DNA of 56,315 nt, from contig CAJOIF010000008.1 in the NCBI GenBank assembly GCA_905234765.1, forward strand, positions 1-56,315, written 5' to 3'. The position numbers and the translations under genes are program-made. How positions within the stretch are numbered: position 1 is the stretch's first letter; every line of letters begins with the position of its first letter. Source of the stretch: an uncultured Bacteroidales bacterium. GTDB taxonomy: Bacteria > Bacteroidota > Bacteroidia > Bacteroidales > F082. Below the pieces are notes generated by a model, which made no database searches, had not been told where the DNA came from, and saw nothing but the letters and a program-made list of their open reading frames with translations. Positions 1 to 56,315 of this stretch are shown here, piece after piece.

Positions 1-9
1 AGCCCTTAA

Positions 10-100
10 CCCTCATGGCGGACAGCGATCCGCCATCTCCCAAGCGGGAAGACGACATCCTTCCGCATAAGGGATTGCGGGTCTTCGCCCGCAATGAGGG
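10..100. repeat. Paired-hairpin intergenic repeat element
   Basis: The outer arms CCCTCAT (10-16) and ATGAGGG (94-100) are inverted copies. Inside lie two separate hairpins, TGGCGGA/TCCGCCA (16-22 with 29-35) and ATTGCGGG/CCCGCAAT (74-81 with 88-95). The same plan, inverted ends around inner stems, recurs at 35453-35534 and 54042-54147. It is likely a non-coding dispersed element; function is not evident. Confidence 0.6.
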
Positions 101-257
101 TATAGGAGAGCAGGATAGTCGTCCTTGGTGAAGTCAATCATAAACGACACATTTTTTCTTTTTATTTTTTTAGTGAGTGCCGGTGGCCTGCGGGCTGCCG
201 GCCGTTTTTATTCCCAAATAGTAAACGCCTTTACTGTCACTGCATTTACTTTTTTCC

Positions 258-265
258 TATTTTTG
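258..265 (+). promoter_or_regulatory. Bacteroidota -7 element before cysteate-synthase-like gene
   Basis: TATTTTTG matches the TAnnTTTG -7 consensus of the Bacteroidota primary sigma factor and ends 25 bp before the ATG at 291. A clear -33 TTG is not obvious. Confidence 0.55.
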
Positions 266-290
266 CGCCACAAACCAAAAAAAGAAAAAA

Positions 291-1580
291 ATGACCTTCA
301 CCCCTACCCAATACCGCCTCCAGACCGTCGCCACAGGCCGCGTCTTCAGCGACGATGCCTGGACCTTGGACGACAAACAATGCAGCCAACCGAGCATGGT
401 GCGCCCCGTGTACGAGCAAAAACAGTTCCACGTCAAGGACGGCGACCTCGGCCTCTACCGCTACGCCGACTGGCTGCCTATCAAGCGCATGCTCAACAAC
501 GCCACCGAGCCGATCACCTACAAGAGTGAGGGCTTGGCCCAACGCCTCGGTCTGAACAACCTCTACATCACCTTCAACGGCTGGTGGCCCGAGCGCAACG
601 CCCGCATGACGACCTGCTCGTTCAAGGAGATGGAAGCCTTCTCGGTGTGCGCACGTCTGGGCGAGGAACTCAAGGAGAAGGTCCTGGTGGTGGCCTCGGC
701 GGGCAACACAGCCCGCGCCTTCGCCAAGGTGTGCTCCGACAACGGCATCAAACTGCTGCTTTGTGTGCCGCAAGACAACATCAATGCCTTGTGGTTCGAC
801 AAGCCGCTGAACCCCTGCGTGAAACTCATCACCACCGAGAGCGGCAGCGACTACTTTGACGCCATCAACCTGTCGAACGTGGTCTGCCAGCTGGATGGCT
901 ACCTTGCCGAGGGCGGCGCGAAGAACATCGCCCGCCGCGACGGCATGGGCACCACGATGATGTCGGCCACGACCTTCATCGGCCGCACCCCCGACTTTTA
1001 CTTCCAAGCCGTGGGCAGCGGTACAGGCGCCATCGCCGCTTGGGAAGCCAACCTGCGCTTCATCGGCGACGGGCGCTTCGGCACCCACAAAGCCCGCCTG
1101 ATGGTGTCCCAAAACAAGCCTTTCTTGCCAATGTACAACGCCTGGCGCGCCGACTCGCGCGCCCTCCTGCCCTATGACGCCGACCAAGCCCGCAAGGACG
1201 CCGCGGAGATCTGCGCCCCTGTGCTCTCCAACCGCAAGCCGCCCTACGGTCTTGCCGGAGGCCTCTACGACGCCCTAAAAGATACCCATGGCGACATCTT
1301 CGCCGTCAGCAACGCCGAAGCCAATGCCGCTAAAGCGCTGTTCGAGGAAACCGAGCGCATCGACATCTACCATGCTGCCGCCGTGGCCACGGCCTCATTG
1401 CAGCAGGCCATCGCACAAGGCACGGTGAAGCCTGACGATGTGGTGATGCTCAACATCACGGGCGGCGGCGAGAAACGCTTCCACGCCGAGCATGAGGTGC
1501 ATTACCTCCAGCCTAGCCATGTCTTCGAAATCGGGTTCACTAAAGAAGAGGTGGAGAGGGTGTTGGGGGAGATGAAATGA
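291..1580 (+). CDS. Cysteate synthase-like PLP-dependent enzyme (threonine synthase fold)
   Basis: This 429-residue fold-type II PLP enzyme resembles the cysteate synthase branch of the threonine synthase family, which makes L-cysteate from O-phosphoserine and sulfite. The probable Schiff-base lysine is K112 in TTCSFKEMEA. A phosphate/PLP loop SAGNTARAF lies near residues 135-143, and a glycine loop TGGGEKR lies near the C-terminus. Length fits the family (about 415-430). In methanogens cysteate feeds coenzyme M; in some Bacteroidota it feeds sulfonolipids (capnine type), which is the likelier use here, though no lipid genes are adjacent. The ATG at 291 follows a -7 element. Ordinary threonine synthase is the main alternative, but the SFKEMEA motif in place of the usual SFKDR argues against it. 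Confidence 0.72.
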   Translation: MTFTPTQYRLQTVATGRVFSDDAWTLDDKQCSQPSMVRPVYEQKQFHVKDGDLGLYRYADWLPIKRMLNNATEPITYKSEGLAQRLGLNNLYITFNGWWPERNARMTTCSFKEMEAFSVCARLGEELKEKVLVVASAGNTARAFAKVCSDNGIKLLLCVPQDNINALWFDKPLNPCVKLITTESGSDYFDAINLSNVVCQLDGYLAEGGAKNIARRDGMGTTMMSATTFIGRTPDFYFQAVGSGTGAIAAWEANLRFIGDGRFGTHKARLMVSQNKPFLPMYNAWRADSRALLPYDADQARKDAAEICAPVLSNRKPPYGLAGGLYDALKDTHGDIFAVSNAEANAAKALFEETERIDIYHAAAVATASLQQAIAQGTVKPDDVVMLNITGGGEKRFHAEHEVHYLQPSHVFEIGFTKEEVERVLGEMK

Positions 1581-1636
1581 TTTTTGTAAAGAAGTTTGTT
1601 TTGACTCAGATGCCCTTCGGGGTGGAGGTGTTTTGA

Positions 1637-1800
1637 CTCCCCCGCCCTTCGGGCACCCCCTCAAGAGGGGGACGCCTACCGGACGCTGCCCGAAGCTGTG
1701 CTACGCTTGCATCGGGTTAAGGTAGCCTCGCCCCTTCAGGGCTTTGCTCCAGCGCCGCCTTGCGCTTCCCCCTTTTAAGGGAGGCAGGGGGGATTCCTTG
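1637..1800. repeat. C/G-rich hairpin repeat cluster downstream of the first gene
   Basis: The stretch contains GCCC-TTC-GGGC and CCCCCTC-AAG-AGGGGG stems, then a TCGCCCCTTCAGGGCTTTGC segment and a CCCCCTTTTAAGGG segment. The reverse complement of the first part recurs at 38069-38106, and a near copy of the TCGCCC(T/C)TTCAGGGCTTTGC segment recurs near 31045. No gene is visible between 1581 and 1830. It could act as a transcript end, but it lacks a terminal T-run. Confidence 0.6.
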
Positions 1801-1830
1801 ACCCCTTGACCACAAAAAAAAATACACAGA

Positions 1831-2286
1831 TTAAGTTTGCATATCCTTTCTTTCCCTGATTATCTCGCATTGATTCCCAATGAATGCAGCCACAGCATCA
1901 GCATCTTTGCGCACATCACCATCAATTACGCGAATAATCTCCAATCCGATGGCTCTCATCTGACGGTCGCGTTCCTGGTCCTTTTCGTACGCTTCATGAG
2001 AGAAATGGGATGCCCCATCAATCTCTACCACAAGCCCCAATTCTTTGCAGTAAAAGTCTGCTATATAGTTCAATATGGGTTTTTGCCTATTGAAAGCAAA
2101 TCCAGTTTGTTTTGCTTTCAACCTTTTCCATAGCATGGCCTCCGATTTCTCTCCATATCCTCTCATGCTTCGGCTGAACTCTTTCAGGCGAGGGTTGTAA
2201 GGGAGGTGGTTTTTGCTGAATAGCAGTCCTGCGGGATTGATGCCGTGTTGTAGTAGGTAATCTGGGGTTATGTCTTCGATACGCAT
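1831..2286 (-). CDS. DUF559 (VSR-like endonuclease fold) protein
   Basis: This 151-residue protein matches the DUF559 family, which shares the fold of very-short-patch-repair (Vsr) and restriction-type endonucleases. The core is visible: an E-x-x-LWxxL-like helix (SEAMLWKRLKAKQTGFAFNRQ, roughly residues 47-67), then YIADFYCKELGLVVEIDGASH with the acidic D and E-x-D residues typical of the catalytic strand, then IIRVIDGDV. The protein is soluble with no signal peptide. It stands alone between a repeat region and a T9SS gene. Family members are often stand-alone and their substrates are unknown, so a DNA-nicking role is inferred from the fold only. Confidence 0.75.
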   Translation of the reverse strand: MRIEDITPDYLLQHGINPAGLLFSKNHLPYNPRLKEFSRSMRGYGEKSEAMLWKRLKAKQTGFAFNRQKPILNYIADFYCKELGLVVEIDGASHFSHEAYEKDQERDRQMRAIGLEIIRVIDGDVRKDADAVAAFIGNQCEIIRERKDMQT

Positions 2287-2317
2287 GGGAATTGTGTGCT
2301 AAATAAACCGTATAGCA

Positions 2318-3415
2318 TCACCGCTTTATCAAAGACCGTCTAACAAGACCTTCTTTGTGCTCGGCAACGATGATGTAGCCGCCACTATCTAAGCCTTCTA
2401 GGAGTATTCTTGTCTGGTTGTTTTCAACGGGGATGCACATCACCATTCTTCCTGTCCAATCATAGACGGTTACCTGTTTCACCCCCTCCCCAGCAACCAT
2501 TACATAATCCTCTGCAGGATTCGGAAACACATTGATTTCCACTGGATTGCTTTCATACATGCCGTCAGGGTTGAGTGGCGTCACCCAGAAGGTGACCATG
2601 GCCGTGTTGCAGTTGCAAGGGATAGTCATTTGGATGTCAAGCCAAGCCACCGTGCCAGGCTCGATTTCGGGGCGCAGCGTGGCCGTCATGGTCACTTCGA
2701 CGATTTCATCGGATTCGGTGTGAATCGTCATGCCCGTGGCGCCGTTACAGGTGCAGGTGAAGTTGGTGAAGAACTCGTTGGACGGGTGCATGGTGACATC
2801 CACGGGGTCATAGCCTGTATTGTGGACGAGGTAATGGAAGGTGGCTTGTGTGCCAGGATACATGGCCGTGTCGCCAGTGATAGGCTCAGCGACGAAAGTG
2901 TATTGCTCCACCATATCGACTTCCACATCGTCGATAGTGAGACAGTTGCCACGGCTGCCCGACAATGCGCGGATGGCAAAATACTGGCAGTCAAGGGGAA
3001 TAGTCTCCACATACACCGACACTTTTTCGTACTCGCCGCCAGAAACCGTGGTGGACATGAACTGCGTGTGCATGTGCTCGGGGTCGGGGGCTGAACCCGT
3101 CCAAATCTCGATTTGCACCTCGCCGTCGCTGATGGCCCACAGCGTGAAGCGGTATCTCATGCTTTGGATGAGGTACATGGGCATGAACATCCACGCGTCG
3201 TCGGCATCGCTGAAAGCATACCAATTGCCCGTATGCGGAATGCGGTTGTGGTCTTTTTCGAGATAGCCGCAAAGCCAGCTGTTGTCGTCGCAAACCCAGC
3301 CGACGGGGCTTTCGAAGTCATGGTTGGCATATTCAAAGCCTTCGGTGAGCAGGTTGCCGGCAAAGGAAACGGTCGCCACGAGGCAAGCCAAAAGAAGAAG
3401 GAAAGTCTTTTTCAT
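2318..3415 (-). CDS. Secreted T9SS type A cargo protein
   Basis: This 365-residue protein has a clear Sec signal peptide (residues 1-19, ending SFA). Its first half, with the EGFEYANHDF...GWVCDDNSWLCG pattern, resembles a choice-of-anchor-J/MAM-like jelly-roll module. The middle is a beta-sandwich-like region (VHNTGYDPVDVTM). Residues about 290-365 form a T9SS type A sorting domain: NVFPNPAEDYVMV, then VTVYDWTGRMV, ending in a basic tail (RRSLIKR). The protein is expected to cross the outer membrane by T9SS and remain surface-attached or be released. No catalytic motif was recognised. It is transcribed from a TATTTTTG element at 3439-3446. Confidence 0.8.
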   Translation of the reverse strand: MKKTFLLLLACLVATVSFAGNLLTEGFEYANHDFESPVGWVCDDNSWLCGYLEKDHNRIPHTGNWYAFSDADDAWMFMPMYLIQSMRYRFTLWAISDGEVQIEIWTGSAPDPEHMHTQFMSTTVSGGEYEKVSVYVETIPLDCQYFAIRALSGSRGNCLTIDDVEVDMVEQYTFVAEPITGDTAMYPGTQATFHYLVHNTGYDPVDVTMHPSNEFFTNFTCTCNGATGMTIHTESDEIVEVTMTATLRPEIEPGTVAWLDIQMTIPCNCNTAMVTFWVTPLNPDGMYESNPVEINVFPNPAEDYVMVAGEGVKQVTVYDWTGRMVMCIPVENNQTRILLEGLDSGGYIIVAEHKEGLVRRSLIKR

Positions 3416-3438
3416 GGTTTTGGGGGTGTTTATGGCAG

Positions 3439-3446
3439 CAAAAATA
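3439..3446 (-). promoter_or_regulatory. -7 element for the T9SS cargo gene
   Basis: CAAAAATA on the plus strand reads TATTTTTG on the minus strand, 24 bp upstream of the ATG at 3415. It diverges from the promoter at 3541-3548. Confidence 0.5.
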
Positions 3447-3540
3447 TGGTTTTCTATGGAAATAGGTCGTTTTTTCGAGAAAAACAGTCACTTTTGGATA
3501 AAAAAATGCTTTTATCCTGTAAAACTTATGGAGAAAATAG

Positions 3541-3548
3541 TATTTTTG
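3541..3548 (+). promoter_or_regulatory. -7 element for the first AAA ATPase gene
   Basis: TATTTTTG matches the TAnnTTTG consensus. Transcription would begin about 7 bp downstream, inside or next to the 14-bp palindromic repeats at 3550-3591. Confidence 0.6.
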
Positions 3549-3549
3549 C

Positions 3550-3591
3550 AGCGAAATTTTCGCGACGAAATTTTCGCGACGAAATTTTCGC
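3550..3591. repeat. Three tandem 14-bp palindromic repeats (operator candidate)
   Basis: Units at 3550-3563, 3564-3577 and 3578-3591 each carry the palindromic core CGAAATTTTCG; units two and three are identical (GACGAAATTTTCGC) and unit one differs in its first two bases. The block starts immediately after the -7 element and ends 38 bp before the ATG, where a bound regulator would block transcription initiation. This is inference from position and symmetry. Confidence 0.7.
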
Positions 3592-3629
3592 GTTTTTAGA
3601 ATGTTATATATGTCCAAAATCGAGTAAAA

Positions 3630-4754
3630 ATGGCAAATAAATCACAGGAAATCAATCCATTTTCGGTACTTGCCTACCTTGGCGAAGACTACTTCTGCGA
3701 CCGTGAAAACGAGACAAAAGAGCTATTGGATGCCCGAAAAAATGGTCGAAATGTAACCCTTTTAAGCCCAAGAAGGATGGGGAAAACGGGCTTGATTAAG
3801 CATGTTTTTGCGCAATTGAACCCCAAAGAGGTCATTTGCCTTTATGTCGATTTGGACCAAACTACTTGCCTCGCCGACATGGTGAGAGCCTTCGGTGAGG
3901 TGGTGATGAAAAAAATAGGAGTGCCTTCGGAGCGTGTTTGGAAGGAAATATTGGCTTGGTTCAAGTCGTTTCGTCCCGTCATGACCGCCGACCCCGCCAC
4001 GGGAGCACCGCAAATCGGCCTCGACGTGCAGCCTACGACGGCAGAAGCTTCATTGGGTGAGTTATTCGGTTGGTTGGAGAAGTCGAAACTACCTTGTTAC
4101 GTCGCATTTGATGAGTTTCAGGTCATCACCGACTATCCCGAGCCGAAGATGGAGGCCTTGTTGCGCAGCCACATTCAGCATCTCACCAATGTCAATTTCA
4201 TCTTCGCGGGCAGCCAAAAGCACCTGATGACCGAAATGTTCATGGCGGCCAACCGTCCGTTTTTCCAAAGCACACAGATGTTTCCGTTGTATGAAATCCC
4301 CGAAGATGCTTATTTCGACTTCGCTCAACGCCACTTTGAGCGGCACAAGCAAACGATGCCGCGAGAGACTTTCCACCAGTTGTACACGACCGTTTACGGC
4401 CACACTTGGTACATCCAATGCGTCCTCAACCGGCTTCACCAATATGGTATACGCCAAATTGACGACCAAGTTTTGACTTCGGCCATCAACAACATCCTAA
4501 CAGAATACAAGGAGTCTTTCAGGACTTATTGCAAACTGCTTACTTCCAACCAGTTGGCACTTATCAAAGCCATTGCACATGAAGGCAAAGTAAAAGAAAT
4601 CGGAAGTCAGGAGTTCTTGCAAAAGTACCAGCCAGGGCCTGCCAGCACGGTAAGAAGCGCCCTCCGTGTCCTCATCGACAAGGAATTGGTTGCAGAAGAC
4701 GAGGACGGCTACAGCGTTTATGACCGATTTTTCGGGCTTTGGTTGAGGCAATAA
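3630..4754 (+). CDS. AAA ATPase (COG1672/ATPase_2-type) with C-terminal winged helix
   Basis: This 374-residue P-loop ATPase is of the archaeal-type ATPase_2 (PF01637) group. The Walker A-like loop is SPRRMGKTG (46-54); Walker B is CYVAFDEFQVI with D161/E162; a sensor-like FIFAGSQKHL follows. The last ~80 residues (GPASTVRSALRVLIDKELVAEDEDGYSVYD) look like a winged helix. No signal peptide is present. Family members are multicopy in Bacteroidales and poorly understood. A close paralog lies at 7073-8209 across fusA, sharing YFCDRE.ET near the N-terminus and RRMGKT. The leader contains three palindromic repeats, suggesting tight, perhaps autogenous, control. Confidence 0.8.
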   Translation: MANKSQEINPFSVLAYLGEDYFCDRENETKELLDARKNGRNVTLLSPRRMGKTGLIKHVFAQLNPKEVICLYVDLDQTTCLADMVRAFGEVVMKKIGVPSERVWKEILAWFKSFRPVMTADPATGAPQIGLDVQPTTAEASLGELFGWLEKSKLPCYVAFDEFQVITDYPEPKMEALLRSHIQHLTNVNFIFAGSQKHLMTEMFMAANRPFFQSTQMFPLYEIPEDAYFDFAQRHFERHKQTMPRETFHQLYTTVYGHTWYIQCVLNRLHQYGIRQIDDQVLTSAINNILTEYKESFRTYCKLLTSNQLALIKAIAHEGKVKEIGSQEFLQKYQPGPASTVRSALRVLIDKELVAEDEDGYSVYDRFFGLWLRQ

Positions 4755-4804
4755 AAAAGCCAGAACCTTTTGGTGGATCTAGCTTCAATGTTTTGTCTTG
4801 TCGC

Positions 4805-6877
4805 TTATTCTTTCGCGTTTCTTTCCTTCACAATCTCCTCCTGCTTGTCCTTCGGCGTCGGCATGTACTGGTGGAACTCCATCGAGTAGTTAGCGCGGCC
4901 CGAGGTGAGGTTGCGCAGGGCGGTGGCATAGCCGAACATCTCCATCAGCGGGACGAAGGCATCCAACTTCTGCGAGCCCTTGCGGAAACGCCTCATCGCC
5001 TCGATGCGGCCACGGCGCTTGTTGACGTCGCCCGTCACATTGCCGATGTAGTCGTCAGGCGTGTTGATCTCCACCTTCATCACAGGCTCAAGCAGCACGG
5101 GGCTGGCTTTCATAAAGGCCTGCTTGAAGCACATCTGGGCGCAGAGCTGGAAGGCCATATCGCTGGAGTCGACGGGGTGCGAGCTGCCGTCCACAAGAAC
5201 ACACTTCACATCGACGACGGGATAACCCGCGAAAGGACCTTTGTTCATGGCCGCAGCCAGACCCTTCTGTACCGAGGGGATGTACTCCTTCGGGATGACG
5301 CCGCCCTTGGTGATGTCGACAAACTCGAATCCGCCGCCTGGGTTAGGCTCGAAGCGGATGACGGTGTGGGCAAATTGGCCCTTGCCACCGCTCTGCTTGG
5401 CGTACTTGTAGTTGCACTCGAACGGCGTGGTGATGGTTTCGCGGAACGACACCGAAGGCGCACCCACCGTGACCGGCACCTTGAACTCTTCCTTCAGGCG
5501 GTCGACGATGATCTCCAAGTGGAGTTCTCCCATGCCTGCGATGATGGTCTCTTCCGTTTCCTCGTCGAAATGTGCGTGGAACGATGGGTCTTCGTTGCAG
5601 AGCTTGGCCAAGGCCTCGCTCAACTTGCTGCGGTTCTTCTTGTCGTCCAGGTTGACCTTCATCTCGATAACCGCAGGCGGTATATTGATGGATTCCAATA
5701 AGATAGGCTGCTTGTCCTCCTCGCAGAGGGTGTCGCCCGTCTTGGTGTATTTCATGCCCACGAGGGCGACAATCTCGCCCGCACCAGCCTCAGTGATCTC
5801 CTCACGCTCCTTCGCCTTGATGCGGAAGATACGGCCCACACGCTCGCTTTTCATCTTGTTGGTGTTGTAGACACTCATGCCGTTCACCAACTTGCCGCTG
5901 AAAATACGGATGAAGGTCTGCTGGCCCACATACGGGTCGTTGATGAGTTTGAAGGCCAAGGCCGCAAAAGGCTCATTCTCAGAGGGGTTGCGCTGGTAGG
6001 TCTTCTCCTCGTTGGCGGGGTCGTGCGCGATGACGGCGCCCAGGTCGTTGGGTGAAGGCAAGTAATCCACGATGGCGTCCAACAAGAGTTGGATACCTTT
6101 ATTTTTATAGGCAGCGCCGCAGAGCACCGGCACCATCATCAGTTTGATGGTGGCCTTGCGGATGGCGGCCATCAGCTTGTCGGTGGGGATTTCTTGGTCG
6201 TCGAGGTAGAGCTCGGCAATCTCGTCGTCGAGGTCGGCGACCTTCTCGATGAGGTTGCGACGGGCTTCCTGCGCCTGCTCCATCATGTGTTCGGGAATGG
6301 GGCCGACGATACGTTCCTTCTCGATAAAGCGCACCGAGTTCATCTGCACCAAGTCCACCATGCCCTCGAAATCAGACTCTGCTCCGATGGGCAGATGCAG
6401 CGGCACAGCATTGGCACCCAGGTATTTATGCATCTGGTTGACCACCTCTTGGAAGTCGGCACCCGTGCGGTCCATCTTGTTGACGAAAGCGATGCGAGGC
6501 ACACGGTATTTGTCGGCTTGGTTCCACACCGTCTCCGATTGCGGCTCGACGCCACCCACAGCGCAGAATACCGCCACCATGCCATCGATAACACGCAGCG
6601 AACGTTCCACCTCGACGGTGAAGTCTACGTGGCCGGGAGTGTCAATCAGGTTAATCTGATAGCCGTTCCAATGTGCCGTGATGGCCGCCGAAGCGATGGT
6701 GATGCCGCGCTCCTGCTCCTGTTTCATGAAGTCCATGGTGGCTTGGCCGTCGTGCGTCTCGCCCACCTTACGGTTGACGCCCGTGAAGAACAGGATGCGT
6801 TCCGAAACCGTAGTCTTTCCAGCATCGATATGCGCAGCAATACCGATGTTTCTCAATTTTGAAATGTTTAAACTCAT
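4805..6877 (-). CDS. fusA: Translation elongation factor G
   Basis: This 690-residue translocase GTPase moves tRNA and mRNA through the ribosome. The motifs are intact: P-loop AHIDAGKTT, switch-I region [10 protein letters not shown]3 DTPGH, G4 NKMD, and the domain [20 protein letters not shown] segments. Length is normal for bacterial EF-G. It is not beside rpsL/rpsG/tuf as in the classical str operon but sits alone between two AAA ATPase genes. The residues after switch I ([10 protein letters not shown]) differ from the usual SAATT form, so it may be a second EF-G paralog. It is clearly unlike the GTPase-deficient Bacteroides EF-G2, because all GTP-binding motifs are present. The ATG at 6877 follows a good promoter. 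Confidence 0.93.
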
Positions 6878-6934
6878 TATTTTATGTTGATTTTCAATTC
6901 TTTACAAAAAGAAATCGGTCATTCGATTCGGAAG

Positions 6935-6942
6935 CAAAGGTA
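6935..6942 (-). promoter_or_regulatory. -7 element for fusA
   Basis: On the minus strand this reads TACCTTTG, with a TTG about 19 bases upstream of it (6962-6964 region), giving a near-consensus Bacteroidota promoter. The start codon is about 58 bp downstream. Confidence 0.55.
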
Positions 6943-7001
6943 CGGAAAAGTTTTGGAATGGCAATTTGTCAAAAGAATTCAACTGTTCAATTCTTGTTTA
7001 A

Positions 7002-7034
7002 ATTATAGAATTTCTATAATAGGATTTCTATAAT
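7002..7034. promoter_or_regulatory. Palindromic operator candidate with third half-site
   Basis: ATTATAGAA (7002-7010) and TTCTATAAT (7012-7020) form a perfect 9-bp inverted repeat around one base. A third copy of TTCTATAAT lies at 7026-7034. The cluster sits just upstream of the -7 element at 7047-7054, where a -33-region repressor or activator would bind. It is unlike the repeats before the first AAA gene. Confidence 0.65.
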
Positions 7035-7046
7035 TGAAAATTTTTG

Positions 7047-7054
7047 TACTTTTG
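7047..7054 (+). promoter_or_regulatory. -7 element for the second AAA ATPase gene
   Basis: TACTTTTG matches TAnnTTTG and ends 18 bp before the ATG at 7073, so the mRNA would have a very short leader. Confidence 0.6.
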
Positions 7055-7072
7055 CCCCAAAATTGAAATGTT

Positions 7073-8209
7073 ATGACGAATCCGTTCTTCATTGCTGGCA
7101 TCATCCCGGAACCCTATTTCTGCGACCGAGAGAAAGAGACACAACAGCTTGTCCGCATCATCGAGAACAAAGCCCATATCCTGTTGACCTCAGCAAGGAG
7201 AATGGGAAAAACGCAGCTTATCTACCATGTGTATGAACAACCTGCCATCAAAACGGCTTTCCACACCTTCTATGTTGACATTTTCCCCACCACAAGCCTT
7301 CATGAGATGGTACTTTTTCTCAGCAAGGAAATCTATTCAGAATTGGTTCCGAAAGGAAAAAAAGCCTTGAGATTCTTCCTCAACACCATCAAGTCACTGA
7401 CAGGCAGTCTGGGCTACGACCCTGTGACAGGCACACCTTCATTTGATGTCAAGTTAGGCGATATTCATAATCCAGAGCTTACTCTCCAAGAAATCTTCAA
7501 TTATTTAGAAAAGGCCGACAAGCCCTGCATTTTCGCCATTGATGAGTTTCAGCAGATTACCAATTACCCTGAAAAAAACGTGGAAGCCCTGCTCCGCACT
7601 TATATCCAACGCATGAACAATTGCCTGTTCATCTTTGCGGGCAGCAACCGCCATATCCTCGAAAACATGTTCAACTCCACCGCAAGACCTTTTTACAACA
7701 GCACGGAGCAATTCCATTTGGAAAGGATACCCAAGGAGGTATACACAAGCTTTGCCATACAACAAATTAGTGATGCAGGAAGGACGATTACCCCTGAAGC
7801 CGCGAGCCTCGCTTACGACCTGTTTGAGGGACACACCTATTATGTCCACCATATCCTTCATAACGCTTTTGCCAACTCAAATTCTCAAAAGGCGATAAAC
7901 GAGGAGGACATCAGGAATACTTTGGATGAATTATTGGAAGCACGGGGACGTTCATTCTCAAACATTATGAACAAACTCAATTACAAGCAAAAGGAAACGC
8001 TTGTTGCCATAGCCAAAGAAGGAAAAGCCAGCGGCGTGACCTCTGTGGCTTTTGTCAAGAAGCACGCTCTCAGGTCAGCAAGTTCGGTTCAATATGCTAT
8101 ATCCACATTATTGGAAGACCAATTACTGACCTACGAGGACGACGGCAGAACAAAAATCTATTCCGTCGCCGACCGTTTCTTGGGGTATTGGATAAGGAAA
8201 AACTATTGA
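7073..8209 (+). CDS. AAA ATPase, paralog of the gene at 3630
   Basis: This 378-residue protein has the same plan as its neighbour across fusA: an N-terminal YFCDREKET segment, Walker A-like SARRMGKT (40-47), Walker B IFAIDEFQQIT, FIFAGSNRHIL, and a C-terminal winged-helix-like region (SASSVQYAISTLLEDQLLTYEDDG). It is cytoplasmic by appearance. Its codon use and base composition are more AT-rich than those of the first copy, suggesting old divergence or separate acquisition rather than recent duplication. Function is unknown. It converges with the sialidase gene, whose stop is only 32 bp away. Confidence 0.8.
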   Translation: MTNPFFIAGIIPEPYFCDREKETQQLVRIIENKAHILLTSARRMGKTQLIYHVYEQPAIKTAFHTFYVDIFPTTSLHEMVLFLSKEIYSELVPKGKKALRFFLNTIKSLTGSLGYDPVTGTPSFDVKLGDIHNPELTLQEIFNYLEKADKPCIFAIDEFQQITNYPEKNVEALLRTYIQRMNNCLFIFAGSNRHILENMFNSTARPFYNSTEQFHLERIPKEVYTSFAIQQISDAGRTITPEAASLAYDLFEGHTYYVHHILHNAFANSNSQKAINEEDIRNTLDELLEARGRSFSNIMNKLNYKQKETLVAIAKEGKASGVTSVAFVKKHALRSASSVQYAISTLLEDQLLTYEDDGRTKIYSVADRFLGYWIRKNY

Positions 8210-8241
8210 AGGAGTTCGCAAGTGAGCTAGAAACTCCACAT

Positions 8242-10785
8242 TCACTTCACAAATCGCCCCACTTTCTTAATTCCATTCCCCTCCAAACCTTCAACAAAAT
8301 ATGTCCCTGAAACCCATTCGGAAACGTCCAAACGAACTTCCGAAGTCCCATAGGCTGAAACTGATTTGATGAGCTGTCCCAAAGTATTGTAAATGTTGAC
8401 TGTCTGCAATCCTTCGGCTTCAATCGTGATGACAGACGAAGCGGGAACGGGAAATATCTTTATGGAATCCGTTTTGCCTTGATTCTCAGCGATTCCCGTT
8501 GGGTCGAAAGTGTCGTTGCCGTCGGTGAGCCATTCGAGGCTGAAGTTATAGAACACCGTCGAATAGCCCGAAGTGCCTGCGTATTCTTCCTCGACATACA
8601 GTCCGATGGTGCCGTCGGGAAGGATGCAAAGCGAAGAATAGGCCGAGCTGTAAGGTACGATGCATTTGCGCACGGGCCAGGTCTCGCCTTCATCGTAGCT
8701 CACATAGACCGACACGTTGGTGCGCGAGCTGCCGTAAGGCACCGAATGGAGCAGGCGGTTCCTGTCGTGGCCTTGGTTCTCGGAGGTGAAACGGATTAAG
8801 TCGCCGTTGCAAGCAGGCGCGGTGATGTCGGTCCAAGTCGAGGTGGTAGGCTGCCAGGTTTTGCCACAGTCCTCGGAGATGTTGTACCAGCGGTTGCCCC
8901 CGTGACGGATGCTCATCAGGATGCGACCATCAACCAATTCGGTGACCTTGGCCTCGTCGCCACCTACTGAAGCGCGACCCGACACCTGCCAGGTCTGGCC
9001 GTTATCATCAGAATAGACGGCATAGTTGTTCAGCGATTGTGCCGAGCCTTCGCGGATAGCGGCCACAAACATGATACGACCCTTGGAGGTACGCAGGCCA
9101 TTGCCCGAACCAAAAAACGAGGCACGCCAAGTTTGGTGTTCAGGAATAATGCAGTTGTCGCCAAAGATGAAATGGGTGATGTCTTCGGGTTCCGTCCAGG
9201 TTTGTCCGTTGTCGTAACTCCTTGAGATATACGAATGGATGGGGTTCGACGGGGTGGAGTTCCAAAGTCCCACGCCGCCTACGAAGGCCGCGATGAGGCC
9301 GTTCTCGTCGTTACTCCAAGCCAAGGCGCAGTCGCCGAAGCCATGGTTGACACCCGTACCCAAGGCGATGGTGGTTGGCTCGCTCCATGTGTGGCCGCCA
9401 TCGGTGCTGCGATTGCAGACGATGTCGATGTCTTGCGGCAGGTCGCCTTCGTTGTATTTGCGTTTGTCGGTGACCGCCACGATGCTTCCGTCCTTCGCCG
9501 TGATGACGGCAGGGATGCGGTAATTCATGGAGTTATAGTCGCCGGGCTGATAAATCAAGGTGTGGGCGAGAATGATTTCGCGGTTGCCTGCTGGCGAGGG
9601 ATTGGCGAGTTCATAAGTCTCTTCTGCCGTCGTAATCGACTTCAAAGAAGCATCAATCACATTGCCTTCGGTGGCGTTGTCGGCCACGTGGGCCACGACC
9701 CAAAGGTAGTTGGTGCCATAGACAAGGTTGCCTCCCAAGTTGCAGGTCATGTCGCCCGAGGTTGGAGCAACACTTCCGAGCAAAATGGCGTTTTGAGGAT
9801 GGCGTTCATCGAAACTATTGGTAGTGCCCGTGGAATAGACCTTGATTTCTTCAATATCATTCAAATCCGTTGTCCCCTCAAGATTCAATGTCATGGATCG
9901 CAGTCCAACCTCGGCATTAACGTCAGTACCGTCCACAGCCACCGCTGCCTTGAGTAGCACATCATTTTCATTGCCACGCCCCGTCTTGCGCGTGTCTTGG
10001 GTCAGGGTAACATTCCATATCCCAGAACCGCCAAAATTGAAATTAACCAGTTGGGCATCGTGACCATGACCCGAAATGTCGTGCAAAACGTTGTCAGTGA
10101 CCCAGGTTGTAGAGAATTCATAAGCGGCTTTTAAGTGATCTGCCATGAAAAAACTTATATCATATAAATCATCCGCACTCATGTCAACACCAATCTCATC
10201 AGCGTTCAATGCCATATGGTAGAATCTTACATTGCCAAACGAGCCGTTGCAATAGTTGGTGGGCTGACTGCCGCTGTTGCCCGCTCCTACAAACACATCG
10301 TAGGTGTTGGTGACAGCCCAGTCGTTTACTGCCGCCGCCCAAGTACTTTGGGTCTCACCATTATGATAAATCCGAATCTCGTTATTGGCGCGGTCCACGA
10401 CGAGGGCAAAGTGCATCCACTCGCCCGCCGGCACCGTAACGCCCGTATAAACCGACAAGGCATGACCCGAAGTGGAAGTGGGCGTGTTAAGGCCCAAGGA
10501 TTGGCCTGCACTTCCCGAGCCAAAGAACTCATATCCCGTGCGTTCGTCGCCCGAGTTTTGCACCGACATATCGCGTTTGCACACATAACGCGGGTAGTTG
10601 GTGTAAGTCTCGTTGCGCACCCATCCCGTAACAGTGAAACTCTGGTCGGCAGCGATGTTGAAGTCTTCGTGATGCGGGATTCGCATGTACTGATCGGTGC
10701 CGTTGAAAGTGATGTAATGGGCGGGTTGTGCGAAAGTGGTCGTCATAGCCGTGAGCAGGACAACTAGGGTAAGGAGTTTCTTCAT
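8242..10785 (-). CDS. Secreted exo-alpha-sialidase with LamG-like domain and T9SS signal
   Basis: This 847-residue GH33 sialidase would remove terminal sialic acid from host or dietary glycans. In order: signal peptide 1-19; LamG/concanavalin-like domain about 22-225; BNR-associated N-terminal domain about 257-405; six-blade propeller from about 408, with the arginine-bearing YRIP motif at 422-425 and five Asp boxes (first STDGGHTW at 460-467, then SYDNGQTW, SDDNGQTW, SEDCGKTW, SYDEGETW); T9SS type A sorting domain about 775-847 (IFPVPASS...LGQLIKSV). The protein should be exported to the surface. No nan catabolic genes, SusC/D pair or sialic acid transporter lie nearby, so it may act as a scavenging or virulence hydrolase. 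Confidence 0.9.
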   Translation of the reverse strand: MKKLLTLVVLLTAMTTTFAQPAHYITFNGTDQYMRIPHHEDFNIAADQSFTVTGWVRNETYTNYPRYVCKRDMSVQNSGDERTGYEFFGSGSAGQSLGLNTPTSTSGHALSVYTGVTVPAGEWMHFALVVDRANNEIRIYHNGETQSTWAAAVNDWAVTNTYDVFVGAGNSGSQPTNYCNGSFGNVRFYHMALNADEIGVDMSADDLYDISFFMADHLKAAYEFSTTWVTDNVLHDISGHGHDAQLVNFNFGGSGIWNVTLTQDTRKTGRGNENDVLLKAAVAVDGTDVNAEVGLRSMTLNLEGTTDLNDIEEIKVYSTGTTNSFDERHPQNAILLGSVAPTSGDMTCNLGGNLVYGTNYLWVVAHVADNATEGNVIDASLKSITTAEETYELANPSPAGNREIILAHTLIYQPGDYNSMNYRIPAVITAKDGSIVAVTDKRKYNEGDLPQDIDIVCNRSTDGGHTWSEPTTIALGTGVNHGFGDCALAWSNDENGLIAAFVGGVGLWNSTPSNPIHSYISRSYDNGQTWTEPEDITHFIFGDNCIIPEHQTWRASFFGSGNGLRTSKGRIMFVAAIREGSAQSLNNYAVYSDDNGQTWQVSGRASVGGDEAKVTELVDGRILMSIRHGGNRWYNISEDCGKTWQPTTSTWTDITAPACNGDLIRFTSENQGHDRNRLLHSVPYGSSRTNVSVYVSYDEGETWPVRKCIVPYSSAYSSLCILPDGTIGLYVEEEYAGTSGYSTVFYNFSLEWLTDGNDTFDPTGIAENQGKTDSIKIFPVPASSVITIEAEGLQTVNIYNTLGQLIKSVSAYGTSEVRLDVSEWVSGTYFVEGLEGNGIKKVGRFVK

Positions 10786-10825
10786 GGTGATAGACTTATC
10801 GGATTAAACATCAATGTATTGGGTG

Positions 10826-10833
10826 CAAAAATA
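10826..10833 (-). promoter_or_regulatory. -7 element for the sialidase gene
   Basis: On the minus strand this reads TATTTTTG, 41 bp upstream of the ATG at 10785 and just beyond the end of the RhuM-type gene. Confidence 0.55.
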
Positions 10834-10838
10834 GATAT

Positions 10839-11711
10839 TTATTTCCATTTCTCCAACAATTCATTTCTTTCTAACTCCATCTTTGAAAAAGCAAACAACT
10901 TCTTTCCTAAATCTTTCATCGATGCCCCAACATGATACACTACATCATCAATGATAAGAAAACGGTCGTGGATATTCGTCAAAACCTGAATTTCGATAGG
11001 CTCGTATTGATTATTATATTTATCAAGGTCTTGTTGTAAAGTTGCTGAAATGCTTTTTGTAATAATGGTAGCAGGAATTCTTTCCTTTCTTTTTGACAAT
11101 AACAACAATACGCTTTCGTCAACATAATTGTCAATCAGTATAATGCTTGTTTTTGCAGAACGTATTAATTCAGAAGCAAACACATACGCGTCAAAGATTT
11201 GCCCATCATAAAACACGCCTTCAACTGGGGGCAAAGCCATTCGAACAAAAAAACCGATTTGTTTTTCATTGTCCGAAATCCGCCGCTCATGCTCCAACAA
11301 CTTCCTATCCATCCGTTGCTCCAATTGGGACAATCGACTATTAATTGCATAGCCTTTTAGCAAGTAATCTTTAAGCACTTGGTTGGCCCAAATGCGAAAT
11401 TGCGTACCTCTTTGAGACTTCACCCGATAGCCAACGGAAATAATGACATCCAAATTGTAATAATCCATTTGCCGTACAATCGACCTGCCATTTTCAATTT
11501 GAAGTGTTGCATTTTTTGCAACAGTTGCAGACTTGTCAAGTTCTTTCTCCTTGTAAACATTATTTATGTGCCTGGATATGACCGATTTGTCTCTATCAAA
11601 AAGCATCGCAATCTGGTTTAATGTAAGCCAAACCGACTCGTTCTCAACCCTGACTTCCAAATTGACAATCTCATCGGGCTGATACACAACTATTTCATTC
11701 AACCTTTCCAT
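10839..11711 (-). CDS. RhuM-family protein with C-terminal phospholipase D-like motif
   Basis: The N-terminal half matches the RhuM family (WLTLNQIAMLFDRDKSVISRH, then YYNLDVIISVGYRVKSQRGTQFRIWANQVL), a probable DNA-binding module found in virulence and mobile regions. A short coiled-coil-like stretch follows (SQLEQRMDRKLLEHERRI). The C-terminal ~120 residues look like a half phospholipase D domain: IILIDNYVDE, then H-x-R-x4-D followed by GAS-x-KD (HDRFLIID...HVGASMKD). Counted from the upstream TTG these are H250, R252 and D257. The ATG at 11711 gives 290 residues; a TTG at 11717 overlapping the comM stop would add two. The gene overlaps or abuts comM and is probably translated by coupling to it. 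Confidence 0.75.
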   Translation of the reverse strand: MERLNEIVVYQPDEIVNLEVRVENESVWLTLNQIAMLFDRDKSVISRHINNVYKEKELDKSATVAKNATLQIENGRSIVRQMDYYNLDVIISVGYRVKSQRGTQFRIWANQVLKDYLLKGYAINSRLSQLEQRMDRKLLEHERRISDNEKQIGFFVRMALPPVEGVFYDGQIFDAYVFASELIRSAKTSIILIDNYVDESVLLLLSKRKERIPATIITKSISATLQQDLDKYNNQYEPIEIQVLTNIHDRFLIIDDVVYHVGASMKDLGKKLFAFSKMELERNELLEKWK

Positions 11712-11713
11712 CT

Positions 11714-13249
11714 TCAACTCCCCCAGTTGTCCCGATCCAGACTCCTATAATTTATAGCCTCGGCTAAATGACCAGGCTCAATGTTTTCACAACCATCGAG
11801 ATCGGCGATGGTGCGCGAGACCTTGAGGATGCGGTCGTAGGCACGGGCAGAGAGGCCAAGACGGTTCATGGCGTTTTTGAGGATGTTGCGGCAAGGCTCA
11901 TCCAGGTCGCAGTATTTCTGGATGAGTTGGGAAGTCATCTGTGCGTTGGCGTGGATGTTGGGGTATTCCGCATAACGTTTTTCCTGAATCTTCCTTGCCT
12001 TGATGACACGCTCACGCACGACCGCACTCGATTCCCCACTACTTTTGGATGACAGGTCTTTGTAGGCCACAGGAACGACTTCAACGTGTAAGTCTATGCG
12101 GTCCATCAAAGGTCCACTGATACGGTTGAGGTATTGCTGCACCATGCCAGGCTTGCAGGTGCATTCCTTGTCGGGATGGTTGTAATAGCCACAAGGGCAG
12201 GGGTTCATCGCCGCCACCATCATGAAGTTGGCGGGAAAATCGACCGTCATCTTGGCGCGAGAAATCGTTACCACCCTGTCTTCCATTGGCTGGCGCATCA
12301 CTTCTAGTACGGTGCGCTTGAATTCCGGGAGTTCGTCAAGAAAGAGCACTCCGTTATGTGCAAGCGAAATCTCACCAGGCTGCGGATAGGTGCCTCCACC
12401 CACCAAACCGGCATCGCTGATGGTGTGGTGCGGGCTGCGGAACGGACGTTTCCTGATCAATGAGGTGTGGCTTCCCACCAGACCGGCAACTGAGTGGATC
12501 TTCGTGGTCTCCAACGCTTCGGCCATCGTCAAAGGTGGAAGGATGGTAGGCATGCGCTTGGCAAGCATGGTCTTACCACTCCCAGGAGGCCCGATGAGGA
12601 TGACGTTATGTCCGCCAGCGGCGGCAATCTCCAAAGCCCGCTTGATGTTTTCCTGACCTTTGACATCACTGAAGTCGAAGCCGTAAAAGCAGTTCTCTTC
12701 TTCGTCTAGACCGCTGGTTCGAACAGGTGCTATTTCGGTCTCGCCGTTGAGGATGGAGATGACTTCGCTGATGGTGGATACTCCATATACTTCAAGCCCT
12801 TCCACCACAGCAGCCTCGCGCGCGTTTTCCTTTGGGACGATCAGCCCTCTGAATCCGTCCTGCTTGGCTTTGATGGCGATGGGCAAGGTTCCTTTGATGG
12901 GGTTGACGGTGCCGTCCAAGGAGAGCTCGCCCATGATGACGAACTGTTCCAAAAGGTCAGAGTTCATCTGTTCCGAGGCGGCCAAGATACCGATGGCGAT
13001 GGGTAGGTCGTAAGAGGAACCCTCTTTGCGGATGTCGGCGGGTGCAAGGTTGACGACAATCCGCTTGTGAGGATAGTAATAGCCGAGGTTGCCGATGGCC
13101 GCCTCAATGCGTTGTTGGCTTTCCTTGACGGCACTGTCGGGCAGTCCGACGGTGAAATAACTCGGCATACCTTTGTCAATGTTCACTTCGATGGTGACAG
13201 AAATCGCGTCGATGCCGAAAAGGGCGCATCCGAATGTCTTTACTAGCAT
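11714..13249 (-). CDS. comM: ComM/YifB-family magnesium-chelatase-like AAA+ ATPase
   Basis: This 511-residue protein is of the YifB/ComM family; ComM is a hexameric helicase that promotes branch migration during natural transformation. The N-terminal Lon-protease-like domain begins MLVKTFGCALFGIDA. The AAA+ core has Walker A GPPGSGKT, Walker B VLFLDELPEF, and a cysteine-bearing insert (CPCGYYNHPDKECTC). The C-terminal chelatase-type helical domain is present (LGLSARAYDRILKVSRTIADL). I chose the ATG at 13249 because family members start MLVK; an upstream in-frame ATG at 13315 would add 22 unlike residues. It is followed by the RhuM-type gene with a 1-4 bp junction. Confidence 0.9.
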   Translation of the reverse strand: MLVKTFGCALFGIDAISVTIEVNIDKGMPSYFTVGLPDSAVKESQQRIEAAIGNLGYYYPHKRIVVNLAPADIRKEGSSYDLPIAIGILAASEQMNSDLLEQFVIMGELSLDGTVNPIKGTLPIAIKAKQDGFRGLIVPKENAREAAVVEGLEVYGVSTISEVISILNGETEIAPVRTSGLDEEENCFYGFDFSDVKGQENIKRALEIAAAGGHNVILIGPPGSGKTMLAKRMPTILPPLTMAEALETTKIHSVAGLVGSHTSLIRKRPFRSPHHTISDAGLVGGGTYPQPGEISLAHNGVLFLDELPEFKRTVLEVMRQPMEDRVVTISRAKMTVDFPANFMMVAAMNPCPCGYYNHPDKECTCKPGMVQQYLNRISGPLMDRIDLHVEVVPVAYKDLSSKSSGESSAVVRERVIKARKIQEKRYAEYPNIHANAQMTSQLIQKYCDLDEPCRNILKNAMNRLGLSARAYDRILKVSRTIADLDGCENIEPGHLAEAINYRSLDRDNWGS

Positions 13250-13335
13250 AATTCTATAGATTTGAGTTTTACGCCGCAAAGATGCAAACCCTGTCAAGAA
13301 AAAGCCGTTGAACAAACGTTTGTAGTCGACAGTAA

Positions 13336-13460
13336 TCGTTTGTTGTCGTTTGCTGTCGTTTGCTGTCGGGTATATTGTTGAAAATCAGGAATATAAAAAC
13401 TATCGGTTTTCCTAATCAAAAACCAACGACTATCAACTTTCAACTATAAACTATCAACTA
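13336..13460. repeat. 10-bp tandem repeat and CAACT-rich tract
   Basis: Positions 13336-13365 hold three tandem copies of TCGTTTG(T/C)TG. A second simple tract of repeated CAACTAT/CAACTTT words runs about 13431-13460, up to the stop of gldB. The region separates two leftward transcripts and contains no gene. A 12-bp palindrome ACAAACGTTTGT lies at 13312-13323. Confidence 0.6.
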
Positions 13461-14459
13461 TTTCTTTGGCTTGTATCCCGAATCCTGGAAGATATCTTGT
13501 AAATCTTGCCGTTCCATAAATGATTGCAAGTTGAAGTCTTCGTGGGAAGAGGCATAGGCGCGGATGATGTTCAGGCCAAAGAACTCGCCGAGGCGTGAAG
13601 GTGCGTCATTGCTGTAAGCTTGTGTGAAAGGTCCGTCACCAAAATACATCCTATAGGCATCCAAACTAGATTCATAGAGCCGACGGTTGCCCACGATGTC
13701 GGCCCACATCTCTCCTTCGTTCTCCACCGCCCATTGCCATTGCTTGGCGGAATAACCTAGCAACACACTGTCGGCAATAGCGGGACACAGGGCCTCGATG
13801 AAAAAGTTTAGGCGACCGTAAAACACCATCTCACCGACTATCTGTCCCTGCTTGCGCCACTCGTATAAGTAATACATATACAGGCGATTGGCTACGTCTT
13901 TCTCCAGAGTCTCCAACGTAGTTCGAACCTGGATGTATTTGGGCATCCCGATTTGGTCGTACACCTCATCATGGTCGAGATACCAGTCCAAGGAAATCAC
14001 CAACTTGTCTTCTATGATTTGCACGGCTGGCTCGTCATAGTTGATGCCTGTGACGCAGGTGAAGACTTCCTTTGGCAATTGGATTTCAGGATAATAGTAA
14101 TGGAAATGTGCGAAGACATTTTCCACCATTGGCTCTACTTCATTGAGGTCGGGGAAGGCAGTTCTCACCTTTTGGTATAACCCGATGCAAAATGAGTCGG
14201 TGGCAAAATCCTTGAGGTATTTCACGGCATCAAGGTTATTGAGGTCGCCGCTGAGAAACACGTGGTAACGGTCTTGGATTTTCATCAGTTCGGCTTGGAA
14301 GTCAGCCGTGTCCAAGTTGAAGAGGACGTCTTCATAACGCTCAAACTGGAGGTCGTATGGCTCTGGCTTGATGTCGAGTTTGGCTTTGTAGGCGGGTTCT
14401 TTTTCTTGGCAGGATGCCATCACAAGGCAGATGGCTAGAAAAAATAATGGTCTGTTCAT
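13458..14459 (-). CDS. gldB: Gliding motility / T9SS-associated lipoprotein GldB
   Basis: This 333-residue lipoprotein has a signal peptide and lipobox ending ...VMASC (cysteine near residue 17). It matches the GldB family: the segments FERYEDVLFNLDT, FLSGDLNN, VFAHFHYYYPEI, CVTGINYDEPAVQI and VISLDWYLDHD are typical. In Flavobacterium GldB is needed for gliding and is associated with T9SS function; here it supports the presence of T9SS cargo in the window. The start ATG at 14459 overlaps the cinA stop by 4 bp (ATGA), so the two are translationally coupled. The usual partner gldC is not next to it. Confidence 0.88.
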   Translation of the reverse strand: MNRPLFFLAICLVMASCQEKEPAYKAKLDIKPEPYDLQFERYEDVLFNLDTADFQAELMKIQDRYHVFLSGDLNNLDAVKYLKDFATDSFCIGLYQKVRTAFPDLNEVEPMVENVFAHFHYYYPEIQLPKEVFTCVTGINYDEPAVQIIEDKLVISLDWYLDHDEVYDQIGMPKYIQVRTTLETLEKDVANRLYMYYLYEWRKQGQIVGEMVFYGRLNFFIEALCPAIADSVLLGYSAKQWQWAVENEGEMWADIVGNRRLYESSLDAYRMYFGDGPFTQAYSNDAPSRLGEFFGLNIIRAYASSHEDFNLQSFMERQDLQDIFQDSGYKPKK

Positions 14460-15703
14460 ACCGATAAAATTTGTTGTCTGAGCATCTCGTAAGCCATGAT
14501 GGTCGCTCGGTTGATGACGTTTTCGCGGTCTTTGCCGAAGTTGAAGCACTTGGAAACGACGCCCTTTGCCGAAGCCACACCAATCCACACCGTTCCGACG
14601 GGAGTCAATTCAGTTCCTCCGCCTGGACCAGCCACACCCGTGGTGGCCACACCAAAATCAGCATCCATCAGGTCGCGAACGCCCGTCGCCATGCCTTCCA
14701 CAACCTGCTGACTGACAACGGTATGCTTCTCGATGGTCTCGGCTGACACGCCCAGCACCTTGGTTTTCATCGGAGTGGCGTAGGTAACCGCCGTTCCCTT
14801 GAAGATCTCCGAACTGCCAGGTATCAAGGTGATGACATGGGCGATGTTGCCGCCCGTGCAACTCTCCGCCGAGGCAAAGGTCATTCCTTTTTTCATCAAT
14901 AGGTCGAAAACCACGTGTTCGATGGGCTTGTCTTCCTCTGCGAAGACATATTCCGAAATCAGGTTTTTCAGTTTTCTGACTTCGTCATCCAAGGTCGTGC
15001 GAAGCAACTCGGCATTTTCGTGCCGCCCACTCAGACGCAGGCGCACTATGCCGTATTGAGGCAGGTAGGCCAAAGAAAGAAAACTGGGCAGGTTGTCTTC
15101 CCAGTCCTTGATTTTGTCGGCCAAAAACGACTCGCCGATACCTGTTGTCATGATAACACGTTTGGCATATGGCACCGCATGGAACTGCTCTTTGATACGC
15201 GGCAGCAGCTCATCGTTGAAGATGCCTTTCATCTCAAACGGCACGCCAGGCATGAAGGCAAACACTACATTGTTTTTCTCCAGCCACATGCAAGGCGCCG
15301 TGCCATAAGTGTTTGGGATGTATTGACACGACTTGGGCAGCATTGCTTGTCCCTTGTTCCTTTCGCTCATCTGGAAGCCTCTGCGGTTGAAGAGGGCGAC
15401 GATGTTGTCGTAGGCCGCTTGGCAGAAAGCCAGTTCGGTGTCGAAGAACTTGCAGACTGTGGGTTTGGTGATGTCGTCGGCAGTGGGGCCGAGGCCGCCA
15501 GTGACAAGCACCAGGTCGGCATCCATGCATGATTCCAAAGCATCCATGATGGCTTGCTCCGAATCGCCGATGGTCAAGGTGGAATCTAGGCAAAAACCCG
15601 CATTCGACAACTGCTCGCCGAGCCAAGCCGCGTTAGTGTTAATTACTTGACCTATAAGTAGTTCGTCTCCGATGGAGATATTCTTGATGATGATTTTGTC
15701 CAT
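14456..15703 (-). CDS. cinA: CinA-family protein / nicotinamide-nucleotide amidase
   Basis: This 415-residue protein joins an N-terminal MoaB/MogA-like domain (SIGDELLIGQVINTN, GGLGPTADDITK) to a C-terminal CinA amidase domain (SAESCTGGNIAHVIT, GVAGPGGGTELTPVGTVW). The C-terminal domain deamidates nicotinamide mononucleotide in pyridine nucleotide salvage in characterised relatives; the N-terminal domain acts on ADP-ribose. I chose the ATG at 15703 (MDKIIIKNIS); an in-frame ATG at 15721 would add six residues. Full length is normal. It is divergent from the nucleoside phosphorylase and overlaps gldB by 4 bp. Confidence 0.9.
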   Translation of the reverse strand: MDKIIIKNISIGDELLIGQVINTNAAWLGEQLSNAGFCLDSTLTIGDSEQAIMDALESCMDADLVLVTGGLGPTADDITKPTVCKFFDTELAFCQAAYDNIVALFNRRGFQMSERNKGQAMLPKSCQYIPNTYGTAPCMWLEKNNVVFAFMPGVPFEMKGIFNDELLPRIKEQFHAVPYAKRVIMTTGIGESFLADKIKDWEDNLPSFLSLAYLPQYGIVRLRLSGRHENAELLRTTLDDEVRKLKNLISEYVFAEEDKPIEHVVFDLLMKKGMTFASAESCTGGNIAHVITLIPGSSEIFKGTAVTYATPMKTKVLGVSAETIEKHTVVSQQVVEGMATGVRDLMDADFGVATTGVAGPGGGTELTPVGTVWIGVASAKGVVSKCFNFGKDRENVINRATIMAYEMLRQQILSV

Positions 15704-15755
15704 AGCAATAAATTTGTGCAAAAATAGTAAATTTTATGGATTAAAGAATTCTTAT

Positions 15756-15763
15756 TATCTTTG
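15756..15763 (+). promoter_or_regulatory. -7 element for the nucleoside phosphorylase gene
   Basis: TATCTTTG matches TAnnTTTG and lies 22 bp before the ATG at 15786. Confidence 0.55.
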
Positions 15764-15785
15764 CGCCCTCAAAATCGAAATTATT

Positions 15786-16670
15786 ATGAATCAACCCATT
15801 CCCGCATCGCAACTCGTGCTGAACGCAGAGGGAGCGATATACCATTTGAACCTGCATCCCGACATGCTGGCCGATGATGTCATTTTGGTTGGAGACCCAG
15901 GTCGTGTCGATATGATTGCCTCTTTCTTCGACAAGATTGAAGTGAAACGCGAAAACCGTGAACTTGTCACTCGCACCGGCTATTTCAACGGCAAGCGCAT
16001 CACGGCCATGTCAACAGGCATGGGCACGGACAACCTTGATATTGTGATGAACGAGTTAGATGCCTTGGCTAACATCGACCTGAAGACAAGGATGCCTAAG
16101 GAAACGCATCGCAGCCTGAACCTCATCCGTCTTGGTACTTGTGGTGCCTTGCAACCCGACATTGAGGTGGAAGACAACTATGTGGCCACCCGCTATGCCA
16201 TCGGCTTGGACGGCTTGATCTACTTCTATGAGAAACACAAGGAAGTGAACGAAATCGCCATGCGCGATGCCTTCATCCAGCAGATGGACTACCCGAAAGA
16301 CCTGCCCTTGCCTTATGTTGTAGAAGGCTCAAAAGAGCTCTTCGACCGTCTGGCACAAGGCTATTACCAAGGCGTAACCGCCACGGCACCAGGTTTCTAC
16401 GGACCGCAAGGCCGCACCCTTCGGATGCACCTGGCTTATCCCGAAACCAACCGCAAAATCGAAGCCTTCGAGTACAAAGGCATGCGTGTGTGCAACTTTG
16501 AGATGGAATCGTCGGCACTCTACGGCCTTGGCAAGATGATGGGTCACAATTGCTTGACCATCTGCGTGGTGGTAGCCAATCGCGTTACCGAAAAGTTTGC
16601 CACCGACTATCATCCATATGTGAAAAAGTTAGTATTGAACACGTTGGAAAGACTTTCTGGCAAGGAATAA
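15786..16670 (+). CDS. Nucleoside phosphorylase, uridine phosphorylase-like
   Basis: This 294-residue protein is of the PNP/UDP phosphorylase superfamily, which cleaves nucleosides with phosphate in salvage pathways. Visible motifs are the phosphate-loop GDPGRV near residues 36-41, TGMGTDNLDIVMNEL, RLGTCGALQPDI, and NFEMESSALYGLGKMMGH with the ribose-binding methionine-glutamate pair. The uridine phosphorylase branch fits best, but substrate preference cannot be fixed. The ATG at 15786 is preferred because it lies just after the -7 element; upstream codons of the open frame overlap cinA. Confidence 0.85.
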   Translation: MNQPIPASQLVLNAEGAIYHLNLHPDMLADDVILVGDPGRVDMIASFFDKIEVKRENRELVTRTGYFNGKRITAMSTGMGTDNLDIVMNELDALANIDLKTRMPKETHRSLNLIRLGTCGALQPDIEVEDNYVATRYAIGLDGLIYFYEKHKEVNEIAMRDAFIQQMDYPKDLPLPYVVEGSKELFDRLAQGYYQGVTATAPGFYGPQGRTLRMHLAYPETNRKIEAFEYKGMRVCNFEMESSALYGLGKMMGHNCLTICVVVANRVTEKFATDYHPYVKKLVLNTLERLSGKE

Positions 16671-16715
16671 ACCGCGAAAACGGTATAGAAGTTGACTTTT
16701 TTTTCAAAAATAGAA

Positions 16716-16744
16716 GTTGGGTATGAAAAAAATGAGTATTTTTG
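16716..16744 (+). promoter_or_regulatory. Promoter of the OmpA-family gene
   Basis: TTG at 16716-16718 and TATTTTTG at 16737-16744 are separated by 18 bp, a good Bacteroidota -33/-7 pair. The start codon lies 48 bp after the -7 element. Confidence 0.6.
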
Positions 16745-16792
16745 CAGCTTCAAATCGTGAAATCGAATAATAACAATTAGTACAAATACGCA

Positions 16793-18190
16793 ATGAAAAA
16801 AACATTTATCGTGATTGTCGCATTGCTCGCCATGACATCATCCGTGATGGCTGGGGGTCATGTGGATTCGGTTCGTTACCAGACGACCAAGGCCTGGAAG
16901 AACTGGTACATTTCTGCTAGTGGTACTGCAAACTGGTGGCAAGGCAGTATGAGAACGCCTGAAGGATTATATGACAAGAGTTACACCGCCGTGGAATGGG
17001 GCAAGCCCACCGTTGGTTTTAACGTTTTTGTTGGTAAGTGGATCAACCACAAGGTCGGTGTCAGATTGGGTTACAGCAACACCAAAATCAACAGTTACAC
17101 TTATGGTTATGCTCCGAGCAGCCCTTATTGTAATTTCTTATATGACGGAACGTTCACCTATGAGATGGACGAAAACGGCGAATACGTTCTTAATGGCAAT
17201 GGTCAACCTCATTGTCTTTCCTACGATGGCGAAGCAGTTGAAGAAAATATTTACAGAACCTCAATGCGCTACCATCGTTTGCAGGGTGATTTCATGTTCA
17301 GCCCCATCGACTTCTTCCAAGGCTATTACAACGAAAACAGAATTTGGACTCCCGTCCTCTATGTGAGCATGGGTGCCGCACATACCTCAGAATCTTTCTT
17401 TGCCACCAAGACTTTGATTGACAGACATAAGGCCTTGAAAGAGCATGCTGATTCGGAACGTCCGGAATTGTATGCTCCCGGCAGCAACTTTGAGTTGGCT
17501 TTAGGTGCTGGCTTGAGCAACAACTTCCGCGTGGCCAAGCATTTCGACATCAACCTTGATATCAATTGGACGTTCCAAAGATGGACTATCGACTCATGGG
17601 AACACGAATTTGGTAGAACTGACAATAACGCCTATGTCGGAGACCTCAGACCCAAGAGATTCGACAACATGTACACCGCTTCTTTGGGCGTGATTTATTA
17701 CTTCACGAGAGAATACGACCAGCCGATCAATTGCTGCGCCGAGATGGATTCCCTCAAGAAGAAACTGGACGAGTTTATGAATATGCCTGTTGAGCAGCCT
17801 CAGGAACAGAAGCCTTGCGACACCATCGTGAAGTTTGTCAATGTGCAGTCTGAGGACATCATCAGCTATCCGTTCTCCATCTTCTTCAACCGCGACTCTT
17901 ACCAGTTGATGTCGAGAAGAGATCTCGTCAACTTGCGTGAGATTGCCAACGTGGCCAAGGAAAACGGCTATAAGATTCGTCTGAGAGGCTCCTGCGACAG
18001 CGCCACAGCTTCGGCTGCCTATAACCAGACCCTGGCCGAGAACCGTTGCCGCAAAATCATGATGGAACTCAAGGAAATGGGTGTTCCGGAAGATCAAATC
18101 ATCCTTCTGCCTGTGGGCGGTGTCAAAGAGCTTGACCCGACCGAATTCGACCGTCGCGTGTTGATTGAGCTGATGAAGGAGGCCAAATAA
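16793..18190 (+). CDS. OmpA-family outer membrane protein
   Basis: This 465-residue protein has a signal peptide (MKKTFIVIVALLAMTSSVMA), an N-terminal aromatic beta-barrel of about 300 residues, and a C-terminal OmpA/MotB-like peptidoglycan-binding domain (SIFFNRDSYQLMS, NLREIANVAKENGYKIRLRGSCDS, NRCRKIMMEL, FDRRVLIEL). The barrel would sit in the outer membrane, with the C-terminal domain tethering it to the cell wall. A short linker contains MPVEQPQEQKP. The usual D/R pair of OmpA-like domains is altered (GSCDSATASAAYN rather than GHTD), as in many Bacteroidales homologs. A strong terminator follows. Confidence 0.85.
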   Translation: MKKTFIVIVALLAMTSSVMAGGHVDSVRYQTTKAWKNWYISASGTANWWQGSMRTPEGLYDKSYTAVEWGKPTVGFNVFVGKWINHKVGVRLGYSNTKINSYTYGYAPSSPYCNFLYDGTFTYEMDENGEYVLNGNGQPHCLSYDGEAVEENIYRTSMRYHRLQGDFMFSPIDFFQGYYNENRIWTPVLYVSMGAAHTSESFFATKTLIDRHKALKEHADSERPELYAPGSNFELALGAGLSNNFRVAKHFDINLDINWTFQRWTIDSWEHEFGRTDNNAYVGDLRPKRFDNMYTASLGVIYYFTREYDQPINCCAEMDSLKKKLDEFMNMPVEQPQEQKPCDTIVKFVNVQSEDIISYPFSIFFNRDSYQLMSRRDLVNLREIANVAKENGYKIRLRGSCDSATASAAYNQTLAENRCRKIMMELKEMGVPEDQIILLPVGGVKELDPTEFDRRVLIELMKEAK

Positions 18191-18230
18191 AAGAAAAATA
18201 GAAGTAGTTTTTCATAGTTTTAGTTTTGAC

Positions 18231-18267
18231 AAAGGAAGCCTGACGAAATTGCCAGGCTTCCTTTTTT
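18231..18267. terminator. Bidirectional terminator between convergent OMP genes
   Basis: AAAGGAAGCCTG (18231-18242) pairs with CAGGCTTCCTTT (18253-18264) across a 10-base loop and is followed by a T-run; the complementary strand has an A/T-flanked stem too. It separates the OmpA-family gene from the leftward barrel gene. Confidence 0.85.
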
Positions 18268-18286
18268 GTCCAATAAGGTGCGTGAT

Positions 18287-18982
18287 TTAGTACATGATGC
18301 CTACTTCGATGCCGATGAAATTCGTCTTGATGTCGGATTCCGTTTCCCTAGCCATCGCCCGATTGAAAGAATTGGTCAGGGCATGGTTGAAGGACAATTG
18401 GGCAAAGGCACTGAATTGTTTGTTGATTTGGTATTCGGCACCGAGACCGAAGTCAAGGGCTGCTTGGAGCCAACGGTATTGTTCGGCGTATTCGTCAGAA
18501 AAAGTATCATCGGTATAGGTGACCCAGTATAGGTCGTATTTGTCCTTCGCTTTTGTATCCACATTGACGCCGAGGTCGGCACCCACTATGGCAAAAGCCT
18601 TCAGTCCGTCTATGATGTGCACCTTTGCCTTGGCTGCGAGGGGAATGGTCACATAGGTGGAACGAACACGGCGATCCGCTTTGATTTGCATCTTCTCAAG
18701 GAAATTGCTTATGTTACGGTAGTCCGTGAATTGATAATGACCGCGCCAGAAGTTGACGTTGATGCCGGAGGAGAGGGCAAAATAATTGTTGAGATTGTAG
18801 TCATACACGCCACCGACGATGAAGCCCATCCTCATGCCTTCGTTGCTTGAAGCCGTCGAGCCTGAGGAAGCCCAGTCGAACGTGGGGCCAAACTTGATTC
18901 CAAAAGAATTCGTTTTCGATTGCGCAAAACTTTGTAGCGATAATACTGCTACCAAACTGATAATCAATGTTGCTTTTTTCAT
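18287..18982 (-). CDS. Outer membrane beta-barrel protein (PorT-like family)
   Basis: This 231-residue protein has a signal peptide (ending SFA-QSK) and a repeated beta-strand pattern ending in IGIEVGIMY, typical of 8-strand barrels of the OMP_b-brl_2 (PF13568) group. The family includes PorT of the T9SS apparatus, but general members have unknown roles and there is no basis for calling this one PorT. It is divergent from a second small barrel gene at 19099. Confidence 0.78.
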   Translation of the reverse strand: MKKATLIISLVAVLSLQSFAQSKTNSFGIKFGPTFDWASSGSTASSNEGMRMGFIVGGVYDYNLNNYFALSSGINVNFWRGHYQFTDYRNISNFLEKMQIKADRRVRSTYVTIPLAAKAKVHIIDGLKAFAIVGADLGVNVDTKAKDKYDLYWVTYTDDTFSDEYAEQYRWLQAALDFGLGAEYQINKQFSAFAQLSFNHALTNSFNRAMARETESDIKTNFIGIEVGIMY

Positions 18983-19002
18983 GTCGTTAAAATTAGGTTA
19001 TG

Positions 19003-19010
19003 CAAAAGTA
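19003..19010 (-). promoter_or_regulatory. -7 element for the leftward barrel gene
   Basis: On the minus strand this reads TACTTTTG, 21 bp upstream of the ATG at 18982. It forms a divergent pair with 19053-19060. Confidence 0.5.
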
Positions 19011-19052
19011 AATTATTTTGCCGACATTTCGCTAAAAAACGAAAATGATTTA

Positions 19053-19060
19053 TAATTTTG
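19053..19060 (+). promoter_or_regulatory. -7 element for the rightward barrel gene
   Basis: TAATTTTG matches TAnnTTTG and lies 38 bp before the ATG at 19099. Confidence 0.5.
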
Positions 19061-19098
19061 CACACGTAAAATCAATTATTCACTAAAACAAAACTACG

Positions 19099-19818
19099 AT
19101 GAAAAAGACATTTTTACTGATGGCAGCTTTGCTTGTGATGGGCACTACCACATTTGCCGGTGGCCGATTCGACTTCGCCCTGGGTCCGAAGGTTGGCTAT
19201 CAAACCGCTAAACTCTCGTATCAGAAAGATGACATCAAGGCTGGATTCATGAACCATTTCACTGTTGGCGCCTTTGCCCGTTTTGAAATAGGCGGCTTTT
19301 ACGTGCAGCCTGAGGCACTTTGGTTTATGACTTCCAACGCTTTTACCTTGAACACGCAGGTTGAAGCCGACACGATTGTTGGCAATATGGAACTCCCACA
19401 AGGCGGAAAGCTGGACTTTACCCTCAACGCCATGAACATCCAAGTGCCGGTATTCTTTGGCTACAAGTATAATGTCGTCAAGAATGTCATGGCAGTCCGT
19501 GTCCAGGTGGGTCCTACATTCAACTTCGTCCTTCCTCAGAAGACCTTGGTCAATAAGGCGGTGGGTGAAAGCACGCCTACGGAATTTGATGAAGAGATTT
19601 TTGATACTAAGACCATCGCTTTCGGCATGCAAGGCGGTCTTGGAATCGATTTGTTCAACAACATCACATTGGACATCAACTACAACTACGGTATCACCAA
19701 GATGTTTGGTGCCGGCCTTATCAATAACACGGAATGGGGCCAGTACATTAATACCGATAACATCTCCAACGTCCATACGAATATGTTTATGGTCACTATC
19801 GGCTACAAACTCTTATAA
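19099..19818 (+). CDS. Outer membrane beta-barrel protein (PorT-like family)
   Basis: This 239-residue protein has a signal peptide (MKKTFLLMAALLVMGTTTFA) and beta-barrel features: LGPKVGYQTAKL, FGYKYNVVKNVMAVRVQVGPTFNF, MQGGLGIDLFNNITLDINYNYGITKMF, and a C-terminal VTIGYKLL with terminal hydrophobic residues. It belongs to the same broad barrel family as its divergent neighbour but is not a close copy. No ligand or partner is evident. Confidence 0.78.
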   Translation: MKKTFLLMAALLVMGTTTFAGGRFDFALGPKVGYQTAKLSYQKDDIKAGFMNHFTVGAFARFEIGGFYVQPEALWFMTSNAFTLNTQVEADTIVGNMELPQGGKLDFTLNAMNIQVPVFFGYKYNVVKNVMAVRVQVGPTFNFVLPQKTLVNKAVGESTPTEFDEEIFDTKTIAFGMQGGLGIDLFNNITLDINYNYGITKMFGAGLINNTEWGQYINTDNISNVHTNMFMVTIGYKLL

Positions 19819-19837
19819 TTCAACCCTTCATTGGCAT

Positions 19838-19874
19838 GAAAACGCGGTGTATCAATGATGCGCCGCGTTTTTTC
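19838..19874 (+). terminator. Rho-independent terminator after the rightward barrel gene
   Basis: AAAACGCGG (19839-19847) pairs with CCGCGTTTT (19863-19871), followed by TT. Flanking CATG/CATG extends the stem imperfectly. It lies 20 bp after the stop at 19818. Confidence 0.75.
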
Positions 19875-19908
19875 ATGGGTCAAATCGTGGTTGCTTCAAA
19901 ATAATCTA

Positions 19909-19916
19909 TATTTTTG
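19909..19916 (+). promoter_or_regulatory. -7 element for the first M24B peptidase
   Basis: TATTTTTG with a TTG about 15 bp upstream (19891-19893) lies 25 bp before the chosen ATG at 19942. Confidence 0.5.
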
Positions 19917-19941
19917 TAGTATCGAATTTGTCAATGATCCT

Positions 19942-21234
19942 ATGAATACAACCATTCCCAACCGCCTTTTCATCAGAAATAGGGCCAATTTCGCAGCGCA
20001 ACTTCCTACCAAGTCGGTGGCTGTCTTCACCGCCAACGAGCTTATGCCGAGAAACGGAGACGAGTTCTATCCTTTCCGACAACAGTCTGATTTCTTTTAC
20101 CTTACAGGTATCAATGAAGAAAACGCCTATCTCATCATCGCTCCCGACTATCCCGATGAAACGATGCGTGAAATCCTCTTCATCGAGCCATACGACGAGG
20201 TGAAAGCCACTTGGCAAGGCGAGATGCTCGACAACGCACAAGCCACTGAACTTTCTGGCATCAAGACCGTCAAAGGCAGTGATGCTTTTTGGATGACCTT
20301 GAATGACATCGTCTTTTCTGGTTATGGCGACACAATTTTCCTGAACAGCTACGAGTACCCGAAATATGAATGTGCTGTTGAGATCATTCAAAAACGTTTT
20401 GTCCAACAAGTCAAAGCGAAGTATCCTATGCACAACTATGATCGTACTGCACCGATACTCAACGCCTTGCGCATGGTAAAGTCGGAGGAAGAAATTGAGA
20501 TTACAAAACAAGCTTGCGGCATCACTTCTAAGGCTTTCCGTCGTTGCTTGGAGACCGTGAGGCCAGGTATGTACGAATATGAGGTGCAGGCCGAAATCGA
20601 GTACATCTTCAAACAAAACAACGCCACGGGTCACGCATACGCGCCCATCATTGCGGGAGGAAAGAATGCTTGTTGCTTGCATTACTCGAAGAACCAAAGC
20701 ATTTTGAATGACGGCGATCTCATCCTTTTCGACATCGGCTGCGAGTTGAAGAACTATTCCTCTGACCTAAGCCGTACCATTCCTATTAATGGTAAGTTCA
20801 CGCCTCGGCAAGCCGACTGCTACAATGCCGTACTTCGCGTGATGAAAGAGATTACCAAACTTTACCGTCCAGGTGGCACCATCAACGAAATCAATGAGAC
20901 CACCCATCGGTTGATGGAGCAGGAGATGATAAAGCTTGGGCTTTTCACCGCTGAGGATGTCAGGAACCAAGACCCCGAAAAGCCCTTGGAGCGCAAATAC
21001 CTGATGCACGGCATGTCGCACCATATCGGCCTTGATGTTCACGACAGCATCGACAAGTTCAAGCCTTTTGCGCCTGGAATGATACTCACTTGCGAACCAG
21101 GCATCTACATCCGCGAGGAAGGCATCGGCATCCGCATTGAGAACGACCTTTTGATTACCGAGGGCGAACCGATTAATTTGTTTGAAGGGTTGCCTACGGA
21201 AATCGAGGAAATTGAGGCAGCGATGAAAAAATGA
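19942..21234 (+). CDS. Xaa-Pro aminopeptidase-like M24B metallopeptidase
   Basis: This 430-residue protein has an N-terminal creatinase-like domain and a C-terminal pita-bread domain; such enzymes remove N-terminal residues before proline. All five metal ligands can be seen: D264 and D275 (FDIGCELKNYSSDLSR), H361 (SHHIGLDVHD), E385 (CEPGIYI) and E400 (IRIENDLLI). It is cytoplasmic, with no signal peptide. I chose the ATG at 19942 because it follows the -7 element and fits the family; the open frame extends upstream to 19855 across a terminator. It is followed by a HigA-type gene 48 bp later and a second M24B gene. Confidence 0.88.
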   Translation: MNTTIPNRLFIRNRANFAAQLPTKSVAVFTANELMPRNGDEFYPFRQQSDFFYLTGINEENAYLIIAPDYPDETMREILFIEPYDEVKATWQGEMLDNAQATELSGIKTVKGSDAFWMTLNDIVFSGYGDTIFLNSYEYPKYECAVEIIQKRFVQQVKAKYPMHNYDRTAPILNALRMVKSEEEIEITKQACGITSKAFRRCLETVRPGMYEYEVQAEIEYIFKQNNATGHAYAPIIAGGKNACCLHYSKNQSILNDGDLILFDIGCELKNYSSDLSRTIPINGKFTPRQADCYNAVLRVMKEITKLYRPGGTINEINETTHRLMEQEMIKLGLFTAEDVRNQDPEKPLERKYLMHGMSHHIGLDVHDSIDKFKPFAPGMILTCEPGIYIREEGIGIRIENDLLITEGEPINLFEGLPTEIEEIEAAMKK

Positions 21235-21281
21235 TTCACTATTTTAGTGAAGATTTGAAAACTATTTGTAGTTTTGCAAAC

Positions 21282-21587
21282 ATGAATACCAATCGAATGC
21301 CAACCCATCCCGGAGATGTCATCAAAGAAGAACTTGAATATAGGGGCATCTCACAAAAGAGGTTCTCAGAATTGACAGGCGTTTCATATACTATGCTCAA
21401 CGAAATCCTAAACGGCAAACGCCCCGTCACGAGCGACTTTGCTCTTATTGTAGAAGCTGCTTTGGGTATCAGTCCACAGCTTTTAATCAACATGCAAGCC
21501 CGCTACAATATGGCTGTGGCCATGAACCAAATCACATTCTTGGCCCGACTTGACCATATCAGAAGGGCATGTGCAGCGGTGTTTTAA
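21282..21587 (+). CDS. HigA-family HTH regulator without a toxin partner
   Basis: This 101-residue XRE-type helix-turn-helix protein starts MPTHPGDVIKEELEYRGISQKRFSELTG, the signature of HigA/VapI antitoxins. It uses the ATG at 21282, 48 bp after the peptidase stop. HigB-type toxins normally lie immediately upstream of higA, but that space is fully occupied by the peptidase gene, and downstream a second peptidase begins 23 bp later. It therefore appears to be an orphan, perhaps a regulator of its neighbours or a survivor of a degraded toxin-antitoxin pair. Confidence 0.82.
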   Translation: MNTNRMPTHPGDVIKEELEYRGISQKRFSELTGVSYTMLNEILNGKRPVTSDFALIVEAALGISPQLLINMQARYNMAVAMNQITFLARLDHIRRACAAVF

Positions 21588-21609
21588 ACAATCAACAAAT
21601 CATATCAAC

Positions 21610-23031
21610 ATGTTCAACAAAGACGTTTACAGTGGCCGTCGCGCCACATTGAAAAAAATGATCTCGAAGGGCATCGCTTTCTTTCCCGCCAACAATGAAG
21701 CCCCCTTCAACTATCCCGACAACACCTACATCTATCGTCAGGACAGCAACTTCTCCTATTACTTCGGCCTCAATCACCCCGATTTGGTCGGTGTCATCGA
21801 CTTTGAGAGCGGTGAGGAAATCCTCTTCGGCGTGGATGTCACCATCGATGATATCATCTGGTGCGGTCCGCTGCCCTCGCTGAAGGAACAGGGGGAAAGC
21901 ATCGGCATCACCGACTGCCGCGACTTCAACAAATTTGGCGAGTACCTGCAACAAGCCATGGCCAAAGGCCGTCAAATCCACATGCTGCCGACCTATCGCG
22001 CCGACACGAAGATTCAGCGCTCCGAGTGGTTGGGTTGTCATATTAATAAGGTGTCGGACTATGTCAGCCTCGAACTCATCAAGGCGGTCATCGCTATGCG
22101 TGAGGTGAAGAGCGAGCTCGAAATCGCCGAGATGGAACGTGCCGCCAACACCGCCTATTACATGCATACCACCGCCATGAAGATGTGTAAGCCCGGCATG
22201 GTCGAACAAGAGATTGCTGGCGTGGTGGAAGGCCTCTCGTTGTCGGGCGGCGGCCCCGTGTCGTTCCCCGTCATTTTGAGCGTTGATGGTCAGACCTTGC
22301 ACAATCATGGTCACCACAATGTGCTGAAGGAAGGTCGCATGATGGTCTGCGATGCCGGTGCCGAGACGGAGAACTATTACGCTTCCGATTTCACTCGTAC
22401 TACACCCGTGGGTGGCAAGTTCAACCAACGCCAGCGCGAGATTTATGAAATCGTGCTCGCCGCCAACCAAGCCGTGGCTGCCAACACGCGTCCCTACATG
22501 CCTTACATGGTGATGCACACCCTCGCCTGCCGCACTTTGATTGAAGGCTTGAAAGGCGTTGGACTGATGAAGGGCGACACCGAAGAGGCCTTGATGAACG
22601 GAGCCCACTGGCTCTTCATGCCTCACGGTCTCGGCCATATGCTCGGCATGGACGTGCACGACATGGAAGGTCTTGGCGAGACCTACGTGGGTTACGACGA
22701 CATCACGCCACGCAGCACCAAGTTAGGATTCAGTGGCTTGCGCTGTGGCAAGACCCTCAAACCAGGCTTCGTGGTCACCGATGAGCCAGGCATTTACTTC
22801 ATCCCGACCCTCATTGACATGTGGAAAGCCGAAGGCAAGTTCAAGGAGTTCATCAACTACGACAAGCTGGAGACCTACAAGGACTTCGGTGGCATTCGCA
22901 TCGAGGACGACCTGCTCATCACCGAAGACGGCAACCGCATCCTCGGTCGACCGATTCCCAAGACTGTTGCTGAAGTGGAGGACATGTGCGCCCAAGGGCG
23001 AGAGTGGATTAGGAAAGAAGGTCTGTACTAA
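21610..23031 (+). CDS. Xaa-Pro aminopeptidase-like M24B metallopeptidase
   Basis: This 473-residue protein is a second M24B enzyme, from a different subgroup than the one at 19942. Metal ligands are D248 and D260 (CDAGAETENYYASDFTR), H343 (GLGHMLGMDVHD), E392 (DEPGIYF) and E432 (IRIEDDLLI). The N-terminal domain begins RRATLKKMISKGIAFFPANNEAP. The ATG at 21610 is preferred; an upstream start at 21550 would lie within higA. The gene follows the HigA-type gene by 23 bp and is probably cotranscribed with it. A strong bidirectional terminator overlaps its stop codon. Confidence 0.88.
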   Translation: MFNKDVYSGRRATLKKMISKGIAFFPANNEAPFNYPDNTYIYRQDSNFSYYFGLNHPDLVGVIDFESGEEILFGVDVTIDDIIWCGPLPSLKEQGESIGITDCRDFNKFGEYLQQAMAKGRQIHMLPTYRADTKIQRSEWLGCHINKVSDYVSLELIKAVIAMREVKSELEIAEMERAANTAYYMHTTAMKMCKPGMVEQEIAGVVEGLSLSGGGPVSFPVILSVDGQTLHNHGHHNVLKEGRMMVCDAGAETENYYASDFTRTTPVGGKFNQRQREIYEIVLAANQAVAANTRPYMPYMVMHTLACRTLIEGLKGVGLMKGDTEEALMNGAHWLFMPHGLGHMLGMDVHDMEGLGETYVGYDDITPRSTKLGFSGLRCGKTLKPGFVVTDEPGIYFIPTLIDMWKAEGKFKEFINYDKLETYKDFGGIRIEDDLLITEDGNRILGRPIPKTVAEVEDMCAQGREWIRKEGLY

Positions 23032-23065
23032 TAAGAAACGCGAGGCATTGCCTCGCGTTTCTTAT
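23031..23065. terminator. Perfect bidirectional terminator between peptidase and TonB receptor
   Basis: A 17-bp arm (23031-23047) is perfectly complementary to 23049-23065 around a single base. The arm begins in the last base of the peptidase stop codon and ends 2 bp before the stop of the convergent receptor gene. The A/T-rich ends give T-runs on both strands. Confidence 0.85.
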
Positions 23066-23066
23066 T

Positions 23067-25589
23067 TTAGAACTCCATCAACAATTTCACATTGACATAA
23101 CGCGGAGTCAAGTAATTTGGGACACCGTAGTAATAATTGTCGATGTATTTTACCCAAGTGTAGGAGATGACGTTTGGAATGTCGAATAGGTTGAAGACAT
23201 CCACGCTGATGAACATGTTCTTCACATAACGCAGCGGATTGCCTTTGCTGAAACTGCTTGCTTCACTGATGAGTTGTTTGCTGAAGCCGATGTCTACACG
23301 ACGATAGGGTGGATATTTCCTGGAGGTGGAATAGAAATCGGAGTTGTTGTCGTTGATGGGCAGGCCTGTCCCGAAGTTGAGGGTCATGTTGACACGCCAA
23401 GTCGGGGCGTGGGGGATGTAGTCTTGGAAGAACAACGAGAAGTGAATTAGTTGGTTGGAAGGGCGGGAGTGCCAACCCAATGCCACGGTGTCGGCCACCT
23501 GTGCGTCGGTGTGGTCGTAGAAGGGGAGACGGTTTCCTTCTGCATCTACCAAATAATAGTCGCCACGGATGTCCTCGCGCGTGTCCATGATGGAAAGGCT
23601 TGCCCAACTGTCGATGCCTTTCACGAATTCGCCGTTCACTTTCATATCGATGCCAGTGGCATAGGCCTTCGCCGATTGGTCAGCATAGTAGCGGATACGC
23701 ACGTTATCAATGTCATAGGGAACGACATGGGTGAAATATTTGAAATATAGTTCTGAAGTCAGGATGAAAGGTCGGTTCCAGGCGCGGAATTTGAGGTCGT
23801 TTCCAGCAACAATCTGGTACGACTGTTGCGCTTTGGCGTCCTTATAGAGGGTGCCGTCCAGGTTGCGGATTTCGCGATAGAACGGGGTCTGGTTATACAT
23901 GCCTCCCGAGAGGCGGTAGACCACTTCGCGCTCGTTGTTCTCGGGCTTGTAGGCCACGCCTGCCCTTGGACTGACATACACCTTTTTATTATAGCCCCAA
24001 TAATTGGCACGCAAGCCACCTGTAATGACAAACTCGCCCTTCTCCTTGTATGGAATCGTCCAGGAGTTTTGTACAAAACCGTCAAGGTTGTTGATAGAGA
24101 GCACATTCGTTCCTCGATGAAGGAAGTCCATCCCGATTTCGGGCAACACATCGGGGACGATGCCGGGGAGATTGTAGGGCTGAGGCAGGGCATAGCCAGC
24201 CGAGTCCATCAACTGCCATTCGTCCACCACGTCGTCGATGTCCTGATGCTGGAAACGGAGACCCCATTTCAACAGGTGTTGGCCGTAAGCGTAAAGCCCC
24301 TTGTGGTCGATGTTGTAAACCTGGGCATAGAAGGCATTCCTGGCATGTTTGGTCATCGTGCCAATCTCATGGTCTTCGATCACTTCACCTAAGTTCTCCG
24401 AACCGAAAGAAGTGTTGCGGATGCCGAAATGGTATTGCTCCTGAATGTCGTATGTTTCCGTTTCGTAAGCCGAGTAAGCCGAAGCGATCCACTTTAGGCT
24501 CAGGTCCTTGTGGGGCTTGTAGGTCAATGTCACAGCACCCAATCCAGTGGTGTAGTCGTCGATTTCCTGCCCGTCAAAATACACGTTTACTTGAAGTGGC
24601 GTGTTGATGTCGCCAAAGTTGATTTTGGAGCTCTGTGGGATGAGCATGTAACGGTTCTTGGAGTAATAGCCCAAGAAGGACAGATCCCATTTCTCATTGA
24701 ACTTGTAGTCGAACAAGGCTTGCGCGTCAGTGAAGTTGGGCTTATAGTCGCCTTTGGTGTTCAACATGCCGAGTGCCAACGCGGTGTTCTTATAACGCGC
24801 TCCAATCAAATAGCTGAACCGTTCGTTTTTTGTCGTTCCTTCCACGTGGGCTTCGGCACCTAGGAGACTCAATGACAGTGATCCAGCAGTCTCACGTGGG
24901 GTCTTGTAGGTCACGTCGAGGACGGAAGACATCTTGTCGCCATATTCGGCGGCGAAACCTCCTGCCGAGAAAGCGATGTTGTTGACCAGTTTTGAGTTGA
25001 CAAAACTCAGACCTTCCTGCTGTCCCGACCCGACGAGGAAGGGACGGTAGATTTCGATGCCATTCACGTAGATGAGGTTTTCGTCGAAGTTGCCTCCGCG
25101 CACACGGTATTGCGAGCTTAGTTCGTTGTTCGACACCACGCCAGGCAGTGTTTTGATGAGCGTTTCCACGCCACCGCCCATGGTAGGTAGCAGGGTGGCT
25201 TGCTTGGCGTCAAGCCGAGTGAGGCTGGTGGCGTCGGCGGCGCGGTCGCTGATGACGGCATCGGCCAGAACGGTGGAGGAAGAGTTCAGTGTTATGTCGA
25301 GTTTGCGCTTTTCACCTGCGCGAAGCCGCACTGTAGCTTGCTTGGGTTCGTAGCCGACGAACGAAAAGCTGATGACCAAAGTGGTGTCGGAGAGGAGAGA
25401 GAGCTCATAGTAGCCTTTCGAGTTGGTCGTTTGGCCCACGAGGAGGTCGAGAACGATGACGTTGGCCATCTCGATGGGATGCCCCGACTCGTCTATCACC
25501 TTGCCGTAGACGGTGGCCAACGGAAGGTTTTGGGCTGGAGCCAGAAACGAGAGGAACAAGATTGCTATGAGGATGACTTTTGCCCGCAT
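23067..25589 (-). CDS. TonB-dependent receptor with carboxypeptidase-regulatory domain
   Basis: This 840-residue protein has a signal peptide (residues 1-19), a carboxypeptidase-D-regulatory-like domain about 22-110 (VYGKVIDESGHPIEMANVIV), a plug about 115-230 (LLPTMGGGVETLIKTLPGVV, RVRGGNFDENLIYVNGIEIY), and a 22-strand-type outer membrane barrel ending VNVKLLMEF. It would import an unknown ligand using TonB energy. There is no SusD partner, so it is not a typical polysaccharide locus; siderophore, cofactor or peptide transport are possibilities. Transcription is isolated from rpmB upstream by a terminator. Confidence 0.88.
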   Translation of the reverse strand: MRAKVILIAILFLSFLAPAQNLPLATVYGKVIDESGHPIEMANVIVLDLLVGQTTNSKGYYELSLLSDTTLVISFSFVGYEPKQATVRLRAGEKRKLDITLNSSSTVLADAVISDRAADATSLTRLDAKQATLLPTMGGGVETLIKTLPGVVSNNELSSQYRVRGGNFDENLIYVNGIEIYRPFLVGSGQQEGLSFVNSKLVNNIAFSAGGFAAEYGDKMSSVLDVTYKTPRETAGSLSLSLLGAEAHVEGTTKNERFSYLIGARYKNTALALGMLNTKGDYKPNFTDAQALFDYKFNEKWDLSFLGYYSKNRYMLIPQSSKINFGDINTPLQVNVYFDGQEIDDYTTGLGAVTLTYKPHKDLSLKWIASAYSAYETETYDIQEQYHFGIRNTSFGSENLGEVIEDHEIGTMTKHARNAFYAQVYNIDHKGLYAYGQHLLKWGLRFQHQDIDDVVDEWQLMDSAGYALPQPYNLPGIVPDVLPEIGMDFLHRGTNVLSINNLDGFVQNSWTIPYKEKGEFVITGGLRANYWGYNKKVYVSPRAGVAYKPENNEREVVYRLSGGMYNQTPFYREIRNLDGTLYKDAKAQQSYQIVAGNDLKFRAWNRPFILTSELYFKYFTHVVPYDIDNVRIRYYADQSAKAYATGIDMKVNGEFVKGIDSWASLSIMDTREDIRGDYYLVDAEGNRLPFYDHTDAQVADTVALGWHSRPSNQLIHFSLFFQDYIPHAPTWRVNMTLNFGTGLPINDNNSDFYSTSRKYPPYRRVDIGFSKQLISEASSFSKGNPLRYVKNMFISVDVFNLFDIPNVISYTWVKYIDNYYYGVPNYLTPRYVNVKLLMEF

Positions 25590-25639
25590 GATGGGATAAC
25601 TGAAAATGCCCCGTTTTATTGCTTTTTGTCGGTTTCAAA

Positions 25640-25671
25640 CAAAAAAAGCCGCTGCGCAAGGCACAGCAGCT
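25640..25671 (-). terminator. Rho-independent terminator of rpmB
   Basis: On the minus strand an 11-bp stem (5' arm AGCTGCTGTGC, 3' arm GCGCAGCGGCT, two G-U pairs) with a 3-base loop is followed by seven T residues. It lies 26 bp after the rpmB stop. Confidence 0.85.
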
Positions 25672-25696
25672 ATATGTTCATCAGGTGTTGTGATGA

Positions 25697-25939
25697 TTAC
25701 CAGCGTTGCAGGTTGCCTTGTTCGGAGGCATCCAAGATGGCTTGGTAAACGCCCTTCTTGTTGATGGTGCGCAGACCGGAGGCCGACACTTTCAGCACAA
25801 CCCACTCGTCCCATTCTGGAACATAGAACTTCTTGATTTTCAGGTTCGGTTCGAAGGTTCTCTTGGTTCTCTTGTTGGAGTGGGAAACGTTGTTTCCGTG
25901 CATGACCTTCTTACCGGTGATTTGACAAACTTTTGACAT
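25697..25939 (-). CDS. rpmB: 50S ribosomal protein L28
   Basis: This 80-residue basic protein starts [21 protein letters not shown], the L28 signature, and continues [17 protein letters not shown]. It is a structural component of the large ribosomal subunit. In many Bacteroidota rpmB is followed by rpmG (L33) and a small DUF4295 gene; here a terminator follows directly and neither gene is present. The first cysteine is retained but no full zinc CxxC pair is seen. Confidence 0.95.
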
Positions 25940-25994
25940 GACTCTAATCCTTTATCCTTTAATTTTACAATTGTCTTTTTTCTCTAACGGGCTG

Positions 25995-26023
25995 CAAAAG
26001 TACAAAAATTTTCTTTTGCCAAA
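25995..26023 (-). promoter_or_regulatory. Promoter of rpmB
   Basis: On the minus strand TTTG (26023-26020) and TACTTTTG (26002-25995) are 17 bp apart. The start codon lies 55 bp downstream. Confidence 0.6.
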
Positions 26024-26063
26024 GGTTTTTCTTCAAAAATTCCCTCAAAAAAGTGTTTCTGCC

Positions 26064-28436
26064 TTATTTCTGAAGGTTCACTTTCTGCACTTTCACGCCG
26101 TTGGAAGTTTCGATGCGAACGATGTAAATACCTTGACTATAATTGTTTAAGTCGATAACAGCATTGTCTTGGGCGGTCGTCTCAATTTGGCGTTGGCCGA
26201 GCATGTTGCTCACGGTGATGTGCATCATGCCGTTGCCGTTCACGTTGAGTAGGCCGTTGGTCGGGTTGGGATAGACATTGATTCTTTCATCGATGTTCTC
26301 TTCGATATCGGTGATCCAAAACCCCACATCCCACCATTCCGATTCGCATTGCTCTTCTCCGCGGATATATACGCAATTTACGGAATAGACGACCCATTCG
26401 CCTTGAATTAGGTCGTAGGTGTTGTCGAAATACTCATAACTGTTGTTGCCGTCATAAGGAATCTCGGCAATGAGTTCTTCGTCTTTGAAGACTCCTGTTG
26501 AACGAAGCACCTTGAAGTGATGCAGGTAAGAGGTGATGTCGGGGCGATCCCAAGAAATGTAAGCACCAAACTCCTCACTATTGTGCCATTGGTATTCACC
26601 ATGAATGTTCTGCACGGGATAGCACACCAACGGAGCTTCCTCACAGTTGTTCTCGTAGGTCATGAAGACACCGTCTTCGAGCTCGTCGCTGACGTAGAGT
26701 TCATTACCATCGTAGTCAAAGATGGTGAAGGAGCACTCATAGTCGGTGTCATATTCCTCATAGGCATGATACCAGCCGTGGTTCCAGATGAAGTTGAGTT
26801 CGCCTTTCAGCAGGGGTAAGGTGAGCGTCTGTTCAGAGCCTTCGGTCATCGTCACGACGGCGATGCGGTTGCCGTTGGCGTCGGTTACGCTGATGGCAGC
26901 ACCTTTCCAGCCGTCACCGCCCTGGTCGTGGAGGTTGAAGACGATATCGCACTTGTCGCCTACGAGGATGCTCTGGTAGGTGGTGCGGCTGATGCCGGCT
27001 TCGTTGGTGACATAGATGGCGTATTCGTAGAGGCCAGGGGCGAGGCCATTGTCTACGTATTCCATGGTGGCACCCACTTGCACGTCGGTGAAGACGGCAA
27101 TTTCTTCGAAGTTACGGCGTACAGTGACCGATTCTAATGAGGTTAACGCGTTGCCGTTGAGGTCGAGTGTAGGATTGGTCCAACTGAGCAAGACACCGTC
27201 GAAGGTCTCGTTTTCGGAGATGCTTATTTTTTCAATAGGTTGGGGCCGGTTGAAGTATTCACTGTTTTGGGGGACGATGTGCCCCGTGAAGCCATTCACC
27301 ATATTGAAGGCGTAGCGGGTGGTGTTGAGTGCTCCGATGGGACACCATGCGTCGTCGCGGCCGCTCCAGCCCCAGTTGAAATGGAAGTAGTCATTCTCGT
27401 CATAGCCGTCGCACACGAAAGCATGACCGCCTGCGCCACCGTCATCGGATCCAGTGTAGAACAACGGGAGACCTTCGTCCAAACCGCCGTCCTTCAGCAC
27501 TTGGGCCCATTCCTCGTTGGTGTAGCCCCAGCCTGGGATGATGCTTCCGTAGTTGGTCTCATGCTCGTCGCAGGTGTAGCGGAAATAGCTGCGCAATGCC
27601 GACGGAACCACGAATCCATAGGCACCGCTGCCGTTGGGGCTATACTGCATGTCGACGGAAATGCCGAGATGGTGCAGCAGCTGGGCAATGTAGAACCATT
27701 CTTCTTCTGTACTGGTGGAGTCCAAGACATTGGGCATCAGTTCGAAATGGTATTCTGTTTGGCCAAAGTTGGCACTTTGTTGGGTATAACCATCGGGGTT
27801 GTAGATGTGAGACCCTGTGCCTTGTGGTGGCCAATCCCAGAACTTCATCACTTGGCCCATGGCAGTAGCCACACAGCCGGCGTAGACATAGCCGCCGTTG
27901 CCTTCCGGGTCGGCAGGGCATTGGCTGTTCCAAGGATAATTCTGGTTCCAAAGGGTCTGACACAACTGGTCGACCACGGCACGGGCTTGGCGACCTTTTT
28001 GGAGGTTGCCCGACTCATCCACCGATTTCCATTCTGCGATGATGTCAGGTGTGGCGGAGAGGTTGTGCTCGCGCACGTATTGGATTTCCTCGCGGAAGCC
28101 GTTGAGGGTGAACTGGAAGCCATCGGCCACGTCGCTGGGGTCAAACTTGCCTGTGGTGGAATAGGCGAGGATGGGTTTCACGCGGTCGTCGCCCGCCACG
28201 ATAACGAATCCTTCGCCACCTTTTACGTTGAAGACATAATAGTCAGTGTTACTGCGGTCTGTAGCGGTGCTGGCCAAACAGAGTTGTATGTCGGCATTTC
28301 TCTGAGCTATTGCAGTGGTGCTCAAGAACTTGGTGCCTATTTTTTGGGCCTTTTGTTGGTCGACAGGGCCAGCCATCGCACTACTGATGCAGATGGCAAT
28401 AGCGCATATGGTGAGTTGGAGTTTTTTCATGTTCAT
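26064..28436 (-). CDS. Secreted C10-family cysteine protease with T9SS signal
   Basis: This 790-residue protein is a streptopain-like C10 peptidase (relatives include interpain A and SpeB). It has a signal peptide 1-22, an inhibitory propeptide to about residue 150 (with DYYVFNVKGGEGFVIVAGDDR typical of Spi-type prodomains), and a catalytic domain with nucleophile C188 (YAGCVATAMGQVM) and base H338 (GGHAFVCDGY). Fibronectin-III-like beta modules follow from about 400 to 700, with a T9SS type A sorting domain at the end (NVYPNPTNGLLNV...LGQRQIET). It is made as a zymogen and exported to the surface. An alternative ATG two codons later would not change the product meaningfully. Confidence 0.9.
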   Translation of the reverse strand: MNMKKLQLTICAIAICISSAMAGPVDQQKAQKIGTKFLSTTAIAQRNADIQLCLASTATDRSNTDYYVFNVKGGEGFVIVAGDDRVKPILAYSTTGKFDPSDVADGFQFTLNGFREEIQYVREHNLSATPDIIAEWKSVDESGNLQKGRQARAVVDQLCQTLWNQNYPWNSQCPADPEGNGGYVYAGCVATAMGQVMKFWDWPPQGTGSHIYNPDGYTQQSANFGQTEYHFELMPNVLDSTSTEEEWFYIAQLLHHLGISVDMQYSPNGSGAYGFVVPSALRSYFRYTCDEHETNYGSIIPGWGYTNEEWAQVLKDGGLDEGLPLFYTGSDDGGAGGHAFVCDGYDENDYFHFNWGWSGRDDAWCPIGALNTTRYAFNMVNGFTGHIVPQNSEYFNRPQPIEKISISENETFDGVLLSWTNPTLDLNGNALTSLESVTVRRNFEEIAVFTDVQVGATMEYVDNGLAPGLYEYAIYVTNEAGISRTTYQSILVGDKCDIVFNLHDQGGDGWKGAAISVTDANGNRIAVVTMTEGSEQTLTLPLLKGELNFIWNHGWYHAYEEYDTDYECSFTIFDYDGNELYVSDELEDGVFMTYENNCEEAPLVCYPVQNIHGEYQWHNSEEFGAYISWDRPDITSYLHHFKVLRSTGVFKDEELIAEIPYDGNNSYEYFDNTYDLIQGEWVVYSVNCVYIRGEEQCESEWWDVGFWITDIEENIDERINVYPNPTNGLLNVNGNGMMHITVSNMLGQRQIETTAQDNAVIDLNNYSQGIYIVRIETSNGVKVQKVNLQK

Positions 28437-28473
28437 AGGTGTTTTATTAAGTTCGGTATTTATAAATGTGCTG

Positions 28474-28481
28474 CAAAATTA
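28474..28481 (-). promoter_or_regulatory. -7 element for the C10 protease gene
   Basis: On the minus strand this reads TAATTTTG, 38 bp upstream of the ATG at 28436. Confidence 0.45.
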
Positions 28482-28558
28482 TGAAGATATTTGCAAACAT
28501 TTTCTTACCCTCGAAAAAAAACTTTTGTCTTTTTTGAAAAGTTTCTCAAAATTATTTC

Positions 28559-28566
28559 TATATTTG
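28559..28566 (+). promoter_or_regulatory. -7 element for the unassigned membrane protein
   Basis: TATATTTG, with TTTG about 22 bp upstream (28533-28536), lies 48 bp before the ATG at 28614. Confidence 0.55.
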
Positions 28567-28613
28567 CAGCGTAAGATTGTTAAAACTAATGTTTAATTAA
28601 AAAAATTATCGTT

Positions 28614-29309
28614 ATGTGGTTTGATATTTTAGTATATGTTGCGGCTATTGGAGCTCCAATTCTCGCTGTTTGGTCTGTTTACAGAAGAATCAAAAACACG
28701 GATCCCAATGTGGCAGGTTACATTTACAATGGTAAAAAATGGGTGACTTGGCTGTTGCTGATCTGTATTATTGCCGCGTTGTTTATAGGCTTTATCATGC
28801 CTATTCCCTTTATCAGCGGTCAACCGTCGTACCATCCTGAATGGGGCGTTTTGGGATTGATGCTGATAGCGATTCTCCTTTACATTTGCTATTCCCTCAT
28901 AGCCTATGTTCCGGCTACGGCTCAAGAAGTCGAAGAGAGTAAAGCGGCTGGAAATTCAGTGATGGGTACAGTGGGAGAGACCACCGTTTCAATGTTCAAA
29001 GTTATTTTGAGCATGATTGGCGGTATCCTTCTCGCACTTCCGGGTTTGATCAAGGAAACTTTGAATCCGACCCTTGCCATCAAGACCATCGGCAATACGG
29101 TTTACAGAGTCGTGGGAACGGGCTTTGTGCATGTTGTAATTGGCATCGTGGTCTTAGCCTTCCTTGCAATCGTGGTGTTCATGCTCATTTATTTGGCATC
29201 GCTGGTTTTTGCCCTTCTCGGAACATTCGCCATGGGTATCATTGCCATCGCCAAGTTCGTGATCAACAACTTCATCCTTCCCAAGAAGAAACAATCAGTC
29301 ACCCCGTAA
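28614..29309 (+). CDS. Polytopic membrane protein of unknown function
   Basis: I do not recognise this 231-residue protein. It has hydrophobic segments near residues 4-20, 44-66, 79-101, 125-145 and 172-215, suggesting five or six membrane spans, with a basic C-terminus (PKKKQSVTP). The loop after span three is acidic (ATAQEVEESKAAG). It has its own promoter and stands alone, its stop lying 5 bp from the convergent ettA stop. There is no signal peptidase site or conserved catalytic motif. Confidence 0.7.
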   Translation: MWFDILVYVAAIGAPILAVWSVYRRIKNTDPNVAGYIYNGKKWVTWLLLICIIAALFIGFIMPIPFISGQPSYHPEWGVLGLMLIAILLYICYSLIAYVPATAQEVEESKAAGNSVMGTVGETTVSMFKVILSMIGGILLALPGLIKETLNPTLAIKTIGNTVYRVVGTGFVHVVIGIVVLAFLAIVVFMLIYLASLVFALLGTFAMGIIAIAKFVINNFILPKKKQSVTP

Positions 29310-29313
29310 TTCC

Positions 29314-30993
29314 TCAGTCTACTTTTAATTTCTTATACCTGAAACGCTTTGGCTCTATGTTGCCGAGGCGTTTCATTTTGTTTTCTTCGTATTCCGAGTA
29401 GCTGCCCTCAAAGAAATAAACTTGTGAGTTGCCCTCGAAGGCGAGGATGTGGGTGGCCACACGGTCGAGGAACCAGCGGTCGTGGCTGATGATGACGGCG
29501 CAGCCGGCGAAGTTCTCCAAACCTTCCTCCAAAGCGCGAAGTGTGTTCACGTCAATGTCGTTGGTGGGTTCGTCCAAGAGGAGCACATTGGCTTCCTGTT
29601 TCAAGGTCAAGGCAAGGTGCATACGGTTGCGCTCACCGCCAGAGAGTACGCCGGCCTTCTTTTGCTGGTCGTTGCCGCCGAAGTTGAAACGCGACACGTA
29701 GGCGCGTGAGTTGATGCTGCGCTTGCCCAACTGGATCAAGTCGTTGCCGCCGCTGATGACTTCCCAGACGGTCTTCTCGGGGTCAATCTCGGCGTGTTGC
29801 TGGTCCACATAGCCGATTTTCACCGTCTCTCCGACCTCGAAGGTGCCTGAATCGGGTTTTTCCAAGCCCATGATGAGGCGGAACAAGGTGGTTTTGCCAG
29901 CACCGTTCGGCCCGATGACACCCACGATGCCACCTTGCGGCAGGCTGAAGTTCAGGTTCTCGAACAAAAGCTTGTCACCGTATGCTTTGGTGACATCATG
30001 TGCCTCGATGACCTTGGTGCCGAGGCGGTCGCCATTCGGGATATAGATTTCGAGTTTTTCTTCCTTTTCCTTCACGTCCTCGTTGAGCATCTTCTCATAC
30101 GATTCCAAACGAGCCTTGCCCTTGGCGTGACGCGCTTTCGGAGCCATGCGCACCCATTCCAACTCGCGTTCGAGGGTCTTGCGGCGCTTGCTCTCGGTCT
30201 TTTCTTCCATGGCGAGTCGGGCGGTCTTTTGGTCGAGCCACGACGAATAGTTGCCTTTCCACGGGATGCCTTCGCCGCGGTCGAGTTCGAGGATCCAGCC
30301 GGCCACATGGTCAAGGAAGTAACGGTCGTGCGTGACGGCGATGACAGTGCCCTTGTATTGCTGCAAGTGGCTCTCCAACCATTGGATGCTCTCGGCATCG
30401 AGGTGGTTGGTAGGCTCGTCAAGGAGCAGAATGTCAGGTTCTTGCAGGAGCAGACGGCACAAAGCCACGCGGCGGCGTTCGCCTCCCGAGAGGTTCTTGA
30501 CGGGCGTATCGCCATCGGGACAGTTGAGGGCGTCCATGGCGCGTTCCAGTTTGTTGTCGAGTTCCCAAGCGTCGTGCTGCTCGATGAGTTCGGTCAGCTC
30601 GCCCTGACGGGCAATCAATTTGTCGAAATCGGCATCGGGTTCAGCAAATTTGTTGTTGATTTCCTCGTATTCCTTCAGGATGTCGACGATTTCCTGCACA
30701 CCTTCCTCCACCACTTGGCGGACGGTCTTGTTGTCGTCGAGTTGCGGTTCCTGGTCGAGCATGCCGACCGAGTAGCCGGGCGAGAAGACCACTTCGCCGT
30801 TATAGGATTTCTCCTTGCCCGCGATGATGCGCAGCAAGGTCGATTTGCCTGCTCCGTTCAGGCCGATGATGCCGATTTTGGCGCCATAGAAGAAGGAGAG
30901 GTAGATGTCTTTCAGGATTTGTCTTGAAGGCGGGATGATTTTGCTCACGCCTACCATCGAGAAGATGATTTTTTTGTCGTCGGGTTGTGCCAT
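29314..30993 (-). CDS. ettA: Energy-dependent translational throttle protein EttA (ABC-F)
   Basis: This 559-residue ABC-F protein has two ATPase domains and no membrane spans. Domain one has GLNGAGKST and LSGGERRRVALCRLLL with LLLDEPTNHLD; domain two has GPNGAGKTT, LSGGERNRMHLAL and LLLDEPTNDID. The linker between them contains basic segments (ESKRRKTLERELEWVRM) that contact the tRNA in EttA. It gates the ribosome's first elongation steps according to ATP/ADP state. Length matches the family (about 555). It is the last gene of a leftward string containing two glycosyltransferases and the Lpt permease, though a palindrome separates it. Confidence 0.93.
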   Translation of the reverse strand: MAQPDDKKIIFSMVGVSKIIPPSRQILKDIYLSFFYGAKIGIIGLNGAGKSTLLRIIAGKEKSYNGEVVFSPGYSVGMLDQEPQLDDNKTVRQVVEEGVQEIVDILKEYEEINNKFAEPDADFDKLIARQGELTELIEQHDAWELDNKLERAMDALNCPDGDTPVKNLSGGERRRVALCRLLLQEPDILLLDEPTNHLDAESIQWLESHLQQYKGTVIAVTHDRYFLDHVAGWILELDRGEGIPWKGNYSSWLDQKTARLAMEEKTESKRRKTLERELEWVRMAPKARHAKGKARLESYEKMLNEDVKEKEEKLEIYIPNGDRLGTKVIEAHDVTKAYGDKLLFENLNFSLPQGGIVGVIGPNGAGKTTLFRLIMGLEKPDSGTFEVGETVKIGYVDQQHAEIDPEKTVWEVISGGNDLIQLGKRSINSRAYVSRFNFGGNDQQKKAGVLSGGERNRMHLALTLKQEANVLLLDEPTNDIDVNTLRALEEGLENFAGCAVIISHDRWFLDRVATHILAFEGNSQVYFFEGSYSEYEENKMKRLGNIEPKRFRYKKLKVD

Positions 30994-31065
30994 ATTTGTT
31001 TGTTTTGTTATTCGGTCGGGATTTCATCTCTGCTTGATATCGGGTCGCCCTTTCAGGGCTTTGCG

Positions 31066-31090
31066 TGAGGGGTACAAATTGTACCCCTCA
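31066..31090. repeat. Perfect 25-base palindrome between glycosyltransferase and ettA
   Basis: TGAGGGGTACAA (31066-31077) pairs perfectly with TTGTACCCCTCA (31079-31090). It begins 5 bp after the glycosyltransferase stop on the minus strand. No T-run follows, so it may be an mRNA-stabilising hairpin or operator rather than a full terminator. A second small stem, GCCCT-TTC-AGGGC, lies next to it near 31047-31059. Confidence 0.65.
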
Positions 31091-31095
31091 TGAAA

Positions 31096-32268
31096 CTATG
31101 TTCTTTTTTTCATTTCCTCCTCCAATCGTTCCGTCGCCTTGCCCCAATCATACACACAATTCGTGAAATCAAACCCCGCCTGGGCGATTTTCTCCGCTTT
31201 TTCCTTGTCGGTCAATAGGGTGATGATATTGTTAGCCATCTCTTCGGCATTGTTGCCAATCAAGATTTCCTCGTTAGGTTTCGCGCCCAAAGAGGCGTTT
31301 GCCAAAGACGACGTGATGGCCGGCAATCTCATCGACATGGCTTCCAACAGCTTGTTTTGCAGTCCCGTTCCAATGCGCATGGGTGCGATGAAGACACGGC
31401 TCTGCGCGTAGGCGTCGCGGATGTCGTCTAACCAACCGCTGACGATGATGCGTTCCGAGGCGGCTTTCCTGACCTTTGGGTCGGGGGTGGCGCCAGCGAT
31501 GTAAAGTGTCGTTTCGGGCCTCGATTTCCACACGATGGGCAGAATCTCGTTGGCGAGATATTCTACTGCGTTCACGTTGGGCGGATAGCTCATGTTGCCA
31601 GTGAAAACGAGGTCGTATTTCTTCTCGCGTTCCTGCGGCTTGAAGTAGTCGTGGTCCACGCCGTTGGGGATGATGAGGATTTCGTCGCGTTTCTCGTGCG
31701 GGAACAACGCTCTGTCGGGCTCGCTGATGATGGTTCTTACATCGAAGTCATCGAAAATCGAGGCTTCGTAACGTTTCAGGCGGCGGTATTCCATGTTGAA
31801 AACCGGTCTTGTGACGAAAGAGGCAATGTCGGCACGACGTTTCATGCCGTAAGAGAAAATATCTTGATAATCAATGGCTTTTGGGATGCCTTTGTGCCGG
31901 ATGTACTCTGCCGTCCGCAGCAACTGACCGTATAACATTTCAGGCTTGTGCTTGGCAATCAGGCCGTTGACTTTCTTGGCGGCCTTGCGGTTGTAGAAAT
32001 AGCCACACTGTAAAGGCAAGCCTTTGAGGAAAGCGCGGACGAGTCCCAGAAGGATTTGCAACTTGTTGATCCTGATAAAGTTGATGGATTGGCAATAGGG
32101 TTGCAAAGCATGAAATGCGTCCTGCTCGCTCACTTTGGCGTTGTCGTTCAAGGCGCAAAGGACGATTTCGTTGCGTTTCGCGAGTTGCTTTATCTGGTTG
32201 AATGCCCGCAATTTGTCGCCTTTCTCCAGCGGATAAGGGATGCGGGGCAAGAGGACAAAAATCTTCAT
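31096..32268 (-). CDS. GT4-family glycosyltransferase (TIGR03087-like N-terminus)
   Basis: This 390-residue glycosyltransferase has two Rossmann-like domains. The N-terminus LLPRIPYPLEKGDKLRAFNQIKQL resembles the TIGR03087 sugar transferases linked to exopolysaccharide loci. The second domain has FTGNMSYPPNVNAVEYLANEI and the donor-binding APMRIGTGLQNKLLEAMSM with the conserved E-x7-E-like spacing. The ATG at 32268 is preferred over 32289 because it begins directly with MKIFVLLP. It follows another glycosyltransferase by 32 bp and the Lpt permease before that, so envelope glycan or LPS assembly is the likely setting. The sugar donor and acceptor are unknown. Confidence 0.82.
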   Translation of the reverse strand: MKIFVLLPRIPYPLEKGDKLRAFNQIKQLAKRNEIVLCALNDNAKVSEQDAFHALQPYCQSINFIRINKLQILLGLVRAFLKGLPLQCGYFYNRKAAKKVNGLIAKHKPEMLYGQLLRTAEYIRHKGIPKAIDYQDIFSYGMKRRADIASFVTRPVFNMEYRRLKRYEASIFDDFDVRTIISEPDRALFPHEKRDEILIIPNGVDHDYFKPQEREKKYDLVFTGNMSYPPNVNAVEYLANEILPIVWKSRPETTLYIAGATPDPKVRKAASERIIVSGWLDDIRDAYAQSRVFIAPMRIGTGLQNKLLEAMSMRLPAITSSLANASLGAKPNEEILIGNNAEEMANNIITLLTDKEKAEKIAQAGFDFTNCVYDWGKATERLEEEMKKRT

Positions 32269-32300
32269 CTCGTCGGATTTAGGGAGCAAAGATATGAAAA

Positions 32301-33518
32301 TTATAGGAATGTAATCTTGCTTCCTGGCTTAATCTGTTCATAAAACATCAGCAGGCGGGCGATGATTTTGCGATTGTCGTAGGTCTCTTCGACGAGTTTC
32401 CTTGCCGCTTGTCCAATCTTGACGGCTATCTGGGGGTTCTCGTTGATGGCGCGGATGGCTTCCACCATCTTGGCCTTGTTCTCGGCGATGATGACGTTCA
32501 CATCCTCATCGTAAAGGATGCCTTCCGCTCCCACACGCGTAGTGATGACGGTCTTGCCCATGGCCATCGATTCAATGATTTTGATGCGGATACCGCTGCC
32601 TGATAGTAGCGGAACGATGGCCACGTCATGATTGGCGACAAACTCCTTGGCATCAGGCACCTCGCCAACGACCTCCACGTTTGGGTTCTTCAATTCCTTG
32701 AGCCATTCGGGCATGTTGCGGCCTGCGAGATGGTAAACGAAGGTCGGCACTTTTTCTACCGTCTTGGGCAGCACTTCGTCGATGAACCAGCGTATGCCTT
32801 CCTCGTTGGGCATCCAGTTCATGGAACCGATGTGGTAGAACTTGGGATGGCCTTCGATTTCGTATTTCGGCGTAAACTCCTCTGGATAAACGCCATATGG
32901 GATGTCGATGATGGGCTTGGAGCAGTATTTCCTGAAGAAAGCAGCATCTTTGCGTGTGATGGCCGCTATGCCATCGACAGTCTCCAAAGCATTGAGCTCG
33001 TATTCCTTAAGCGTCTTGGCCAAGTGGTTGATATACCAACGTTTGAAAGGCGAGCGGGTCTCCTTGGCGATGCGTTCCCAGATCTTGTGTTCCACGTTGT
33101 GGGCGCGCAACACAATCATGGCCTTTGAGTGTTCGCGGATGGTCTGGACATAAGGTGCCATGTAAAGCATCTCCAGCTGAACTACGTCAAATTGTTCGTT
33201 TTGAAGCACTTCGATGAGCCTCGCCTTGAAGTCGTCGGAGATGAAGCGCTCCACATGGTACGACTTTTTGGTGAACAGGTTGAGGAAAGCCTTGAGCGGA
33301 CGGATGCTCAAGTCGACATCAATCAGCTCGATGCCGGTCTTGCGTCTGTAGTCTTCAGGGATGTCGCTCTCCTTGACGTTGTATTTCTCGCTGTTGACAG
33401 CCAATATCTTGATTTGATGTCCCGCTTCCAAAAGTCCGGTGATGATGCTGTTCATTGCCATGGGACCGCCTTCAGAGGCAGGGTAGGGTGGCTTGTTGCA
33501 AAGTATGAGTGTCTTCAT
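32301..33518 (-). CDS. GT4-family glycosyltransferase
   Basis: This 405-residue GT-B enzyme has an N-terminal CNKPPYPASEGGPMAMNSIITGLLEAGH, a middle AHNVEHKIWERIA, and a donor site VPLLSGSGIRIKIIESMAMGKTVI. It is about as long as its neighbour and similar in plan, but not a recent copy. The ATG at 33518 (MKTLILCNKPPYP) is the natural start; the open frame continues upstream into the permease gene. It lies 13 bp after the permease stop, so the three genes are probably one transcription unit for cell-surface glycan or LPS. Confidence 0.82.
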   Translation of the reverse strand: MKTLILCNKPPYPASEGGPMAMNSIITGLLEAGHQIKILAVNSEKYNVKESDIPEDYRRKTGIELIDVDLSIRPLKAFLNLFTKKSYHVERFISDDFKARLIEVLQNEQFDVVQLEMLYMAPYVQTIREHSKAMIVLRAHNVEHKIWERIAKETRSPFKRWYINHLAKTLKEYELNALETVDGIAAITRKDAAFFRKYCSKPIIDIPYGVYPEEFTPKYEIEGHPKFYHIGSMNWMPNEEGIRWFIDEVLPKTVEKVPTFVYHLAGRNMPEWLKELKNPNVEVVGEVPDAKEFVANHDVAIVPLLSGSGIRIKIIESMAMGKTVITTRVGAEGILYDEDVNVIIAENKAKMVEAIRAINENPQIAVKIGQAARKLVEETYDNRKIIARLLMFYEQIKPGSKITFL

Positions 33519-33531
33519 GGCTTTCGGTGGG

Positions 33532-35010
33532 TTATTGTGTTGCGTTCGGTTTTGGCTCTTTGTTTTTCTTGAAAAGCCGTTGGAAAAATTTCTTCCAGCT
33601 GTCGGCATCGAAGAGGGCGGCATCCGTGGTGGCCTTGAAGGTCAGGAAGATGCCGATGGGAAGCAGGACGAGCGAGGAGAGCCATACACCGAGGAACATG
33701 TTGAGGCCGCCATATACGGCCATGCGTTCTCCCATGGTGGAGATGACATAGTATATGACGAAGAACAACACGGAGATGACGACAGGCATACCCAGCCCTC
33801 CCTTACGGATGATGCTGCCCAAAGGAGCTCCGATAAAGAAGAAGATGAGGCAGGCGATACTCAGGGTGAATTTCTTGTGCCGCTCTTTCTTGTGTTTCAT
33901 GATATGCTCCTTTTGGTTCTTCAAGTCGATTTTGTTAAATGCCGCATTATCACGTGCATTGGTCGCGCTGGCGACGGCCAATTCGACAAGGGTGCTACGT
34001 ATCGAGTCGGGGTATTGGGCGAGGAGGGGCCATTGCAGTGTCATGATGGTGTCGGCCACGGTGTCGCGCATCTGTGCACGTTCACTGGCCGAGATTCGCT
34101 CGTTGTCCATATTGGCATAGTTGGTCCAGCGGCGGGGGAAGTCTCTTGCGAATGTCTCTTGCTTGTTGGCATATCGGCGTTCAAGCGAGTCGAGGGCGGT
34201 GTTGAGTTGTCGGATGTTCATCATCTGCTGCGATGACTTGTAAGTGTCTTCGCTTGAGCGCGTCATGTCGAAGTCTTTGAGGCTGAATTTGATTTGCTCT
34301 TGCTTGAACGACATCCGTTCGAACGAACGCACGGTTTTGTAGTTGTCGCCAGTGGTTATGTCGGTATAGTTGTATCCGTCATAAAGGGTGAAGATGATAT
34401 TGCGTTGGTTTGGGCTGAGGGTCATCATGCCTGAGTCGGCGCTCATGATCTTGGTGTTGCCCATATGGTCGGTGTGGTCGTAGATTTTTACGCCGTAGAT
34501 GCTGCTGCCGTCAGCACCTTTGCGCTCCACGTAGATGACGTAGTTGTCGAGGTCACGGTAAAACACGCCTTCCTTGATGTTGAAGGCCAGTTTCTGTCTG
34601 CGCACGTCAAAAAGCAACGTCTGTCCTTTCAGGTTGGCCACGGGGATGAGGCTGTTGGATACGAAGAAGGCGAAGCCGCTGAGTATCAATGAGAAAATGA
34701 CCAAAGGTTTCATCACTTTCCACATGGAAATCCCCGATGCTTTCATGGCTACCAATTCATAATGCTCGCCGAAGTTGCCGAAGCACATTAAGGAGGCCAG
34801 CAATAAGGCCAAGGGCAAGGCCATTGGAATGAAAGTGATGGACATATAAAAGAAAAGCTCCGCCAAGATGCTTAGCTCCAAGCCTTTACCGACCAAGTCG
34901 TCGACATAGAGCCATAGGAACTGCATGTCCAATATGAACAGCACGATGAAAAACGTGAAAAGGAACGTGCCTATAAACGAGTTGACGATATAGCGGTAGA
35001 GCTTCTTCAT
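33532..35010 (-). CDS. LptF/LptG-family lipopolysaccharide export permease
   Basis: This 492-residue protein is of the YjgP/YjgQ family, the inner-membrane half of the LptB2FG transporter. It has three membrane spans near the N-terminus (residues about 12-34, 50-72, 100-120) and three near the C-terminus (about 390-460), with a periplasmic jelly-roll region between (RQKLAFNIKEGVFYRDLDNYVIYVER). The N-terminal RYIVNSFIGTFLFTFF and the GxPLGSIIRKGGLGMPVVISV segment are typical. In Bacteroidota F and G copies are often unlinked; which one this is cannot be told. The final residues are basic. Two glycosyltransferase genes follow closely. Confidence 0.88.
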   Translation of the reverse strand: MKKLYRYIVNSFIGTFLFTFFIVLFILDMQFLWLYVDDLVGKGLELSILAELFFYMSITFIPMALPLALLLASLMCFGNFGEHYELVAMKASGISMWKVMKPLVIFSLILSGFAFFVSNSLIPVANLKGQTLLFDVRRQKLAFNIKEGVFYRDLDNYVIYVERKGADGSSIYGVKIYDHTDHMGNTKIMSADSGMMTLSPNQRNIIFTLYDGYNYTDITTGDNYKTVRSFERMSFKQEQIKFSLKDFDMTRSSEDTYKSSQQMMNIRQLNTALDSLERRYANKQETFARDFPRRWTNYANMDNERISASERAQMRDTVADTIMTLQWPLLAQYPDSIRSTLVELAVASATNARDNAAFNKIDLKNQKEHIMKHKKERHKKFTLSIACLIFFFIGAPLGSIIRKGGLGMPVVISVLFFVIYYVISTMGERMAVYGGLNMFLGVWLSSLVLLPIGIFLTFKATTDAALFDADSWKKFFQRLFKKNKEPKPNATQ

Positions 35011-35027
35011 TTAAGAATAAAACGCTG

Positions 35028-35035
35028 CAAAGTTA
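35028..35035 (-). promoter_or_regulatory. -7 element for the Lpt permease string
   Basis: On the minus strand this reads TAACTTTG, 18 bp upstream of the ATG at 35010. Confidence 0.5.
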
Positions 35036-35040
35036 GAAAA

Positions 35041-35072
35041 ATTTCCCCCTTCTTAGGGGGCAAGGGGGATTT
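35041..35072. repeat. Short C/G hairpin of the CCCCCTT family
   Basis: ATTTCCCCCTT-CTTAGGGGG-CAAGGGGGAT forms alternative stems and uses the same words as the repeats near 1637-1800 and 38069-38106. It lies between the divergent promoters of the permease and the PAS-fold gene. Confidence 0.45.
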
Positions 35073-35075
35073 TTC

Positions 35076-35083
35076 TATCTTTG
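35076..35083 (+). promoter_or_regulatory. -7 element for the PAS-fold gene
   Basis: TATCTTTG matches TAnnTTTG and lies 19 bp before the ATG at 35103. Confidence 0.55.
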
Positions 35084-35102
35084 CGCCAAAAATACACGCA
35101 CT

Positions 35103-35438
35103 ATGAATCAATTGGATTATTTCAAAGGCTTGAATTTAGCCATTACCATCAGCGCCAAGGACGGCGAGATTTTGTATCAAAACGACAGTTCCATTGAGGT
35201 GAACGGCGATGCCCGTGGCCGCGACCTGATGAAATGCCACAACGAGCGCTCGCAGAAAATCATACAACATCTTTTGAATGATGCTGCCACCAATGTCTAT
35301 ACGATTTCAAAGAAAGGCAAACGCAAACTGATATACCAGACGCCGTGGTACGAAGACGATGCCAAGCAGGTGGTTGGCGGCCTCGTGGAATTCTCCATCA
35401 TCCTGCCTGAGGAGATGCCGCATTACGACAGGGGCTAA
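35103..35438 (+). CDS. Stand-alone PAS-domain protein
   Basis: This 111-residue protein consists of a single PAS-like fold. The pattern GLNLAITISAKDGEILYQNDSS, then GRDLMKCHNERSQKIIQHLLND, NVYTISKKGKRKLIYQTPWYED and GGLVEFSIILPEEMPHYDRG matches small PAS proteins of anaerobes. It has no kinase, cyclase or DNA-binding domain and no membrane span, so any sensing role would require a partner. The ATG follows a -7 element; it is convergent with ackA. Confidence 0.75.
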   Translation: MNQLDYFKGLNLAITISAKDGEILYQNDSSIEVNGDARGRDLMKCHNERSQKIIQHLLNDAATNVYTISKKGKRKLIYQTPWYEDDAKQVVGGLVEFSIILPEEMPHYDRG

Positions 35439-35452
35439 CGCACTGTCGCTTT

Positions 35453-35534
35453 GCGTCATTGCGAGGAGGAACGACAAAGCAATCCAGACATGAGGTTTGT
35501 CGTCTGGATTGCTTCACTTTGTTCGCAATGACGC
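35453..35534. repeat. Paired-hairpin intergenic repeat (GCGTCATTGCGA type)
   Basis: The perfect 12-bp ends GCGTCATTGCGA (35453-35464) and TCGCAATGACGC (35523-35534) enclose an inner 13-bp stem AAGCAATCCAGAC / GTCTGGATTGCTT (35477-35489 with 35502-35514). CGTCATTGCGAGGA...GCAATCC words are a widespread class of dispersed bacterial repeat. The element fills the gap between two convergent genes and may serve as their common transcript end. Confidence 0.8.
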
Positions 35535-35546
35535 ATTCGCGTCTAA

Positions 35547-36752
35547 TTACTTGGTAACCAGGTTGTAAGTATCTTGAGCGATGACGAACTCCTCGTCGGT
35601 GGGATACACCACCACGGTGACTTTCGAGTTGGGCGTGCTGATGACACCGGCGTCGCCAATGGTTTCTTTGTTCATTTGACGGTCGTATTCAATGCCGAGG
35701 CCTTCCATGTTCTCAAGAATGGCTTCACGCATGAACCAGGCGTTCTCGCCGATGCCGCCCGTCATCACGATAATGTCGGCACCGTTCATCACAGCCATGT
35801 AGGCTCCGATGTACTTCTTCACGCGGTGGGCGAACATGTTGAAGGCGTATGTGCAACGCTCGTCGCCTTCTTCCTTGGCGGCGCGCACGTCACGCATGTC
35901 TTGCTTGCCGCCCGTGATGCCCACAAGACCAGATTTCTTGTTCACCAAAGTGTTCATCTCTTTGGTGCCGAGGCCTTCCTTGTCCATGATGTACATGAAA
36001 GCGCCAAGGTCGAGGTCACCAGTGCGGCTGCCCATCACAAGGCCTTCAACGGGTGTGAAGCCCATCGAGGTCTCCACCGACTTGCCATATTCCACGGCGG
36101 CGATGGAGGCACCACTGCCGAGGTGGCAGGTCACGATTTTCGACTGCTTCCAGTCCTTGCCGACGAAAGCGGCGGCCTTCTCGGCCACGTATTTGTGGCT
36201 GGTGCCGTGGAAGCCGTAACGACGGATGCGGTACTTCTCATAGTATTCGTAAGGCAGGGCATAGAGATAAGCCTCGGCGGGCATAGTGCTGTGGAACGAG
36301 GTGTCGAACACGGCCGCCATCGGGATGCCGGGGAGCACCGCTTCCATGGCTGCGATGCCTTGTAAGGCACCCGGATTGTGCAGCGGAGCGAGGTCGCAGA
36401 GGTCCTTGATCATGCTGATGACATTGTCATCAATGAGGACGCTATGGGAGAACTTCTCGCCACCGTGGGCCACGCGGTGACCGACGGCGTTGATTTCCTT
36501 CAGGTCCTTGATGACACCCATCTTCGGGTCCACCAAAGCCTTGAGCACCAGCTTGATGCCTTCGGTGTGGTTCGGGATGGGAAGTTGTTCGTAATATTTC
36601 TCACCATTGTATTTGTGGGTGAATTCGCCCATTTCGAGGCCGATGCGCTCCAAGAGGCCCTTGGCTAATAGTTTGGATGAATTGGCGTTTTCCATCTCCA
36701 ACAATTGGTATTTGATGGAGGAACTGCCGCAGTTTAATACGAGGATTTTCAT
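35547..36752 (-). CDS. ackA: Acetate kinase
   Basis: This 401-residue enzyme transfers phosphate from acetyl phosphate to ADP, giving acetate and ATP. It has the signature VLNCGSSSIKYQL at the N-terminus, RRYGFHGTSHKYV in the middle, HLGSGASIAAV, and MTGGIGENAW. Length is standard. The start lies 19 bp after the pta stop, so the genes form the classic pta-ackA pair for substrate-level phosphorylation. Transcription comes from the pta promoter. Confidence 0.97.
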   Translation of the reverse strand: MKILVLNCGSSSIKYQLLEMENANSSKLLAKGLLERIGLEMGEFTHKYNGEKYYEQLPIPNHTEGIKLVLKALVDPKMGVIKDLKEINAVGHRVAHGGEKFSHSVLIDDNVISMIKDLCDLAPLHNPGALQGIAAMEAVLPGIPMAAVFDTSFHSTMPAEAYLYALPYEYYEKYRIRRYGFHGTSHKYVAEKAAAFVGKDWKQSKIVTCHLGSGASIAAVEYGKSVETSMGFTPVEGLVMGSRTGDLDLGAFMYIMDKEGLGTKEMNTLVNKKSGLVGITGGKQDMRDVRAAKEEGDERCTYAFNMFAHRVKKYIGAYMAVMNGADIIVMTGGIGENAWFMREAILENMEGLGIEYDRQMNKETIGDAGVISTPNSKVTVVVYPTDEEFVIAQDTYNLVTK

Positions 36753-36771
36753 TATGTTGATTGTTTAATTG

Positions 36772-37785
36772 TTATTTCTGTTTCTGCGCAATAGCCTGAT
36801 TACACGTGATGGCGACCAATTTGTAGACATCATCAATCGAGCAGCCGCGGCTGAGGTCGTTGCAGGGCTTGGCGAGACCTTGCAGCACGGGACCGACAGC
36901 TTCGGCACCAGCGAGACGTTGCACGAGCTTGTATGCGATGTTGCCGACTTCCAAGCAGGGGAACACCAGCGTGTTGGCCTTGCCAGCGACAGGGCTGCCC
37001 GGGGCCTTGCTTGAACCGACAGACGGCACGATGGCGGCGTCGGCTTGCAGTTCACCGTCGAGGACGAGGTCGGGACGACGCTCCTTGGCGATACGGGTGG
37101 CTTCGATGACCTTATCGACGACTTCGTGCTTGGCACTGCCCTTGGTGGAGAAGCTCAAGATGGCCGTGACGGGGTCGATTTTGGCGATGGCCTTAGCGGT
37201 ATCGGCGGTGCAGATGGCGATTTCGGCCAGCTGCTCGGCTGTCGGCATAGGCGTGACGGCGCAGTCGGCGAAGACCATGCGGCCATCGGTGCCGTAAGGA
37301 CAACCTTCGGGCAGGAACATCGTGAAGGCACCGCTGACACAACTCACGCCAGGAACGGTCTTGATGATTTGCAGGGCGGGACGGAGCATGTCCCCCGTGG
37401 TGCTACGGGCACCGCTGACGAGACCGTCGGCCTCACCAGCCTTAACCAGCAGGATGCCGAGGTACATGAAGTTGCCTGCCAAGTCGTAGGCCTGCTCAGG
37501 AGTCATGCCCTTGGCCTTGCGGATTTCGAAAAGGAGGTCGGCATATTTCTGACGCTCGGGGTTGCTCATCGGGTCGATGATGCGGGCCTTGCCGATGTTT
37601 TTCAGACCAAATTCAGCGGTCATTTCCTTAATCTTCTCGGCGGGACCGATGAGGATGATGTCAGCCACGTTGTCGGCCAAAAGCTGGTCGGCGGCTTTCA
37701 GGGTGCGGGGTTCGTCGCCCTCGGGGAGCACAATGCGCTGCTTGTTAGCTTGCGCGTTGGCAATGATTTCTTGCATTAAGTTCAT
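36772..37785 (-). CDS. pta: Phosphate acetyltransferase
   Basis: This 337-residue short-form enzyme converts acetyl-CoA and phosphate into acetyl phosphate. The core includes ILPEGDEPRTLKAADQLL-like residues near 18-38, GLVSGARSTTGDMLRPALQII, and a C-terminal GLAKPCNDLSRGCSIDDV. It lacks the N-terminal DRTGG/regulatory domain of long enzymes such as E. coli Pta, as is usual for Bacteroidota. It precedes ackA by 19 bp. The leader contains a GC-rich repeat block at 37827-37901 downstream of the promoter. Confidence 0.95.
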   Translation of the reverse strand: MNLMQEIIANAQANKQRIVLPEGDEPRTLKAADQLLADNVADIILIGPAEKIKEMTAEFGLKNIGKARIIDPMSNPERQKYADLLFEIRKAKGMTPEQAYDLAGNFMYLGILLVKAGEADGLVSGARSTTGDMLRPALQIIKTVPGVSCVSGAFTMFLPEGCPYGTDGRMVFADCAVTPMPTAEQLAEIAICTADTAKAIAKIDPVTAILSFSTKGSAKHEVVDKVIEATRIAKERRPDLVLDGELQADAAIVPSVGSSKAPGSPVAGKANTLVFPCLEVGNIAYKLVQRLAGAEAVGPVLQGLAKPCNDLSRGCSIDDVYKLVAITCNQAIAQKQK

Positions 37786-37826
37786 TTTCTTCAGTTTATT
37801 GTATTAAAGATTATAGTTTGCAATTT

Positions 37827-37901
37827 GACGCGAGACTGCGGGACGCGGGACGCGGGACGCGAGTCATGGTCTCGTGTCTCATCGTCTCGTGTCCCGAGTC
37901 C
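37827..37901. repeat. GCGGGAC tandem repeat with inverted CTCGTGTC words
   Basis: Three exact tandem copies of GCGGGAC (37838-37858) are followed by CGAGTC and by the nearly complementary words GTCTCGTGTC and GTCTCGTGTCCCGAGTC. The block lies in the 5' leader of pta-ackA and could fold into strong hairpins. A related block occurs at 56141-56186. Confidence 0.7.
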
Positions 37902-37914
37902 ATTTTTGAACCTG

Positions 37915-37946
37915 CAAAACTACTGACTTATTCTCGTTTTTGCAAA
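37915..37946 (-). promoter_or_regulatory. Promoter of pta-ackA
   Basis: On the minus strand TTTG (37946-37943) is followed after 20 bp by TAGTTTTG (37922-37915). The resulting leader is about 120 nt and contains the GC-rich repeats. Confidence 0.65.
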
Positions 37947-38027
37947 CTTTTCTTTTGCCAAAGATAATTCCATACATTTTTCCGCAATAATTTTATTAAA
38001 TAGGAGTTATCCAACCTGAATAACCAC

Positions 38028-38035
38028 TATTTTTG
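38028..38035 (+). promoter_or_regulatory. -7 element for the Bat operon
   Basis: TATTTTTG matches TAnnTTTG; it lies 110 bp before the moxR ATG. The leader would include the hairpin repeat at 38069-38106. Confidence 0.55.
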
Positions 38036-38068
38036 CACACTTTTTGACGGCCACGTGCGTCAGCCCTT

Positions 38069-38106
38069 TCCCCCTTTTAAGGGGGTGCCCGAAGGGCGGG
38101 GGATTA
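38069..38106. repeat. CCCCCTTTTAAGGGGG / GCCCGAAGGGC hairpin repeat
   Basis: CCCCCTT and AAGGGGG form one stem and GCCC-GAA-GGGC another, followed by GGGGGATT. The segment is the reverse complement of 1637-1672 with few changes, showing a dispersed family. It lies in the leader of the Bat operon. Confidence 0.7.
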
Positions 38107-38145
38107 CTGAACAACTGATAACAGAACAACTAAACAACTGACACA

Positions 38146-39138
38146 ATGATAGAGACAGACATTCGTGAACTGAACGAAAAAATCCAGCGTGAGAGTCAAT
38201 TCCTTGACCTCATCAACCTCGAAATGAATAAGGTCATCGTCGGACAAAAACAGATGACCGAACGCCTTTTGATCGGCTTGTTGGCCAACGGCCATATCCT
38301 GCTTGAGGGTGTGCCAGGTCTAGCCAAGACATTGGCTATCAAGTCGATGGCGAGTGCCATTGATGCCGGCTTCGCCCGTATCCAATTCACTCCTGACCTG
38401 TTGCCTGCCGACCTCATCGGCACGCTGATCTACAGCCAGAAAAAGGAGGAGTTTGTGGTGCGTCGTGGCCCCATCTTCGCCAACTTCGTGCTGGCAGATG
38501 AAATCAACCGTTCGCCTGCTAAGGTGCAAAGTGCTTTGCTTGAAGCCATGCAGGAGCATCAGGTGACCATCGGCGATGAGACCTTCAAGCTGCCGGATCC
38601 ATTCCTCGTGATGGCTACCCAAAACCCCATCGAGCAGGAGGGTACCTATCCGCTGCCTGAGGCACAGGTGGACCGATTCATGCTGAAGGTGATCATCAAC
38701 TACCCCAAGAAGGACGAGGAGAAACTGATTCTGCGTCAGCAGATTGCAAGTGCTGGCGCGAAAATCAACGCCGTGGTGAAGCCCGAGGATATCATCCGCG
38801 CCCGCGAAGTGTGCCGCGAGATTTACCTTGACGAGAAGATTGAGAACTACATTACCGACATCGTCTTCGCCTCCCGTTATCCTTCTGATTACAAGCTGAA
38901 GAAGTTTGCCAACATGATCAGCTACGGTGGCTCGCCGCGTGCCACCATCAACCTGGCCCTTGCCGCAAAGGCCTATGCCTTTATCAAGCACCGTGGCTAT
39001 GTCATTCCCGAGGACATCCGTGCCGTGGCTCCCGATGTGATGCGTCACCGTATTGGTCTGACCTACGAGGCTGAGGCTGAAAATATTACCACTGAAGAAA
39101 TCATCACCGAAATATTGAACACTGTTGAAGTGCCGTAA
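38146..39138 (+). CDS. MoxR-family AAA+ ATPase
   Basis: This 330-residue MoxR ATPase has Walker A GVPGLAKT (55-62), Walker B VLADEINRSPAKVQSALLEAMQE, and sensor I MATQNPIEQEGTYPLPEAQVDRF. MoxR proteins work with VWA-domain proteins as chaperone-like assembly factors; the next genes encode DUF58 and two VWA proteins. It opens the Bat operon and lies 87 bp before the DUF58 gene, a gap that contains a hairpin repeat. Confidence 0.93.
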   Translation: MIETDIRELNEKIQRESQFLDLINLEMNKVIVGQKQMTERLLIGLLANGHILLEGVPGLAKTLAIKSMASAIDAGFARIQFTPDLLPADLIGTLIYSQKKEEFVVRRGPIFANFVLADEINRSPAKVQSALLEAMQEHQVTIGDETFKLPDPFLVMATQNPIEQEGTYPLPEAQVDRFMLKVIINYPKKDEEKLILRQQIASAGAKINAVVKPEDIIRAREVCREIYLDEKIENYITDIVFASRYPSDYKLKKFANMISYGGSPRATINLALAAKAYAFIKHRGYVIPEDIRAVAPDVMRHRIGLTYEAEAENITTEEIITEILNTVEVP

Positions 39139-39141
39139 TTT

Positions 39142-39195
39142 GTAGGGCTGTCACACTGTGGCAGCCGCTGTAGGGACGCACCGCGTGCGTCCACC
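39142..39195. repeat. GTAGGG-type double hairpin between moxR and DUF58 gene
   Basis: Two short stems occur: an imperfect one from GTAGGGCTGTCACA with TGGCAGCC, and GGACGCAC-CGC-GTGCGTCC (39174-39192). The GTAGGGACGCAC word resembles GTAGAGACGCGG at 55931. It lies within the operon and may set relative expression of moxR and the downstream genes. Confidence 0.65.
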
Positions 39196-39225
39196 AAAAA
39201 CGTATCGTAATGGATTGATTTATTT

Positions 39226-40104
39226 ATGGAATCAACAGAAATATTCAAAAAAGTCCGCAAAATCGAAATCAAGACGCGAGGCCTCTCGAACCACATCTTC
39301 TCGGGACAGTACCACAGTGCATTCAAAGGGCGTGGTATGACCTTTAGCGAGGTGCGTGAGTATGAGTACGGCGACGACATCCGCAACATTGACTGGAATG
39401 TCACGGCCCGTTTCAATCGGCCTTTTGTCAAGATTTTTGAGGAGGAGCGTGAGATGACGGTCATGCTGCTCATCGACGTGTCGGGCTCCAATGACTTCGG
39501 CTCGCAAAGTCAGTCGAAGCGTGACCTGACTGCCGAATTGGCAGCAGTATTGGCGTTTTCTGCCATCCAGAACAACGACAAGGTCGGCGTGATTTTCTTC
39601 AGCAGCAAGATAGAGAAGTTCATCCCGCCGAAGAAGGGCAGCTCGCACATCCTGCGCATCATCCGTGAAATCGTCGACTTCAAGCCAGTTGAGCGTGGCA
39701 CCGACATTGGCGAGGGCCTGCGTTTCCTGACTTCGGCCATCAAGCGTCGCACTACGGCCTTCCTCATCTCCGACTTCATGACGGACAAGAGCTTCGAGAA
39801 AGAGATGCAGATTGCTGCCAACAAGCACGACCTCGTCGCCCTGCGCATCACCGACCGCCGTGAAATGGACATTCCCAAGGTGGGCCTGGTGAAGTTCCGC
39901 GACTCGGAAACGGGCAAGGAACGCTGGGTGGACACGTCGAGCCGTGCCTGGCACAATGCCTACCAGCAGATGATTCAGTACAAATCGGCGGAATTGAACC
40001 GTGAGTTTACCAAACATGGCATCGACAACTCGTTGATTTACACCGATGAAGACTATGTAAAGCCTTTGATGCAACTCTTTAAGAAAAGGGAGGCAAGAAG
40101 ATGA
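39226..40104 (+). CDS. DUF58-domain protein of the Bat operon
   Basis: This 292-residue protein is of the DUF58 family, with the signature YEYGDDIRNIDWNVTARFNRPFVKIFEEERE and a VWA-like core LLIDVSGSNDFGS with a D-x-S-x-S metal-site pattern. DUF58 proteins nearly always follow moxR. It lacks signal peptide and membrane spans. Its stop overlaps the next start by 4 bp (ATGA). It probably acts with MoxR on the membrane VWA proteins encoded downstream. Confidence 0.9.
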   Translation: MESTEIFKKVRKIEIKTRGLSNHIFSGQYHSAFKGRGMTFSEVREYEYGDDIRNIDWNVTARFNRPFVKIFEEEREMTVMLLIDVSGSNDFGSQSQSKRDLTAELAAVLAFSAIQNNDKVGVIFFSSKIEKFIPPKKGSSHILRIIREIVDFKPVERGTDIGEGLRFLTSAIKRRTTAFLISDFMTDKSFEKEMQIAANKHDLVALRITDRREMDIPKVGLVKFRDSETGKERWVDTSSRAWHNAYQQMIQYKSAELNREFTKHGIDNSLIYTDEDYVKPLMQLFKKREARR

Positions 40105-41156
40105 AGAAAACTATTTTGTTTTTGATATTGGCACTGATAACGTTTGGCCTCAAGGCCCAAAATGTGGAGGTGGAAGGCAAGGTGGAGAGCAAGGACGTGC
40201 AGGTGGGTAAGCCTTTCACGCTCGATTTGAGCCTCAAGGTACCCTACGGCTGGTTCGTGGAATGGAACGATTTCGCCATCGACACGCTGTCGGAGCAAAT
40301 CGACATCATCAAGCGCGGCCACGTGGAACGCACCGCCGATGCAGACAGTAATGTTATTGTCCGTCAACAGCTTACCTTGATGACCTTCGACACGGGACAA
40401 ATTCGACTGCCTGCCGTTGGCCTGCTATACGCTCGGTCGTTCGACGACCCAAACCGTTTGCAAGCCTTCACGGAACCCATTGATTTGTATGCCACTACGA
40501 TAACCGTTGATACTTTGCAGCCTTACAAGCCCATCGTGGAGCCCATCGCCGCACCGATTCAGATGAAAGAGGTGTTCCCATGGATTCTTGCCTTGCTCGT
40601 TGCGGTTTTGTTGGGCATTGGCGTTGTGTTGCTGGTCAAGCGGCGTAAGCGCAAGGTGGATGCTGATGGTAACATCGTCCGAGGCCCTGTCATCCCGCCT
40701 TACGACAAAGCTGTCGGCGACTTGAAGAAGTTGCGCGAAGAAAAGATGTGGCAGACGGGTAAGGTGAAGGAATACTTCTCTTCGCTGACTGACATTGCCC
40801 GTGAGTACATCGAAGGCCAATTCGGCGTGAATGCTGTCGAGATGACGACCGATGACATCATGGAGGAAATCAAGCCGTTGCGCTTCCCGAAGGAAACCTA
40901 CGACAAGCTGAAAGACACTATGGAAGTCGCTGATTTGGTGAAGTTCGCAAAGTATTCCGCTTCAACCTTTGAAAGCGACACCGCCTTGAGTAGCATGACG
41001 GAGTTTGTCAACGAGAGCTACGCGCATTATCAAAAGACATTGTCGCCATCTGCGTCCTCGCAGACGGAATCTGATTGCGAGACGCAATCAGCGACAATGA
41101 AGTCAGACTGCGAGACGCAGTCAGCGACAATGAGGGAGGAGGTGAAAGATGTTTGA
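40101..41156 (+). CDS. Bat-operon membrane protein with signal peptide and repeat-derived tail
   Basis: This 351-residue protein has a signal peptide (ending LKA-QN), an extracytoplasmic beta-rich region of about 150 residues (VEVEGKVESKDVQVGKPFTLDLSLKV-like, resembling the start of BatD), a membrane span near 160-180 followed by KRRKRK, and a cytoplasmic helical region. It corresponds to the small protein often found between DUF58 and batA in Bacteroidota. The C-terminal ~37 residues contain SDCETQSATM twice and are encoded by DNA made of three successive hairpins (41050-41122), unlike the rest of the gene. The stop overlaps batA by 8 bp. Confidence 0.78.
   Translation: MKKTILFLILALITFGLKAQNVEVEGKVESKDVQVGKPFTLDLSLKVPYGWFVEWNDFAIDTLSEQIDIIKRGHVERTADADSNVIVRQQLTLMTFDTGQIRLPAVGLLYARSFDDPNRLQAFTEPIDLYATTITVDTLQPYKPIVEPIAAPIQMKEVFPWILALLVAVLLGIGVVLLVKRRKRKVDADGNIVRGPVIPPYDKAVGDLKKLREEKMWQTGKVKEYFSSLTDIAREYIEGQFGVNAVEMTTDDIMEEIKPLRFPKETYDKLKDTMEVADLVKFAKYSASTFESDTALSSMTEFVNESYAHYQKTLSPSASSQTESDCETQSATMKSDCETQSATMREEVKDV
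41050..41122. repeat. Three successive hairpins inside a coding tail
   Basis: CTGCG-tcct-CGCAG (41050-41063), CTGATTGCG-aga-CGCAATCAG (41071-41091) and GACTGCG-aga-CGCAGTC (41106-41122) follow one another. The last two are variants of one 33-bp unit and encode the duplicated decapeptide of the preceding protein's tail. Confidence 0.75.
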
Positions 41157-42150
41157 GAACATTGAATTTGCGAATCCCAAGCTGCTGTGGTTCTTGCTCT
41201 TGGTGCCCGCTTTGATCGTCTGGTACGTTGTGCGCCACAAGAAGCAGGAAACCGCGTTGAGCTTTTCCGACCTGAAAGGAATGGTCAAGCTGCCCAAGAC
41301 CTGGAAAGCCTATTTGCGCCATCTGCTTTTTGCCATGAAAATGGCGGCTTTGGCGCTGCTCATCGTGGCTTTGGCCCGTCCGCAAAGCGCTTCGACCAAC
41401 TCTACTTCCAACATCGAGGGTATCGACATTGTGTTGGCGATGGATGTCTCGGGCTCCATGTTGGCCCGCGACCTCAAGCCTGACCGACTGACGGCTGCCA
41501 AGAACGTGGCCTCCGACTTCGTGAAAGGTCGCCCGGGCGACCGCATGGGATTGGTCATCTTCTCGGGCGAGACCTTCACCCAAGTGCCCTTGACTACCGA
41601 CCATGGCGTGATGCTCAACATGCTGGCCGAGATGAAGAATGGCCTCATTGACGACGGCACAGCCATCGGTGACGGTTTGGCGACAGCCATCAGCCGACTC
41701 AAGGACAGCGAGGCCATCTCGAAAGTGGTCATTCTGTTGACCGATGGCATGAACAACGCGGGCTCCGTTGACCCATATACGGCTGCCGAAATCGCGAAAC
41801 TCTATGGCATCCGTGTTTACACCATCGGCGTGGGTACTTATGGCACTGCGCCCTATCCAGTGCAGAATCCTTTTGGCGGCACCGTCCTCCAACAGATGAA
41901 GGTTGAGATTGACGAGAAACTGCTGACCACCATCGCCAACTCGACGGGAGGCAAGTATTTCCGCGCCAACAATAACCAGAAGTTGGACGAGATTTATCAG
42001 GAAATCGACAAGTTGGAACGTTCCAAGATTGAGGTAACGGAGTTCCGCCGCCTCCACGAGGAGTTCTATCCCTTGGTGGCATGGGCTTTGGCCTTACTGC
42101 TGCTCGAGTTCCTTTTGCGTAAGACTATTTTCAGAACTTTAACCGATTAA
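41149..42150 (+). CDS. batA: BatA: membrane VWA-domain protein
   Basis: This 333-residue protein has two N-terminal membrane spans (about 10-28 and 62-80), a VWA domain with MIDAS motif MDVSGSML and a DGMNNAG loop, and a C-terminal membrane span (ALALLLLEFLL) with basic end. It is one of the Bacteroides aerotolerance proteins, thought to form a membrane complex with BatB-E and MoxR. The batB gene starts 4 bp after its stop. It is about 330 residues as in other species. Confidence 0.92.
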   Translation: MFENIEFANPKLLWFLLLVPALIVWYVVRHKKQETALSFSDLKGMVKLPKTWKAYLRHLLFAMKMAALALLIVALARPQSASTNSTSNIEGIDIVLAMDVSGSMLARDLKPDRLTAAKNVASDFVKGRPGDRMGLVIFSGETFTQVPLTTDHGVMLNMLAEMKNGLIDDGTAIGDGLATAISRLKDSEAISKVVILLTDGMNNAGSVDPYTAAEIAKLYGIRVYTIGVGTYGTAPYPVQNPFGGTVLQQMKVEIDEKLLTTIANSTGGKYFRANNNQKLDEIYQEIDKLERSKIEVTEFRRLHEEFYPLVAWALALLLLEFLLRKTIFRTLTD

Positions 42151-42154
42151 AGTC

Positions 42155-43204
42155 ATGGAAAACGTATTGCGATTTGAACACCCTGAACACCTTTACTGGT
42201 TGATTGTCATCCCGGTACTGGCCATTATCTATATCCTGTTCCGCATCGGTCAGAAGCGCCGTTTTGAGCGTTTCGCACAAATTGGGATGCGCGAACAATT
42301 GATGCCGAGTTTTTCTACCCGCCGTGCTAATTTCAAGTTCGTCATCTTTTTGCTGATGGTTGCCTGTGTCATCTTGGCCATGGCCAACTTGCAGAGCGGC
42401 AGCAAGATGGAGGAGGTGAAGCGCGAGGGCATTGACCTTTATTTGGCTGTGGACGTCTCCAATTCAATGAATGCGGAAGACATCGTCCCAAGCCGTCTTG
42501 AACGCTCCAAACAGGCCATCAACAAACTCATCTCCGAGATGAAGGGCGACCGTATTGGCGTTATCGTTTTTGCCGACAAAGCTTTCGTGCAGTTGCCCAT
42601 CACCACCGACTATTCGGCGGCGAGAATGTTTCTCTCCACGGTCAATACGAGTCTGGTGGCCTCGCAAGGGACAGCCATCGCCGAGGCTATCCATCTGGCG
42701 ATGAAGTCGTTCAGCGAAGAGGAGCACAGCAAGGCCATCGTCATCATCTCCGATGGCGAGGACCATGAGAATGACGCTGCCGTGAAAGCTGCCCAAGAAG
42801 CGGCCAAACACAGTATCCGCATCTATACTATTGGCATGGGCCTTCCCGACGGTGCCCCGATTCCGGAATACAACCAATATGGGCATCAGACCGGCTACCG
42901 CAAGGATCGCCTGGGTAACACCATCATCACCAAACTCAATGAGCCGATGCTGCAACAGATAGCGACGGCGGGCAACGGACTTTATGTCCGCGCTAGCAAT
43001 TCCAACGTCGGTTTGGAGAAGATTTACGATGATATTGAGAAACTCGACAAGACAGAAATCGAAGCCAAAGTCTTCACGGACTATGAGGATCAGTTCCAGT
43101 GGTTTGTGGGGACGGCCATCATCTTGTTACTCATCGAAATCCTAATTTCATCAAGTAAGAAGGAGTGGGAGAGGAAGTTTAATATTTTTGAGAAGAAGCA
43201 ATGA
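42155..43204 (+). CDS. batB: BatB: membrane VWA-domain protein
   Basis: This 349-residue protein has the BatA plan: N-terminal spans about 13-30 and 62-78, a VWA domain with VDVSNSMN as MIDAS motif, SDGEDHEN in the metal-site loop, and a C-terminal span (VGTAIILLLIEILI). Its stop overlaps batC by 4 bp (ATGA). BatA and BatB probably interact in the inner membrane with their VWA domains facing the periplasm. Confidence 0.92.
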   Translation: MENVLRFEHPEHLYWLIVIPVLAIIYILFRIGQKRRFERFAQIGMREQLMPSFSTRRANFKFVIFLLMVACVILAMANLQSGSKMEEVKREGIDLYLAVDVSNSMNAEDIVPSRLERSKQAINKLISEMKGDRIGVIVFADKAFVQLPITTDYSAARMFLSTVNTSLVASQGTAIAEAIHLAMKSFSEEEHSKAIVIISDGEDHENDAAVKAAQEAAKHSIRIYTIGMGLPDGAPIPEYNQYGHQTGYRKDRLGNTIITKLNEPMLQQIATAGNGLYVRASNSNVGLEKIYDDIEKLDKTEIEAKVFTDYEDQFQWFVGTAIILLLIEILISSSKKEWERKFNIFEKKQ

Positions 43205-44829
43205 AAACGATAGGTAAATATCTGATAAACATAGTATTGTCAATGATTATCATGTCGGCTTCGGCGCAGACTGATGAGAAATTGATACGAAAGGGTAACC
43301 GCCAATACAAGAAGGCAAGCTTTACCGAGGCGGAGGTGAGTTATAGGAAGGCCATCGAGGCACGTCCCAACAACGCCAACGCACAGTTCAACCTTGGTGA
43401 CGCACTCTTCAAGCAAGAGAACTATGACGCAGCCTACGAAGCCTTCCAGAAGGTGGTGGAGATGTCGGCGGATGCCAAGCTGAAGTCGAACGCGGTATTC
43501 AACATGGGCAATTGTCTCCTCGCGCAGGACAAGTTTTACGATGCCTTCAATATATATAAGGTGTCGCTGAAACTGAATCCTGAGAACGAAAACGCTTTGT
43601 ACAACCTTGAATATTGCCGGGCACATCTGATTAAGAGCAAGATTTGGATTGCCCGTCCAGAGCATGGAACGGTGGAGGCGAGTGAGACAGAAGCCTTTAA
43701 TGGTCAGCGAATTACGCTTTCTTCTAAGTCGGACGACAATTATGCTTTGTCGGAATACATTGTAGTGAAGGCCGACAATCAAGAAGTGCGCGTGGACGTG
43801 AGTGGCAACAGTTTCATCATGCCCAAGTTCGATGTCGTTGTTACTGCGCAGTTCAAGCAGGCGCATAAGATTGACATTGACAGAAACATCCAGCATGGCA
43901 CGATTTGGGCCGACAAACAACGCGCCATCGAAGGGCAACAAGTGGTCTTGAAGGGCAAGGGCGAGGACGGCTTCATGGTGGATAAGTTCACGGTGTATAA
44001 GACGGGAAGCCGCAACGACACGGTGCCTGTCAATGACACGATGTTCCAGATGCCCGATTTCGATGTGACGGTGACAGCAACATTCCGTACCGCACTGAAA
44101 GTCAGTATCGACACCGTTTCCAACGGCACCATTTCGGTGACCGATAGTTTGGCGAAACCTGGACAGAATATTGCAGTCATCGTGAAACCTGACAAGGGTT
44201 TCCAATTGGGTGACTTGCGCGTAGTCAGCAAGGATGGCTCGGAATCAGCACCTGTTTCAGATGACAACGTTTTCCAAATGCTTGATTCTGATGTGACCGT
44301 GAAGGCCAATTTCGTGGAAGCCACCGATTATTATAAAGTGGTGGCCGACACTACACTCGAAGGTGGCCATGTGCTGTTGGATGTTGACGATGCCACACGC
44401 CGCGAGACGGTGGCGTTGCGCAACGCACCTGAGCCAGGCTATCAGTTTAAGGAATACGTCATCCATCAGGTGGGCGACACATCTGTAAAGGTACAGCCAC
44501 TCGGCAATTTCTTCACTATGCCTGATTTCGACGTGGAGGTCTCTGCCGTCTTTGAGAAGAGCGAAGGTCAGGATCAGCAGCAACAGCAGCAGAACCAAGA
44601 CCAGCAGCAGGATCAACAGGAGCAGCAAGAACAACAACAGCAGAATCAAGACCAACAAAGTCAAGACCAGCAGCAACAACAGCAGCAACAGCAAAGTCAG
44701 GAAATGTCGAAGGAAGATGCCCAGCGTATGTTGGATGCCCTTGAAAACCAAGAGAAGAAGACGATGGAAAAAGTCAACGAACAGAAAGTCAGACAACAAC
44801 CCAAAAAGAAGAGCGATAAAGATTGGTAA
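43201..44829 (+). CDS. batC: BatC: TPR protein with four inserted beta-type repeats and glutamine-rich tract
   Basis: This 542-residue protein is about twice the usual BatC length. In order: signal peptide 1-22; TPR-type helices about 25-143 (KGNRQYKKASFTEAEVSYRKA, NAQFNLGDALFKQENYDAA); four repeats at 147-219, 222-296, 299-372 and 377-452, each ending in an F-x-M-x-x-x-DV-x-V-x-A-x-F motif such as FQMPDFDVTVTATF; a Gln/Asp tract about 457-499; and the normal BatC C-terminal segment (MSKEDAQRMLDALENQEK). The repeats resemble divergent InlB B-repeat/Flg_new_2 domains of surface proteins. A periplasmic location follows from the signal peptide. It overlaps batB by 4 bp and precedes batD by 1 bp. 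Confidence 0.88.
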   Translation: MKTIGKYLINIVLSMIIMSASAQTDEKLIRKGNRQYKKASFTEAEVSYRKAIEARPNNANAQFNLGDALFKQENYDAAYEAFQKVVEMSADAKLKSNAVFNMGNCLLAQDKFYDAFNIYKVSLKLNPENENALYNLEYCRAHLIKSKIWIARPEHGTVEASETEAFNGQRITLSSKSDDNYALSEYIVVKADNQEVRVDVSGNSFIMPKFDVVVTAQFKQAHKIDIDRNIQHGTIWADKQRAIEGQQVVLKGKGEDGFMVDKFTVYKTGSRNDTVPVNDTMFQMPDFDVTVTATFRTALKVSIDTVSNGTISVTDSLAKPGQNIAVIVKPDKGFQLGDLRVVSKDGSESAPVSDDNVFQMLDSDVTVKANFVEATDYYKVVADTTLEGGHVLLDVDDATRRETVALRNAPEPGYQFKEYVIHQVGDTSVKVQPLGNFFTMPDFDVEVSAVFEKSEGQDQQQQQQNQDQQQDQQEQQEQQQQNQDQQSQDQQQQQQQQQSQEMSKEDAQRMLDALENQEKKTMEKVNEQKVRQQPKKKSDKDW

Positions 44830-44830
44830 T

Positions 44831-46696
44831 ATGAAAAGAGTATTCATTTTGTTTTTGATGCTATGCCCGCTATGGCTATGGGCGCAGGACGACCCGACCT
44901 TGACCGTTTCGGCAAAGAAACAGGTAATGGTAGGTGAGCGGTTTCAGGTGGTGTTTGAAGCCAATTTTGAAGGCAAGAATTTCACCGCGCCCTCTTTCGA
45001 CGGTCTCACCGTTGTGGGCGGGCCTTTCACTTCGACGAGCACGAGTTTCCAGATGGTGAACGGCTCGATGTCGCACACGGTGAAATGCACCTATACCTAT
45101 GCATTGCAAGCCTATCAGGAAGGCACCGTCCATGTGGGATCAGCCTCGCTGACGCAAAAGGGAAACAAGATCAGCAGTGAGCCGTTTGACATCAAAGTGG
45201 TACCTGACGACGGCAGCCATGCCACAGCTTCTGGCGGTACAGGCGGCGGTTCATCGCAGAACGGGGCTTCACAAAACACCAACGACCCCCAAGTCAGCGG
45301 CAAAGACTTGTTCCTCAAGGTGATACCATCAAAGAAATCGGCCTATGTGGGCGAACAGGTGGTGCTCACCTATAAGCTTTATACCAAGGTGCCCGTTTCT
45401 TCCCTCTCTGTCGGGAAGGCTCCGTCTTATGCCGGTTTTTGGACCAAGGACATCACCGAAAACAACGGCGGCACCTTGCGCCAAAGCAGTGAGTACATCA
45501 ACGGTGTAGAATACACCACCGCTGAGATTCAAAAAATGATTGTAGTGCCGCAGCGCAGCGGTAGCCTTGCCCTCGACCCGATGAGCATTGAATGTATCGC
45601 CCAAATCCGCACCCAAAACACCCGCCAGAGCAACGATCCTTTCGACATCTTTTTCAATGACCCATTCTTCAATCGAAACATTACGAATGTTCGTAAAGAA
45701 TTGTCAACCAATAGTTTAAAAATTGAAGTAAAGAACTTGCCCGAAAGCGGTAAACCTGCATCGTTTGCAGGTGCGGTAGGCAATTACACCTTCAAGTCGG
45801 ACATTGATAAGACCCAACTCAAGACAAACGAGGCTTTCACCTTGACCTTGTCCGTTTCGGGAACAGGCAATATCGAACTGCTGCAACTGCCTGAACCCAC
45901 TTTCCCGCCCGACTTCGAGGTTTACGACCCGAAAATCACCACTTCGTCCAACAACACGGCCAACGGACTGTCGGGAACGAAAAAGGCCGAATACCTTGTT
46001 ATTCCGCGTCGTGCCGGCAGTTTCGACATTGCGCCCGTTGAGTTCTCCTATTTCAACCCAGGCAATGGTACCTATTCGGTGTCATACTCCGATACTTACA
46101 CCATCCAAGTGGAAAAAGGCGCGGGTGGCGAAGGCAGCGAAGGCACCATCTATGCCTCCAATCAGGAGGGCATCAAGTATCTTGGCAGCGACATCCGTCA
46201 TATTATGACCGGCAATCCGCACTTGAGGCCGACCCATTCGGCTTTCTTCGCCACAGTGCCTTATTTCATCGTCCTGCTCGCCATGTTGCTCGTTTTCATC
46301 ATTATACTCATGGCCTCGAAGAAGCGTGAGCAGCTGAAGCAGGACAACGCTGCCAACCGCAACCGTAAGGCCGACAAGGTGGCGCGTGGCCGTCTGAAGA
46401 AAGCCAACCAGTATCTGAAGGTCAAGGACCAAGACCATTTCTATGTGGAGATGTCGCAGGCACTGTGGGGCTATATCGCTGACAAACTGGGTATCGAGCG
46501 CTCTAAGCTGTCGATGGATACGGTGAGTGAGACAATGAAAGGCCAGCAGGTGCCCGACGACCTCATTAAGCAGTTCGTTGACACGCTCAACAGCTGCGAG
46601 TTTGCCCGTTTTGCTCCTGGCAGTGCCGAAGAGAAGATGGACGACCTCTATCGTCTTGGTATTGAAGTGATTACTAAAGCTGAAAAAGTCTTGTAA
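44831..46696 (+). CDS. batD: BatD: oxygen-tolerance protein with membrane anchor
   Basis: This 621-residue protein has a signal peptide (MKRVFILFLMLCPLWLWA-QDDP), a long periplasmic region of tandem beta-sandwich domains (MVGERFQVVFEANFEGKNFTAPSF is the BatD/PF13584 signature), one membrane span near residues 475-497 (FIVLLAMLLVFIIILMA), and a cytoplasmic helical tail. I chose the ATG at 44831, 1 bp after batC; the longer open frame overlaps batC's Gln-rich region and encodes unlike sequence. Its first gene-proximal repeats also contain a Gly/Ser/Asn-rich linker (GGTGGGSSQNGASQNTN). Confidence 0.9.
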   Translation: MKRVFILFLMLCPLWLWAQDDPTLTVSAKKQVMVGERFQVVFEANFEGKNFTAPSFDGLTVVGGPFTSTSTSFQMVNGSMSHTVKCTYTYALQAYQEGTVHVGSASLTQKGNKISSEPFDIKVVPDDGSHATASGGTGGGSSQNGASQNTNDPQVSGKDLFLKVIPSKKSAYVGEQVVLTYKLYTKVPVSSLSVGKAPSYAGFWTKDITENNGGTLRQSSEYINGVEYTTAEIQKMIVVPQRSGSLALDPMSIECIAQIRTQNTRQSNDPFDIFFNDPFFNRNITNVRKELSTNSLKIEVKNLPESGKPASFAGAVGNYTFKSDIDKTQLKTNEAFTLTLSVSGTGNIELLQLPEPTFPPDFEVYDPKITTSSNNTANGLSGTKKAEYLVIPRRAGSFDIAPVEFSYFNPGNGTYSVSYSDTYTIQVEKGAGGEGSEGTIYASNQEGIKYLGSDIRHIMTGNPHLRPTHSAFFATVPYFIVLLAMLLVFIIILMASKKREQLKQDNAANRNRKADKVARGRLKKANQYLKVKDQDHFYVEMSQALWGYIADKLGIERSKLSMDTVSETMKGQQVPDDLIKQFVDTLNSCEFARFAPGSAEEKMDDLYRLGIEVITKAEKVL

Positions 46697-46699
46697 CGA

Positions 46700-47482
46700 A
46701 TGAAAGGAACCGTCAAAATGAGACAATACACCTTATTATTAATATGTGTTCTTGCCCTTTCGACATCGGGAGTGCAGGCAAAGACTGAACCTGTGCAATG
46801 GTTTGAACAAGCCAACGCCCTTTACAACGAGGGCAACTACGATTCGGCCATGGTGCTTTATGAGGAAATCCTGGCTGCCGACATGGAATCGGTGCCGCTT
46901 TATTTCAATATGGGTAACGCTTATTACAAGATGGGCGAATACCCGATGGCCATCTATTGTTATGAGAAAGCCCTGAAACTCGACCCGGGTAACGAAGACG
47001 TGTGCAACAACTTGAACATCGCCAACCTGGCCATCGTGGATAAGGTGGAACCGGTGCCGCAGTCGTTCATTGTGAAGGGTTGGAACGGACTGAAATCATG
47101 GTTGTCGAGCGACCAATGGGCTTATGTTTCCCTAGCGGCGTTTGCCCTGTTGCTCGTTTCCCTTGGCCTTTTTCTGCGGGCGCGTAGAATGGGATGGCGC
47201 AAACTTGGTTTCTTTGGAGGTGTCGCCATGGTGGTGTTGATAGGGCTGTCGGTAGTGATGGCCTATCAGTTGAAACATGCCGCTTTGACGGAAGACCAGG
47301 CCATCGTGATGACCCCTACAGTGACGGTGAAAAGTTCGCCTAGCACCGCCAGTGTCGACCTCTTTGTGCTTCATGAAGGTACAAAAGTATCTCTCCTTGA
47401 TGAGGCCAACGGATGGTGCAAAATAAGAATTGCCAATGGTAGTGTCGGATGGCTTCAAGCCGACTTCATGCGCCCTTTTTGA
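46700..47482 (+). CDS. batE: BatE: TPR and SH3-like membrane protein
   Basis: This 260-residue protein ends the Bat operon. It has a signal peptide (starting at the ATG at 46700 or 46718), TPR repeats about 32-112 (NALYNEGNYDSAMVLYEEI, PLYFNMGNAYYKMGEYPMAIYCYEKAL), two membrane spans about 140-160 and 172-190, and a C-terminal bacterial SH3 domain (VKSSPSTASVDLFVLHEGTKVSLLDEANGWCKIRIANGSVGWL). The TPR and SH3 modules probably face the periplasm and bind partner proteins or peptidoglycan. It starts 4 bp after batD. Confidence 0.9.
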   Translation: MKGTVKMRQYTLLLICVLALSTSGVQAKTEPVQWFEQANALYNEGNYDSAMVLYEEILAADMESVPLYFNMGNAYYKMGEYPMAIYCYEKALKLDPGNEDVCNNLNIANLAIVDKVEPVPQSFIVKGWNGLKSWLSSDQWAYVSLAAFALLLVSLGLFLRARRMGWRKLGFFGGVAMVVLIGLSVVMAYQLKHAALTEDQAIVMTPTVTVKSSPSTASVDLFVLHEGTKVSLLDEANGWCKIRIANGSVGWLQADFMRPF

Positions 47483-47540
47483 CGCTTCAAGAGGCTAAAA
47501 TGCCATTTTTTTAGAAAAAAAGCGAAATTTTTTTCGTCTT

Positions 47541-47574
47541 TTTGTTACACCTTTCAGATAAAGTCCTATATTTG
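47541..47574 (+). promoter_or_regulatory. Promoter of the 993-residue T9SS gene
   Basis: TTTG at 47541-47544 and TATATTTG at 47567-47574 are separated by 22 bp. A leader of about 75 nt follows. Confidence 0.6.
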
Positions 47575-47653
47575 CAGACCATATCTTTGGTGAAATAGAA
47601 GTTAATCTGAACGAAAACGCTTAACAAACAGATAGTTAATTAAATTTCGTGAT

Positions 47654-50635
47654 ATGAAAAAGAGATTTTTACCTTTCATGATGGCAGTTTTGGTTTTTGG
47701 CCAATTCGCTATCGCTGACAATGGTGGGCACTATGTGCCACGCACTCAAGGAAATGCATCGGCTGAAAGCTTCATGGGCAGTCTGCGTGCCAACCAGCAC
47801 ACTGGACTGATTGATCCCGCCTTGATGATTCAAGCCATGCAGAATCAGGACAAGGGTACCAATGGCGACCTTTATTGGCTTTCAATGGGACCTGACAATA
47901 TGGGCGGCCAAACCACGGCAGTCCTTTATGACAACCAAACCAATTGGGTCTACATCGGCTCAAAGGGCGGTGGTGTCTATGTGACCTATAATAACGGTAC
48001 GACTTGGAAGCGTGTAAGCGAGCAGAATATGATGGTCAGCTGCATGGTTCAGGACGAGGATGGTACCATCTATGTCGGTACTGGCGATGGCGGCAACAAG
48101 ACTGCCGAACTCAACGGCCTTTCCACCATGATGAACTATGAAAATAGTTTCATGGGCTCTGGTATCTACACCATTCGTTCGGGCGGTGTCGTCGAAGTCC
48201 TTCCTTCCACCGTTCCCGCCATGAACAACGACACCGCAGCCTGGTCGTTTGTCAATGGCCTGGCCATCTCTGGCAAGAAACTTGTTGCAGGCACCAACAA
48301 AGGCCTCAAGTATTCGAGTGACAATGGAACCACTTGGAATCCGGTTTTGGACGCTAATGGCAATGCTCTCACCGGTATTACCATGGATGTGAGAGCCCTC
48401 TCAGACGGCACCCTTCTCGCTTCCGTCGGTGGCAAGCTTTACATCGGCACGGTCGACCATATGGTGCTCCGTTCGGGTGGCACCGCCAATAACCCGCAAA
48501 CCGACTCTTTGGGCAACATCATCTCTATACCTACGGGTTCCGACTTGATGGATATCGCTGTTTCGCCCAACAATGACAATGTCATTTACGTTTCTGGCAT
48601 CAAAAACAGCAATGGTTATCATACTGGCATCTATGTCTCTCAGGACAAGGGTGCCACTTGGGAAGTGGCTTTGCCCGCTGTGACCTCTGGCATGGGCTAC
48701 AACGTGTATGAAGGTTATGGCCAATACAACCATGGCATTGTGGTGGATCCCGCTGACGATGGTCGTCTTTACATCTTGGGTTACCATCTCTGGAAGATTG
48801 AAAGAACCGAAAGCGGTGTTGGCAACTTCCGCTGCGAAAGGTTGACTGGCGATTCCTATTTCTATATGGAGAATTATCTCCACGTAGGTCTCCACTCTAT
48901 GATGTTCAATCCCAAGAATGTACATGAGTGCTATATTGGTACAGATGGCGGTATCTACAAAGCCAATGCTAGCAACGGTGTGCTTACTTTCAGCAACTGC
49001 AACCGCGATTACATCACCTCGCGTATGTTCGGCGTGGCCTATTCAGGAAAAGACAGCCGCGTCCTTGCCGCTGGCATCGACCATGGCACTGTCTTGATTG
49101 AAGGCGATGCAACCCTGAATACCATGAACCATGGTGAGTGGATTAACCCGTCCGTGTTGGGCAACAACGGTCTGTTTGATGATACCTATCATGCAGGTCA
49201 CTGCGCTATCTCACAGATTAATCCCAATACGATTTTTGTGACCACAAAAGGTGGCGACCATGTCTATCGTTCCGAAACAGCCGGTGAAGACTGGGTGTCC
49301 ACCAACTTCATGAGCAGCCTTTCGCTTACCTCTTCGCCTGCGTTCCGCATGCCCATTCTGCTCCAGGAGAACTTTAATGATGATCTCAATCCCGCAACGG
49401 TGTGGGTCAAGAATAATGATACTTTGCCCATCGCCGCTGGCACTACGATGAAAGTCATCAGCAACAACAACTTCCCGTTCGATTATCAGTTCACTCAAGA
49501 GCTTGCCGTTGACGACTCTATTGAGGTGCACGATCCCATCAGCTCGAGATTCTATCTTGCTGACAAGGATGCTATCTACACCACTCGCATGAACCTCGAC
49601 TTCGCTAAGGAAACGGTGTGGTATGAGCTGGTCCAAGGCAAGGTTGACTCTGTTGGCTACATGGGCGAGTTCTCTGGCACTCCGATTTGCATGACGATGG
49701 ATGCTGCTGGCGAGAACCTCTTTGTCGGTACCATCGACGGTCAGGTCTATCGTTTCATGGGCGAAGGTTCTGGTACGGTTGACTCTGTTTGGTATACCTA
49801 TAAGCCCGATGGTTCAGTGCAGAATACCTATTATCAGCACTTCGTCACCATCGACAAGATGACGCTTCCCACCGATGATGGACAATGCATCACATCCATC
49901 GCCGTCGACCCGAGAGATTCGAATAAGGTTATCATTACCCTCGGCAATTATGGCAATGACGCTTATGTGCTCTATTCTAGCGATGCTTTGTCTGACAACC
50001 CGACCTTTGTCAGCAAGCAAGGCAACCTGCCTAAGATGCCCATCTATTCCTCGTTGATTGAAATGGCTACGGGCGACATCATCCTTGGCACCGAGCACGG
50101 TATCTATTCTACGACTGATATCAATGCTGCCAATTGGGTGAAGGACAGCCAGATCATGGGCGATGTGCCGGTGATGGAACTGAAACAGCAACTCCTCTCT
50201 CAAGAGGACGTCATTGTGACCGCTCCCGATCCGGAAGGTGGCATTTTCACCACGGTCTATCCTGGCGTTCATAACAAGGGTATCATCTATGCCGCCACCT
50301 ACGGCAGAGGTGTCTTCCGCTGCGAGAATTACAAGCAGGAAAGCGGTACCTCTGTTCCCGAAACGTCTGGTGATGTCGTTGAGATCAACGTGTCGCTCTA
50401 TCCCAACCCGGTTCACGGACTGGCTACTGTGAGCTTCAACGTGGTCGGCAACGCCAGCGTGAGCTATCAAGTGTTCGACCTGACGGGCCGCATGGTGATG
50501 AACCAGACTATGGGCCGTTACACCGAAGGCGAATACGAAATCAGAATCAACACCGAAAACCTCAGCACGGGCTCTTACATCATGCGCCTCAACCAAGGCA
50601 ACAACAGCCGCTGCGTGAAGTTCATGGTGTTCTGA
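47654..50635 (+). CDS. Large secreted T9SS protein with beta-propeller repeats
   Basis: This 993-residue protein has a signal peptide (MKKRFLPFMMAVLVFGQFAIA) and a repeated propeller pattern of the sortilin/Vps10/BNR type: WVYIGSKGGGVYVTYNNGTTWKRVSE, then GLKYSSDNGTTWNPV, IYVSQDKGATWEVAL and VYRSETAGEDWVSTNF. It lacks the YRIP motif of sialidases. The last ~80 residues (about 915-993) are a T9SS type A sorting domain (VSLYPNPVHGLATVSFNV, FDLTGRMVMNQTM). It is likely surface-anchored; ligand is unknown. It has its own promoter and terminator, separate from the Bat operon. Confidence 0.85.
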   Translation: MKKRFLPFMMAVLVFGQFAIADNGGHYVPRTQGNASAESFMGSLRANQHTGLIDPALMIQAMQNQDKGTNGDLYWLSMGPDNMGGQTTAVLYDNQTNWVYIGSKGGGVYVTYNNGTTWKRVSEQNMMVSCMVQDEDGTIYVGTGDGGNKTAELNGLSTMMNYENSFMGSGIYTIRSGGVVEVLPSTVPAMNNDTAAWSFVNGLAISGKKLVAGTNKGLKYSSDNGTTWNPVLDANGNALTGITMDVRALSDGTLLASVGGKLYIGTVDHMVLRSGGTANNPQTDSLGNIISIPTGSDLMDIAVSPNNDNVIYVSGIKNSNGYHTGIYVSQDKGATWEVALPAVTSGMGYNVYEGYGQYNHGIVVDPADDGRLYILGYHLWKIERTESGVGNFRCERLTGDSYFYMENYLHVGLHSMMFNPKNVHECYIGTDGGIYKANASNGVLTFSNCNRDYITSRMFGVAYSGKDSRVLAAGIDHGTVLIEGDATLNTMNHGEWINPSVLGNNGLFDDTYHAGHCAISQINPNTIFVTTKGGDHVYRSETAGEDWVSTNFMSSLSLTSSPAFRMPILLQENFNDDLNPATVWVKNNDTLPIAAGTTMKVISNNNFPFDYQFTQELAVDDSIEVHDPISSRFYLADKDAIYTTRMNLDFAKETVWYELVQGKVDSVGYMGEFSGTPICMTMDAAGENLFVGTIDGQVYRFMGEGSGTVDSVWYTYKPDGSVQNTYYQHFVTIDKMTLPTDDGQCITSIAVDPRDSNKVIITLGNYGNDAYVLYSSDALSDNPTFVSKQGNLPKMPIYSSLIEMATGDIILGTEHGIYSTTDINAANWVKDSQIMGDVPVMELKQQLLSQEDVIVTAPDPEGGIFTTVYPGVHNKGIIYAATYGRGVFRCENYKQESGTSVPETSGDVVEINVSLYPNPVHGLATVSFNVVGNASVSYQVFDLTGRMVMNQTMGRYTEGEYEIRINTENLSTGSYIMRLNQGNNSRCVKFMVF

Positions 50636-50660
50636 TTTTGAACCTCTGAAACAAATTTGG

Positions 50661-50693
50661 AAAGGCAATCTGAAAAGGTTGCCTTTCTTTTTG
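50661..50693 (+). terminator. Terminator after the 993-residue T9SS gene
   Basis: AAAGGCAA (50661-50668) pairs with TTGCCTTT (50679-50686) over a 10-base loop, followed by CTTTTTG. The stop codon is 26 bp upstream. The T-run overlaps the start of the next promoter. Confidence 0.8.
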
Positions 50694-50701
50694 TATTTTT
50701 G
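50694..50701 (+). promoter_or_regulatory. -7 element for the biotin carboxylase gene
   Basis: TATTTTTG matches TAnnTTTG and lies 18 bp before the chosen ATG at 50720. Confidence 0.5.
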
Positions 50702-50719
50702 CGCTGTTATTTTGTCAAC

Positions 50720-52711
50720 ATGAACAACAAGAGAATACATAAAGTGCTGATTGCCAACAGGGGAGAGATTGCTGTGCGCATCATAAAAACCCTGCGCAAA
50801 CTGCACATCGCGAGTGTGGCCGTCTTTGCCGACAACGACAGCGACGCTTTGCACCGCCGTTTGGCCGACGAAGCCTGTCCCTTGGGTGGAGGCGCATTGA
50901 AAGACACCTATCTCAATGTCCGCAAGATCATCGACGCGGCTTTGGATGCGGGTGCCGATGCCATCCATCCTGGCTATGGATTTCTGTCTGAGAGTCCGGA
51001 ATTGGTGAAGGCTTGTGAAGCCAACAATCTGGTTTTCATTGGTCCCGATGCGCAGTCTATGCGACTGATGGGCAACAAGATAGCCGCCCGAAAAGTGGCT
51101 GTTGAGCATGGCATCCCCGTCACTTTCGGCATGGTAGGTGGGCAAGATGAGATTTTGGCAAAGGCCGACACGTTGCCTTATCCTATTTTGATTAAGGCGG
51201 CGGCAGGTGGCGGCGGAAAAGGAATGCACATTGTCTGGAAAAAGGACGACTTGCGACAAGAGATGGAAACGGCTTCCCGTGAGGCGCAGAAATACTTTGG
51301 CGACGGCACGGTGTTTGTCGAACAATACATTGAGAATCCGCGACATATAGAAGTACAGGTGCTCGCCGATGACTTTGGGAATGTGATTCATCTTCATGAA
51401 CGCGAGTGTACCATACAACGTCGTTACCAGAAGATTATCGAAGAATCTCCCTCGCCGACTTTGACCAATGAAAAACGACAGGCGTTGTGCGCCACGGCGG
51501 TGAAGCTGTGCAAAGCCATCGGTTACCGCAACGCGGGTACGGTGGAGTTTTTGGTCGATAAGAGCTTGAATTTCTACTTTTTAGAGATGAATACACGCAT
51601 TCAGGTGGAGCATCCTGTCACTGAAATGCGTACAGGTATCGACATTGTGGAGGAGCAAATCCGCATCGCGCGAGGCAAGGAAATGGGCTGGACACAGGAT
51701 ATGATTCAACCGCAAGGACATGCCATAGAGTTGCGTATCTATGCCGAGAATTCCGAAAACGGATTCCTGCCTACGCCTGGAAAGGTAACAGCCTATCACG
51801 AACCGCAAATGCGTGGTGTGCGCGTGGACAGTAGCATAGACGGAATATGTTCTGTTTCAGAGGCGTACGACCCGATGATTGCCAAACTGACTTGTCACGC
51901 CAAAGACCGTCAATCGGCCCTGGAAACGGCACAAAACGCACTGAAACAGTTTATCATTCAAGGCTTGACGACCAACAAGGCTTACCTATGGGAAGTCATC
52001 AAAAACGCTGATTTTGTGGTTAACAAGATCGATACGGGCTTCTGTACTACCCATCAAGAGACATTGTTGAAAACCTTGGATGAAAGTAGAAAGAATCTGA
52101 GCATCAACGATATAGCTGCCTCGTTCTTGGTTTTTGATTGTTGCAAGCGCCAATTTGCGCACCAGACGGAGAACGTTTGGGAAGAGATTGGGTATTGGCG
52201 TTACCACATGCAGTTGACCGTTGACGTGGAAAACGAACGGATTCCTGTCATCATTACTGCTGCTGAAATGGGTAGGATTAAGGGAACGATAGGAGGGAAG
52301 CCTTTCGCGGCGGAGTTTTTGCAATATGAGCATAACCAACTGAAAATCATGCTGAACGGTCGTACGGAGATAGTCTATTGCTCCGTTAATGATGAACAAA
52401 AGACCATCGTTAATTTCCACGGCCTGAATTTCACCTGTTACCGTACGGACCAGTTGAACGACACTTTGGACTACGCATGCAAGGAAACGGTGAATGACAA
52501 GTCGAAGCTGGTGTCGCCAATGCCTGGTAAGGTGGTGAAAATCAATGTAAATGAAGGTGATACGGTGGGAGAGGGACAAGTAATGATGGTAGTGGAAGCC
52601 ATGAAAATGGAGAACAATATCGTTGCCTCTGGGAAGGCTAAGGTGAAACGGATTTTTGTTGAAGAAGGCCAGATGGTGGATAATAAAATGCAATTGATTG
52701 AGTTGGAATAA
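50720..52711 (+). CDS. Acyl-CoA carboxylase alpha subunit (biotin carboxylase plus biotin carrier)
   Basis: This 663-residue protein joins a biotin carboxylase (VLIANRGEIAVRIIKTLR at the start, ATP-grasp loop KAAAGGGGKGMHIV, HERECTIQRRYQKIIEE, EMNTRIQVEHPVTE) to a middle linker and a C-terminal biotin carrier domain with the biotinyl lysine K629 in VVEAMKMENN. Such alpha subunits serve methylcrotonyl-, propionyl- or acetyl-CoA carboxylases. Context (an acyl-CoA dehydrogenase follows) favours branched-chain acyl-CoA metabolism, but the carboxyltransferase subunit is not in the window. I chose the ATG at 50720, which directly precedes the conserved N-terminus. Confidence 0.87.
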   Translation: MNNKRIHKVLIANRGEIAVRIIKTLRKLHIASVAVFADNDSDALHRRLADEACPLGGGALKDTYLNVRKIIDAALDAGADAIHPGYGFLSESPELVKACEANNLVFIGPDAQSMRLMGNKIAARKVAVEHGIPVTFGMVGGQDEILAKADTLPYPILIKAAAGGGGKGMHIVWKKDDLRQEMETASREAQKYFGDGTVFVEQYIENPRHIEVQVLADDFGNVIHLHERECTIQRRYQKIIEESPSPTLTNEKRQALCATAVKLCKAIGYRNAGTVEFLVDKSLNFYFLEMNTRIQVEHPVTEMRTGIDIVEEQIRIARGKEMGWTQDMIQPQGHAIELRIYAENSENGFLPTPGKVTAYHEPQMRGVRVDSSIDGICSVSEAYDPMIAKLTCHAKDRQSALETAQNALKQFIIQGLTTNKAYLWEVIKNADFVVNKIDTGFCTTHQETLLKTLDESRKNLSINDIAASFLVFDCCKRQFAHQTENVWEEIGYWRYHMQLTVDVENERIPVIITAAEMGRIKGTIGGKPFAAEFLQYEHNQLKIMLNGRTEIVYCSVNDEQKTIVNFHGLNFTCYRTDQLNDTLDYACKETVNDKSKLVSPMPGKVVKINVNEGDTVGEGQVMMVVEAMKMENNIVASGKAKVKRIFVEEGQMVDNKMQLIELE

Positions 52712-52720
52712 TGTTGGAGA

Positions 52721-52846
52721 TTCCCCTCCGGGGAATGGCATGAAATAAAAACTAAAATACGGCGGCAAGAAACGCCACGGGTAATTGAGCAGTTCAGCCC
52801 GCCGCCCTGTAACAAAAAAACAAAGACTCCATTCCCCGAAGGGGAA
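52721..52846. repeat. 126-bp intergenic element with inverted ends
   Basis: TTCCCCTCCGGGGAATGG (52721-52738) and CCATTCCCCGAAGGGGAA (52829-52846) are inverted copies with one difference; each end is also a hairpin itself. The interior contains further partly complementary CGGCGG and CCGCC words. No open frame of note is present. It lies between two genes of the same direction. Confidence 0.75.
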
Positions 52847-52879
52847 ACTTAAATAATAATCAATGAATCCAAGAACAAT

Positions 52880-54022
52880 ATGAATTTCGACCTAACGAAA
52901 GAGCAGGAAGCCCTCCGCCAGCGTGTGCGCGACTTCGCCGAACAGGAAGTGAAACCCGTTGCCCGTGAAAATGACGAAAACCAACATTTTGATGTCAGCC
53001 TGACCCTCAAAATGGCCGAACTGGGTTTGTTGGGCATGACCGTCCCGAAAGAGTATGGCGGTCAAGGTCTTGACAATCTGAGTTATATCATTGCGGTGGA
53101 GGAACTGGCTCGTGTGGACGGCTCTACGGCTGCCACCATCGCTGCCGACAATTCGCTGGGTATCGGTCCCATCAAGGACTATGGCACCGAGGAACAGAAG
53201 CGCAAGTATTTGCCCCAGCTCTGCAAAGACCGTCTTTGGGGCTTCGGCCTGACCGAAGAAGACGCTGGCAGCGACTCGCGCGGCACCAAGACGACCGCCA
53301 AGTTTGACGGCACGTTCTGGCACCTCAACGGCTCCAAGATCTTCATCACCAACAGCGCAACACCGATTTCCCTTGGCACGACGGTGCAAGCCGTTTCAGG
53401 CGAGAAGGATGGCAAACCGGAGTTCACCGCCTTATTGGTCGAAAACAAGAAGGAAGGCTTCACGCAGACGCCTATGCACGACAAGATGATGTGGCGTGCC
53501 TCCAACACGGGTAAGCTGATTTTCAACGATGTACGTCTCTCTGAAGACTGCATTCTCGGCAAGCCTGGCGAGGGTTCCCACATCATGCTCGCCACTCTCG
53601 ACTCGGGCCGTCTTTCCATTGCGGCTATGGGTTTGGGTTGTGCGCAAGGTGCCTATGAGATGGCCTTGGCCTACTCCAAGAAACGTGTGCAGTTCGGCAA
53701 GCCGGTGTGCAAGTTCCAGGCCGTCGGTTTCAAGTTGGCAGATATGGCCATGAAGATTGAGGCGGCAAGAGGGCTGCTCTATCGCGCTTGTTGGCTGAAA
53801 GACCAGCATCGTCCCTTCGGAATGGAGGCTGCTATGGCGAAGCTCTATTGCTCCGAAGTGGCTGCCGAGGTTTGTGACAACGCCGTCCAGGTGATGGGTG
53901 GACACGGCCTGTTGAAGGAGTTCGACATGGAACGTTTCTACCGCGACCAACGCATCCTCCAAATCGGCGAAGGCACGTCAGAAATCCTCCGTTTGGTCAT
54001 CTCTCGGGCTATCGGTTGCTGA
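52880..54022 (+). CDS. Acyl-CoA dehydrogenase
   Basis: This 380-residue FAD-dependent dehydrogenase introduces a double bond into acyl-CoA, passing electrons to ETF. It has the family segments FGLTEEDAGSDSRGTKTTAK, MHDKMMWRASNTGKLIFNDVRL, YSKKRVQFGKPVCKFQAV, QVMGGHGLLKEFDMERFYRDQRI and the catalytic Glu364 in IGEGTSEILR. The Glu position places it with short/medium-chain and butyryl-CoA-type enzymes rather than isovaleryl-type, whose base lies on another helix. Length is standard. The gene follows the biotin carboxylase by 168 bp, a gap filled by a repeat element. Confidence 0.93.
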   Translation: MNFDLTKEQEALRQRVRDFAEQEVKPVARENDENQHFDVSLTLKMAELGLLGMTVPKEYGGQGLDNLSYIIAVEELARVDGSTAATIAADNSLGIGPIKDYGTEEQKRKYLPQLCKDRLWGFGLTEEDAGSDSRGTKTTAKFDGTFWHLNGSKIFITNSATPISLGTTVQAVSGEKDGKPEFTALLVENKKEGFTQTPMHDKMMWRASNTGKLIFNDVRLSEDCILGKPGEGSHIMLATLDSGRLSIAAMGLGCAQGAYEMALAYSKKRVQFGKPVCKFQAVGFKLADMAMKIEAARGLLYRACWLKDQHRPFGMEAAMAKLYCSEVAAEVCDNAVQVMGGHGLLKEFDMERFYRDQRILQIGEGTSEILRLVISRAIGC

Positions 54023-54041
54023 TGTGAAGTTAGCTTCCCAC

Positions 54042-54147
54042 GTCATACCGACCGAAGGGAGTGTATCTATGGGAGGCACTTCAAGAAGTCGGACTAATCA
54101 AGCCGGTTTTGTCAGCATAGATACTCTCGGCTTCGCCTCGGTATGAC
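54042..54147. repeat. Paired-hairpin intergenic repeat (GTCATACCGA type)
   Basis: GTCATACCGA (54042-54051) and TCGGTATGAC (54138-54147) are perfect inverted ends. The inner stem GTATCTATG / CATAGATAC (54063-54071 with 54116-54124) is also perfect. A short ACTTC-AA-GAAGT palindrome lies in the centre. The plan equals that of 10-100 and 35453-35534. Confidence 0.75.
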
Positions 54148-54231
54148 ATTCCGCCAAAACCTCTATAATACCTACTATCCAACACTTTATTTTTCCTCAT
54201 TTTTCTTGTTGTTTTATTCCACAAAAACACT

Positions 54232-54239
54232 TACTTTTG
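54232..54239 (+). promoter_or_regulatory. -7 element for the metallopeptidase lipoprotein
   Basis: TACTTTTG matches TAnnTTTG with a TTG about 23 bp upstream; the chosen ATG at 54278 is 38 bp downstream. Confidence 0.5.
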
Positions 54240-54277
54240 CATCCGAAATAAAAAAACGATTAAACTGTTTTAATACA

Positions 54278-55918
54278 ATGAAAATCAAGTATTTACCAAT
54301 CATTGCAGTGGTGGCTCTCGTGCTCACTTCCTGCGACAACAAGAATGTTGAACAGCCCGAAGAACCTGTTCAAGCCCAAAACCTGTCTGACAAGTACGCC
54401 GAGTACACCCTGACGACCAACATCAGCCACCTCAGCGAGAACGAAAAAGAGATGCTTCCGCTGCTTTTCGAAGCCGCCGACATCATGGACAACCTGTTCT
54501 GGTGCGAGAACTACGGCGACAAGGAAGCCCTCATGGCCCAGATTGGCGACAACGAAGACCTGAAGAAGATGGCCAGTATCGCCTACGGCCCTTGGGATGG
54601 TCTCAATGGCAACAAATCCTTCGTGGAAGGTGTCGGCGAGAAACCCGCCGGCGCACAGTTCTATCCCATCGACATGACCGAGGAAGAATGGAACGCTTTC
54701 GATGACCCGAACAAGACCAGCCAGTACACCATGATTGTCCGCGACGAGAACGGTGCGCTGAAGTGCGTGTGGTATCACGACTACTTCGCCGAGCAAATCA
54801 AGAAAGCCGCCTCGCTGCTGGATGACGCCTCCGAACTCGCTGGCGACGAGGAGTTTGCCGAATACCTCCGTCTCCGCGCCAAAGCCCTCCGCACCGACGA
54901 CTATCTCGAGAGCGACATGCAATGGATGGATGTGCGCAACAACAATATCGACATGGTGATTGGCCCCATCGAGAACTACACCGACGCCCGTTTTGGCATC
55001 AAGGCCTCGCACGAAGCCTTCATCCTTGTCAAGGATCAGGAATGGACCAAGCAACTGGCCCGCTATGCCGCTTTCGTGCCCGAGCTCCAGAAGCAGCTGC
55101 CTGTGCCGGAAGAATACAAAAAAGAAGTGCCTGGCTCTGATGTTGACTTGGCCGCCTACGATGTGGTGTACTATGCTGGCGACTGCAATGCCAATAGCAA
55201 GACCATTGCCATCAACCTGCCCAACGATGAGCGTGTGCAGCTGCAGCGTGGCACCCGCAAGCTCCAACTCAAGAATGCCATGCAGGCCAAGTTCGACAAG
55301 ATTTTGGAACCCATCGCCAAGGAGTTGATGACTCCTGAATCGATGGAACACATCAAGTTTGACGCCTTCTTCGCCAACGTGATGTTCCATGAGACCGCCC
55401 ACGGCATGGGCATCAAGAACACCATCACTGGTAAGGGCACCGTTCACAGTGCTTTGGGCAACCAATACAATGCCATCGAAGAAGCCAAGGCCGATGTCTT
55501 GGGTCTCTACCTTGTCACTAAGCTGGCCGAGATGGGTGTGTACACCAACACCACGATGGAAGACAACTACACCACCTTCATGGCCGGCATCTTCCGCTCT
55601 GTGCGTTTCGGTGCCGCCAGTGCCCATGGTAAGGCCAACATGCTTACCTTCAACTACTTCCAGAACGAAGGAGCCTTCGTCCGCAATGAGGAAGGCCACT
55701 ATGCCATCGACTTCGAAAAGATGAAGGTGGCTGTGGAGAAGCTGGCGGGCGACATCCTCAAGCACCAAGGCGACGGCGACTACGAGGCCACCAAGGCCTG
55801 GATGGGTGAGAATTGCGTCATCCGTCCCGAGCTGCAGGCCGACCTCGACCGCGTCAACGCCGCTGGCATCCCCACCGACATCTATTTCAACATGGGCCCG
55901 CAGGTGCTGCTGAAATAA
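54278..55918 (+). CDS. M49-like (dipeptidyl peptidase III-type) metallopeptidase lipoprotein
   Basis: This 546-residue lipoprotein has a lipobox LVLTSCDN with C19. The zinc site is HETAH (371-375), followed by EEAKAD (401-406), the second glutamate motif of the M49 family. Classical dipeptidyl peptidase III uses a longer HExxxH motif, so this protein belongs to the HExxH-bearing branch, sometimes annotated simply as Zn-dependent hydrolase. The segment IGPIENYTDARFGIKASHEAF is family-typical. The ATG at 54278 yields the lipoprotein signal; the open frame extends upstream through the promoter and repeat. It probably trims peptides in the periplasm or at the surface. Confidence 0.82.
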   Translation: MKIKYLPIIAVVALVLTSCDNKNVEQPEEPVQAQNLSDKYAEYTLTTNISHLSENEKEMLPLLFEAADIMDNLFWCENYGDKEALMAQIGDNEDLKKMASIAYGPWDGLNGNKSFVEGVGEKPAGAQFYPIDMTEEEWNAFDDPNKTSQYTMIVRDENGALKCVWYHDYFAEQIKKAASLLDDASELAGDEEFAEYLRLRAKALRTDDYLESDMQWMDVRNNNIDMVIGPIENYTDARFGIKASHEAFILVKDQEWTKQLARYAAFVPELQKQLPVPEEYKKEVPGSDVDLAAYDVVYYAGDCNANSKTIAINLPNDERVQLQRGTRKLQLKNAMQAKFDKILEPIAKELMTPESMEHIKFDAFFANVMFHETAHGMGIKNTITGKGTVHSALGNQYNAIEEAKADVLGLYLVTKLAEMGVYTNTTMEDNYTTFMAGIFRSVRFGAASAHGKANMLTFNYFQNEGAFVRNEEGHYAIDFEKMKVAVEKLAGDILKHQGDGDYEATKAWMGENCVIRPELQADLDRVNAAGIPTDIYFNMGPQVLLK

Positions 55919-55930
55919 ATGATTACGCAT

Positions 55931-55957
55931 GTAGAGACGCGGCCGCCGCGTCTCTAC
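55931..55957. repeat. Perfect 12-bp hairpin of the GTAGAGACGCGG family
   Basis: GTAGAGACGCGG (55931-55942) pairs perfectly with CCGCGTCTCTAC (55946-55957) across CCG. It starts 12 bp after the peptidase stop and may act as its transcript end, followed by an A-rich stretch. This word class is a common dispersed intergenic repeat. Confidence 0.75.
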
Positions 55958-56140
55958 GGCACCACGAAAAAAAAATGAAAAAAATCACAAACCGACTAAG
56001 GGTAAAACCGATATTAATAGTCTTATAGGTGTCTAGACAACAAAAACAACGCGTTTACTATGCATTCGAATGTCCTTTTCATGCTTAGGAAAATCGGTTA
56101 CGCTGTGCCTTTTGGCATGGGCGCATTTCTTGTTTTATCA

Positions 56141-56186
56141 CCCGCGAACTCTCGGTCTCGCGTCTCGCGTCCCGAAGTATCGCGTC
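56141..56186. repeat. GTCTCGCGTC-type repeat block
   Basis: The segment includes CTCGGTCTCGCGTCTCGCGTCCCGAAGT. Its reverse complement resembles the GGGACGCGGGACGCGAG run in the pta leader at 37827-37901, pointing to a shared low-complexity repeat family. Confidence 0.6.
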
Positions 56187-56238
56187 AAAAATTGAACAAT
56201 TTATCAATTCACTCAATTATTAACCAATTCAATTCATT

Positions 56239-56315
56239 ATGAAAAAGAAAGTATTTTCTTTGATGATGACGCTTTTGCTTGCCTTTGTGGGCATTGCAAG
56301 AGCGGACGAACTGAC
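56239..56315 (+). CDS. Start of a secreted protein, cut by the window edge
   Basis: An ATG at 56239 opens a frame that reads to the end of the window without a stop. The 25 visible codons give a signal peptide: basic start MKKK, hydrophobic core VFSLMMTLLLAFVGIA, and a likely cleavage site RA-DEL. The product's identity cannot be seen. A T9SS cargo protein is plausible from the local pattern. Confidence 0.7.
   Translation, partial: MKKKVFSLMMTLLLAFVGIARADEL

What the first reader, a model, noticed from the sequence alone, without database searches (positions are those of the whole stretch)
43201..44829. BatC with four inserted beta-type repeats and a glutamine-rich tract
Known BatC proteins are about 250 residues of TPR plus a conserved C-terminal segment. 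Here four ~75-residue repeats, each ending F-x-M-x-x-x-DV-x-V-x-A-x-F, sit between TPR and the C-terminal MSKEDAQRMLDALE segment, followed by a 43-residue Gln/Asp tract. The repeats resemble surface InlB-B/Flg_new_2 domains. An elongated periplasmic stalk would extend the reach of the Bat complex, perhaps to the outer membrane or a surface target. This is the strongest candidate here for an undescribed variant of a known system.
Basis: partly seen in the sequence, partly recalled or inferred. Interest (0 to 1): 0.75.

Follow-up and report, generated by a model that had tools for sequence, protein, structure and literature searches.

The report
Bat-operon protein carrying four beta domains
In one group of mostly uncultured gut bacteria, a small helper protein of the Bat stress operon has gained a conserved chain of four beta-sheet domains that probably acts as a rod in the space between the two cell membranes; what it does there is untested.

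Summary
Window 43201-44829 (+) encodes a 542-residue BatC between BatB and BatD, with four PF18998 (Flg_new_2) repeats between the TPR domain and the Gln-rich tract. Assembly error is excluded: 313 of 314 homologous proteins retrieved, the window's included, have exactly four repeats. The repeats are not general: 26 of 80 loci kept from a genome scan have them, and 40 of 139 BatC-positive genomes sampled from the GTDB family of bacterium F082 (39 seen, 1 inferred from frame length). Repeat-bearing loci form one clade, 33 of 33, support 0.988. The repeats are orthologous by position, about as conserved as the TPR domain and under purifying selection. Two lineages have one repeat and Gln linkers of 75-79 residues against about 50. 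The Gln tract and C-terminal segment are ordinary BatC features. AlphaFold predicts closely linked beta domains. Best reading: a periplasmic rod/spacer built from a module that the same genomes carry in secreted proteins. New variant of a known kind; function inferred.

The parts
43201..44829 (+). batC, 542 aa: TPR plus four Flg_new_2 repeats, Gln tract and C-terminal segment
   Evidence: ORF; Pfam; homologues
43201..43269 (+). N-terminal signal-like segment (aa 1-23)
   Evidence: read by eye from the translation; no signal-peptide predictor was run
43270..43632 (+). TPR domain (aa 24-144)
   Evidence: Pfam TPR models; helices in the model
43633..43860 (+). beta repeat 1 (aa 145-220)
   Evidence: PF18998 best stretch 154-220; motif; model
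43861..44091 (+). beta repeat 2 (aa 221-297)
   Evidence: motif; model; position-specific clade
44092..44319 (+). beta repeat 3 (aa 298-373)
   Evidence: motif; model; position-specific clade
44320..44559 (+). beta repeat 4 (aa 374-453), the most conserved repeat
   Evidence: mean pairwise identity 0.80; model
44566..44700 (+). Gln/Asp-rich linker (aa 456-500), predicted disordered
   Evidence: composition; pLDDT below 50
44701..44826 (+). conserved C-terminal segment with KDW tail (aa 501-542)
   Evidence: invariant columns in A1; helix 504-531 in the model, mostly at pLDDT below 50
38146..39138 (+). MoxR-type AAA ATPase
   Evidence: Pfam PF07726
39226..40104 (+). DUF58 / VWA protein
   Evidence: Pfam PF01882
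40101..41156 (+). unnamed Bat-operon gene between DUF58 and BatA
   Evidence: only a weak PF07584 match, E 0.05
41149..42150 (+). BatA
   Evidence: PF07584 + VWA; NCBIfam BatA_Lepto, below its cut-off
42155..43204 (+). BatB
   Evidence: VWA + PF07584; NCBIfam BatB_Lepto, below its cut-off
44831..46696 (+). BatD
   Evidence: PF13584, E 4.2e-44; start placed
46700..47482 (+). BatE (TPR + SH3_3)
   Evidence: Pfam

Best explanation
This is a true BatC that, once, in the ancestor of one clade of Bacteroidales (the lineage of bacterium F082 and Candidatus Limimorpha, known largely from ruminant and horse gut samples as far as record titles tell), acquired an array of four Flg_new_2 beta domains at the boundary between the TPR domain and the Gln-rich linker. 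Shown: architecture, clade restriction in the genomes sampled, a tree that fits one gain, near-fixed copy number, position-specific orthology, purifying selection. Inferred: the protein is exported to the periplasm, its TPR end docks on the BatA/BatB/BatD membrane complex, and the four closely linked domains act as a rod that holds the flexible Gln linker and the conserved C-terminal segment further from the TPR domain than in ordinary BatC. Also inferred: the module was recruited from the pool of Flg_new_2 repeats that these genomes carry in secreted proteins.
For: One clade, 33 of 33 (32 loci plus the window), support 0.988. Four repeats in 313 of 314 retrieved proteins; among the 125 loci, 61 have four repeats (2 of these frames open; several loci come from the same genomes), 3 have one (from two genomes) and 61 have none (5 of these open). 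The 193 repeats sort into four position clades, supports 0.977, 0.901, 0.991 and 0.829. Pooled dN/dS over 14 pairs is 0.046-0.061 in the repeats against 0.068 in the TPR domain. In the model the first strand begins two residues after the last TPR helix, and repeats 1-2, 2-3 and 3-4 are separated by 1, 1 and 4 residues; the repeats alone have mean pLDDT 93.2. The Gln linker is kept alongside the insert, so the insert is an addition. The two contractions to one repeat, separate on the tree, have linkers of 75 and 79 residues against 50.3 +/- 2.5 (range 47-61) in 46 multi-repeat proteins. Two C25-protease proteins of the F082 genome have five PF18998 stretches and a T9SS sorting domain.
Against: pTM is only 0.51 for the whole protein and 0.66 for the repeats, so relative domain placement, and hence rod shape and length, is not established; no coordinates were measured. 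A single repeat is tolerated in two lineages. Fixed number and strong conservation of repeat 4 also fit a binding role. Linker lengthening rests on two cases; repeat-less sister proteins have linkers of 57-67 residues with one outlier at 27, and repeat-less BatC as a whole ranges up to 84 (n = 49), so linker length is not a simple function of array length. The PF18998 excess reflects largely one clade and is not independent evidence; 16 of the 109 other genomes also have 16 or more matches. The tree is one FastTree run with midpoint rooting.
Confidence: 0.5

Rival explanations
1. The repeats are a binding surface (for envelope glycan, peptidoglycan or a client protein) that gives the Bat complex a new ligand, rather than a spacer.
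Confidence: 0.25
2. Near-neutral domain accretion: the array came from an abundant genomic repeat family and is kept without a specific role.
For: PF18998 is abundant in these genomes; two lineages have only one repeat.
Against: dN/dS 0.046-0.061 in the four repeats; 313 of 314 proteins keep exactly four; identity about as high as in the TPR domain.
Confidence: 0.12
3. The array spans most of the periplasm and connects the inner-membrane Bat complex with the outer membrane or a surface target.
For: Four beta modules in a row. A Bat homologue has its VWA domain in the periplasm (Borrelia BB0173, PMC5700661, passages read).
Against: No lipobox cysteine by eye and no T9SS sorting domain in Pfam in this BatC; length was not measured; one repeat suffices in two lineages.
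Confidence: 0.12
4. Assembly error or chance fusion of two genes.
For: Repeats of a family abundant in the genome could misassemble.
Against: A near-identical protein in another record cluster (P0002, 100 percent as rounded), 313 of 314 proteins with four repeats, the same architecture in one clade with conserved Bat neighbours.
Confidence: 0.01

Closest known systems
BatC of Bacteroidota (Bacteroides aerotolerance operon)
   Same: Operon position between BatB and BatD, TPR domain, Gln-rich linker, conserved C-terminal segment ending in KDW or similar
   Different: Ordinary BatC has a median of 93.5 residues after the TPR domain (n = 56) against 398 here (n = 62); the difference is the four-repeat array
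BatB-BatC fusions (Leptospira biflexa, PMC3557215, passages read; seven Bacteroidota frames here)
   Same: Known lineage-specific rearrangement of the same gene; the seven frames here are 571-631 aa
   Different: There BatC is fused to BatB; here BatB is separate and a new domain array is inserted
C25-family proteases with five Flg_new_2 stretches and a T9SS sorting domain in the F082 genome
   Same: Several PF18998 repeats in one chain; the best-scoring stretch lies between the protease region and the C-terminal element
   Different: Those carry a T9SS sorting domain; BatC has none in Pfam
Chains of small beta domains (complement CCP modules, Ig-like chains)
   Same: Arrays of small beta domains found by Foldseek, best E 8.7e-6

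Membership tests
BatC | gene lies between batB and batD in a moxR-bat operon | tested here: met
BatC | N-terminal TPR domain homologous to other BatC | tested here: met
   Pfam TPR; alignment A1 with 14 short BatC
BatC | Gln-rich linker and conserved C-terminal segment ending in KDW or similar | tested here: met
   S503, A507, A513 and E518 invariant in 66 rows, K540-D541-W542 at 90 percent or more
BatC | score over NCBIfam NF047507 (TPR_BatC_Lepto) cut-off | tested here: inconclusive
   best hit but 64.6 bits against a cut-off of 175; from its name the model is Leptospira-specific, and short Bacteroidota BatC were not scored for comparison
BatC | exported, acts in the periplasm with BatA/BatB/BatD | not testable with these tools
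   N-terminal signal-like segment read by eye only
PF18998 Flg_new_2 (divergent InlB B-repeat) | score over the Pfam gathering score | tested here: met
   100.9 bits against 23.6, four stretches
InlB B-repeat fold of solved structures | structural match | tested here: inconclusive
T9SS cargo | C-terminal sorting domain | tested here: not met
   no Por_Secre_tail or CHU_C among the Pfam matches of BatC, present in two comparison proteins

The most novel reading that the evidence does not exclude
One largely uncultured gut lineage turned the Bat complex into a long-reach periplasmic machine: a four-domain rod of fixed length, taken from the lineage's secreted-protein repeat pool, separates the TPR docking end from the C-terminal effector segment so that the complex spans to peptidoglycan or the outer membrane; lineages that lose three domains make up part of the reach with a longer Gln linker.
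Probability: 0.2. Interest if true: 0.65.

Novelty: new variant of a known kind. Interest (0 to 1): 0.42.

Why it matters
Bat operons occur across the Bacteroidota sampled here and the spirochaetes, but their function is unresolved: a Bacteroides fragilis mutant had reduced aerotolerance, while Leptospira biflexa mutants showed no oxidative-stress defect (both from passages of PMC3557215). A natural experiment in which one subunit gained a nearly fixed array, with two contractions separate on the tree, points to two functional ends of BatC, TPR and C-terminal segment, whose separation may matter. That is directly testable by swapping or deleting the array. It also suggests that a module of secreted proteins was recruited into a conserved envelope complex, in a lineage whose name (F082) appears with rumen and Bacteroidales in 96 papers (search listing only).

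Tried and rejected
Assembly error: rejected. Insert common to Bacteroidales BatC: rejected for the genomes examined (printed rows of 33). Gln tract as novelty: rejected. Matching extensions in BatA, BatB, BatE: none of domain size. Other insert types in Bacteroidota BatC: among the rows printed, seven long frames (571-631 aa) were all BatB-BatC fusions; matches below the printed list were not examined, and that search scored only three candidates per genome. Six genomes have second, weaker TPR matches in frames of 480-1031 aa that I did not examine. Fold of the repeats: Foldseek and VIA-align gave only weak beta-chain matches, so no fold family is claimed; the whole-protein searches returned mainly TPR proteins. 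Literature (open-licence PMC library only): BatC with Flg_new_2, PF18998 and InlB B-repeat with tetratricopeptide and Bacteroidetes found no paper; InlB B-repeat with Bacteroidales and rumen found one paper, on carbohydrate-binding screens, one passage read. BatA/BatB/BatC/aerotolerance found five papers, of which passages of two were read. Bacteroides aerotolerance/MoxR/VWA found 48, 25 listed, of which passages of one were read; Bat proteins with BatD found three, all among those read. Independent support for the L117 one-repeat variant was not found in the 120 hits listed of 4796; the L111 variant has one (P0216, 100 percent identical), whose independence from the same genome I could not check.

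Full report
Observation. The ORF at 43201-44829 (+) encodes 542 aa and starts within the last four bases of BatB. It carries TPR repeats, four PF18998 Flg_new_2 stretches (E 3.9e-29, 100.9 bits, cut-off 23.6), a Gln-rich tract and a C-terminal segment. The surrounding operon is MoxR, DUF58, an unnamed gene, BatA, BatB, BatC, BatD and BatE.

Is it real? phmmer returned 1223 relatives, 120 of them listed, 510-576 aa long, among them a near-identical protein in a separate cluster (P0002). With a profile built from the repeats, 313 of the 314 proteins gathered (the window's own included) contain exactly four repeats and one (P0216) contains one. These proteins were found by similarity to repeat-bearing queries, within a length window, and are the top listed hits, so they describe the long form, not all BatC. 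Assembly error is excluded.

Distribution. The scan patterns came from the long protein, so this is not an unbiased census. In 149 genomes drawn from the GTDB family of bacterium F082 (genome G007), 139 have a BatC-TPR match and 10 have none. In 40 of the 139 the match is stronger (56-89 percent identity against at most 49 percent in the best matches of the rest); in 39 of the 40 I saw the repeats in fetched sequence, and in one (G141) I infer them from the 571-aa frame. The best matches of the other 99 lie in frames of at most 332 aa, one of them (G100) only a fragment; six genomes have second, weaker matches in frames of 480-1031 aa that I did not examine. Across 395 genomes of the phylum, 327 match. 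Among the rows printed, only G007, the centre of the search, matches over the whole length; seven others have long frames (571-631 aa), all BatB-BatC fusions. The printed list is truncated. Record titles of the repeat-bearing loci name rumen, abomasum, duodenum, reticulum and horse samples in several cases, and bacterium F082 and Candidatus Limimorpha equi; others give only isolate codes or run accessions.

Origin. A FastTree tree of concatenated BatA and BatB from 88 of 125 loci plus the window (37 loci dropped by the filters for complete BatA and BatB) puts all 33 repeat-bearing tips in one clade, support 0.988, sister under midpoint rooting to repeat-less relatives. The 193 repeats taken from 50 distinct proteins fall into four clades by position, and repeats within the window protein are 29-36 percent identical to one another. 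So the four-repeat array is most simply ancestral to the clade and vertically inherited. Short BatC have the same kind of linker and tail, so the array was added, not exchanged.

Constraint. Mean pairwise identities are TPR 0.74, repeats 0.71, 0.70, 0.75 and 0.80, C-terminal segment 0.91. Pooled Nei-Gojobori dN/dS over 14 non-overlapping pairs is 0.061, 0.059, 0.060 and 0.046 for repeats 1-4, 0.068 for TPR, 0.042 for the Gln tract and 0.026 for the C-terminal segment. This is purifying selection on each repeat.

Contractions. Two lineages nested in the clade have one repeat. L111 (genome G149) carries an in-register hybrid: the N-terminal part resembles repeat 1 and the C-terminal part repeat 4; an identical protein exists in the protein collection (P0216). 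L117/L106 (genome G123) keeps a repeat-1-like domain; no second copy was among the hits listed. Their Gln linkers are 79 and 75 residues; 46 multi-repeat proteins have 50.3 +/- 2.5 (47-61), and 303 of the 313 four-repeat proteins of the homologue set, with a slightly different domain border, 47.9 +/- 3.0 (16-64) against 77 in P0216; the other ten gave no linker measure. Ten repeat-less sister proteins have 57-67 with one outlier of 27, and 49 repeat-less proteins overall range from 27 to 84. Two cases suggest, but do not prove, length compensation.

Source of the module. Of five PF18998 regions fetched from the F082 genome, proteins from three were scanned. Two are C25 proteases with five PF18998 stretches, the best-scoring one between the protease region and a T9SS sorting domain; the third has four stretches and no sorting domain. 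Recruitment from this pool is an inference; no donor was identified.

Mechanism. In Borrelia the BatA-like BB0173 is an inner-membrane protein with a periplasmic VWA domain (PMC5700661, passages read), and Bat proteins have been proposed to form a complex (PMC3557215, passages read). BatC has a signal-like N-terminus (read by eye), so it is probably periplasmic. The most likely role of the array is to hold the flexible linker and conserved C-terminal segment away from the TPR end. The main rival is a binding role for the repeats. Reach to the outer membrane remains possible and untested.

Verdict. It is a clade-restricted variant of a known protein, not described in the papers found by the searches listed under Tried and rejected, with strong evidence of selection and no direct functional evidence.

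Noticed in passing
window 26064-28436 (-): C10-family peptidase with N-terminal Inhibitor_I69 (Spi) domain and a T9SS sorting domain.
   Followed up: no
window 8242-10785 (-): BNR-repeat neuraminidase-like protein with laminin-G-like domain and T9SS sorting domain.
   Followed up: no
window 47654-50635 (+): 993-aa protein directly after BatE with weak VPS10/propeller matches and a T9SS sorting domain.
   Followed up: no
window 40101-41156 (+): The unnamed Bat-operon gene ends in a short tandem duplication (SDCETQSATM twice) and has only a weak Pfam match.
   Followed up: no
L134:1420-4821 and L136:227-3688 (bacterium F082 genome): C25-family proteases carrying five Flg_new_2 stretches and a T9SS sorting domain.
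   Followed up: partly
L111 and L117: One-repeat BatC variants with Gln linkers 25-29 residues longer than the multi-repeat mean; L111 is an in-register repeat 1/repeat 4 hybrid.
   Followed up: partly
window 44257-44847 (-): Leucine-rich 196-aa open frame opposite the Gln tract; most likely a by-product of the CAG/CAA codons read on the other strand.
   Followed up: no
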